Source of the DNA: Comamonadaceae bacterium 2PF
GTDB lineage: Bacteria; Pseudomonadota; Gammaproteobacteria; Burkholderiales; Burkholderiaceae_C
Direction of reading: 5' to 3'
Assembly (NCBI GenBank): GCA_005502875.1
Contig: SCMV01000036.1
Coordinates: 1-39,433, forward strand
DNA length: 39,433 bases
The notes beneath the pieces were generated by a model. It was given only the letters and a program-made list of their open reading frames with translations. It did no database searches and was not told the DNA's origin. Position 1 is the first letter of the stretch, and every line of letters begins with the position of its first letter. The translations under genes were made by a program, and so were the position numbers. Positions 1-39,433 of the stretch are shown one piece after another.

Positions 1-351
1 GGGCCGGGTGCACAACACATCGCAGGGCGCGTGCCAGCGTGAATTTCACAGCTTGCCACCGCCAAGTGCTTGATTTCATTGGGGGTGATGCGGGGCAGCG
101 AGCGAATTTGTTCGGGATTCCGAACGCATGCCGGCGCGCGGCGTTCGGTTCGCCGGACCCCCGAACACCCGTCACATCCTGGACACACACGGCGATGCTT
201 TCCACTACACTCATGCCCATCGCCGAGTTAACAGGACAACTTGCGGGGCGATTCACAAATGCCGCTAAAGCGTTCGCCGCTGCACAGAGAACCGTCTCGA
301 CAGCCCCGGCGACGCCGAGGTTCATGGACACATTTTTCTGGAGCACACACC
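1..351. other. Non-coding stretch upstream of metK
   Basis: I see no convincing gene here. An open frame starting at 39 (plus) has no family resemblance and unconvincing codon use. The stretch holds GTTCGG/CCGAAC inverted repeats at 110-166 (described separately) and a weak -10-like TACACT at 206-211, with no well-spaced -35. A GGAG at 340-343 is the ribosome-binding site of metK. An ATG at 324 is out of frame with metK. Confidence 0.6.
110..166. repeat. Alternating GTTCGG/CCGAAC inverted-repeat arms
   Basis: GTTCGG occurs at 110-115 and 143-148, and its complement CCGAAC at 120-125 and 161-166. Adjacent arms can form three mutually exclusive hairpins: 110-115 with 120-125 (6 bp, GATT loop), CCGAACGC 120-127 with GCGTTCGG 141-148 (8 bp), and 143-148 with 161-166. 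They could be a terminator region for a gene left of the window or regulatory DNA for metK. No U-tract follows, so intrinsic termination is not supported. Confidence 0.45.
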
Positions 352-1542
352 GTGGCGAACGACTTCCTCTTCACCTCCGAATCCGTCTCTGAAGGCCACC
401 CCGACAAGGTCGCCGACCAGATCTCGGATGCCATCCTCGACGCCATCTTCGAGCAAGACCCCAAGTCCCGCGTGGCCGCCGAAACCCTGTGCAACACGGG
501 CCTGGTGGTGCTGGCCGGTGAAATCACCACCAACGCGCACGTCGACTACATCCAGGTCGCGCGCGACACCATCAAGCGCATCGGCTACGACAACACCGAG
601 TACGGCATCGATTACAAGGGCTGCGCCGTGCTGGTGGCGTACGACAAGCAGTCGAATGACATCGCCCAGGGCGTGGACCACGCCTCTGACGACTACCTCA
701 ACATCGGCGCCGGCGACCAGGGCCTGATGTTCGGCTACGCCTGCGACGAAACGCCCGAGCTGATGCCCGCGCCCATCTACTACGCGCACCGCCTGGTCGA
801 GCGCCAGGCCCAGCTGCGCAAGGACGGCCGCCTGCCCTACCTGCGCCCCGACGCCAAGAGCCAGGTGACCATGCGCTACGTCGATGGCAAGCCGCACTCG
901 ATCGACACCGTGGTGCTGTCGACCCAGCACAGCCCCGAATGGAGCCTGGGCGACAAGATGAAGCCCGAGTTCAACGAGGCCATCATCGAAGAGATCATCA
1001 AGCCGGTGCTGCCCAAGGAGTGGCTGCAAAACACCCGCTACCTGATCAACCCGACCGGTCGCTTCGTGATCGGTGGCCCGCAAGGCGACTGCGGCCTCAC
1101 GGGCCGCAAGATCATCGTCGACACTTACGGCGGTGCCTGCCCGCACGGCGGTGGCGCCTTCTCGGGCAAGGACCCTTCCAAGGTCGACCGCTCGGCCGCT
1201 TACGCCGCCCGCTACGTGGCCAAGAACGTCGTGGCCGCAGGTCTCGCCAAGCAGTGCCAGGTGCAGGTGGCTTACGCCATCGGCGTGGCCCAGCCCATGA
1301 ACATCACGGTCTACACCGAAGGCACGGGCGTGATCTCCGACGAGAAGCTGTCCAAGATCGTGGCCGAAAGCGGCATCTTCGACCTGCGCCCCAAGGGCAT
1401 CATCCAGATGCTGGACCTGCTGCGCCCGATCTATTCCAAGACCGCTGCGTATGGCCACTTCGGGCGTGAAGAGCCGGAGTTCACGTGGGAGCGCACGGAC
1501 AAGGCCCAGGCGCTGCGGGACGCAGCTGGCCTGAAGGGCTGA
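352..1542 (+). CDS. metK: S-adenosylmethionine synthetase (methionine adenosyltransferase)
   Basis: Makes S-adenosylmethionine from methionine and ATP in the cytoplasm, feeding all SAM-dependent methylation. The 396-residue product has the usual family length. It begins with [18 protein letters not shown], which carries the ATP-binding histidine of the N-terminal domain. The middle contains [12 protein letters not shown], the methionyl adenosyltransferase signature, and the C-terminal part contains [20 protein letters not shown] chose the GTG at 352 because GGAG at 340-343 lies 8 nt upstream and because homologues start at this point; the frame stays open to 241, but that extension does not resemble MetK. 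A terminator follows at 1672-1699. The gene stands alone on the plus strand, with its partners ahcY and metF about 25 kb away. Confidence 0.97.
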
Positions 1543-1671
1543 GCACTGCGGCAGCAGGGCTCCCTGGGCCTTGCGGGGAGCGGCCGTCAGGCCGTGACTC
1601 ACAAGGCTGCTGCGCTGCGTGCGGCGGCTGGGCTGTAAGAGATTCGCGCGTCATTCACCTGATGCGCAGCC

Positions 1672-1699
1672 AAAGCGGGGCCAGGGTGCCCCGCTTTTT
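1672..1699 (+). terminator. Intrinsic terminator of metK
   Basis: AAAGCGGGG and CCCCGCTTT form a 9-bp stem around an 8-nt loop, followed by further T residues on the plus strand. On the minus strand the stem is not followed by a T-tract, so it should act on metK only and not on the convergent gene ending at 1711. Confidence 0.85.
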
Positions 1700-1710
1700 C
1701 ATTCCAGGCC

Positions 1711-4700
1711 TCAGAGGCTGAGATCAAGCGCCACCACCTTCAGGCGATGCCGATCCGCCTCTGGGATGCGCTCTCGCAGAAGCCGTTCCAGGTCCTCAGC
1801 ACTCTTTGGCTTGATGCCTTCTGGGCTTTTCTCTGGTGAGTGTCCGAACCACAGCACCAGGTAAATGCCGTGACCTTGGGCGGCAGGATCAGTGACGTAT
1901 CGGCCTTCTAGCTGGTCTCGCCAGGCCAGCCAAATCTGATCGTGGTTTTCTTTCTTGATTTCGATCGGCACGACCACTCGACGATGGTTGATGACCGCGC
2001 TGACACGCAAGTCGGCTCGCGTGTCTTGTTGTGCGCTGGCTTCTTTCTCCAGTTGCACCGACATGTTGATCAGGCGATCTCGCAACAGTGCCATGAGCCG
2101 ATCTCGGCAGGTGTTCTCGATTTCCGGTGTGCGCTGTTCTAGCGACTTGGCCTTGTTGGTGGCCGAGTAGCGCCAGAAGCTCGCCACGCCGTTCCACTCT
2201 GCGCCACGCAGCTCTTTGCCCAACTGACGCAGGTGGTCCACCGTCAACGCGGCCAGATCTGCGACGTTCGCAGGAGCTCTGCTGTACAAGGTCTGGACCA
2301 CCGAAGCGGCTGATGCGTGCCTGAACCCAGCTTCTCGCACGGCGCGTGTGTGGGCCGCCAACGCGGCGTCCAGCGCATGGCGCCAGCGCAATGTGTGGGC
2401 ATTGACGCGTAGCCTGCGAAGCGCCTCGCCTGCCGCAGTTTCAGTGGATTCCGCCAGCCCCGTGATCATGCTGCGCACCAGTTCGCGGCGGTGATCCGCT
2501 TCGCCAACCCAAGGTTCTCCGTCTGGTCGGTCTGGTTCGGCGTGGGGTGCCAGCCGCACGATGAAGCTTTCCCACACGGCTGACGGCAACTCCAGTCGGT
2601 GTGGCAATCGCGCGTCCATGCTGCTCAATGCATTCGCCATCTGAACCGCGCGTGTTTGACTGCTGCCCGTGAACTTGATCAACGCCATTGCGATGGGTTC
2701 GGGGTCAAGGCTGAGCCCCGCCACCAGCCATGAAATCCGTTGTGGCGCATCCAGGCTTCTGAGCTTCAGCCTGGTTTGAATGATGTCGAGAAGCGCATGC
2801 TTGTCCACATGCCGGATGGCTGCTGGCAAAAGGGATTGGTTCAGGTGGCTCAACTGCGCCTGATTGGCTTTTGCAGGAAAGGTCTCCAGGATGGCTGGCA
2901 CGCACCGTTTTGCGAGCTCTGCCGAGCCCTCGTCGCTGCTCAAGGCCCACAAACCTGTGATCGAGCCTTCTGCCCGCTGACGCAGCATGCCTTGCACATA
3001 TTGAGTGAACACCTGGGAGACCAAATCGACGCGGGACCGCACGATGGATGAATACCAGGTGGGCACATTGCCTGTGCCATCTGTCAGCCACATGGCCACC
3101 AAGCGTTCAAGCAGTTCATCCGGCCAGCCATTGGTGGCATCTGGGTCTTCGCTGGCAACCAGTTCCGCACCGATGAGGCATGCTGGATCGAGGGGGTGCA
3201 TCCGCAGTTCACGGCCAGCTTGAAGGATGGCGGTCGCTTCCGGAAGATCGGTCCTGTCGAGCACCTTCTTCATGCCTTCAAGCGCCACAGGCAACAACGC
3301 CGCATCACCGAGGTAATCGCACAACCGGTCCTCCGGCGTTGCACCATGGATGTCGGTGTACCGATCGAGGTAAGACATGGCCATCTGGTGGTACAGGCCT
3401 GAAGGCGCAGTTCCCGCGGCCATGGCCTCCAAGTGTGGCGCGATGCGTTCCTGGCGCTTCGCTTGCTGAAGCATCTGCGTGGTTCGCCATTCCTCTTGAT
3501 TCCGCCAATACTCGCCTTGAGCTGCATCGATGGGCCAGCTCCAGATGGCCTCCCGCCAAGCGTCTGCCGCTGGCCACTTTGCGCACTGAGCCTCACACCA
3601 ATCTTCCACGTCACGCATCGTGATGTCTGAATCGACGGAGGGGTTGATGGCCTGGTGCGCGGCTTGTTCAACACACCATTTGGCGATGGCTTCTGAAGAG
3701 GTTTGAGAGGCCAGCGTCAGCAGCCACCGGTGCCAGTCTCTCGGAAGCCGTGCGCCATGAAGCAACTGGCTGGCTTCCCAGAAGTGGGGTGGGGTGGACG
3801 TGGGCAAGGCCAGCGTCAGCACCGACTTCTGAACCTGCGGGTGTGCGCTCAACCAGTCCCGGATTCCCTGGCCTTCGTCGCCCTTGAGAGACCAGAACCC
3901 GTGCTCGTCCACGCAAGCCGTGAGCCAGCGGAGAACCCGAGGCGCGTCGATCGGCTCGGCCAAGCTGTTCAAAGCTGCGGCAATGATCTTGCCCATCACC
4001 CGAGGCATCTCGAAGTGGCTTCGGAACGAGTCGATGTCCGGAGCCAGGTCTGCCAGACCATCCGCGAGGATGGGACGCGCAACAGTGGGGGTGCGGGGAA
4101 GCAGTTCACGACCCCAGAAGCGCGAGTAGTGGCCGTGCAAGTGCTCCGCTTTCGGTGGCCTGAAGTGCTGCATCACTTCGCTCGGCGCGATGTGATCGGG
4201 GTACAGCGCCTCCAGCAGCGCTCCCGCCAGTTGGTCTTGCGGATCGTCGATGACGCCCTGGCGAACGTCACACAGCCATGTCAACGCGGTCTGCATGTCC
4301 AGCGACAGCAACCGCGCTTGAGCCAGCCACGCGACTGCTGATTTGGTGCGGGTGTAGGGTGTGTGGCTGTGGTCACGCACAACCCGATCCAGCGCAGGCA
4401 GGAGATCGGGCAGCGGTTGACCGTGTGCGATGGCGTCAAACACGCAATGCAGCATCGACTGATGCGCTTCGGACCTGTCTGGGTTCTCGAAGAACCCTTG
4501 GTACGTCTGCTGCATGTCTGCGGTACCGAGGCCGCCGAAAGGGTGATCGGCCCAATCGCCGTTGCGGAACCAGGCGAACTGTTTCGCCTCGCCCTCCAAG
4601 CCCTGTAGGAGTTGGATCTTCTCGTTGATGCTGAAGTGACTCACATCCCCGTAAAGCACCACGCCCAGCGGGTCATGAGCGATGAAGGTCTGCCGGTGTT

Positions 4701-5790
4701 CGTGGCTGTGCACCGCCAGCCACGCATGCAGGCCCCGCAAGGAAGGGGCAACGCCGCCGTCCTCTGCACACATCAGGGCCATGACGCGGGCGACGGGCAA
4801 GGAGCTTTCGCCCATGCGGCGGGCGATTTCCCTGGCCCCAAGGTACTCGGCGATGCTGCGGTGCGCAGCTTGGATTCGATCGCCATCGGTTTTGAACAGC
4901 TTGGTTGCCAGGGCTGCCCGCAGGTCTTTCGTCGGGATGTCCAAGGGCAAGGCGTTCAAAGCCAGTTCGTTGATCCCATCTGCCACACCGTCCGACCATG
5001 CCTCTGCGCCGCTCAGCAGTTGAACGGCGCAAAGCGTGCCCGCGCGTCTCAACAGTTCATACGTGTTGGGTGCGCTGTCCCGCTTTGCCATTCGGTGAAC
5101 GAGGTTGTCTTCCGATGCCAGCTTCTCGCAGGCCGCTGCGAACGTCTGTGCTCTGGTTGCAGGCAGCTGACCGGTTGACCCAGCCGACGCGATCATCAGA
5201 CGAAGGAACAGTGCGTTGCCCATCACAGGCAACAAGCCTTGTTGCTGGGCTTGATGCCAGAAGCGATCCACCGCATCTGCTTGCACCAGCGCGTCTTCCA
5301 AGATCTGACGGATCTCTTGCTCGTTCAGTGGTTCGAGCCGGAGTTCGACAACGTCGCGCTCTGCTGCCAGCAGCTTGATTGCACCGTGATCCAGCGCTTC
5401 AATCCAGTCCGCTTCGCGACAGCTCAAGCGAAAGGGGGGCGACCCCATTTCGATCAATTTGGTGCAGATTTCGTCCAGCGGGCGATTGCGATGTCCACCC
5501 ACATTGCTGGCTCTGGCTTCGTCCAGCCCGTCGATGTACAGAGCTTGCCCTTCGGCCAAGGTGGGTGCCCGCCAGCCGGGACGCATCATGAGGTGCGCCT
5601 CAACGAAGGGGGACTGGTTGTGCGCTGCGGCTTCTGCCTTCATCGCTTCCGTCTTGCCGGTGCCAGGGGGAGCCAGCAAGACATAAGCGCGCGTGGAGCG
5701 CCAATTTGAAAGGGGCAGTTTGGCCGAGCGGCCCTGGCCTTCGCGAGCGGTCGCGTGGCGCGGGATGCGGATCTCGCCTGTCTGCGCCAT
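1711..5790 (-). CDS. NACHT-like STAND NTPase with C-terminal nuclease-like domain, putative defence protein
   Basis: A protein of 1359 residues. Near the N-terminus is a P-loop, APPGTGKT (about 40-47, with A where G is usual), then a NACHT-type Walker B, ALYIDGLDEA (about 83-92), and a sensor-like RLSCREADW. A segment AAHRSIAEYLGAREIA resembles the motif that closes the NACHT/STAND ATPase module. The middle 800 or so residues look alpha-helical and unlike any family I recognise. The C-terminus has ADLRV (D1260) and PIEIKKE (E1277, K1279), a D...ExK pattern as in PD-(D/E)XK nucleases. The start at 5790 lies 2 nt after the upstream ATPase stop with a G-rich sequence before it; a longer frame to 6087 would overlap that gene. 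Family knowledge: bacterial NACHT proteins are often anti-phage sensors. A defence role here is inference, and the exact function is unknown. Confidence 0.8.
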   Translation of the reverse strand: MAQTGEIRIPRHATAREGQGRSAKLPLSNWRSTRAYVLLAPPGTGKTEAMKAEAAAHNQSPFVEAHLMMRPGWRAPTLAEGQALYIDGLDEARASNVGGHRNRPLDEICTKLIEMGSPPFRLSCREADWIEALDHGAIKLLAAERDVVELRLEPLNEQEIRQILEDALVQADAVDRFWHQAQQQGLLPVMGNALFLRLMIASAGSTGQLPATRAQTFAAACEKLASEDNLVHRMAKRDSAPNTYELLRRAGTLCAVQLLSGAEAWSDGVADGINELALNALPLDIPTKDLRAALATKLFKTDGDRIQAAHRSIAEYLGAREIARRMGESSLPVARVMALMCAEDGGVAPSLRGLHAWLAVHSHEHRQTFIAHDPLGVVLYGDVSHFSINEKIQLLQGLEGEAKQFAWFRNGDWADHPFGGLGTADMQQTYQGFFENPDRSEAHQSMLHCVFDAIAHGQPLPDLLPALDRVVRDHSHTPYTRTKSAVAWLAQARLLSLDMQTALTWLCDVRQGVIDDPQDQLAGALLEALYPDHIAPSEVMQHFRPPKAEHLHGHYSRFWGRELLPRTPTVARPILADGLADLAPDIDSFRSHFEMPRVMGKIIAAALNSLAEPIDAPRVLRWLTACVDEHGFWSLKGDEGQGIRDWLSAHPQVQKSVLTLALPTSTPPHFWEASQLLHGARLPRDWHRWLLTLASQTSSEAIAKWCVEQAAHQAINPSVDSDITMRDVEDWCEAQCAKWPAADAWREAIWSWPIDAAQGEYWRNQEEWRTTQMLQQAKRQERIAPHLEAMAAGTAPSGLYHQMAMSYLDRYTDIHGATPEDRLCDYLGDAALLPVALEGMKKVLDRTDLPEATAILQAGRELRMHPLDPACLIGAELVASEDPDATNGWPDELLERLVAMWLTDGTGNVPTWYSSIVRSRVDLVSQVFTQYVQGMLRQRAEGSITGLWALSSDEGSAELAKRCVPAILETFPAKANQAQLSHLNQSLLPAAIRHVDKHALLDIIQTRLKLRSLDAPQRISWLVAGLSLDPEPIAMALIKFTGSSQTRAVQMANALSSMDARLPHRLELPSAVWESFIVRLAPHAEPDRPDGEPWVGEADHRRELVRSMITGLAESTETAAGEALRRLRVNAHTLRWRHALDAALAAHTRAVREAGFRHASAASVVQTLYSRAPANVADLAALTVDHLRQLGKELRGAEWNGVASFWRYSATNKAKSLEQRTPEIENTCRDRLMALLRDRLINMSVQLEKEASAQQDTRADLRVSAVINHRRVVVPIEIKKENHDQIWLAWRDQLEGRYVTDPAAQGHGIYLVLWFGHSPEKSPEGIKPKSAEDLERLLRERIPEADRHRLKVVALDLSL

Positions 5791-5792
5791 GG

Positions 5793-7079
5793 TCAACCCA
5801 CCCAATGTGCGGCTCCGTACCGCAAGAACTCGCCCAGGGGAAGGCTCTCGCTGCCCACCACCCAGCGATTGCAACCTGGAAAGCGTTGAATGAACTCGTC
5901 GAGCCCAGCGTGTCGGGCACCTGCGCCAACGTTTCCGCTTTTCACCTCCACCGCTGCGAGGCGACCTCTGTGCTCGATCACGAAGTCCACCTCCAGGCCG
6001 CCCTCTCGCCAGTAGTGGACGCGTGTGTCGGTGTCGGCGGAATTGATCAGGTGGGCGCCCACCGCACTTTCGACAAGCCGCCCCCAATGGCTTTTGTCTG
6101 CCATGGCCTCGGCAAAGCTGTGCTGTCCTTTGGCGCTCATCAGGGCGTTGTTCAGGACCTGGAACTTTGGCGGTGACTGACGTTTGCGCAGCACCTGTGC
6201 GGCGTGTTTGTGCAAACCGGACATCAACCCGGCGTGGGCGAGAAGCTCCAGGTACCGGGCCAGGGTGGTCACGTTTCCAGCGTCGTTGAGCTGACCCAGG
6301 GTCTTGTCCAGCGACACGATCTGGCCCGAGAAGGAGCAGCCGACTTCAAAGAGCTGCTTGAGCAACGCGGGCTTGTCCACCCTTGTCATCATGAGGACGT
6401 CGCGTTCGATGTTGGGCTCGATCAGGCTGCGCAGCACATAGTTGCGCCAGCGCCCTTCATCCTGGATGTAGCTTGCACTGCCTGGGTAGGCACCGAAGAA
6501 CACGAACTGGTCAAGCGTGAAGTCGAACGCGCTGTTCATCTCCTCGAACGACCAATGCGTGATGGGGATGACCTCATAGCGGCCAGCCAGGCTCTCTGAC
6601 AGCCCCTTTTGCATCAACAACGGAGACGATCCCAGCAAGAGCACTTGCATCGGGTGTCCAGTCGCGATTTGCCGATCCCACAGGCCTTTGATGTGATCCG
6701 ACCACCGGGGGATTTTCTGGATCTCGTCGATGACCAAAACGAAAGGTAGGCGAGATGCTCGCCCGGGTTCTGACTCGCGCCAAGCTTTCGCGGCGCGTTC
6801 GGCTTTGGCCCATTGATCAATCAGCCAATTGGCATCGAAGCTTGCTGCTTGGCTGCGCATCAGCGTGGGCGAATCCCAGTCATCTGCCTCGCTCAAACCT
6901 GCTTTCTCTGATGCATCCGCAGCGACCACCTTGACCGAGTCGCTCGGGCGGGTTGCTCTGAACTGATGAACCAGGGTGGTCTTGCCAACCTGACGCGGCC
7001 CGGCCAAGATCTGCATCCGTTTGGGTTGCTCGTTCAACCTGGCGACGATGACTTGAAGCAGGGGGCGCTGGTAGTCCAT
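5793..7079 (-). CDS. AAA family ATPase with C-terminal DUF4143 domain
   Basis: A 428-residue protein with a Walker A motif GPRQVGKT (residues 27-34), Walker B FVLVIDEIQK and the hallmark stretch LLLGSSPLLMQKGLSESLAG. The C-terminal domain has EVDFVIEHRG and AVEVKSG, a D...ExK arrangement typical of the nuclease-like DUF4143 fold. The biochemical role of this widespread family is not settled, though many members have features of toxins or mobile-element genes. It is the first gene of a minus-strand operon whose second gene starts 2 nt after its stop, so the two are very probably co-translated. No Shine-Dalgarno sequence precedes the ATG; instead a 24-bp palindrome ends 4 nt upstream, which suggests leaderless or autoregulated expression. 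Confidence 0.9.
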   Translation of the reverse strand: MDYQRPLLQVIVARLNEQPKRMQILAGPRQVGKTTLVHQFRATRPSDSVKVVAADASEKAGLSEADDWDSPTLMRSQAASFDANWLIDQWAKAERAAKAWRESEPGRASRLPFVLVIDEIQKIPRWSDHIKGLWDRQIATGHPMQVLLLGSSPLLMQKGLSESLAGRYEVIPITHWSFEEMNSAFDFTLDQFVFFGAYPGSASYIQDEGRWRNYVLRSLIEPNIERDVLMMTRVDKPALLKQLFEVGCSFSGQIVSLDKTLGQLNDAGNVTTLARYLELLAHAGLMSGLHKHAAQVLRKRQSPPKFQVLNNALMSAKGQHSFAEAMADKSHWGRLVESAVGAHLINSADTDTRVHYWREGGLEVDFVIEHRGRLAAVEVKSGNVGAGARHAGLDEFIQRFPGCNRWVVGSESLPLGEFLRYGAAHWVG

Positions 7080-7083
7080 GAGT

Positions 7084-7107
7084 TTATTGAGTAAATTTAC
7101 TCAATAA
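7084..7107. promoter_or_regulatory. 24-bp perfect palindrome, probable operator of the ATPase/NACHT operon
   Basis: The half-site TTATTGAGTAAA is followed directly by its exact reverse complement. It is an AT-rich island in GC-rich surroundings and ends 4 nt before the ATPase start codon, where the ribosome-binding site would normally lie. Dyad symmetry at this position is typical of a repressor site; which protein binds is unknown. In RNA it could also form a hairpin that hides the start codon. Confidence 0.75.
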
Positions 7108-7144
7108 TGTATCCGAGCCGCCAATCTGACGCCAGCACCCAACA

Positions 7145-7169
7145 AAAAGCCCCGCACTGCGGGGCTTTT
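7145..7169 (-). terminator. Intrinsic terminator of the chemoreceptor gene
   Basis: GCCCCGC and GCGGGGC pair around a 3-nt loop, flanked by A and T runs on both sides. On the minus strand it follows the chemoreceptor stop at 7192 and ends in a T-tract. The symmetry makes it potentially bidirectional. It separates the receptor gene from the ATPase operon promoter. Confidence 0.85.
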
Positions 7170-7191
7170 GCTTTGCAGCGCCGGACCTCGG

Positions 7192-8733
7192 TCAGGACGT
7201 CTGAAACACGTTCACCGCCCCCGACAGCCTTTGGGCCTGATCGCGCATGCTCTGCGAGGCCGCGGCCGATTCTTCCACCAGCGCCGCGTTCTGCTGCGTC
7301 ATCTGGTCGAGGTGGTTCACCGCCAGCGACACCTGGCGGATGCCGTCGCTCTGCTCCGAGGTCGAGGCGCGGATGTCGCCCATCATGTGCGTCACGCGCT
7401 GCACGGCCTGCAGGATCTCCTCCATCGCCTGGCCGGCGTCGCCCACCAGCCGGGCCCCCGATTCGACGCGGTCGCTCGAAGCGGCGATCAGTGACTTGAT
7501 CTCGCGCGCGGCGTTGGCCGAGCGTTGAGCCAGCGTGCGCACCTCGCCGGCCACCACCGCAAAGCCGCGGCCTTGTTCGCCCGCGCGCGCAGCTTCCACC
7601 GCCGCGTTCAGCGCCAGGATGTTGGTCTGAAACGCGATGCCGTCGATCACGCCGATGATGTCGTTGATCTTGCGCGAACTGTCGGCGATCTCCTGCATGG
7701 TGGATACCACCTGACCAACGACCTGGCTGCCGCGCTGGGCGGCGCCGCTGGCCGAGGTGGCCAGCTGGTTGGCCTCATCGGCCGCTTGCGCCGACTGCGT
7801 CACCGTGCTGGTGAGTTGCTCCATCGACGAGGCCGTCTCCTGCAGGCTCGAAGCCGTCTGCTCGGTGCGGTTGGACAGGTCCTGGTTGCCGCTGGCGATC
7901 TCGCCGGAGGCCGTGTAGATCGCGTCGGTGCTCTCGCGCACGCTGCGCACCAGCGTGCCCAGCGAGCGCGCCATGACGTCCAGCGCCCGCATGAGTTCGC
8001 TGATCTCGTCCTTGCCTTGCACGTCGACCTTGACCGTCAGGTCGCCCTGGGCGATGCGCGAGGCCGCGTCGATGGCGTCCTGCAAGGGGCGGCGGATCGA
8101 GCGGATGAGCTGCCAGGCGCCGATGGCGGTGGCCACGAGCACGCCCAGCACCATGGTGGCGGCGGTGGCGGTGATGTTGCGCCGCCCAGCCGCGATCTCG
8201 GCGCGGATGCCGGCGGCGTCGGCCTCCTGCAAAGTGCGAAAAGCCTTGAGCGCGTCGCCGTACTGCTGCGTCAGCGGCAGGAACTCTTCGATGACACGCT
8301 GGCGCGCGGCGTCGATCTGACCGCCGTCGCGCTGAGCCTGGATCTCTTTGTTGAGCTTGAGCACGCGGTCGCGCAGCGACTGGATCTCGGCCAGCTGGGC
8401 CTCGTCGGCCGCCGTCAGGGGCAGGCCCTTGATGTGCTCGAGCATCTTGGTGATCTCGGCGATGTTCTGCGTGTTGCCTTTGGAGAAGGTCTGCCCGACG
8501 AAGGGGTCGCTGCTGAGCGTGCCAGCCACGACCCGGGTGATGGTGATTTTGCTGAGCTCGGCCCACTCCGAGGCGTATCGCAGCTTCTCGTCGCTCAAGC
8601 GCAGCGCGGCTTCGGCGGCCTGTTGTTGCGAGACGGAACGCCAGGCGGCGATGCCGACGATGCTCGTCATGGCGACGATCAGGGCAGCGACGGCTGCCCA
8701 CAGTTTGGCGGAGATGCTCAGGTGGCGAAACAC
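7192..8733 (-). CDS. Methyl-accepting chemotaxis protein
   Basis: A 513-residue transmembrane chemoreceptor that passes a periplasmic signal to CheA/CheW. Order of parts: short cytoplasmic start, TM1 ([21 protein letters not shown]), a helical periplasmic ligand domain of about 150 residues, TM2 ([18 protein letters not shown]), a HAMP domain ([22 protein letters not shown]), and a long coiled-coil signalling domain with the highly conserved hairpin tip around [20 protein letters not shown]. There is no C-terminal CheR-binding pentapeptide. I chose the GTG at 8733 with AAAGG upstream. The longer frame, from a GTG at 8880, would begin inside the terminator hairpin of the neighbouring gene, which makes that start unlikely. 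The ligand is unknown. Confidence 0.93.
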
Positions 8734-8869
8734 GGCGGCAAACCTTTGAACGCTTCCCGGACGAAGAGGCCGAGGGCCTGCTCCGGGGTCAGGCACACGG
8801 GCAGGCGGGGCCTGCGTCACCTCGTGTCTTCGGCGTTTGCTCGTGGGACTGAAGCGGGCTTGTCCATGA

Positions 8870-8892
8870 AAAAGGCCCACCGAAGTGGGCCT
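8870..8892 (-). terminator. Intrinsic terminator of the PEP-CTERM gene ending at 8917
   Basis: AGGCCCAC and GTGGGCCT form an 8-bp stem with a 4-nt loop. On the minus strand the stem is followed by TTTTTC. It lies 25 bp past the stop codon. Confidence 0.85.
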
Positions 8893-8916
8893 GATGTGAA
8901 TGGGACAAGGTGCGCC

Positions 8917-9840
8917 TCAGCGCTGGCGACGCCGTGACATGGCGCCCAGCAGCAGCAAGCCGCCCAGCGTCAGGCCCCAGGTGCCGGGTTCGGGCACCGG
9001 TGACTGGAATGTCTGGGCCTGCACCCAGGTGGTGGCGATGAAACCGAAGCGCTTGAACTCGTCGGTGTCGTTGACAAAGGTCAGGCTGATTTCCTTCGAC
9101 TGGTGCAGCTCTGAGGGCAGGCCTGCTTCGAAGGTCTTGTTCAGGCCGAAGGAGTCGTACAGGCCCTCGACGCGGTCGAAGGCATCGAACAGCCCGTTGT
9201 CCAGCTCGGGGTTGAAGAACTCGGGGAACAGATCGCTGCTGATCAGCACCGACATGGCCTCGACGGACAGGCCGCAATCCTGGCAATTGCCTTCGCCCAG
9301 GCGCACCAGCCCGACCTTGGCCAGGCCGGTGAGCGTGAACTGGCTGTGCGGCGCCAGGATCACGGTGTTCTGGATGGGCTCGGGGGGCGTGTCGCTGTCG
9401 AGGTCGATGTTGACGGCGGCGGCAGCGGCCTCGGCGTAGTAGCCCTGGCCGACCTGGGTCAGCCGCACGTTGGCCGCCAGGTGGTTGCCTTCGACGAAAG
9501 CCACGGCGCTGGTGTTGTCAGGCAGCAGGAAGTCGGTTTGAGCCCGCGTGCCAAAAGGGTTGGCCGGGCCGAAGCTGCCCGAGTGCTGGGTCTCGTAGCC
9601 CACCTGGTCGCCGCTGACGAGGTTGTCGATCACGGCCACGCCGCCCAGGAAGGCGTGGGTGCCGATGTCGCTGAAGCCGACGCTGGCGGCCATGCCATCG
9701 TCGGGCCGCAGGTCGGTGAGGGTGTACTGGATGTTCGTCAGTGACGACTCCATCGAGTACGACAGGCCCTGTGCCTGGGCGGCGCCGATGCCGGTGGACA
9801 GGGCGAGCGCGGCAAGCGCCACGCGGTGGAAGCTGAACAT
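8917..9840 (-). CDS. PEP-CTERM sorting domain protein (first of five)
   Basis: A 307-residue exported protein. The signal peptide FSFHRVALAALALSTGIGAAQAQ is followed by a beta-rich extracellular region of no recognised family. The C-terminus is VPEPGTWGLTLGGLLLLGAM followed by RRRQR: the PEP motif, a hydrophobic helix and a basic tail that exosortase recognises and cleaves. Two cysteines in NCQDCG may form a disulfide. The start at 9840 has an AGGGGG ribosome-binding site; the frame is open to 10185, but that extension has no signal peptide. It is divergent from an HD-GYP gene across a 229-bp gap in which I see no clear promoter. Cargo proteins of this class are linked to exopolysaccharide and biofilm in other bacteria; the specific role is unknown. 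Confidence 0.88.
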   Translation of the reverse strand: MFSFHRVALAALALSTGIGAAQAQGLSYSMESSLTNIQYTLTDLRPDDGMAASVGFSDIGTHAFLGGVAVIDNLVSGDQVGYETQHSGSFGPANPFGTRAQTDFLLPDNTSAVAFVEGNHLAANVRLTQVGQGYYAEAAAAAVNIDLDSDTPPEPIQNTVILAPHSQFTLTGLAKVGLVRLGEGNCQDCGLSVEAMSVLISSDLFPEFFNPELDNGLFDAFDRVEGLYDSFGLNKTFEAGLPSELHQSKEISLTFVNDTDEFKRFGFIATTWVQAQTFQSPVPEPGTWGLTLGGLLLLGAMSRRRQR

Positions 9841-10069
9841 GTGATCCCCCTTTGTGTTGAGTCTGCGTACTTTTTCATGAATCGCGCCGAGCTGCAATGG
9901 CCCGTGGAGGCGTCTCGCCAGAGAACGGGTCCCACGCACGGGCGGATGGGCGACTCTCCTGCACCGAATCGGGAATTCCTGTCTGGAGCGCCGATTTTTC
10001 CCGCGATCGATCCGGACCATGCCGGCCAGAATGGGTCCTCCAAACGGTCTGTCCTCCACGCCGATCACC

Positions 10070-11323
10070 ATGCTCAGGAAAATCTCCCCTGCCCAGCTCA
10101 GACTTGGCATGTTCGTGCACGAAGTGCCGGGCTCCTGGCTGTCGCACCCGTTCTGGCGGGGGGCGTTCAAAGTGGTGGAGGACAAGCAGCTGGCCCAGTT
10201 GCGCGAGGCCGTGGCCTACGTCGTGATCGACACGGCCAAGGGCCTGGACATCGAGGAGGCGCAGCCCGCCGAGCCAGTCGCCGAGGCGCCCCCTGAGCGC
10301 GGGGCCCCGCCACCGGTGGCCCCTGCCGAGGGGGGGCCAGAGCAGGGCGCGAAGCCGACCGCAGGGCAGCCCGCCGCAGGTTTCCAGGACGAGGTCCGGC
10401 GCGCATCGAAGATCGTCGCCCAGGCCCGCCCGGCGATGAAGAACCTGTTTCGCGACGTCCGCCTGGGCAAGGCGATCGACACCGAGCACTGCCTGCCGCT
10501 GGTCTCCGACATCGCCGACTCGGTCGAGCGCAACCCGGCCGCCATCGTCAGCCTGGCGCGCTTGAAGACCAGCGACGATTACACCTTCATGCATTCGGTG
10601 GCCGTGTGTGCCCTGATGGTGGCCCTGGGCAAGCAGCTCGGGCTGGGCGAGGCCGATTGCCGCGAAGCCGGGCTCGCCGGCCTGGTGCACGACCTGGGCA
10701 AGGCGTTGATGCCGCTGGAGGTGCTCAACAAGCCTGGCGCGCTCACGTCCGAAGAGTTCGCGATCATGAAGTCCCACCCCGAAGCGGGACACCGCATGCT
10801 GCTGGAAGGCAAGGGCGTGGGCCCTGTGCCGCTCGATGTCTGCCTGCATCACCACGAGAAGGTCAACGGCAAGGGCTACCCGCATGGGCTGCAGGGCGAC
10901 GAGATCAGCCTGTTCGCCAAGATGGGGGCGGTCTGCGACGTCTACGACGCCATCACCTCCAACCGGCCGTACAAGGCGGGCTGGGACCCTTCCGAGTCCA
11001 TCACCAGGATGGCGCAATGGGCCAAGGAGGGGCACTTCGACGAAAAGGTCTTCCAGGCCTTCGTCAAGAGCGTGGGCATCTACCCGGTTGGCTCGCTGGT
11101 CAAGCTCAAGTCAGGGCGGCTGGCCATCGTCGTGGAGCAGGGCAGCAGCTCTTTGCTCAAGCCGGTGGTCAAGGTGTTTTATTCGACCCGGGCCAACGAG
11201 CCCCTGGTGCCCGAGGTGCTGGACCTGGGCCGCGTGAGCGACGAGATCGTCTCGCGTGAGGCCCCGTCCACCTGGGGCTTCAAGAACCTCGACGATTTCT
11301 GGCTGCCGCAGGGCGCGGCCTGA
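10070..11323 (+). CDS. HD-GYP domain cyclic-di-GMP phosphodiesterase with N-terminal DUF3391
   Basis: A 417-residue protein predicted to hydrolyse cyclic-di-GMP. The N-terminus (LRKISPAQLRLGMFVHEVPG) is a DUF3391 domain. A Pro/Ala/Glu-rich linker of about 50 residues precedes the HD-GYP domain, where the metal ligands are visible: HS in FMHSVAV, HDLGK, SHPEAGH, HHHEKVNGKGYP and CDVYDA. The GYP motif is intact, so activity is likely. The ATG at 10070 fits homologues, which begin M-[LI]-[RK]-K-I, but there is no clear Shine-Dalgarno sequence; the frame is open from 10019. Its divergence from a PEP-CTERM gene suggests a link between second-messenger turnover and surface properties, which is inference. 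It converges with the PfkB kinase gene, 29 bp apart. Confidence 0.93.
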   Translation: MLRKISPAQLRLGMFVHEVPGSWLSHPFWRGAFKVVEDKQLAQLREAVAYVVIDTAKGLDIEEAQPAEPVAEAPPERGAPPPVAPAEGGPEQGAKPTAGQPAAGFQDEVRRASKIVAQARPAMKNLFRDVRLGKAIDTEHCLPLVSDIADSVERNPAAIVSLARLKTSDDYTFMHSVAVCALMVALGKQLGLGEADCREAGLAGLVHDLGKALMPLEVLNKPGALTSEEFAIMKSHPEAGHRMLLEGKGVGPVPLDVCLHHHEKVNGKGYPHGLQGDEISLFAKMGAVCDVYDAITSNRPYKAGWDPSESITRMAQWAKEGHFDEKVFQAFVKSVGIYPVGSLVKLKSGRLAIVVEQGSSSLLKPVVKVFYSTRANEPLVPEVLDLGRVSDEIVSREAPSTWGFKNLDDFWLPQGAA

Positions 11324-11352
11324 GCCACCTGCCCAACCGCCCGCTCGTTCGT

Positions 11353-12342
11353 TCAAGGGCCTGCCGCCGCCATCCACGCCTTCAGCTCGTCGCCTGTTGG
11401 CAGGGCGCCGAGCACCCCTTGCCGAGACGCCACCCAGGCGCCAGCCGACGTGGCCAGGTGCAGCGCTGGTGAGGCATCCAGCCCCGCTGCCAGCGCCTGG
11501 CACCAGGCCGCTGCGAAGGCGTCGCCGCAGCCCGTGGTGTCCACCGCCTGCACGAGGCGTGCGGGGTGATGCCGCGGTGCGTCCACGTCGGCGCCGGCCG
11601 GCCAGAGCCAGCAACCCGCCTCACCCAGCGTGACCAGGAGCTGAACGCCGGTGTGCGCCTGGCGCCAGGCCCGCACCGACTCGAATTCGTCGGGGCTCGG
11701 GCCCTCTCCCGAGTCCCGAGCACTCGTTGGCCCGCTTGCATCCGCCTGCGCGCCCCAAAGCGCTCGTGCCTCGTGCTCATTGAGCAGCAGCGTGTCGACC
11801 TGCTGCAGCACCTCGCTGGCGATCGGGCGCCAGGGCGAGGGGTTGAGCACCGTCTTGGCGCCGGCTTGCCGTGCCAGCCGGAAGGCCTCGGCGATGACCT
11901 CGTCGGGCGCCTCGAACTGAGCGTAGGCCACGGCCGATGCCGCGATGTCACTGGCGGCTGCCCGCGCGTGCTCGCGCCCGAGCAGGTGGTTGGCGCCAGG
12001 GTGCACGGCGATGACGTTGTCGCCAGCCTGGTCGATCAGGCCGACGCCGTGGCCGCTGGGGCCGGCAAAGCGGTGCACGTGGGCGTCGCTCAGGCCTTCC
12101 TGGCGCAGCCGGCCAAGCAGGGCCTGGGCGGCCATGTCATCGCCCACGCCGAGCAGCAGGTGCACGGGCGCACCCAGGCGCCGCAGGCCCACCGCCACGT
12201 TCAGCCCCTTGCCGCCAGGCTCCATCAGGAAGCCGTCGGCGTGCACGTGCTCGCCGCGCGCGGGCAGGCGAGGCGTGAACCAGCAGCAGGCCATCACGAA
12301 GCTGCCGATGACGAAGACGGGCCGGGGCGAAGGGTCTGACAT
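11353..12342 (-). CDS. PfkB/ribokinase family carbohydrate kinase
   Basis: A 329-residue cytoplasmic sugar kinase. PfkB signature 1 is visible as EPGGKGLNVAVGLRRLG (about residues 41-57), and signature 2 as DTTGCGDAF, with Cys in place of the usual Ala of DTTGAGD and the catalytic Asp kept. The overall layout is closest to ribokinase and fructokinase-like members. A short acidic insertion (QADASGPTSARDSGEGPSPDE) lies between the lid and the nucleotide-binding part. The sugar cannot be told from sequence. It is 37 bp downstream of a PEP-CTERM gene on the same strand, and a GntR/HutC regulator is divergent upstream, so regulator, exported protein and kinase may form one carbohydrate-responsive locus (inference). 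Confidence 0.9.
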   Translation of the reverse strand: MSDPSPRPVFVIGSFVMACCWFTPRLPARGEHVHADGFLMEPGGKGLNVAVGLRRLGAPVHLLLGVGDDMAAQALLGRLRQEGLSDAHVHRFAGPSGHGVGLIDQAGDNVIAVHPGANHLLGREHARAAASDIAASAVAYAQFEAPDEVIAEAFRLARQAGAKTVLNPSPWRPIASEVLQQVDTLLLNEHEARALWGAQADASGPTSARDSGEGPSPDEFESVRAWRQAHTGVQLLVTLGEAGCWLWPAGADVDAPRHHPARLVQAVDTTGCGDAFAAAWCQALAAGLDASPALHLATSAGAWVASRQGVLGALPTGDELKAWMAAAGP

Positions 12343-12379
12343 GTCGGGGCGCAGAACAGGTGCCCCAGTCTAGGTGGCT

Positions 12380-13294
12380 TCAGTCCAGGTGCGGCAGCCG
12401 CCCACGCCAGGCGGCCAGCGCGTAGAGCATGCCCATCACGAACAGGATGGCGGTGGTCGGCTCGGGCACCACGCTGACGGCGTAGTCGTGGCCACTCACG
12501 CTCACGGTGTTGGCGCCTGCCACGTTCGGCGTCAGGTTGAAGCGGGCGGTGCTCATGTAGTCGGCCCAGGCGTCGCTGGTGCCGTTGCGAACGCCCGCTT
12601 GCGATCCGGCGAACAGCGTGCCGCGCACGCGCACCAGCTCACCCACCACGGCTTCGAAGGTCTGGCTGAACACGCCGTCGCCCTGCGACATCTGCCAGTC
12701 GATCGTGCGCACGCGCGGAACCGGTGACAGCCACGCCGGCCCCATGGACGCCGCAAAGCCCACGCTCAGTGCCCCGGGGGCGGCAGGCAGCGGGGTCACA
12801 CCGCTGGTGCCGTCGATGGTCAGCGAGAAGGTGTAGGTGATGGGTGTGCCTGCGGCCAGCCCGGGCGCGGTGACCTCGATGAAGTCCTCGAAGGAGGTCG
12901 AGAAGATGGCGTCCACGAAGCCGCTGTCGGCGTCGAAGGCCTTTTCATAGTGGGTGCTCAGTTTCCCCTTGAGCACGCCCATGGAAGCCTCGATCTGGGC
13001 GTGGGCGCGCGCGCCGTTGCTCAGCAAGGTGTCCGAGCTTTGCCTGAGCACGGGTTGGCTGACCAGGTTGGCGCCTTCGATGCTGGTTTGCTTCGAATCG
13101 ACCGGGGCCTCGACCGGGTTGGTGGCGTGGCGGATCCCGTCGGTGTAGGTGCTCGCGTTCAGGTAGGCCGGGTTGGGCAGGAAGGGCGCGGCCAGGCTCA
13201 GGCCCGGGGCGGCGAGTGCCGCAGCCAGGATCAGGCCCAGGGCCGGGCGCAACGGTGCGACGGGGCTGGTTTGGGTGGTGGGGCAGACGGCCAT
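12380..13294 (-). CDS. PEP-CTERM sorting domain protein (second of five)
   Basis: An exported protein of 304 residues from the start chosen, with a hydrophobic signal segment ALGLILAAALAAPGLSLAAP. The extracellular part is rich in Ser, Thr, Ala and Gly and belongs to no family I recognise. It ends in VVPEPTTAILFVMGMLYALAAW followed by RGRLPHLD, a PEP-CTERM signal with a rather weak basic tail. An ATG at 13321 gives 9 more residues but has no ribosome-binding site; the ATG at 13294 has GGGAGG 3 nt upstream, so I prefer it, though the spacing is short. It is followed after 37 bp by the PfkB kinase on the same strand and is divergent from the GntR regulator. Confidence 0.85.
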   Translation of the reverse strand: MAVCPTTQTSPVAPLRPALGLILAAALAAPGLSLAAPFLPNPAYLNASTYTDGIRHATNPVEAPVDSKQTSIEGANLVSQPVLRQSSDTLLSNGARAHAQIEASMGVLKGKLSTHYEKAFDADSGFVDAIFSTSFEDFIEVTAPGLAAGTPITYTFSLTIDGTSGVTPLPAAPGALSVGFAASMGPAWLSPVPRVRTIDWQMSQGDGVFSQTFEAVVGELVRVRGTLFAGSQAGVRNGTSDAWADYMSTARFNLTPNVAGANTVSVSGHDYAVSVVPEPTTAILFVMGMLYALAAWRGRLPHLD

Positions 13295-13414
13295 GGGCCT
13301 CCCTGATTGGTTTGATTTCATGATGCCATTATGGAGTCCAAAAAGATACCAAACTATCGAACATGTCGATGCAAGGGGCCACCCCTAGAATCGATGCATG
13401 CCTTGTGATCTGCC

Positions 13415-14191
13415 ATGAGCCCTGTTTTGCCCCCCTCGGTGCCGCCTGGCGGCTGGTCTGGCCTGGTGCAGCTGGATGCTGGTCGTGCGCAGCCGGTTTA
13501 CCTGCAGCTGGTCGATGCGCTCACGCAGCTGATGAGCACGGGGGTGCTCGCCGAAGGCCAGCACCTGCCGGCCGAGCGCGTGCTGGCGGCAGAGTTGGGC
13601 GTCAGCCGGACCACGGTCAAGCGCGCCTACGACCACCTGCGCGAGGCGCAGAACCTGAGCACGCACGGGCGGGGCGGCACGGTGGTGCGCCACACGCCCA
13701 GGGTGGCGCCGGAGCTGGCGCGCCTGAAGGGCTTTTCCAGGGAGATGGAGGAGCTGGGCATGGTGCCGAGCACGCAGGTGCTGTCGCGCCGCATCGTGCT
13801 CGATCGCACCATGGCTTCGGTGTTCAAGCGCCCCTCGACCGCGCAGTTCCTGCAGATCACGCGGGTGCGCCTGGCCGATGGCTGCCCGATGTCACGCGAG
13901 GTGGCCTGGTACGACCTGACGGCCGCGCCGGAGCTGGCCGATTGGGACGGGCAGGGCTCGGCTTATGGCCTGCTCAAGGCCGCCAGCGGCATCGAGCTCG
14001 AGCGCGCCGACCAGAGCGTGGAGGCGGTGATGAGCGACGCCGAAGAGACCCGCGTCTTCGGCTTCGAGCGACCAGGGCCCTGCTTGCTGCTCAAGCGGCA
14101 CACCTACGCCAGCACGGGGCAGTTGGTGGAGTACGTGGAAGGCACCTTCCGGGGCGATGCCTACGCTTACCGGCACGCGATGAAGCCCTGA
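13415..14191 (+). CDS. GntR family transcriptional regulator, HutC/UTRA subfamily
   Basis: A 258-residue DNA-binding regulator. The N-terminal winged helix-turn-helix contains QPVYLQLVDALTQLM and LPAERVLAAELGVSRTTVKRAYDHL, the GntR signature. From about residue 95 the UTRA ligand domain follows (FSREMEELGMVPSTQVLS ... YVEGTFRGDAYAYRH), which in relatives binds small effectors such as sugar phosphates, histidine derivatives or phosphonates. It is divergent from the PEP-CTERM/PfkB pair across about 120 bp and is likely to control that pair and itself. The short plus-strand leader contains CCTAGAAT at about 13393-13400, whose TAGAAT could be its -10 box. No Shine-Dalgarno sequence precedes the ATG. 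Confidence 0.92.
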   Translation: MSPVLPPSVPPGGWSGLVQLDAGRAQPVYLQLVDALTQLMSTGVLAEGQHLPAERVLAAELGVSRTTVKRAYDHLREAQNLSTHGRGGTVVRHTPRVAPELARLKGFSREMEELGMVPSTQVLSRRIVLDRTMASVFKRPSTAQFLQITRVRLADGCPMSREVAWYDLTAAPELADWDGQGSAYGLLKAASGIELERADQSVEAVMSDAEETRVFGFERPGPCLLLKRHTYASTGQLVEYVEGTFRGDAYAYRHAMKP

Positions 14192-14254
14192 GCCCGGTGA
14201 GCCCAGGCCCCAGCGAGGCAGGCGCACCGCGCGGTGCGCCGCTCGCCAGCCGGG

Positions 14255-14341
14255 TCACTGGCTCGAAAGGCTCAGGCCCGCGTGCTCGCGCAGCGGGTGG
14301 AAGTGCACCAGCGGGTGGCGCTCGGTGGTCAGGCGCAGGTC
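14255..14341 (-). pseudogene. Remnant of the 3' end of prfC
   Basis: Read on the minus strand this encodes DLRLTTERHPLVHFHPLREH followed by AGLSLSSQ and a stop, almost identical to the last 28 residues of the intact release factor 3 at 21194-22819 (two changes, Ala to Thr and Thr to Ser). Upstream of this stretch the resemblance stops abruptly. The fragment cannot make a working protein. It marks the far boundary of a 6.9-kb block, as expected when an element enters the 3' end of a gene and brings a replacement end with it. Confidence 0.85.
14268..14341 (+). repeat. Left copy of a 74-bp direct repeat (prfC 3' end), possible attachment site
   Basis: It matches 21207-21280 in the same orientation over 74 bp with 5 mismatches (about 93% identity by my count). 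It begins AGGCTCAG and ends CGCAGGTC. Both copies lie at the prfC C-terminal coding end. The two copies enclose the LuxR/PEP-CTERM/lipoprotein block. Confidence 0.85.
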
Positions 14342-14370
14342 ATGGGGAAGGGCGCCGTCCAAGCCGGCTG

Positions 14371-14392
14371 CATCATCTGTTTGAATGATGAC
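14371..14392. promoter_or_regulatory. Operator-like dyad, copy 1 (upstream of PEP-CTERM gene)
   Basis: CATCAT and ATGATG arms surround a centre CTGTTTGA. The same 22-bp site with only 3 centre changes occurs at 16772-16793, next to the luxR-type gene. It lies 262 bp before the PEP-CTERM start at 14654. It is likely a binding site for the LuxR-type regulator encoded in between (inference). Confidence 0.65.
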
Positions 14393-14653
14393 AAAAACCA
14401 TGTGCCCTCCCAGTATGTGTTTCAAATGAAGGCGGCCCATCCGCTGGATGTCTTGCTGCTCGCCAATGGGATGCCTGTGGGCGTTTGGTCGCGCTTTGTT
14501 GTGGGGTTGGAAATGGCCCTTGTCTTCGTATTTGCAGGCATGGTTCTCAAGGGCTTTTTTGAAATCTGGCGGCCGCCTGGCGCGGGTGGTGAGCCCAAGA
14601 CGAGCCAATCAGCTTCACACTTTTGGTACCCAGGTTGGCACCCAGGAGGCGAA

Positions 14654-15670
14654 ATGAACAAGCGTTGTCAAGATCAGCCTGAGGCGGCGAGCCAGTCGGG
14701 CAAGCTTCTCGGAGCACTGGCCGTGCTGACTTTGTGCCTTTTCGGCATGCCTGCCTTGGCCGAGACATACGCCTATGCGGCGGTGAAGGACGCCGGGGTC
14801 AGCGCGCAGAACCTGGCGCTAGGCAACCACGAGTTCGGCGATGAGTCCCTGGCCTTGAATGGAGAGCTGGCCAGTGCGCAGGGGCGTGGCAACATCGCCC
14901 AGGCGCAAACCCTGTTCGGGGTCAACAGGGTGTCGGTGTCCAACTCGATATGGGTCAGTGACGAGTACCTTCGCGAGACAGGGTGGGGCGGTCCGTTGGC
15001 CGTTGGGATGTCCATTTGGACGGACGAGTTCACGATCACGGGCGGGACCGGTGTCGGCCGTGCCAAGGTATCCGTGAATGTGACGGGCTGGTTTGGCGGT
15101 GGTGTTGGTGCCCAGGGGGGGTACGGATTGTGGACGGCAACACCATCCGATCTGCAGCGTGAACGCGATGAGTTGCTTCGCGCCGATCCGCTGACTTGGT
15201 TGGGAGGTGTGCTGGACGATCCTGAAGACGTGGGCGTCGCGAAGGTGCTGTCCTACCAGGCATGGGTTCCTGCCCCTGGTTATTCGGAGCCCGGCTTTCT
15301 GATTGCGCAGCCCAACAGCCTGTTTGGCGGCACCTTTGTCGCCACCATTGAATTTGTCTATGGCCAACCATTTTGGATGGCCAGCGGCCTCTATGGTTTC
15401 GCCAATGACACAGGTTCTTTGTCGGCCATGAACTCGGCCCACTTTGGTATCACTGTGCAAGGTGATGCGGGGGCACAGATTCTGTCCTCGTCCGGAACGA
15501 GTTACGCTGCGGCCGTCCCCGAACCTGCAAACTGGGTCCTCTTGGTGGTGGGATTGGCAGTGCTCCTGTGGATGTCCACGGGCGAGGCTCAGCGGATGGG
15601 GGGCAAGGCCAGCACCCGCAGGATCAGTTCACGTTGGCTGGTGACGCCCGTCTTCGCAAAGATGCTCTGA
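14654..15670 (+). CDS. PEP-CTERM sorting domain protein (third of five)
   Basis: An exported protein of 338 residues. The signal peptide runs KLLGALAVLTLCLFGMPALA then ETYAYAAV. The extracellular region is beta-rich with many Gly, Ser and Asn and resembles no family I know. The sorting signal AAVPEPANWVLLVVGLAVLL sits about 45 residues before the stop and is followed by an unusually long basic tail (RMGGKASTRRISSRW...), where most family members end within about 10 residues. That tail is read from DNA that also encodes the end of the convergent LuxR-type gene, so the original stop may have been lost. Start chosen for AGGAGG at 14644-14649. The operator-like dyad at 14371 suggests control by the neighbouring regulator. 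Confidence 0.85.
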   Translation: MNKRCQDQPEAASQSGKLLGALAVLTLCLFGMPALAETYAYAAVKDAGVSAQNLALGNHEFGDESLALNGELASAQGRGNIAQAQTLFGVNRVSVSNSIWVSDEYLRETGWGGPLAVGMSIWTDEFTITGGTGVGRAKVSVNVTGWFGGGVGAQGGYGLWTATPSDLQRERDELLRADPLTWLGGVLDDPEDVGVAKVLSYQAWVPAPGYSEPGFLIAQPNSLFGGTFVATIEFVYGQPFWMASGLYGFANDTGSLSAMNSAHFGITVQGDAGAQILSSSGTSYAAAVPEPANWVLLVVGLAVLLWMSTGEAQRMGGKASTRRISSRWLVTPVFAKML

Positions 15671-16743
15671 AGCTGGGTTCGGGCTGTGCTGGGCCGCACG
15701 CCCTCGGCCCGAACATGGTCTTCTACGCTGTCACCCTGGGCAATGGCGCGGGCCAGCCTGGCCTCCGCGGGCGTCAAGGTGAACAGTTCCATGAGTTGCC
15801 TGGCTGAGGCGACTCTGCGCGAGAGGCTCGATTCGGTGATCAGGCACAACACCAGTTGCCGGTACTCCGAGGCCGTCCACATGGTGGTGGTCGGTGCGGG
15901 CATCATCGTGACGTAGCAAGTGCCCCAAGGGCTTTCACCGCCGAGCCGGGCGTGTGTGGTTCCACCGCTGGACACAGTGTGCTGCAAACTCTTCATCAGT
16001 TGCGCGGTGTCGTGAGGCTCTTGACCCGCCAGCTTGCCTTCGCACATTCGAAGCGGTGAAGGTCCTCGCAACAGTGATTCGCCTCGAGGATTCGAGGCCA
16101 GAATCTGCCCACTCTCAGACAAGGTCAGGATGCCCAGGTGTGTGGAGTTGGCTGCCCATTGGCTGGCAGCCACCGCAGGGGCACTTTGGCAGCGCTCCTG
16201 CTCCAGCCGCTTGTTGATCTGGCAGGCTCGTCTCAGGTGGGGCAGAAGCCGACGGTAGAAATCCAGTTCTGGCTCGGTGTAGCAGCCGACATGGCCCGAT
16301 CGAAGCGCGCTCAACTTCACAGCCACGGGCCCGTGTCGCACGATGATGCCGCCGATGCAGTGCTTGAGTTGCTGTGGCCGCAACCAGTCGCCATAGAACT
16401 CGGTCGAATCCAGTTTGGCTTCGGGGTACAGCATTTCTGAGGTCACCGCCACACCTTCCGCCAGCGTTTCTTCGTTGCGAACCCAGACGTTGGTGCTCGC
16501 GTAATGCTCAATGTAGTTGGCGACATAGGTTGGCTCGAAGCCCACCGTTCGAATGACAACCCCCGGCGGGCCATCGGCCACCCCGCTGGTGCTGAAATCG
16601 TGCATCAGCAGCGTGATGGCGGCGGCATTGAGGCTTTGCGATACCTGTTCCATCACGGCAATCCACCGTTCCGGATCGATGGCAGCCTCGTAGATCAGGC
16701 CAATGATCTCGTGCAGGCGATCCTCGCCAAGAAGCTGGGTCAT
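15589..16743 (-). CDS. LuxR-type helix-turn-helix transcriptional regulator
   Basis: A 384-residue DNA-binding protein. The C-terminal 65 residues (FTLTPAEARLARAIAQGDSV ... PSTARTQLQSIFAKTGVTSQ ... LILRVLAL) form a LuxR-type HTH. The N-terminal 300 residues are a sensory region of unknown ligand that begins LHEIIGLIYEAAIDPERWIAVM, a start seen in other stand-alone LuxR-type regulators of proteobacteria. There is no receiver aspartate pattern and no P-loop, so it is neither a two-component response regulator nor a MalT type. A CATCAT/ATGATG dyad 28 bp upstream of the start is repeated before the PEP-CTERM gene at 14654. The two genes converge and overlap by 82 bp (15589-15670), so the regulator and its likely target are transcribed against each other. 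Confidence 0.9.
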   Translation of the reverse strand: MTQLLGEDRLHEIIGLIYEAAIDPERWIAVMEQVSQSLNAAAITLLMHDFSTSGVADGPPGVVIRTVGFEPTYVANYIEHYASTNVWVRNEETLAEGVAVTSEMLYPEAKLDSTEFYGDWLRPQQLKHCIGGIIVRHGPVAVKLSALRSGHVGCYTEPELDFYRRLLPHLRRACQINKRLEQERCQSAPAVAASQWAANSTHLGILTLSESGQILASNPRGESLLRGPSPLRMCEGKLAGQEPHDTAQLMKSLQHTVSSGGTTHARLGGESPWGTCYVTMMPAPTTTMWTASEYRQLVLCLITESSLSRRVASARQLMELFTLTPAEARLARAIAQGDSVEDHVRAEGVRPSTARTQLQSIFAKTGVTSQRELILRVLALPPIR

Positions 16744-16771
16744 CTGCGTACCTTCCCCGTGCGCAAATTGT

Positions 16772-16793
16772 CATCATGTGTTTAGATGATGAC
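16772..16793. promoter_or_regulatory. Operator-like dyad, copy 2 (upstream of luxR-type gene)
   Basis: CATCAT and ATGATG arms surround GTGTTTAG, and the symmetry extends outward to GTCATCAT/ATGATGAC. It matches 14371-14392 at 19 of 22 positions. It lies in the short region between the regulator start (16743, minus) and the start at 16848 (plus), so it could control both. Autoregulation of the LuxR-type gene is the simplest reading. Confidence 0.65.
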
Positions 16794-16847
16794 GGAAATG
16801 TGTGCCCTTGTCAGCATGGGCAATATACGAAACAGCGTTAAAGCAAT

Positions 16848-17288
16848 ATGCGATCCAGCAAGCCATGGCGCGTACGGCCATTTCGTTGCCTCTGGCTGGC
16901 CATTGCCTTATTCCAGATCGCAAGTGAAATCATCGGCGGAGACTTCGGTCGGCGGGTCAGGCAGACCCGGGACGAAGCCTATCGCGGCTACAATCAGCGC
17001 ATCGCCAGCATGTGGGGCACCGTACTGGCTTCGTCCGCCATGTACGGATCTGCACTGCAAACCGGTGGGAGCGCCGCACCGCTGTCGGCTGCCAATGCAT
17101 CGATGAACCGATTCAACGCCGAGACGCAAGCACAGGGCGAAGCCTTCATCAGCCAGTTGGCGCCTTCGCTGAAGACGCTTGGCGAGGCCAGCCTGCAGGT
17201 TCTCGGCGATTCCGTTCTGATCCCGATCGCTGACCAAGCGGCGATGCGACAGACCTTGAGTCGGCTCTACAAGAAACATCGTCAGTAA
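16848..17288 (+). pseudogene. C-terminal fragment of a lipoprotein paralogue, possibly still expressed
   Basis: A 146-residue frame. From residue 27 (EIIGGDFGRRVRQTRDEAY) to the end (LSRLYKKHRQ) it is homologous to the last 122 residues of the lipoprotein at 19663-21141 (EILGGDFGRQFRRTRDQAY ... LIKLYKKYRR). The preceding 370 residues of that paralogue are missing. The short start (RPFRCLWLAIALFQIA) is hydrophobic and could act as a weak export signal by chance. There is no clear ribosome-binding site. I read it as the leftover of a duplicated gene, but an active short secreted protein is not excluded. The next frame starts 3 nt after its stop. Confidence 0.6.
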
Positions 17289-17291
17289 GCA

Positions 17292-19550
17292 ATGCCTGTG
17301 AGGGCGGCAAGCGTCAGGGGTTTCATGTTGTTCTTAACCGTGTTTTCAGTTGTGAGGGCCTTGCCAACAGTGCTGAGCTGCGCAGCAAGGATATTCATTG
17401 GCAAAGGCAGGCAGCTGAGGCGAGTGGATGAAGCCGCAGTTTTGTATGCGAGGCGCGATCATATTCAAGCTGCGCCTCGATCGCGACATCGCTTCGAGTC
17501 AGGCTGGGACTTGACTGATTCATGGCCAAAACCAGCAGCCTGGTCAACCCTCATGCTTGCCATGGTGACGTTCGCGCCCCATTCGTCGGCGGCGCAAGAT
17601 CCGTTCTCAAGGGAGTTCTATTCCAAGTATCCGGCAGCCAACGAGATCATCAAGCGAGAGCCCGGTAAAGGCCAACCACCCACGCAGGCCGAGCTGGCCA
17701 ATCTCGACGCATTCCTGGATCGCATGAGGGGCGCGCGTGATCGGCTTCAAAGCCAGTGTATTGGCAACCAATCCAGCCGTATGGTCAGGACATTCGGGGG
17801 GCAAACGATTCTTGTGTTGCCGGATTTGTACGCAAAGTGCGAAAACGACGCCAAGACATTGGCATTGGGAGGCTCGGTGCATGACCAGACCGTGATACCT
17901 GGCCTGATGCGGGCATTTAATTCCTATTGGAATGCCGATTATTCACCTCCAAGGGCCGATTCGGCCGACCTGCAAGCATGGCGGGACAAGGCCAAGAGCA
18001 TGACGCGCTTCGATCCACCAGTGTGCAGTGGCGTGGCTGGCATGATCATAGACGCCCTCGCAGAGGGGGCAAGAACGAAGGCCGGAGAGATTTTTGACAA
18101 GTACTTGCCGCTTTGCGGAAGTGGCAGTGCTTGGGCAAAAATGTTCGAGCCCAGTCTGTCCAAGCCCAGCCCGGCGGCGTCATCAACGGATCGGCTTTCG
18201 CGGGATTTTTACGTGCTTTACCCCAGGACCACGGGTGAATGGGTTGCGGTACCCGGCAAGGGGGCGCCCCCGCCGGTGTCCGGCATGAAGGCCTTCGAAG
18301 ACCACTTGGCCAATATGCGTGCCATACGCGAACGGTTTCGACAGGATTGCATCGGATCGGGGGCGGCGCAGATGGTCAAACAGGTCCGGGGGGTGACTGT
18401 GCTCGCATGGCCCGAACGATTCGAAAATTGCGAGGGTGATGCTCGAAAACTGTTTGAACCGTTGGGCCTATTCGATTCGAATATGGCGACGGTATGGAAT
18501 CCTTATTGGGGTGCCAACTATTCACCGCCGCGCGGAGATCCAGCGGATGCGGAACGCTGGAGACGCTGGCAAAACGGGTTTGTGAGATTTTCAAAAGAAT
18601 GCGAAATCGCCTCCTGGCGAATCATTCACAGCGGCGAGCCAGGCTTCCCCGATTCAGCAGAGCAGGTTTTCAGGCGCATGGAAAAACGATGCCCAGCTCG
18701 TTGGATAGCCTTGTTCGAGCCGGATGATCTCATCAGGAAGCGGGAGTTGGACGCGAAGAAGCGCTGCAAGCCAGGAACAAGCTACATCGTTGTCGATGAA
18801 AAATCCGGCAATGGCTCTAGGGAAGAGTGCGACGAGTCTGACAAATTCATACCACCTGACTCCGCGAAAGATGGGCGCTCCCAGAAGAAGGATCCGCTTG
18901 CGGACGAATTGGCAGCCATCCAGCGTGGGGAGTTTGAGCGCCCGGCCGCCGCCGGGGGGGACGCATCATCCGCTCAGGCGATGCTGAACGCCCGCAGGCG
19001 GGCAGGCGCTGACCTGACTGCTGCCATGGAGGATGGCGTGCGACAACAACCGAAGGCCGGCTCCATTGGCGGAACGCAGATTTTCGGTGGTGAGAACGGG
19101 CAGCTACTGGAGGCTGTCGCAGCGCAGGCTGACTTGTCCAACACGGTAGGTGAGGAGGCGAACATCGGCACCACGAATGGCTGCGATGACGCGGCGGAAC
19201 GTCGGGGCACCGAAAACATGCAGACCAGTCGCGTGGGGGTGATCCGCTCCCTGCCTCCAGCACAGCAAGAGTGTGCAACGGCCAAGCTGTACGTTGACAT
19301 TTATGCGCGGGCTCTGGCTTACGCGCAGCGTTGCAACAGACGCGCGGAGATGCCGTCCATTCAAGGTGCCTTACAGCAAAGCCGCGGAGACGCGAGCAGG
19401 ATCTGCGGCAGTGTGACCCCATCCAGGCCTGCGCAGACTGCAGCGCCATACCAGACACCCAGACGCGCCCCGCCGCCATCCAGGTCACCGACCCCACCAG
19501 CCAGCCCCTCAAGGGGGACAGGCTGTGACAGATGCTTGCCAGATAGATGA
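17292..19550 (+). CDS. Secreted cysteine-rich protein with two tandem repeats, unknown function
   Basis: A frame of 752 residues that I cannot place in a family. The likely export signal is AAWSTLMLAMVTFAPHSSAA (about 83-101), so the true start may be the TTG at 17511 (AGGCTGGGA upstream) rather than the ATG at 17292. Two homologous units of about 175 residues follow: 104-287, starting FSREFYSKYP, and 302-478, starting LSRDFYVLYP. Each has four cysteines at matching places (156, 183, 245, 275 and 353, 380, 437, 467; spacings 27 and 30 kept in both) and a shared W.A.YSPPR motif. A Lys/Asp-rich middle, a region with five more cysteines and a Pro/Ser/Thr-rich tail complete it. The paired cysteines suggest disulfides in the periplasm or outside the cell. 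GC is lower than in the flanking genes, and it lies between two copies of a lipoprotein domain, which suggests a shared system. Confidence 0.7.
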   Translation: MPVRAASVRGFMLFLTVFSVVRALPTVLSCAARIFIGKGRQLRRVDEAAVLYARRDHIQAAPRSRHRFESGWDLTDSWPKPAAWSTLMLAMVTFAPHSSAAQDPFSREFYSKYPAANEIIKREPGKGQPPTQAELANLDAFLDRMRGARDRLQSQCIGNQSSRMVRTFGGQTILVLPDLYAKCENDAKTLALGGSVHDQTVIPGLMRAFNSYWNADYSPPRADSADLQAWRDKAKSMTRFDPPVCSGVAGMIIDALAEGARTKAGEIFDKYLPLCGSGSAWAKMFEPSLSKPSPAASSTDRLSRDFYVLYPRTTGEWVAVPGKGAPPPVSGMKAFEDHLANMRAIRERFRQDCIGSGAAQMVKQVRGVTVLAWPERFENCEGDARKLFEPLGLFDSNMATVWNPYWGANYSPPRGDPADAERWRRWQNGFVRFSKECEIASWRIIHSGEPGFPDSAEQVFRRMEKRCPARWIALFEPDDLIRKRELDAKKRCKPGTSYIVVDEKSGNGSREECDESDKFIPPDSAKDGRSQKKDPLADELAAIQRGEFERPAAAGGDASSAQAMLNARRRAGADLTAAMEDGVRQQPKAGSIGGTQIFGGENGQLLEAVAAQADLSNTVGEEANIGTTNGCDDAAERRGTENMQTSRVGVIRSLPPAQQECATAKLYVDIYARALAYAQRCNRRAEMPSIQGALQQSRGDASRICGSVTPSRPAQTAAPYQTPRRAPPPSRSPTPPASPSRGTGCDRCLPDR

Positions 19551-19662
19551 GGCCTCTTGCTGGATACCCGCCAGTCCCGAACCGGTCGAGTCTTGAAAAC
19601 AGCGAGGTTGCTGACTTGCCTGACCACGCCCACCTTCGTCCTGAAGCCTAAAAGGATTCCGC

Positions 19663-21141
19663 ATGCAGCCCTTTACTTTGCCATTCATCCTGAGCCTGGC
19701 GACTTTGCTTTCAGCATGTGGAACCACAGGCGACTATTACGCGAGGAGCAAGGCTGAGCACGACGCCCTAGTAGAAGCCGTCGACGAATCCGCCGCGAAG
19801 GCGGCAGTGCAGCGCGCTCACAGCCGGATCGTGGCGATACGGTGGCCTGCGCTCATCGCACCCAATGCCCGGCAGGCAATCGTGTCCAATGGCAACCAAT
19901 GGATTGCCGTGTCGATGCTGCCATCGCTGGCGTCAGACACCCCACCGCTTGCGGCCTTGCCGGACTTGATCGAGGCCTCATCAACCAATTTCGCTGCAGA
20001 GATGTATTGGTCGATCAAGCGCCTAGACCCCTCGGTGCAGGTGCTACTTGAGCCGCAACTTGTGGAGATGGATCGCTTTGGAGCGGCATCATTGAAGCCG
20101 CTGACGGAGGTTTCTATCCCGGCTGACGTGGTCGCGGACCTCTGGGTCACCACGCCTCCCTGGCAGGTGCTGGTGGCGCAAGAGTTTCAACTGACCTTGC
20201 AATCTGCCCCTGTTCGGTCGCCGGGCAATTGCGGCCTTCTGCTGGCCACGATTGGGCACGAACCCTTGCAGTCCGCAATCGAGAAGGTGCCTTGCTCTGC
20301 GGGCCTGGACGCACGAAATGCCATGCAGGCGCACTTCCTCCTCGATGGCGAACCCCGCCCCAGACCCATGACGGCTTTGCCCAACAAGGCGACCCCCCCG
20401 TTAAGCCGAGATGCTGTCGTGCTCATGAAGACGGTCAACTATGGGGATGGCGGGCCCTTTTCAGCCAGCATGAACGACTACGTCAAGGACAGCCGACCCA
20501 AAGGCCTCGCAGACGCGGATCGCTCCCCCACCCACCCCATCGTGAGCGGCTTTGCACGCTTAACTGTAAGCGGGCTGAGCACGATTGAGCCCGTTGAGGC
20601 TCGGCCGGAAACCTTATCGAGCTATTTGAGTCAGTTCGATCCCTCACTGGCGGATACCCTGCGCGGCGGCAAGGCGCTCACCCCCGCGCAGTCTGAGAAC
20701 CTGCAGCTCGTGAGGCGTCTGTTGGCGCAGGAACTCCAGGTGCGCGGGGCGCGGGACGAACGGATCGCGCGTGAGATCCTTGGCGGCGACTTCGGGCGTC
20801 AATTTCGGCGCACACGAGACCAAGCGTACAGCCAATATGGCAAACAGATGATGAAGATGTGGGGCGGGGTGGCGGGTGCACTGGCCATCCACTCGGCCAC
20901 CCTGAACGCGACGGGGCCTGGGCTGGGCGCTCTACAGGCCTCGAATCAGGCCACGGACTACTTCAATCAGCAGCAGGAAGCGGCTGGCCTGGCCTACGTT
21001 CGCAGCATTGCGCCATCCATTGCATCGATGGGCAATGCAAATGTGTCCTTGCTGGATCAACGGCTGGCGATTGACATCGGCGATCAACGGGGCTTGCGGA
21101 ACGCCCTGATCAAGCTCTACAAGAAATACCGCCGCCCCTGA
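19663..21141 (+). CDS. Predicted lipoprotein of unknown function
   Basis: A 492-residue protein with a lipoprotein signal peptide, PFTLPFILSLATLLSACGTT: lipobox LSAC with the lipidated Cys at about residue 19. AAAGGA lies just upstream of the ATG. The family is not recognised. Residues 20-370 are mixed alpha/beta with a few cysteines; the last 122 residues (EILGGDFGRQFRRTRDQAY ... LYKKYRR) form a separable, mostly helical domain found again as a fragment at 16848-17288. It follows the tandem-repeat secreted protein by 112 bp on the same strand, so the two may act together at the envelope. It sits inside the prfC-repeat-bounded block and converges with prfC. Confidence 0.8.
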   Translation: MQPFTLPFILSLATLLSACGTTGDYYARSKAEHDALVEAVDESAAKAAVQRAHSRIVAIRWPALIAPNARQAIVSNGNQWIAVSMLPSLASDTPPLAALPDLIEASSTNFAAEMYWSIKRLDPSVQVLLEPQLVEMDRFGAASLKPLTEVSIPADVVADLWVTTPPWQVLVAQEFQLTLQSAPVRSPGNCGLLLATIGHEPLQSAIEKVPCSAGLDARNAMQAHFLLDGEPRPRPMTALPNKATPPLSRDAVVLMKTVNYGDGGPFSASMNDYVKDSRPKGLADADRSPTHPIVSGFARLTVSGLSTIEPVEARPETLSSYLSQFDPSLADTLRGGKALTPAQSENLQLVRRLLAQELQVRGARDERIAREILGGDFGRQFRRTRDQAYSQYGKQMMKMWGGVAGALAIHSATLNATGPGLGALQASNQATDYFNQQQEAAGLAYVRSIAPSIASMGNANVSLLDQRLAIDIGDQRGLRNALIKLYKKYRRP

Positions 21142-21193
21142 TGTTTGGTTGTTGGCAGTCTCGAGTTTGGGCGCACGGTGACATCGCTGCCTG

Positions 21194-22819
21194 TTATTGT
21201 GTAGACAGGCTCAGCCCTGCGTGCTCGCGCAACGGGTGGAAGTGCACCAGCGGGTGGCGCTCGGCCGTCAGGCGCAGGTCGTAGGCCGAGGTCATCATGT
21301 AGGCCAGCGTGTCGGCGGCATCGAGCGCCAGCTTGGATGCGTTCTCGTCGGTGAATTTTTTCAGCGCCTCGGGCGTGTCGGCCGTGATCCAGCGCGCGCC
21401 CGTGAAGCGACAGGGCATCAGGCGGATGTCGACGCTGTACTCGGCTTTCAGGCGGTGCTGCACGACTTCGAACTGCAGCTGGCCGACGGCGCCCAGCAGC
21501 ATCGAGCCGCCGACTTCGGGTCTGAAAACCTGGATGGCGCCTTCTTCGCCCAATTGCAGCAAACCTGCCTGCAACTGCTTTGATTTCATCGGGTTGGCCA
21601 GTTCCACCGTCTGGAACAGCTCGGGCGCGAAGAACGGCAGGCCGGTGTACTGCAGGGTGACGCCGTCGGTGATGGTGTCGCCGAGCTGCACGCCGCCGTG
21701 CGTGGTGAAGCCGATGATGTCGCCGGCGAAGGCCTCGTCAACGGCCTCGCGGCGCTGCGACAGGAAGGTCACCACCGAGGTCGGGCGCAGCTCCTTGCCG
21801 TTGCGCTGCACCTTGAGCTTCATGCCCGGCGTGTACTTGCCAGAGCACACGCGCACGAAGGCGATGCGGTCGCGGTGCGACGGGTCCATGTTGGCCTGCA
21901 CCTTGAAGACCACGCCGGAGAAGTTCTCCATCTCGGGCAGGATCTTTTTCTTGCTGCCGTCCTTTTCGGTGCTGAAGCGGGGCCGGGGCGAGGGCGCCAG
22001 GTCCACCAGGGCGTCGAGCACCTCCTGCACACCGAAGTTGTTGACGGCCGAGCCGAAGAACACCGGCGTCTGCTTGGCGGCCAGGAACAGCTCCAGGTCG
22101 AACGCGGGCGCGGCCTCGGCCATCAATTCCATGTTCTGCTCGGCCAGCTCCCATTCGTGGCCGAAGCGCTCGGCCAGCTTGTCGCGCTCGTCCAGCGACA
22201 CCACTTCGTCGTCTTCGCCGCGCTTGTCGGCGCCGGCGTCGAACAGGCGCATCGACTTCGAGCGCAGGTTGACGATGCCGCCGAACAGCTTGCCCTGGCC
22301 CACCGGCCAGGTCATCGGCACGCAGGGCATGCCCAGCTCCTGCTCGACCTCGTCGAGCAGCTCGAGCGGGTCGCGCCCCTCGCGGTCCATCTTGTTGACG
22401 AAGGTGATGATGGGCGTGTCGCGCTGGCGGCAGACCTCGATCAGGCGCTTGGTCTGCGCTTCCACGCCGTTGGCCGCGTCGATCACCATCAGCGCCGAGT
22501 CGACCGCGGTCAGCACGCGGTAGGTGTCTTCCGAGAAGTCCTTGTGGCCCGGGGTGTCGAGCAGGTTCACCACGTGCTCGCGGTAGAGCATCTGCATCAC
22601 GCTGGATGCCACCGAGATGCCGCGCTGCTTTTCGATCTCCATCCAGTCGGAGGTGGCGTGGCGCGAGGCCTTGCGGCCCTTGACGGCTCCGGCGATGTGG
22701 ATGGCACCCGAGAACAGCAGCAGCTTTTCCGTCAGCGTCGTTTTACCGGCGTCCGGGTGGGAAATGATCGCGAAGGTGCGGCGGCGCCCGGTTTCGGGGG
22801 CAAAAGGCGAGGTGGACAC
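21194..22819 (-). CDS. prfC: Peptide chain release factor 3
   Basis: A translational GTPase that removes release factors 1 and 2 from the ribosome after termination. The 541-residue length is normal for the family. G1 SHPDAGKTT, switch region QRGISVASSV, G3 DTPGHKDFSEDTYR and G4 NKMDR are intact, and the C-terminal part ends HPLVHFHPLREHAGLSLSTQ. The ATG at 22819 gives the expected N-terminus. The last 74 coding bases or so are repeated at 14268-14341. prfC is known as an integration target of SXT/R391-type elements, although those use its 5' end; here the 3' end is the part duplicated. The gene itself is complete and should work. Confidence 0.97.
   Translation of the reverse strand: MSTSPFAPETGRRRTFAIISHPDAGKTTLTEKLLLFSGAIHIAGAVKGRKASRHATSDWMEIEKQRGISVASSVMQMLYREHVVNLLDTPGHKDFSEDTYRVLTAVDSALMVIDAANGVEAQTKRLIEVCRQRDTPIITFVNKMDREGRDPLELLDEVEQELGMPCVPMTWPVGQGKLFGGIVNLRSKSMRLFDAGADKRGEDDEVVSLDERDKLAERFGHEWELAEQNMELMAEAAPAFDLELFLAAKQTPVFFGSAVNNFGVQEVLDALVDLAPSPRPRFSTEKDGSKKKILPEMENFSGVVFKVQANMDPSHRDRIAFVRVCSGKYTPGMKLKVQRNGKELRPTSVVTFLSQRREAVDEAFAGDIIGFTTHGGVQLGDTITDGVTLQYTGLPFFAPELFQTVELANPMKSKQLQAGLLQLGEEGAIQVFRPEVGGSMLLGAVGQLQFEVVQHRLKAEYSVDIRLMPCRFTGARWITADTPEALKKFTDENASKLALDAADTLAYMMTSAYDLRLTAERHPLVHFHPLREHAGLSLSTQ
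21207..21280 (+). repeat. Right copy of the 74-bp direct repeat, inside the prfC 3' end
   Basis: Same orientation as 14268-14341, with 69 of 74 positions identical by my count. It encodes the last residues of release factor 3 on the minus strand. Together the two copies enclose about 6.9 kb. Confidence 0.85.
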
Positions 22820-22998
22820 GGCAAAGGCTCCGGGCCGAGGAAAACCCGCGATGCTAGCCGATGAGGGGCCCGCGCGCCAGTTGGCGAGGGCCCCTGCTTG
22901 CCAAGAGGCGAGGCGCTGGCGGGGGCAGACGTCACCCCGGCGGTGCCTGAGTCAGCCAACCCTGGGGTCGCCAGGGCCGTCGATGGTGCTGGATGCGT

Positions 22999-23727
22999 TC
23001 ACGCCGCGCGGCGGCGGCGGGCCAGGAAGCCGATGGCGGCCAGGCCTGCCAGGGCGGCGGCGGCACTGGTGGGCTCGGGCACAGGCAGGGCCGTGCCGGA
23101 CACGCTGACCATGTCGAAGCGCCAGGTGCCCGAACCCGCAAAGGTCTTGCTGGCGTCGGAGGCCAGGTAGCCCGAGGTGCCAGGCGCGAACGTGGCCACC
23201 ACGCGGAAGGCCAGGTTGGCGTTGTCATCGGCGCCGGCCACGTTGGACAGGTCGATGGTGCGGGCGTTGAACCAGGTGTCGCCCAGGCCGCTGTCGAACA
23301 CGGCGTAGTCGATGAAGTTCACACCGTCCAGCGAGTACTGGGCCAGCTCGTAGCGCGAGCTGGTGTTGCTGTGGCGCAGGTCGTAGCTGAAGACCACGTC
23401 TTCGAAGCCGACCGAGCTGGCCTTGACTTCGATGCCACGGCTGTTGTTGCCGGCGCCTTGGCTGCCGTAGGTCGTGGTCTGCAGGCCGGAGTTGTCGCTG
23501 GCGGCCGGGTCGGACGAGCCGACGCCACTGTTGAAGCTGGGGGTGGTGACGCCACCGATCAGGCTCAGGCTGCCGGCGCCGACGGAGGGCAGGGCGCTGC
23601 CGGTGCCGGTGGCGCCATCGGGCGTGATGGAGTTGAACGACCATTGGGTGATGACCTCGGCGTGGGCGAGCTGGGCGGCACCCACGGTCAGGGCGAGGGT
23701 GATGGCGGACAGGGCGAAGGACTTCAT
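22999..23727 (-). CDS. PEP-CTERM sorting domain protein (fourth of five)
   Basis: An exported protein of 242 residues. The signal peptide KSFALSAITLALTVGAAQLAHA ends at AHA-E. The extracellular part is beta-rich (VITQWSFNSITPD..., SRGIEVKASSVGFEDVVFSY, TWRFDMVSVSG) and may be a jelly-roll type domain, but no family is certain. The end is a textbook signal: LPVPEPTSAAAALAGLAAIGF then LARRRRAA. An upstream motif at 23764-23791 is shared at the same internal spacing with the fifth PEP-CTERM gene. It is divergent from a GGDEF diguanylate cyclase, which mirrors the first PEP-CTERM gene beside an HD-GYP gene. Confidence 0.9.
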   Translation of the reverse strand: MKSFALSAITLALTVGAAQLAHAEVITQWSFNSITPDGATGTGSALPSVGAGSLSLIGGVTTPSFNSGVGSSDPAASDNSGLQTTTYGSQGAGNNSRGIEVKASSVGFEDVVFSYDLRHSNTSSRYELAQYSLDGVNFIDYAVFDSGLGDTWFNARTIDLSNVAGADDNANLAFRVVATFAPGTSGYLASDASKTFAGSGTWRFDMVSVSGTALPVPEPTSAAAALAGLAAIGFLARRRRAA

Positions 23728-23763
23728 GGAAACTCCAGTAAAGGCGTGCTGAAGCCCTTGAAT

Positions 23764-23791
23764 CTAGGGTTCTCCCGTGAACCGGCCGTGA
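23764..23791 (-). promoter_or_regulatory. Motif shared by two PEP-CTERM upstream regions, copy 1
   Basis: On the plus strand CTAGGGTTC is followed after 13 nt by CCGTGA (minus strand: TCACGG, 13 nt, GAACCCTAG). The same two parts with the same 13-nt gap occur at 30267-30294 before the fifth PEP-CTERM gene. Here it ends 37 bp from the start codon. It may be a promoter or activator site for a PEP-CTERM regulon. An extra TTCACGG lies inside this copy. Confidence 0.5.
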
Positions 23792-23861
23792 ATCGCCGGG
23801 CCGCTTTTTGCGCCGGGCGGCTCACGCCGGCTCAAGTTCGGTGTGCCAGGGTCGACATCTG

Positions 23862-24965
23862 ATGCAGCAAATCTTCAAAGAGAGCATGGGCGCGATGGAC
23901 CGCATGGAGCGCAAGCCGGGTGACCCGGGTCGCCTGGACTCGGGCACAGGCGTGTTCGCGCGCCTGATGCTGGTCGTCAGCGTCATCGCCGGGCTGGCCC
24001 ACCTGGGCTTCATCGGCCTGTTCCTGCGTGTGCAGGTGCCTGCGCTGGCCCTGGCCAACGTCGCCAGCGTGCTCGTCTACGTGCTGACGGCCATCCTGAT
24101 CCGGCGCGGTCGGCTCACGCTGGCCACCTTGTTGATCGTGCTGGAGGTGCTCCTGCACGGGGTGGTGGCCACGGCGATCATCGGCTGGGCCTCGGGCTTT
24201 CACCACTACCTGCTGCTGGTCATCCCTGTGGTGATTGTGAGCGCTTACTATCGGTATTCGCTGCGCTTTCTATTGGCTTGCTCCGTGGCTTTGCTGTACC
24301 TGGGCCTGGACCTGGGCTACCGCGAGGCCACGCCTGCGGTGGCCGTGCCCGAGCCCTTGATCGACGGCCTGCACTACATCAACCTGGCCACGGTGTTGCT
24401 CATGCTGGGGGTGTTGGCCACGGTCTACCAGCGCCTGGTTTCGCGTGCCGAGCAGGGCCTTCACGAGCTGGCCTGCACCGACCCCCTGACCCAGCTGCGC
24501 AACCGCCGCTTCATGATGGAGGTGGCCCAACACGAAGCCGCCGTCGTCGAGCGTGGAGGTCGGCCCCTGAGCGTCTTGCTGGGGGACATCGATCACTTCA
24601 AACGCATCAACGACCTGCATGGTCACGCGGTTGGCGACGGCGCGCTGCGTGCGATCGCCCAGGTGCTGCGCGACGGGGTGCGCGAGGTCGACCACGTGGC
24701 GCGCTGGGGTGGCGAAGAGTTCCTGGTGCTGCTGCCCGGCACCGAGCTGGACGAGGCGCAGCAGGTGGCTGACCGACTGCGCAGGGCGGTGCAGGCGCTG
24801 GTCGAGGTCGAGGGCCGCCGCCAAATCGGCCTGAGCATCACCCTGGGCCTGGCGGAGCTGCGCCCTGGCGAAAGCATCGAGCAGGCCCTCATGCGCGCCG
24901 ATCGAGCGCTCTATGAAGGCAAACAAGCCGGTCGAAACCGTGTGGTTCTCGCAGGACAAGCCTGA
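23862..24965 (+). CDS. Membrane-bound diguanylate cyclase (GGDEF)
   Basis: Predicted to make cyclic-di-GMP. The 367-residue protein has about six membrane helices in the first 190 residues (for example LMLVVSVIAGLAHLGFIGLF and LLLVIPVVIVSAYY), then a GGDEF domain starting at LACTDPLTQLRNRRFMMEV. The active-site motif is RWGGEEF. The inhibitory I-site RxxD is present as REVD five residues before it, so product inhibition is expected. The ATG at 23862 is chosen with AGGG upstream; ATGs about 27 and 36 nt further downstream are possible. The frame is open from 23808. The promoter of the ahcY operon begins within its last codons. It is divergent from the fourth PEP-CTERM gene. Confidence 0.93.
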   Translation: MQQIFKESMGAMDRMERKPGDPGRLDSGTGVFARLMLVVSVIAGLAHLGFIGLFLRVQVPALALANVASVLVYVLTAILIRRGRLTLATLLIVLEVLLHGVVATAIIGWASGFHHYLLLVIPVVIVSAYYRYSLRFLLACSVALLYLGLDLGYREATPAVAVPEPLIDGLHYINLATVLLMLGVLATVYQRLVSRAEQGLHELACTDPLTQLRNRRFMMEVAQHEAAVVERGGRPLSVLLGDIDHFKRINDLHGHAVGDGALRAIAQVLRDGVREVDHVARWGGEEFLVLLPGTELDEAQQVADRLRRAVQALVEVEGRRQIGLSITLGLAELRPGESIEQALMRADRALYEGKQAGRNRVVLAGQA

Positions 24966-24982
24966 TGCCTTGTGCCTATAAT
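24953..24982 (+). promoter_or_regulatory. Sigma-70 promoter of the ahcY operon
   Basis: A perfect -10 box TATAAT at 24977-24982 is preceded by AGGACA at 24953-24958 (4 of 6 to TTGACA, 18-nt spacer), which lies in the last codons of the GGDEF gene. Transcription should begin at about 24989-24991, exactly where the riboswitch P1 stem starts. Confidence 0.75.
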
Positions 24983-24989
24983 CGCGCCA

Positions 24990-25086
24990 CTTTCGAGGAG
25001 CGTTGCAAGGCCCCGTCCCGCCGTCCCACACGGCGCGACCCGCAGGCCCCAGGCTCGAAAGCCTCTCCTTTTGCAACGGCGCTCAC
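24990..25086 (+). promoter_or_regulatory. S-adenosylhomocysteine (SAH) riboswitch
   Basis: P1 pairs CTTTCGAG (24990-24997) with CTCGAAAG (25054-25061), 8 bp perfect. The conserved core CGAGGAGCG then TTGCAA follows. GAGCG (24998-25002) can pair with CGCTC (25080-25084) as the pseudoknot, and GTTGCAA with TTGCAAC (25071-25077). The pattern CGAGGAGCG...CAGGCTCG...ACGGCGCTCA is that of the SAH aptamer known in front of ahcY in betaproteobacteria. When SAH accumulates, the RNA is expected to raise expression of the SAH hydrolase operon downstream. Confidence 0.93.
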
Positions 25087-25109
25087 CCGCATGTGTCCCG
25101 CTGGGTGAG
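25082..25109 (+). promoter_or_regulatory. Candidate expression-platform hairpin of the SAH riboswitch
   Basis: CTCACCC (25082-25088) pairs with GGGTGAG (25103-25109), 7 bp. The first arm shares CTC with the 3' strand of the riboswitch pseudoknot, so hairpin and ligand-bound aptamer cannot form together. No U-tract follows, so it is not a standard intrinsic terminator, and it lies about 100 nt before the ahcY start. Confidence 0.6.
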
Positions 25110-25211
25110 TCATTCCCGCTTCACGTTCCCACGTCCCGTTTCGTCGGCGCTGAAGTTGTTCCCCCTCCCGGCAGCGCACGGCGGCTTTCAGAACTCTTTC
25201 GGAGCTGAGTC

Positions 25212-26660
25212 ATGAACGCTGTGTTGAAGAACCTCGAAACCTCCCACCAAGGCGTCGACTGTGTCGTCGCCGACATGTCCCTGGCCGACTGGGGCCGCAA
25301 GGAACTCACCATCGCCGAGCACGAGATGCCCGCGCTGATGGCCATCCGCCGCGAATACGCCGCCAGCCAGCCCCTCAAGGGCGCGCGCATCACCGGCTCG
25401 CTGCACATGACCATCCAGACCGGCGTGCTGGTCGAGACCCTGCAGGCCCTGGGCGCCGAAGTGCGCTGGGCCTCGTGCAACATCTACTCGACGCAAGACC
25501 ACGCCGCCGCCGCCCTCGTGGCCAATGGCACGCCCGTGTTCGCCTACAAGGGCGAGTCGCTGGAAGACTACTGGGACTACACCCACCGCATCTTCGAATT
25601 CGGCGCCAAGGGCACGAAGGGCGAAGGCCCCAACATGATCCTGGACGACGGCGGCGACGCCACCATGCTGATGCACCTGGGCAAGGCCGCCGAGAAGGAC
25701 ATCTCCGTGCTGGCCAACCCCGGCAGCGAAGAAGAGCGCATCGTTTTTGCCGCCATCAAGGCCAAGCTGGCCGTGGACCCGACCTGGTACAGCCGCAAGG
25801 GCGCCGAGATCATCGGCGTGACCGAAGAGACCACCACCGGCGTGCACCGCCTGAACGAAATGAGTGCCAAGGGCACCCTGATGTTCCGCGCCATCAACGT
25901 CAACGACTCGGTCACCAAGTCCAAGTTCGACAACCTCTACGGCTGCCGCGAATCGCTGGTTGACGGCATCAAGCGCGCCACCGACGTGATGGTGGCCGGC
26001 AAGATCGCCGTGGTCGCTGGCTACGGTGACGTGGGCAAGGGCTCGGCCCAGGCCCTTCGCGCCCTCAGCGCCCAGGTGTGGGTCACCGAAATCGACCCCA
26101 TCAACGCCCTGCAGGCCGCCATGGAAGGCTACCGCGTCGTCACCATGGACTACGCCGCCGACAAGGCCGACATCTTCGTGACCGCCACGGGCAACAAGAG
26201 CGTCATCACCTTCAAGCACATGCAGGCCATGAAGGAAAACGCCATCGTCTGCAACATCGGTCACTTCGACAACGAGATCGACGTGGCGGAGGCCGAGGCC
26301 AAGTGCACCTGGGAAGAGATCAAGCCGCAGGTCGATCACGTGATCTTCCCTGACGGCAAGCGCATCATCATGCTGGCCAAGGGCCGCCTGGTGAACCTGG
26401 GCTGCGGCACGGGCCACCCCAGCTACGTGATGTCCTCGAGCTTCGCCAACCAGACCATCGCGCAGATCGAGCTGTTCACGCGTCCTGATGCGTATGAAAA
26501 CGGCAAGGTCTACGTGCTGCCCAAGCACCTGGACGAGAAGGTGGCGCGCCTGCAGCTGGTCACGCTCAACGCCCAGCTCACCGAGCTGAGCGACGAGCAA
26601 GCCGCCTACATCGGCGTGTCCAAGCAAGGCCCTTACAAGCCCGACACGTATCGTTATTGA
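25212..26660 (+). CDS. ahcY: Adenosylhomocysteinase (SAH hydrolase)
   Basis: Splits S-adenosylhomocysteine into adenosine and homocysteine, removing the inhibitory product of methyl transfer. The 482-residue length and the start ([23 protein letters not shown]) match the long bacterial form. Family landmarks are [21 protein letters not shown] near the substrate site, the NAD-binding Rossmann segment [19 protein letters not shown], and the C-terminal end PYKPDTYRY with the lysine and tyrosine that contact NAD of the neighbouring subunit. GGAG at 25200-25203 is the ribosome-binding site. It is the first gene of an operon with tlyA and metF, under SAH riboswitch control. Confidence 0.98.
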
Positions 26661-26665
26661 TCTCC

Positions 26666-26743
26666 CCCCTACCGCCTTCGGCGGCCCCCCTCTCCGGGGG
26701 GCAACCACCAGCGGCCCGGCCAAGCCGGTTCCGCGGTGGTTGC
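26666..26743. repeat. Cluster of three stable hairpins between ahcY and tlyA
   Basis: CCGCC-TTC-GGCGG (26672-26684), then CCCCCC-TCTCC-GGGGGG (26685-26701), then a long hairpin whose arms GCAACCACC (26701-26709) and GGTGGTTGC (26735-26743) extend inward through GCGG/CCGC. No T-tract follows. It resembles the CCCCC...GGGGGCAAC intergenic hairpin repeats I recall from Comamonadaceae-type genomes. It may protect or attenuate the operon messenger. Confidence 0.6.
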
Positions 26744-26790
26744 TGGATCAAACGGCGCGGCGCGCACAGGCCGCGCGCAAAAGGAACTGA

Positions 26791-27567
<777 letters not shown>

Positions 27568-27593
27568 ATCAGCCAGCTCCTCCGCGTGACCCC

Positions 27594-28430
27594 ATGACTT
27601 CTTTGCCCATCAGCTTCGAGTTCTTCCCGCCCAAGACGCCCGAAGGCGTGGACAAGCTCGCCGCCGTGCGCCAACAGCTGTACCCGCTCAAGCCCGAGTA
27701 CTGCTCGGTCACCTATGGCGCAGGCGGCTCCACGCAGGACGGCACCATCCAGACGGTGCGCGCCATCCTGGCCGAGGGCTTCGACGCCGCGCCCCACTTC
27801 TCGTGCATCGGCGCGAGCAAGGCCAGCGTGCGCGAGCAGCTCGCCCAGTTCAAGGCCGATGGCATCAAGCGCATCGTGGCCCTGCGCGGCGACCTGCCCA
27901 GCGGCTATGGCGGCTTCGGCGAGTTCAAGTACGCCAGCGAGCTGGTGGCTTTCATCCGCGAAGCCACCGGCGACCACTTCCACATCGAGGTCGGCGCCTA
28001 CCCCGAGATGCACCCCCAGGCCCGCAACCCGCAGGCCGACCTCAAGGCTTACGTGACCAAGGTGATGGCCGGTGCCGACGTGGCCATCACGCAGTACTTC
28101 TTCAACACCGACGCCTACTTCCGCTTTGTTGAAGACGCCGAGAAGGCCGGTGCGCGCATCCCCGTGGTGCCGGGCATCATGCCCATCACCAACGCCAGCC
28201 AGCTCATCCGCTTCTCGGACGCTTGCGGTGCCGAGGTGCCGCGCTGGATCCGCACCCGCCTGGAAGGCTTCGGCGATGACAAGGCGTCCATCCAGGCCTT
28301 TGGCCTGGACGTGGTCACCGACCTGTGCGACCAGTTGCGCGCCGGTGGCGTGCCCGGCCTGCACTTCTACACGATGAACCAGGCCACCACCGTCAAGGCG
28401 CTGTGTGAGCGGCTGGGCCTGACAGCCTGA
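27594..28430 (+). CDS. metF: Methylenetetrahydrofolate reductase (NAD(P)H)
   Basis: A flavoprotein that reduces 5,10-methylene-THF to 5-methyl-THF, the methyl donor for methionine synthesis from homocysteine. The 278 residues form a single catalytic TIM barrel, the usual bacterial length. Landmarks are ISFEFFPPKTPEG at the start with the catalytic Glu, CSVTYGAGGST, and LRGDLPSG for the folate/FAD site. The end, GVPGLHFYTMNQA, is typical. It is the third gene of the ahcY operon, 26 bp after tlyA. A possible terminator follows at 28437. Confidence 0.97.
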   Translation: MTSLPISFEFFPPKTPEGVDKLAAVRQQLYPLKPEYCSVTYGAGGSTQDGTIQTVRAILAEGFDAAPHFSCIGASKASVREQLAQFKADGIKRIVALRGDLPSGYGGFGEFKYASELVAFIREATGDHFHIEVGAYPEMHPQARNPQADLKAYVTKVMAGADVAITQYFFNTDAYFRFVEDAEKAGARIPVVPGIMPITNASQLIRFSDACGAEVPRWIRTRLEGFGDDKASIQAFGLDVVTDLCDQLRAGGVPGLHFYTMNQATTVKALCERLGLTA

Positions 28431-28436
28431 CCGGGC

Positions 28437-28466
28437 GCCTGGCAAGCCCCCAGGCCCCGTTTTGTT
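28437..28466 (+). terminator. Possible terminator of the ahcY-tlyA-metF operon
   Basis: GCCTGG (28437-28442) pairs with CCAGGC (28450-28455), followed by CCCGTTTTGTT. The T-run is short and separated from the stem by several C residues, so efficiency is uncertain. Directly after it GCGCGCACGC (28467-28476) and GCGTGCGCGC (28483-28492) form a 10-bp perfect hairpin that may assist. Confidence 0.5.
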
Positions 28467-28556
28467 GCGCGCACGCGCCGCAGCGTGCGCGCCATCTGAT
28501 CCTGGTCAAATTCAGACCACGGCCAGGCCGGCCCCCGGGAGGGTGAGCCCGCCGAC

Positions 28557-28598
28557 TTGCGCTGAATCAAGTTTCACCCGGGGTGACCCTGATGCAAT
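28557..28598 (+). promoter_or_regulatory. FNR/ANR-like site and promoter of ompW
   Basis: TTGCG-CTGA-ATCAA at 28557-28570 matches the FNR box TTGAT-N4-ATCAA at 8 of 10 positions. With FNR centred at -41.5, transcription would begin near 28605, and a -10-like TGCAAT (4 of 6) lies at 28593-28598, exactly as a class II FNR promoter needs. ompW is an FNR target in enteric bacteria; control here is inference. Confidence 0.4.
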
Positions 28599-28656
28599 GG
28601 ACCCATGGCGAATCGCAGGACGCGTCGCCAAGGCAACCTGCAAGAAGGATCACACC

Positions 28657-29283
28657 ATGAACAAGACCACCGCTCTGACCCGCCTCGCCCTGGCCGCTGT
28701 CGCTGCCGCATCGCTCGCCGCCCCTGTGGCCTCGCAAGCCGCTGACGGCCCCTGGCTGGTGCGCGCCCGCGCCGTGAACCTGGATCCGGCGAACAAGGAC
28801 TCCACCGGTCTGGACCTCAACGTCAACAGCAAGGTGATCCCCGAGCTGGACATCAGCTACTTCTTCACCCCGAACATCGCTGCGGAACTGGTGCTGACCG
28901 TGCCCCAGAAGCACGACATCAAGGCCGGTGACACGAAGATCGGCTCGCTCAAGCACCTGCCCCCCACGCTGTCGGTCCAGTACCACTTCCTGCCGACGTC
29001 CAACTTCCGTCCCTATGTGGGCGTGGGCGTGAACCTGACGCTGTTCTCCGACGTTGACTTTGACCCGGCGGTTCGCGCTGCCCTGCAACCTTCGGTTGAA
29101 AGCAAGAGCTTTGGCATGGCCTACGGCGCTGGCTTCGACTACAAGCTGACCGAGCAGGTCTACCTGAACGTGGACGTCAAGAAGGTGCACATCCACGCCA
29201 AGGTCAAGGCCTTCGGTGAAGACGCCGGCACCCTGAAGGTCAACCCCGTGCTGTTCGGCATCGGCATTGGCTACCGCTTCTGA
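28657..29283 (+). CDS. ompW: OmpW family outer membrane protein
   Basis: A small outer membrane beta-barrel of 208 residues. The signal peptide TALTRLALAAVAAASLAAPV ends at ASQAAD. The mature part has the OmpW pattern: GPWLVRARAVNLDP, ELDISYFFTPNIAAELVLTV, LPPTLSVQYHF, FRPYVGVGVNLTLF, and the barrel-closing end FGIGIGYRF with terminal Phe. Family members form a narrow hydrophobic channel and often respond to oxygen or stress. The ATG at 28657 has AAGGA upstream; the frame is open from 28462, but the extension lacks export features. It is preceded by an FNR-like site and followed by a strong terminator. Confidence 0.94.
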   Translation: MNKTTALTRLALAAVAAASLAAPVASQAADGPWLVRARAVNLDPANKDSTGLDLNVNSKVIPELDISYFFTPNIAAELVLTVPQKHDIKAGDTKIGSLKHLPPTLSVQYHFLPTSNFRPYVGVGVNLTLFSDVDFDPAVRAALQPSVESKSFGMAYGAGFDYKLTEQVYLNVDVKKVHIHAKVKAFGEDAGTLKVNPVLFGIGIGYRF

Positions 29284-29311
29284 TCTTCGCTGCCGCTGAT
29301 GGCGGCCACTG

Positions 29312-29339
29312 AAAAAGGCTCCCTCGTGGAGCCTTTTTT
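29312..29339 (+). terminator. Intrinsic terminator of ompW
   Basis: AAAAAGGCTCC and GGAGCCTTTTT form an 11-bp stem with a 5-nt loop and an extra T, just after the ompW stop. Confidence 0.92.
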
Positions 29340-29403
29340 GTTGGGTGCGTTGGGGGGTCTGTGCAAGCCACCCACGGCCGGCATCGTTGTGCGCACGCCC
29401 ATG

Positions 29404-29427
29404 AAAAAAGCCCCCGAAGGGGCTTTT
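29404..29427 (-). terminator. Intrinsic terminator of the fifth PEP-CTERM gene
   Basis: AAAAGCCCC pairs with GGGGCTTTT around CGAA; on the minus strand it ends in a run of T. It lies 24 bp past the stop at 29451 and may also back up the ompW terminator. Confidence 0.9.
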
Positions 29428-29450
29428 CACAGGACCGGGCCGCGCAGGCT

Positions 29451-30173
29451 TCAGTCGTTGGCGGCTTCGCGGCGACGGCGGGCCATGGTGCCCATGGCCA
29501 GCAGGCCAGCGCCCAGCAGGGCGTAGGTCGAGGGCTCGGGCACGGCCGGGGTCGGGACCACGGTGCCGATCTTGATCGACTTGATCATGTCAGCAACGTA
29601 GGAGAAGCTGGCGGGGTCGAGTTCAGCGGCGACCAGGAAGGACTTGAAGCTGTCGGCCAGCACGAAGCTGGAAGCGTCCAGGCCGATCGAGCGCTTGACC
29701 GAAGAGGTGCTCACGGCCATGCCGTTTTCTTCGCCGAAGCTCGAGGTCACGACGGTGGCGGTCAGCAGTTCCTGGTTTTGCAGGTTCAGCACGGGCAGCA
29801 GGGCCGAGCCGACCAGCAGGTTGCCGGTCAGGGTGCTGGTGGCCAGGTCGAAGCTGAAGTTGCTCAGGGTGATGCTGGGGTTCAGCGTCTTGGTGAACTT
29901 CAGGCCGGCGGCGTCCACGAAGTCGATGTCGATCGGGCCGTTGTTGGCGGGCAGGTCCACGCCTTGCACAGCCACGCCCGACAGCACGCCGGTGGTGGAG
30001 CTGTAGGTGGCACCGCCCACGCCAGCGGGGGTGTAGCCGCTCAGCGAGGTGGAGACAGCGGTCTTGTCAACGGTGACGGTGGCGCTGATGGCGTTGAACG
30101 ACTGCGCGGCGGCGAAGGCGTTGCTGGCGGCGACGGCAACGGCGACGGCGGCGATGTGCTTGAGGTACGTCAT
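29451..30173 (-). CDS. PEP-CTERM sorting domain protein (fifth of five)
   Basis: An exported protein of 240 residues. The signal peptide TYLKHIAAVAVAVAASNAFA then AAQSFN. The extracellular part is rich in Thr, Ser, Val and Ala with predicted beta strands and no cysteine, and I do not recognise a family. The sorting signal is AVPEPSTYALLGAGLLAMGT followed by MARRRREAAND. The start at 30173 has AAGGA about 9 nt upstream; the frame is open to 30233 without an export signal. The motif at 30267-30294 is shared with the fourth PEP-CTERM gene. Confidence 0.9.
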   Translation of the reverse strand: MTYLKHIAAVAVAVAASNAFAAAQSFNAISATVTVDKTAVSTSLSGYTPAGVGGATYSSTTGVLSGVAVQGVDLPANNGPIDIDFVDAAGLKFTKTLNPSITLSNFSFDLATSTLTGNLLVGSALLPVLNLQNQELLTATVVTSSFGEENGMAVSTSSVKRSIGLDASSFVLADSFKSFLVAAELDPASFSYVADMIKSIKIGTVVPTPAVPEPSTYALLGAGLLAMGTMARRRREAAND

Positions 30174-30266
30174 GTTCAGGGATCCTTGTTTCGTTTGAAG
30201 GGGGACCGCTCTGGGGGCGATCTGTTCAGGCATGACCTATCTTCCCTGCCCATTCCCTTCGCGCGA

Positions 30267-30294
30267 CTAGGGTTCACACGGGACCCCCCCGTGA
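30267..30294 (-). promoter_or_regulatory. Motif shared by two PEP-CTERM upstream regions, copy 2
   Basis: Plus strand: CTAGGGTTC at 30267-30275, then 13 nt, then CCGTGA at 30289-30294. It is identical in both parts and in spacing to 23764-23791. It lies 94 bp from the start codon of the fifth PEP-CTERM gene and immediately beside the stop of the cyclo-ligase gene. Confidence 0.5.
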
Positions 30295-30304
30295 CTGAGG
30301 GCCG

Positions 30305-30886
30305 TCAAACGGGCCACGTGTCGTGTTCTGTTACCACGGCGACCAAGGGTTGGTCGTGCAAAGCGGGTTGCAAGGCGCCTGGCGGCAGTTTCGAGGGGCT
30401 CCAGGCGACACCCAGCGCGGTGACTTCAGGGTGGGCCGCCAGGTAGCGGTCGAAGTAGCCGCCGCCGTAACCCAATCGGTGGCCGTCTTCGGTGAAGCCC
30501 ACGCAAGGCACCAGGATCACGTCGGGCACCAGGGGCTTGCCTTCGCCGGTCGGGATGCCGCAGCCGTCGCGGCGCGTGGGCTCGGTGCCGTCCCAGGGCA
30601 GGAAGTGCATGGCCACAGGGGCCTTGCTGGCTTCGGGCAGGGCCAGCCGCGTGCCCCAAGCCCGCTGCGCCTGGCAGGCGATGTTCCTTGGGTTAAATTC
30701 CCCTTGAATCGGCCAGTACACGCCCAGGCACATGGGCTCCAATTGCTCAAGCACGGCCCACAATCGCGCCTCCAGCCTGGTCTGTGCCAATGGGGCCGCA
30801 TCGGTGGTGGCCCAGTCTCGGCGAGCCTGGAGCAGCTGGCGTCGCCAGGTGGTGCGGTCATCGCCGCTGGTGGGGGCTTCGGACAT
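30305..30886 (-). CDS. 5-formyltetrahydrofolate cyclo-ligase
   Basis: Converts 5-formyl-THF to 5,10-methenyl-THF with ATP, returning a storage folate to the one-carbon pool used by MetF. The 193-residue protein has the family core: LGVYWPIQGEFNP, LALPEASKAPVAMHFLPW, GIPTGEGKPLVPDVILVPCVGF and the phosphate-binding GYGGGYFDRYLA. The start at 30886 gives the expected N-terminus (RRQLLQARRDW); the frame stays open far upstream only because the antisense GC-rich transglycosylase gene keeps it open. Its start codon is only 30 bp from that of the divergent slt gene, so each promoter must lie within or next to the other gene. The usual names are fau or ygfA. Confidence 0.95.
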   Translation of the reverse strand: MSEAPTSGDDRTTWRRQLLQARRDWATTDAAPLAQTRLEARLWAVLEQLEPMCLGVYWPIQGEFNPRNIACQAQRAWGTRLALPEASKAPVAMHFLPWDGTEPTRRDGCGIPTGEGKPLVPDVILVPCVGFTEDGHRLGYGGGYFDRYLAAHPEVTALGVAWSPSKLPPGALQPALHDQPLVAVVTEHDTWPV

Positions 30887-30916
30887 GGTCGACAACAACA
30901 AGAAAAGGTCTGACAA

Positions 30917-33307
30917 GTGAGAACTGCGCGCAAGTATGCGTCCCGAGTCCGCCACCGCGCGCTCGCCCTGGTGGCCGGTGCGGCCTGCCTGATCCCGACC
31001 GGGTTGCCGACGGCGATGGGCCCATCGGCCTGGATCTGGGCCGCGCCCGTGCTGCCCCTGCTGTTCACCCCGGGTGCGGCACAGGCCCAGCAGGGGCAGG
31101 TCGCGGCCAGCGACGACCGCCTCGTGGGCGACGCGCGCGAGGCCTGGCGCCAGCGTGACCGCACGCGCCTGCTGGCTCTGCGCAACCAGCTCATCGCGCA
31201 GGAGCACCCGCTGGCGCCCTGGGCCGCTTACTGGTACTTCATGTCGCGCCTGAGCGAGGCACCCGTTGCCGAGGTCGATGAGTTCCTGGCGCGCTGGCCC
31301 GACAGCTACGTGGCCGACCGGGCCCGCAACGACTGGTTGCTCGAGCTCGGCCGCCGCCAGGACTGGGCGACCTTCCTGCGCATCCAGCCGGCCTTTCGCA
31401 TGAACGATGACCGCGAGGTCAGCTGCCTGGGTGTGCTGGCGCGTCACCGCACCGGCGCACCCATGGAGGGGCCGGGCGAACTGCGCGAGCAGGCCCGCCA
31501 GTTCTGGTGGGCCCAGAAAGACGCCGATGGCGGTTGCGACACCATGGCGCGGGCGCTGCTGGACGCGGGCGTGCTGACGCAGGGCGATGTCTGGCGCAAG
31601 TTGCGCTTGTCGATCGAGGGCGACAAGCCCCGCGCGGTGCAGCAATCGGCCCGCCTGCTCAGCGACACGGCGGCCCAGGCCGTCAACCGCCTCATGAGCC
31701 AGCCGCAGGCCTTCCTGCAGCCCAAGGGGGCCAGCAGCCTGGTCGAGGCGGGCAACCAGGCGGGCTCGCCGGGCGCCAGCATCGGCCCCCGCGCGACCTC
31801 CGCCAGCCAGGCCAAGGGCAAGAAGGCCGAGGCCGCCAAGGGCAAGTCGAAGGCCAAAGACGCCAAGAAGAAGCCCGCCAAGCCCACCCTGGCCCCCATG
31901 CCGGTGGCCTTCCCGCCCGAGGTGGAAGGCCCGCTCAACCTGCTGGCCCTGGTGCGCTGGGCCGCCATCGACCCCGACGCCACCGCTGCGGCCCTGGGCC
32001 AAAGCGGTGCGCGCGAACGCTGGCACCTGCGTGCCGAGGACATGGCCTGGGCCTGGGCCGTGGTGGGCCGCTGGTCGGCTGGCAAGCTGCAGGCCGAGGC
32101 GCCCGCGCACTACGAGCGCGCCCTGGCCGAAGCCGCGCTGGCCGCTGGCACCCGCAACCGGGGCGACGCCATCCGAGGCGCGGCCGCGTGGTCACCCGAC
32201 GTGCTGACCTGGATGGCGCGCGCCGGCCTGCGCTCGGCCACCTCGGGTGACGCTTCGCGCTGGGCCCTGGTCGAGCAGGCCATCGAGGCCATGCCGCCCG
32301 AGCTGCAGCAAGACAGCGCCTGGCAATACTGGAAGGCCAAGTCGCTGCAGGCGCACGCCCGCGCGGGCGGTGGCTCTGCGGCGGCGCACGAGGCCATGCG
32401 CCAGCAGGCCCGCCAACTGCTGGCCCGCGTGGCGCACCCTTTGACCTTCTACGGCCAGCTCGCCGCCGAAGAGTTGAACCAGGCGCCGCCACGCGAGCCC
32501 GCCCGCCCCGCGCCTTTGACCGAGGCCGAGCAGGCCCAGGCCCGCGCCAACCCCGGCATCGACCGCGCCCTGCGCATGATGGCCCTGGGCTGGCGCAGCG
32601 AAGGCGTGCGCGAATGGAACTTCACCCTGAGCATGAGCAAACCCGGCGGCTTGAGCGACCGCGAGCTGCTGGCCGTGGCCGAAGAGGCCTGCCGGCGCGA
32701 AATCTGGGACCGCTGCATCAACACCAGCGACCGCACCCGCAGCGAGATCGACCTGAACCAGCGCTACCCCACGCCCTTCCGCCAGGACGTGCTGCGCGCG
32801 GCCAGCGAGGTCGGCCTGGACGCGGCCTACATGTACGGCCTGATCCGCCAGGAGTCGCGCTTCATCTTGTCGGCGCGCTCCACCGTTGGGGCATCCGGCC
32901 TGATGCAGGTCATGCCCGCCACCGCCTCGTGGACAGCGCGCAAGCTCAAGATCGCCTACACCCCCGACCTGATCACCGACCGCGACACCAATTTGCGCAT
33001 TGGCGCCGGCTACCTCAAGCTGGTGCTCGACGACTTCCAGGGCGCGCAGGCCCTGGCCGCTGCGGCCTACAACGCCGGGCCGGGTCGCCCCCGCCGCTGG
33101 CGCGAGGGCGCCCGCGTGGACGCAGCCGCCTGGGTCGAGAACGTGCCTTTCACCGAAACCCGCGATTACGTCAAAAAAGTGCTCTCCAACGCCGTGGTTT
33201 ATGGGCATTTGCTGCACGGCAAGCCGCTCTCGCTCAAGAATCGGCTGGGTGCCACCGTGGGCCCGCGAGCGGCCGGGGCCCCGTCTTCTGACACCGACTT
33301 GCCTTGA
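30917..33307 (+). CDS. Soluble lytic murein transglycosylase (Slt70-like)
   Basis: A periplasmic enzyme that cleaves peptidoglycan between MurNAc and GlcNAc, forming 1,6-anhydro ends. The 796-residue protein begins with an export signal (hydrophobic stretches up to LFTPGAAQAQ), then a long alpha-helical superhelix (about 55-620), interrupted by a Lys/Ala-rich insert (KKAEAAKGKSKAKDAKKKPA, about 300-325) that is unusual for Slt. The C-terminal SLT domain has the catalytic Glu in YGLIRQESRF, then SARSTVGASGLMQVMPATA, the repeat-type GAGYLKLVLDDF and AAYNAGPGRPRRW. The start is a GTG at 30917 with AAAAGG before it. Confidence 0.94.
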   Translation: MRTARKYASRVRHRALALVAGAACLIPTGLPTAMGPSAWIWAAPVLPLLFTPGAAQAQQGQVAASDDRLVGDAREAWRQRDRTRLLALRNQLIAQEHPLAPWAAYWYFMSRLSEAPVAEVDEFLARWPDSYVADRARNDWLLELGRRQDWATFLRIQPAFRMNDDREVSCLGVLARHRTGAPMEGPGELREQARQFWWAQKDADGGCDTMARALLDAGVLTQGDVWRKLRLSIEGDKPRAVQQSARLLSDTAAQAVNRLMSQPQAFLQPKGASSLVEAGNQAGSPGASIGPRATSASQAKGKKAEAAKGKSKAKDAKKKPAKPTLAPMPVAFPPEVEGPLNLLALVRWAAIDPDATAAALGQSGARERWHLRAEDMAWAWAVVGRWSAGKLQAEAPAHYERALAEAALAAGTRNRGDAIRGAAAWSPDVLTWMARAGLRSATSGDASRWALVEQAIEAMPPELQQDSAWQYWKAKSLQAHARAGGGSAAAHEAMRQQARQLLARVAHPLTFYGQLAAEELNQAPPREPARPAPLTEAEQAQARANPGIDRALRMMALGWRSEGVREWNFTLSMSKPGGLSDRELLAVAEEACRREIWDRCINTSDRTRSEIDLNQRYPTPFRQDVLRAASEVGLDAAYMYGLIRQESRFILSARSTVGASGLMQVMPATASWTARKLKIAYTPDLITDRDTNLRIGAGYLKLVLDDFQGAQALAAAAYNAGPGRPRRWREGARVDAAAWVENVPFTETRDYVKKVLSNAVVYGHLLHGKPLSLKNRLGATVGPRAAGAPSSDTDLP

Positions 33308-33393
33308 CGGCGCAGCCTTGGTGGTGTCCTGAACCTGATTTGCCCCAGAGCCACGCCCCTTGGGTGGGGTAGGCTCGTCCCAGGAGGTTCCCC

Positions 33394-34362
33394 ATGAAGC
33401 GCATCCTTGTCCTTGGTGGCTCCGGCTTCGTGGGCCGAGCCTTGTGCGAGCAGCTGGCGTCGCACCCGTTGCTGGGTGCCGCCCGCATCGTCGTGCCGAC
33501 CCGCCGTCGCGCGAGCGCCCGGCACCTGCTGCCCCTGCCCCAGGTCGATGTGATCGAAGCCGACATCAACCAGGACCGGGCGCTGCAGCGCCTGCTTCAG
33601 GGCACGGACGCCGTGGTCAACCTGGTGGCCATCCTGCATGGTCGGCCCGATGACTTCGAGCGCGCGCACGTGGACCTGTGCCAGCGCCTGGCCGAAGACT
33701 GCATGCAGCTGGGCGTCAAGCGGGTGGTGCACGTCAGCGCGCTGGGGGTGGGCGACGACCCGACCGCCGCGCCCTCGCATTACCTGCGCACCAAGGCCGA
33801 GGGCGAGCAGGCCTTGCGCGTCCAAGGCCTGGACCTGTCGGTGCTGCGCCCCAGCGTGATCTTCGGGGCGCACGACCGCTTCTTCAACCTGTTCGCGGCC
33901 CTGCAGCGCGTGTTCCCTCTGATGCCGCTGGCGGGGGGCGATGCACGCTTTCAGCCGGTGTGGGTGGAGGACGTGGCGGCGGCCATCGTGCGCTGCCTGG
34001 CCGACCCCTCTGCCACGTCGGGGCGCACCTTCGAGCTGGGTGGCCCCGAGGTCTGCACCCTGGCGGACATCGTCAAAATGGCTGGGCGGTGGAGCGGTCA
34101 CGCGCGACCGGTGCTGCCCTTGCCGATGGTGGCGGGCCGCCTGCAGGCGGCAGCGATGGCCTGTTTGCCGGGCGAGCCGCTGATGTCGGCCGACAACCTG
34201 GACTCGATGAAGGTGCCCAATGTGCTGGGCGGCGAGTTGCCGGGCCTGGCTGCGCTGGGCGTGTCGGCATCGGCGATGTCGGCGGTGGTGCCCGCGTACC
34301 TGGGGGCCCAGCGAAACTGGGCCGAGCAGCTGGACGTGTGGCGGGCGGCTGCTCGGCGCTGA
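33394..34362 (+). CDS. Complex I NDUFA9-like NAD(P)-binding protein (atypical SDR)
   Basis: A 322-residue Rossmann-fold protein of the extended/atypical short-chain dehydrogenase family. The dinucleotide motif is RILVLGGSGFVGRALCEQL at the start; VNLVAILHGR and VVHVSALGV follow, then YLRTKAEGEQAL in place of the YxxxK active-site pair (Tyr and Lys are present: HYLRTKAEGE). The segment LRPSVIFGAHDRFFNLFA is typical of the NDUFA9-like group often annotated as a complex I subunit family protein. The true substrate in bacteria is unknown. AGGAGG sits 5 nt before the ATG. It converges with the barstar gene. Confidence 0.88.
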   Translation: MKRILVLGGSGFVGRALCEQLASHPLLGAARIVVPTRRRASARHLLPLPQVDVIEADINQDRALQRLLQGTDAVVNLVAILHGRPDDFERAHVDLCQRLAEDCMQLGVKRVVHVSALGVGDDPTAAPSHYLRTKAEGEQALRVQGLDLSVLRPSVIFGAHDRFFNLFAALQRVFPLMPLAGGDARFQPVWVEDVAAAIVRCLADPSATSGRTFELGGPEVCTLADIVKMAGRWSGHARPVLPLPMVAGRLQAAAMACLPGEPLMSADNLDSMKVPNVLGGELPGLAALGVSASAMSAVVPAYLGAQRNWAEQLDVWRAAARR

Positions 34363-34445
34363 GCGCAGCTCGGCGCGGGGTTTTGCCGTGCAACGCGGGG
34401 CGGTCCCGCCCTGACCACCCCCCTGACAAAGCGCCTTGCCAAACA

Positions 34446-34473
34446 AAAAGGCCCGCCATCGGGCGAGCCTTTT
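34446..34473 (-). terminator. Intrinsic terminator of the barstar gene
   Basis: A 12-bp stem (AAAAGGCCCGCC with GGCGAGCCTTTT, one wobble pair) and a 4-nt loop, with a T-tract on the minus strand. It lies 18 bp past the stop at 34492 and may also stop the convergent NDUFA9-like gene. Confidence 0.88.
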
Positions 34474-34491
34474 CAGGGGGGAAGCCGGAGA

Positions 34492-35049
34492 TCAGGCTGC
34501 GGCCAGCAGGGCAGCCGTGTCGAACACGCTGCTCATCGGGGGCAGGTTCATGATCATCGGGGCCGGGGCGTTCTTGGAGACCTTCACCGGCTTGACGTTG
34601 GCGTCGTTCTGGGCGACTTCGGCCTTGTCCCAGTTGCCGGCCGACTCCTTGCCCGACACGGCGATCGAGTAGAAGACGCGGAAGGGGATCTTGCGCTCGC
34701 CCCAGAAATCGGCCGCGTCGCGGAAGGCGTCAAGCAGCTGCTCGCGCGTTTCGCGGTCGACGTTGCCGCCGGGGATCAGCTCCAGCACCACGACGAAACC
34801 GGGTTGCGGACCCGACTTGTGCACCATGTCCGTGATGCAGTCGTACAGGGCGTCCAGGTTCTTGCCGAAGTGGTCCGGGAACAGGAAGTCACGCGCGATG
34901 ATGTCCAGCACGTCCTGCTTGTCCCGGGCGCCGCCCAGGTTGGTGTACAGGAAATGGTGGCCTGCGGCGTTGGCAGCCTGTTGCAAGTCTTCCGGGCGGT
35001 AGGCGCGGATGGATTGAACGATGTTGGGTCGAACGGATTGCAACAACAT
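34492..35049 (-). CDS. Barstar family RNase inhibitor
   Basis: A 185-residue cytoplasmic protein with the barstar fold signature: IIARDFLFPDHFGKNLDALY followed by DCITDM, the helix that plugs the active site of barnase-type RNases. It also has the central strand FVVVLELIPG and the final strand IPFRVFYSIA. The last 60 or so residues (SGKESAGNWDKAEVAQ ... DTAALLAAA) extend beyond the roughly 90-residue classical barstar and are of unknown use. It is 110 bp downstream of a barnase-like RNase gene on the same strand, so it is very likely the matching immunity protein, made to protect the cell before the enzyme is exported. Confidence 0.88.
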   Translation of the reverse strand: MLLQSVRPNIVQSIRAYRPEDLQQAANAAGHHFLYTNLGGARDKQDVLDIIARDFLFPDHFGKNLDALYDCITDMVHKSGPQPGFVVVLELIPGGNVDRETREQLLDAFRDAADFWGERKIPFRVFYSIAVSGKESAGNWDKAEVAQNDANVKPVKVSKNAPAPMIMNLPPMSSVFDTAALLAAA

Positions 35050-35159
35050 GATCGCTTGGGGCCCGTGGTGCGTCGAGGGTTCTCGGCGTCCGGTCGGGCT
35101 GTGTGAGGGTCAGAGAAAGAGCGTGGGCTTCGGGGCTGGTTCGGGCCCGTCAGCGAAGG

Positions 35160-35609
35160 TCAGCGGCGGGGGTCGATCTGCTTGAAGCTTGCATAGTGAT
35201 CCCGCGTGTAGAAACAAGTTTCAGGTTGTTGGACTTCTTTACCTCCGCAGACGATGCGTCGTGCACCACGATCGCGTTCGCCAGGCGTTGGCACGGTGTA
35301 TTCACGATAGAAGCCGCGTGGCCGACGTGGCAGCAGGCGTTCCCGGTTGCCGAAGACCGACCCGTCCTTGCTGTAGCGGAACGGACCCCCTTCGTGGATG
35401 CGCCGGTGGACATCCTGTGCCTGCACGGGCAGCTCGCTCAAGGCAATGACCTGACTTCGCTGCGCCGCCTGGGTTTCGGCATCACCTTGGCGGGTGAATG
35501 CCTGGGCCGGAGGCGCCGCCAGCACGACCAGCGATGTCGCCAGGGCCAGCGTGAAGTTGCGAAGGGCAGTTCGGGTCAAGGTTTGAACGAACCGGTGTTT
35601 TTTCAGCAC
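35160..35609 (-). CDS. Secreted barnase-like (N1/T1 family) guanyl-specific ribonuclease
   Basis: A 149-residue exported RNase. The signal peptide RNFTLALATSLVVLAAPPAQ ends at AQA-F. The mature enzyme shows the bacterial N1/T1 pattern: VHRRIHEGGPFRYSKDGSVF, NRERLLP, FYREYTVPTPGERDRGARRI (catalytic Glu of EYTV and the Arg of RRI) and YTRDHYASF (catalytic His). Two cysteines (IVCGG, ETCFY) may form a disulfide, as in RNase Sa types. The GTG at 35609 is my choice of start; the frame is open to a TTG at 35705, but that region contains the terminator of the upstream malic enzyme gene. It is paired with barstar downstream. The RNase may act on competitors or on RNA outside the cell. Confidence 0.88.
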   Translation of the reverse strand: MLKKHRFVQTLTRTALRNFTLALATSLVVLAAPPAQAFTRQGDAETQAAQRSQVIALSELPVQAQDVHRRIHEGGPFRYSKDGSVFGNRERLLPRRPRGFYREYTVPTPGERDRGARRIVCGGKEVQQPETCFYTRDHYASFKQIDPRR

Positions 35610-35662
35610 TGCAGCTTCTTCGTTAAAGGCGGTATGGTAGAGAAAGAGCCCAAAAAGCTCAA

Positions 35663-35696
35663 GGCCCCAGCCCCGGGGAAAGCGGGTACTGGGGCC
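35663..35696 (-). terminator. Probable terminator of maeB
   Basis: GGCCCCAG and CTGGGGCC form an 8-bp perfect stem, with further C/G pairing inside; on the minus strand TTGAGCTTTTTGGG follows. It lies about 80 bp past the maeB stop and before the RNase gene. Confidence 0.7.
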
Positions 35697-35774
35697 GTTT
35701 GACAAGCTTGCCTGACCTGTGTCAGGGGCCTGCGTTGGGCGTTTGGCGCTGCTGCAGCGCGGTTTTGTGCGGTT

Positions 35775-38069
35775 TCAGCGCAGCGCGTTGGCGTCCGCCA
35801 CCGTCATCGCCGTCATGTTGACGATGCGGCGCACCGTGGCCGAGGGCGTCAGGATGCACACCGGCTTGGCCGCGCCCAGCAGCACGGGCCCCAGGGCGAT
35901 GTTGTTGCCCGCGGCCACCTTCAGCAGGTTGTACGAGATGTTGGCGGCGTCGATGTTCGGGCACACCAGCAGGTTCGCCTCGCCCGTCAAGGTGCTGCGC
36001 GGCATCAGCTGCTGGCGGTAGGCGGCGTCCAGGGCGGTGTCGCCGTGCATTTCGCCGTCGATCTCCAGCCAGGGGGCCTGCTGCTGGATCAGGGCCAGGG
36101 CCTCGCGCATCTTCACGGCCGAGGGGTGGTTGCTCGATCCGAAATTCGAGTGCGACAGCAGCGCCGCCTTGGGGCGCTGGCCGAAACGCATCATTTCCTC
36201 GGCGGCCATGATGGTGATCTCGGCGAGCTGCTCGGCCGTCGGCTCGTGGTTGATGTGGGTGTCGAGGATGTTGACGGTGCGACCCGGCAGGATCAGGCCG
36301 GTCATGGCGGCGTAGGTTTTCACGCCCTGGCGGCGGCCGATGACCTGGTCGATGTAGTGCAGGTGCAGGGCGGTGTTGCCCCAGGTGCCGCAGATCAGGC
36401 CGTCGGCGTCGCCCTTGTGCACCAGCATGGCGCCGATCAGGGTCAGGCGGCGGCGCATCTCGATCTTGGCCATCTGCTCGGTCACGCCCTTGCGCTCGGT
36501 CAGGCGGTGGTAGGTCTGCCAGTAGTCGCGGTAGCGCGGGTCGTTTTCGGTGCTGACCAGGTCGATGTCGACGCCGGGGCGCAGGCGCAGGCCGAAGCGC
36601 TCGATGCGCTGCTCGATGACGCCGGGGCGGCCGATCAGGATCGGGCGGGCGATGCCCTCGTCGACCAGGATCTGGGCGGCGCGCATCACGCCTTCGTTTT
36701 CACCTTCGGCGTAGGCGATGCGCTTGTTCTTGGCGCGCTTGGCCACGCTGAAGATGGGCTTCATCGTGTGGCCGGAGGCGTAGACGAAGCTCTGCAGGCG
36801 CTCGGTGTAGGCGACGAAGTCGGTGACCGGGCGGGTGGCCACGCCGGAGGCCGCCGCCGCCATGGCCACGGCCGGCGCGATCTTGATCATCAGGCGCGGG
36901 TCGAACGGCTTGGGGATCAGGTATTCGGGGCCGAAGCTGAGGTTGGCGCCCACGTAGGCGGCGGCCACGACGTCGCTCTGCTCGGCCTGGGCCAGCTCGG
37001 CGATGGCGTGCACGGCCGCGATTTCCATCTCATCGGTGATGGTGGTCGCGCCCGAGTCGAGTGCGCCGCGGAAGATGTACGGGAAGCACAGGACGTTGTT
37101 GACCTGGTTCGGGTAGTCGGTGCGGCCGGTGGCCATGATGGCGTCGTCGCGCACGGCCTTGACCTCTTCGGGCAGGATCTCGGGCGTGGGGTTGGCCAGG
37201 GCGAAGATGATGGGCTTGGCGGCCATCTTGGCGACCATCTCGGGCTTGAGCACGCCGCCGGCGGACAGGCCCAGGAAGATGTCGGCGCCTTCGATGGCCT
37301 CGGACAGCTTGCGCTGATCCGTCTTCTGGGCGAACTGGGCCTTGTCGGGGTCCATCAGCTCGACGCGACCTTCGTAGACGAGGCCGGCCAGGTCGGTGAC
37401 CCAGATGTTTTCACGCGGGATGCCGAGCTTGACCAGCAGCTGCAGGCAGGCCAAGGCCGCCGCGCCCGCACCGGACGTGACCAATTTCACGTTCTTGATG
37501 TCTTTGCCGACGACCTTGAGGCCGTTCATCAGGGCCGCGCCCACCACGATGGCGGTGCCGTGCTGGTCGTCGTGGAAGACGGGGATCTTCATGCGCTCGC
37601 GCAGCTTGCGCTCGACGTAGAAGCAGTCGGGGGCCTTGATGTCTTCGAGGTTGATGCCGCCAAAGGTCGGCTCCAGGCTGGCGATGATCTCGACCAGCTT
37701 GTCCGGGTCCTTCTCGTTGATCTCGATGTCGAACACATCGATGTCGGAGAACTTCTTGAACAGGACGGCCTTGCCTTCCATCACGGGCTTGGCGGCCAGC
37801 GGGCCGATGTCGCCCAGGCCCAGCACGGCGGTGCCGTTGGTGATGACGGCCACCAGGTTGCCGCGGCTGGTGTACTTGAAGGCGTTGGCCGGGTTCTCGA
37901 CGATTTCTTCGCAGGGGGCGGCCACGCCGGGCGAGTAGGCCAGGGCCAGGTCACGCTGGTTGGTGAGCTGCTTGGTGGCGCTGATGGCCAGTTTGCCGGG
38001 GGTCGGGTACTCGTGGTACTCGAGGGCGGCTTTCTTGAGCTCGGCGCGTTTTTCTTCAGGGGTGGTCAT
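35775..38069 (-). CDS. maeB: NADP-dependent malic enzyme with C-terminal phosphotransacetylase-like domain
   Basis: Oxidatively decarboxylates malate to pyruvate, giving NADPH. The 764-residue length is that of MaeB-type hybrid enzymes. The malic domain covers about residues 1-420: [14 protein letters not shown] (catalytic Tyr region), [20 protein letters not shown] and [12 protein letters not shown] (metal-binding Asp), and the NAD(P) site [13 protein letters not shown]. From about 430 the protein resembles phosphate acetyltransferase ([52 protein letters not shown]); in relatives this part is not catalytic but binds acetyl-CoA as a regulator. The start is the ATG at 38069, which gives the expected [20 protein letters not shown]. 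Confidence 0.97.
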
Positions 38070-38157
38070 GTTCTGCGGCCTTCAAGGGCTGACGGGGTTG
38101 GCCGAGGGGTCAGGTTGACCGGTCGGGCCAGGGGGGCGCGGGCGCGCGATGGGGTCC

Positions 38158-38163
38158 ATTCTA
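38158..38163 (-). promoter_or_regulatory. Possible -10 box of maeB
   Basis: Minus strand TAGAAT (5 of 6 to TATAAT), 89 bp before the maeB start. I cannot find a matching -35 at the right spacing, so this is tentative. Confidence 0.3.
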
Positions 38164-38215
38164 GGAACTTCGCATGGCCTGGGCGTGCGGATGTCCGCAA
38201 CGACCGGGGTCTGTG

Positions 38216-39433
38216 TCAGAACAGTTCCTCGCGTTGGAGGCCGTTTTCGCGTTGCCAGCCCACGGCCACGTGCCAGCTGCCATCGGCGCCTTGCCGGGTT
38301 TCGAGCAGCGCGATGCCATCGCCCGGGGGCGCGAAATCGGTCTCCACGCGGCAGTGAAAGTGCTCCAGCCGGCCCTCGTGGCGGTCGGTGAAGGTGAAGG
38401 CATCGTGCACGTGGAAGTCGTGCGGGCGGCTGTTGGCGAAGGGGTAGGGCGCGTACAGGGCCGAGCTGTGCACCGAGTGGGCCAGCACCTCGCGCTCGGG
38501 GCCGTCGCCCTCGCGGCGGATGCGCACGCGGGCGATGCACGAGAGGTGCTCGTCACCCGAGAGGAAGACGACGTGGCGGGCCTGCGTGCGGCACAGGTGG
38601 GCGAGCAAGGCGTGCAGGCTGCGCGGGTAGGCCTCCCAGGCGTCGGCCAGGGCTGCGCTGGCCGGGTGCAGGGTGTCGGAAAGCAGTCGGCGCGGCAGCA
38701 GGATGGAGGGGCTGGCGACGAAGGTGGGGCGATCGTCGGGGCCGTGGTGGGCGAGCCAGTGCAGCAGGCAAGCCCACTGTGCGCGGCCCATGATGTGCGC
38801 CTGCTCGAAGCGGGCGATGGCGCGGGGTTCGCGCTGCGTGCGCGTGTCGGTCACGAAAAAGGGCAGGCCACGGTGGGCGAAGGCGTACCACAGGCGAGCC
38901 GGTCGCGAGGTGGGGTCGCGAGGGTCGACGGGGTGGCGCACCGGTTGTGCGAACCGCTGGTGCTGCCGGTAGGCGCGCAGGCCGTCGGTGCGGCGCTGGC
39001 GGTTGTCGCGCCAGGGGGCATCGGCGGGGCGGTGGTCGCCGTCCTGCCAGCTCCAGTTGTCGAGGATTTCGTGGTCGTCGATGAGGGTGTGCACGGGCAC
39101 GCCGGCGAGCGCCTGGCGCAGCAGCGCTTGCGAGAGCATGGCCTGGTGGGGCTGGTGGAAGCGGCCGCTGACGGTGTGTGGGTCGAAGAGGCCGGCGGTG
39201 GCGTCGGTGTAGACCTGGTCGCCCGAGAGGATGGCGAGCTCCAGCGGCGGGTGGCCGGCCTGGGCGCGCCATTGACGCAGGCGTTGCCAGACCTGGTCGG
39301 GTGGGCCGGCCTGCCAGCCGGGGCCGGGCGGCGTGCGCTCGGCCAGGCAGCCGGGGTAGAGGCAGCTGCCCAGGGCGAGCACCCAGGCTGCGGCCGAGGG
39401 CTGGGGGGTGGCGGCGGGTGGCGATGTTGGGGC
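38216..39433 (-). CDS. PhoD-like metallophosphoesterase (partial, runs off the window)
   Basis: At least 405 residues are visible, and the frame is still open at the window edge, so the N-terminus is missing or uncertain; a GTG at 39382 is the first in-frame start codon inside. Motifs of the PhoD/alkaline phosphatase D-type calcineurin-like fold are visible: ALGSCLYPG, LAILSGDQVYTDATAG (metal-binding Asp), VHTLIDDHEILDNWSW (Asp-Asp-His), FVTDTRTQRE and VVFLSGDEHLSCIARV with the final His. Relatives are phosphodiesterases or phosphatases, often exported, but no signal peptide can be judged here. The substrate is unknown. The gene lies upstream of maeB on the same strand with a 146-bp gap. Confidence 0.85.
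   Translation of the reverse strand, partial: APTSPPAATPQPSAAAWVLALGSCLYPGCLAERTPPGPGWQAGPPDQVWQRLRQWRAQAGHPPLELAILSGDQVYTDATAGLFDPHTVSGRFHQPHQAMLSQALLRQALAGVPVHTLIDDHEILDNWSWQDGDHRPADAPWRDNRQRRTDGLRAYRQHQRFAQPVRHPVDPRDPTSRPARLWYAFAHRGLPFFVTDTRTQREPRAIARFEQAHIMGRAQWACLLHWLAHHGPDDRPTFVASPSILLPRRLLSDTLHPASAALADAWEAYPRSLHALLAHLCRTQARHVVFLSGDEHLSCIARVRIRREGDGPEREVLAHSVHSSALYAPYPFANSRPHDFHVHDAFTFTDRHEGRLEHFHCRVETDFAPPGDGIALLETRQGADGSWHVAVGWQRENGLQREELF

What the first reader, a model, noticed from the sequence alone, without database searches (positions are those of the whole stretch)
14268..21280. 6.9-kb block bounded by direct repeats of the prfC 3' end
74 bp at 14268-14341 and 21207-21280 match at 69 positions in the same orientation. 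The right copy is the end of intact prfC and the left is a 28-codon remnant. This is what integration at the 3' end of a gene with a replacement end looks like. The block has lower GC (a sampled line at 18421-18480 is about 47% GC) and carries mostly unrecognised genes. prfC is a known integration site for SXT/R391 elements, but at its 5' end. No integrase is visible, so it may be a decayed or passive island. The 5 mismatches suggest the incoming end came from another lineage or that the event is old.
Basis: partly seen in the sequence, partly recalled or inferred. Interest (0 to 1): 0.8.

Follow-up and report, generated by a model that had tools for sequence, protein, structure and literature searches.

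The report
Passive foreign island at prfC end
A seven-kilobase block of foreign DNA has slipped into the very end of a translation-factor gene, bringing a replacement gene end and leaving the old end behind as a scrap; it is a clear but fairly ordinary example of how bacteria pick up gene blocks.

Summary
The last 29 codons of prfC (stop included) occur twice in direct orientation, 6.94 kb apart (14255-14341 and 21194-21280; 76 of 87 identical); no third copy was found in the 4.18-Mb draft genome. The closest relative by prfC, G007, has the empty site: one prfC with gntR 58 bp beyond it, colinear with both window flanks. The block is foreign: its genes have GC3 0.65-0.74 against 0.85-0.93 in flanking genes, and its two largest genes match none of 41 congeners. 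The left copy is the original prfC end. In intact prfC the foreign end starts inside the repeat: no private differences over the first 62 repeat bases, then 6 in the last 25. The block encodes a PEP-CTERM-like protein, a LuxR-type regulator with two dyad sites (exact form nowhere else in the genome), a likely lipoprotein, a likely secreted protein and a lipoprotein-gene fragment. No tyrosine integrase lies on the contig, and no resolvase in the genome. It resembles a CIME (att-like repeats, no recombinase), but site-specific integration is inferred. One-off short-homology capture in a gene-turnover hotspot is a serious rival. New member of a known kind; modest interest.

The parts
14255..14341 (-). 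Left repeat: displaced original 3' end of prfC (28 codons plus TGA)
   Evidence: 76/87 identical to the end of intact prfC; continuous with the native DNA that follows prfC in G007; differs at 1 of 77 repeat sites conserved in G007/G010/G025
21194..21280 (-). Right repeat: present 3' end of intact prfC; last about 25 bases foreign
   Evidence: differs at 0 of 55 conserved sites at repeat positions 0-61 and at 6 of 22 at positions 62-86
21194..22819 (-). prfC, peptide chain release factor 3, intact (541 aa)
14342..21193 (.). Inserted block between the repeats
   Evidence: absent from G007; low GC and GC3; p492 and p752 match none of 41 congeners
14371..14392 (.). Dyad CATCAT-N8-ATGATG, likely operator upstream of the PEP-CTERM gene
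   Evidence: role inferred
14654..15670 (+). Likely exported PEP-CTERM protein (338 aa)
   Evidence: PEP-CTERM family matches at the C-terminus, all below their curated cut-offs; no Pfam match; VPEP motif seen by eye
15589..16743 (-). LuxR/CsgD-type transcription regulator (384 aa)
   Evidence: homologues named DNA-binding CsgD family or helix-turn-helix regulator by their sources; no Pfam match of its own
16770..16793 (.). Dyad GTCATCAT-N8-ATGATGAC just upstream of luxR, likely autoregulatory operator
   Evidence: role inferred
16914..17288 (+). C-terminal fragment of a paralogue of the 492-aa lipoprotein
   Evidence: 40% identity to residues 367-491; first 366 residues missing
17553..19550 (+). 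p752: likely secreted protein with a twice-repeated domain (ORF opens at 17292; start near 17553 chosen by comparison with P0010)
   Evidence: signal peptide judged by eye
19663..21141 (+). p492: 492-aa likely lipoprotein (lipobox LLSAC by eye)
   Evidence: 6 proteins including itself found among about 5.8 billion
13415..14191 (+). gntR, native left neighbour
   Evidence: GntR and UTRA domains; 58 bp from prfC in G007, 63 bp from the scrap here

Best explanation
A horizontally acquired 6.85-kb block was inserted at the 3' end of prfC by a recombination whose crossover lay inside the last 87 bases of the gene. The incoming DNA carried a prfC-like end from another congener, so prfC stayed intact with a foreign last 25 or so bases, and the original end was displaced 6.9 kb away as a scrap still attached to its native flank. 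Shown by comparison: foreign block, empty site in a relative, native scrap, replacement end unlike the near relatives. Inferred: the arrangement is most simply read as attL/attR of a site-specific island that has no recombinase of its own (a CIME-like passive element). Its cargo looks like a self-regulated envelope-protein module: a LuxR-type regulator acting on two dyad operators, one before itself and one before the PEP-CTERM gene.
For: Repeat and its uniqueness. Empty site in G007, with 98.0% identity over 12.7 kb on the left and 95.0% over 5.5 kb on the right, the two alignments overlapping in G007 by 79 bases. Switch from native to foreign inside the repeat: at sites conserved in G007, G010 and G025, intact prfC has 0 of 55 differences at repeat positions 0-61 and 6 of 22 in the last 25 bases; 35 other congener sequences have medians of 3 and 3, 1 of 35 has none in the first part and 1 of 35 reaches 6 in the second. 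Each of the six states occurs in 1 to 15 other congener sequences. GC3 contrast. p492 and p752 match none of 41 congeners. Relatives of luxR, p752 and p492 (P0018, P0011, P0002) each have 5947 bp as longest contig, which suggests that they sit together elsewhere. Two dyads, the only exact matches in the genome.
Against: No integrase on the contig, no resolvase in the genome, no mobility gene recognised in the block, no DNA match of the block in plasmid or phage collections and no p492 match in plasmids. No comparable second prfC end in 38 + 3 congener loci. The scrap's 5' part is as native-like as the intact copy's (0 differences at conserved sites of positions 0-61), so the reciprocal mosaic expected of attL/attR is not demonstrated on that side. 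Only 11 sites separate the two copies. Ends of prfC may vary more than the rest of the gene.
Confidence: 0.5

Rival explanations
1. One-off capture without a site-specific recombinase: DNA from a congener in which the block is ordinary cargo downstream of prfC entered the cell; one join was a homologous crossover in the end of prfC, the other an illegitimate join 87 bases before the gene end (homology-facilitated illegitimate recombination), or a circle went in by a single short-homology crossover.
For: The prfC-HD interval is a gene-turnover region: of 38 congener loci, 13 have HD within 83 bp of prfC, 3 have the gntR module, 19 have 0.3-9.6 kb of other DNA and 3 have no HD in the stretch. 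Of 44 Pfam families matched by 45 ORFs from that cargo, the 25 shown are host-type with no integrase. The replacement end looks like an ordinary congeneric prfC end. The scrap is native-like over its whole length. A dominant breakpoint at the 3' end of vgrG with less precise far ends is reported for effector swapping in Pseudomonas aeruginosa (PMC11751169, passages read).
Against: The foreign tract in prfC appears to be only about 25 bases; a homologous crossover anywhere in a 1.6-kb gene would more often leave a longer one. The left join truncates no recognised gene.
Confidence: 0.35
2. Duplication of the prfC end made at insertion by a transposition-like event (old target-site duplication), diverged since.
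For: Direct repeats bound the block.
Against: Differences cluster at the 3' end of the intact copy and match alleles of other congeners, while the scrap keeps native states. 87 bases would be very long for a target-site duplication (recalled), and no transposase was recognised among the block's proteins.
Confidence: 0.07
3. Assembly artefact joining foreign sequence at a repeat.
For: Draft genome of 95 contigs.
Against: Both flanks are colinear with G007 on one contig, and the repeat is short and diverged. The protein p492 is recorded on 4 contigs, which may however be assemblies of the same sample.
Confidence: 0.04

Closest known systems
CIME (cis-mobilizable element)
   Same: Foreign block flanked by att-like direct repeats at a gene end, without integration genes (definition read in passages of PMC5704250)
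   Different: No related ICE or IME using this site was found; no integrase specificity is known for it
SXT/R391 ICEs in prfC
   Same: Target gene prfC
   Different: Those enter the 5' end of prfC and encode Int (PMC2791158, passages read); here it is the 3' end, with no int
Enterobacterial cdt1 phage beside prfC
   Same: Inserts next to prfC (one passage of PMC8138268; the passage does not say which end)
   Different: A phage with an IntSXT-group integrase; the block has neither phage genes nor integrase
SGI1-type islands at the 3' end of trmE
   Same: Insertion at the 3' end of a housekeeping gene (start of abstract of PMC8409611 seen)
   Different: Different gene; no integrase recognised here
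Homology-facilitated gene swapping next to vgrG
   Same: Breakpoint at the 3' end of the conserved gene, variable cargo beyond (PMC11751169, passages)
   Different: Here the old gene end was kept as a repeat

Membership tests
CIME | flanked by attL and attR-like direct repeats, at a site with one copy in a relative | tested here: met
CIME | lacks integration genes | tested here: met
   no PF00589 on the contig, no PF00239 in the genome
CIME | lacks transfer genes | tested here: met
   no transfer gene recognised among the block's five proteins (Pfam, NCBIfam)
CIME | derived from an ICE or IME; repeats are real substrates of a recombinase | not testable with these tools
   no related element or integrase was found
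SXT/R391 ICE | integration in the 5' end of prfC | tested here: not met
   repeat is the 3' end
SXT/R391 ICE | encodes Int, a tyrosine recombinase | tested here: not met
   no Phage_integrase match on this contig
Integrated phage or plasmid | phage or plasmid genes | tested here: not met
   7 proteins scanned (5 of the block, 2 homologues): PHROGs gave one weak match, in luxR (E 0.0028); no DNA match of the block in plasmids or phages; p492 none in plasmids
Defence island | known defence genes | tested here: not met
   PADLOC: no match for the same 7 proteins

The most novel reading that the evidence does not exclude
The 3' end of prfC acts as a true attachment site for small integrase-less islands in this group of bacteria that ride on an unknown recombinase supplied in trans, carrying a self-regulated envelope module from species to species and moving prfC end alleles with them.
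Probability: 0.15. Interest if true: 0.6.

Novelty: new member of a known kind. Interest (0 to 1): 0.35.

Why it matters
It gives a well-resolved insertion at the 3' end of a protein-coding gene, with empty site, displaced end and replacement end all visible, and marks prfC 3' as a place to look for passive islands. The cargo includes two very rare protein families, probably of the cell envelope, with no known fold or function.

Tried and rejected
Scans of genome contigs for relatives of p492 (A3) and p752 (A2) found none, nor did one viral-contig scan with A3. Structure predictions were poor (p492 mean pLDDT 41; p752 61), and the PDB fold search for p752 gave nothing at E 0.001 or better; p492 was not fold-searched. 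No solved relatives of either by sequence at E up to 1. No tRNA in the window, no Rfam match in 13000-23000; promoter and terminator scans at chance level. A first idea, that a long donor tract of prfC (last 500 bp) came with the block, was dropped: 5-6% divergence from G007 there is like the rest of that side, and private changes of intact prfC are concentrated in the last 25 bases (6 of 22 in all). The 24-base arm pair I3 turned out to be two sites that are each dyads, not transposon ends. Paper searches: prfC with integrase, attachment site and genomic island (20 of 22 listed); prfC with island and Burkholderia (no paper); prfC with integrates and integrative element (5 papers); gene fragment and attachment site; homology-facilitated recombination; CIME. 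No title or abstract start that I saw describes insertion at prfC 3'; this covers open-licence PMC papers only. I read passages of four papers, none whole.

Limits: prfC loci were first fetched from 37 of 41 congeners (38 loci, G041 twice). Weak matches not counted as second ends: two inverted 27-30 bp matches at E 6e-4 and 11-23 aa matches of 35-64% at E 0.002-0.04 in 11 loci. Family-wide, the 28-aa prfC end matched 155 of 299 genomes, so the other 144 say nothing; a second match was seen in G000 and in G149, the latter a 41-codon frame at a contig edge, not followed up. Only 25 of 44 Pfam families of the cargo scan were shown, so a single integrase hit there cannot be excluded. Some congener genomes are incomplete (53-100%).
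Full report
OBSERVATION. The 74-bp pair matches at 69 positions. The repeat really comprises the last 29 codons of prfC including the stop: 14255-14341 and 21194-21280, 76 of 87 identical. A search of the 4.18-Mb draft genome with 14200-14400 finds only the two copies. There is no tRNA in the window.

EMPTY SITE. In the nearest relative by prfC, G007 (protein 99%), prfC is followed after 58 bp by gntR (63 bp between scrap and gntR in the window), then by the same PEP-CTERM gene, pfkB and HD genes as in the window. Window 1601-14343 aligns to G007 at 98.0%, and window 21204-26685 at 95.0%; the two alignments overlap in G007 by 79 bases, that is, by the repeat. Removing one repeat and the block in a script gives a 541-codon prfC and 96.5-96.6% identity over 2.6 kb with G007 whichever copy is kept. 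G007 has no extra prfC fragment in the 16.9 kb downstream.

WHICH END IS FOREIGN. The left scrap runs straight into the native DNA that follows prfC in G007. At prfC sites where G007, G010 and G025 agree, the scrap differs at one repeat position only, 74. The intact prfC differs at none of 55 sites at repeat positions 0-61 and at 6 of 22 in the last 25 bases. The same counts for 35 other congener sequences have medians of 3 and 3; 1 of 35 has none in the first part, and 1 of 35 reaches 6 in the second. Intact prfC also has 4 differences in the hundred bases from 125 to 225 before the gene end, where the median of the others is 8. A binomial estimate for 6 in 25 at the rate of the rest of prfC is 1.5e-7, though gene ends may simply vary more. 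Each of the six states occurs in prfC of 1 to 15 other congener sequences. So the intact gene is native up to within the repeat and then has a congener-like end. Positions 14 and 48 split the other way (intact copy as G007; scrap as G010 and G025), which would fit a reciprocal crossover in the 13 bases between positions 48 and 62; but at position 15 the intact copy agrees with G010 and G025 and the scrap with nobody, and two polymorphic sites are weak evidence.

THE BLOCK. GC is 60.0% against 66.6% for the rest of the window; GC3 of its genes is 0.65-0.74 against 0.85-0.93 for eight flanking genes. p492 and p752 match none of 41 congeners at E 0.001, and p492 none of the other 398 genomes of a 399-genome family sample (which includes some congeners). 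LuxR-type relatives occur in 10 of 41 congeners but at 34% identity at best, and only one other genome of a 399-genome family sample reaches E 1e-50 (32% identity). The PEP-CTERM protein matches 11 of 41 congeners, at best 54%. Among about 5.8 billion proteins p492 has 5 relatives besides itself and p752 has 4 (only the candidates sharing most words were scored). The LuxR-type protein is 88% identical to one of an Aquabacterium MAG (P0014) and 95% to a metagenome protein (P0012). Relatives of luxR, p752 and p492 each have 5947 bp as longest contig, so they are probably together (inference; contig not seen). The genus of the window is probably Aquabacterium or near it; no call names it.

CARGO FUNCTION. 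The PEP-CTERM gene (14654-15670) and luxR (15589-16743) converge and overlap at their ends. Upstream of each lies a dyad CATCAT-N8-ATGATG (14371-14390 and 16772-16791); there is no other match with up to one mismatch in the window (shuffle expectation 0.06) and no other exact match of the slightly longer form in the genome. I infer an autoregulated switch for an exported protein. p752 looks secreted and p492 looks like a lipoprotein (signal features judged by eye). A C-terminal fragment of a p492 paralogue (16914-17288; 40% identity) suggests that the block has already lost sequence. Structure prediction gave no usable fold.

MECHANISM. No Phage_integrase match lies on this contig although 7 exist elsewhere in the genome, and the genome has no Resolvase match. 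The anatomy (gene end replaced, crossover inside the repeat, gene left intact) is that of attL/attR of a passive, CIME-like island; I give this 0.5. The interval between prfC and HD is variable in the genus, without a comparable repeat in 41 loci from 40 of 41 congeners and without an integrase among the Pfam families shown. So a single capture by short homology remains a serious rival, 0.35.

KNOWN KINDS. CIMEs are described as elements that lost integration and transfer genes but kept attL and attR (PMC5704250, passages). SXT/R391 elements use the 5' end of prfC and carry Int (PMC2791158, passages), so this is not one. The case is a new member of a known kind, filed by resemblance: descent from an ICE or IME could not be tested.

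Noticed in passing
window 9.8-14.2 kb and prfC-HD interval of 38 congener loci (L033-L070): The gntR-PEP-CTERM-pfkB module between prfC and HD occurs only in the window, G007, G010 and G025 among the loci read; the interval is a gene-turnover hotspot in the genus.
   Followed up: partly
window 8000-13750: Identity to G007 is 98-100% per 250-base bin here, against about 95% on the prfC side, suggesting a recent recombination tract between the two species.
   Followed up: no
window 14371-14392 and 16770-16793: A pair of dyad sites around a luxR/PEP-CTERM pair, with no other exact match in the genome: a candidate regulator-operator system.
   Followed up: partly
window 16914-17288: Truncated paralogue of the lipoprotein gene inside the block; its missing front part may have been replaced by the luxR/PEP-CTERM pair.
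   Followed up: partly
window 31000-33000: Tetranucleotide usage deviates as much as in the block, at high GC (72-73%).
   Followed up: no
L060, L126, L127 (G028): In G028 neither HD nor a second prfC end was found in 57 kb downstream of prfC; GGDEF, secretin and TPR genes lie there.
   Followed up: partly
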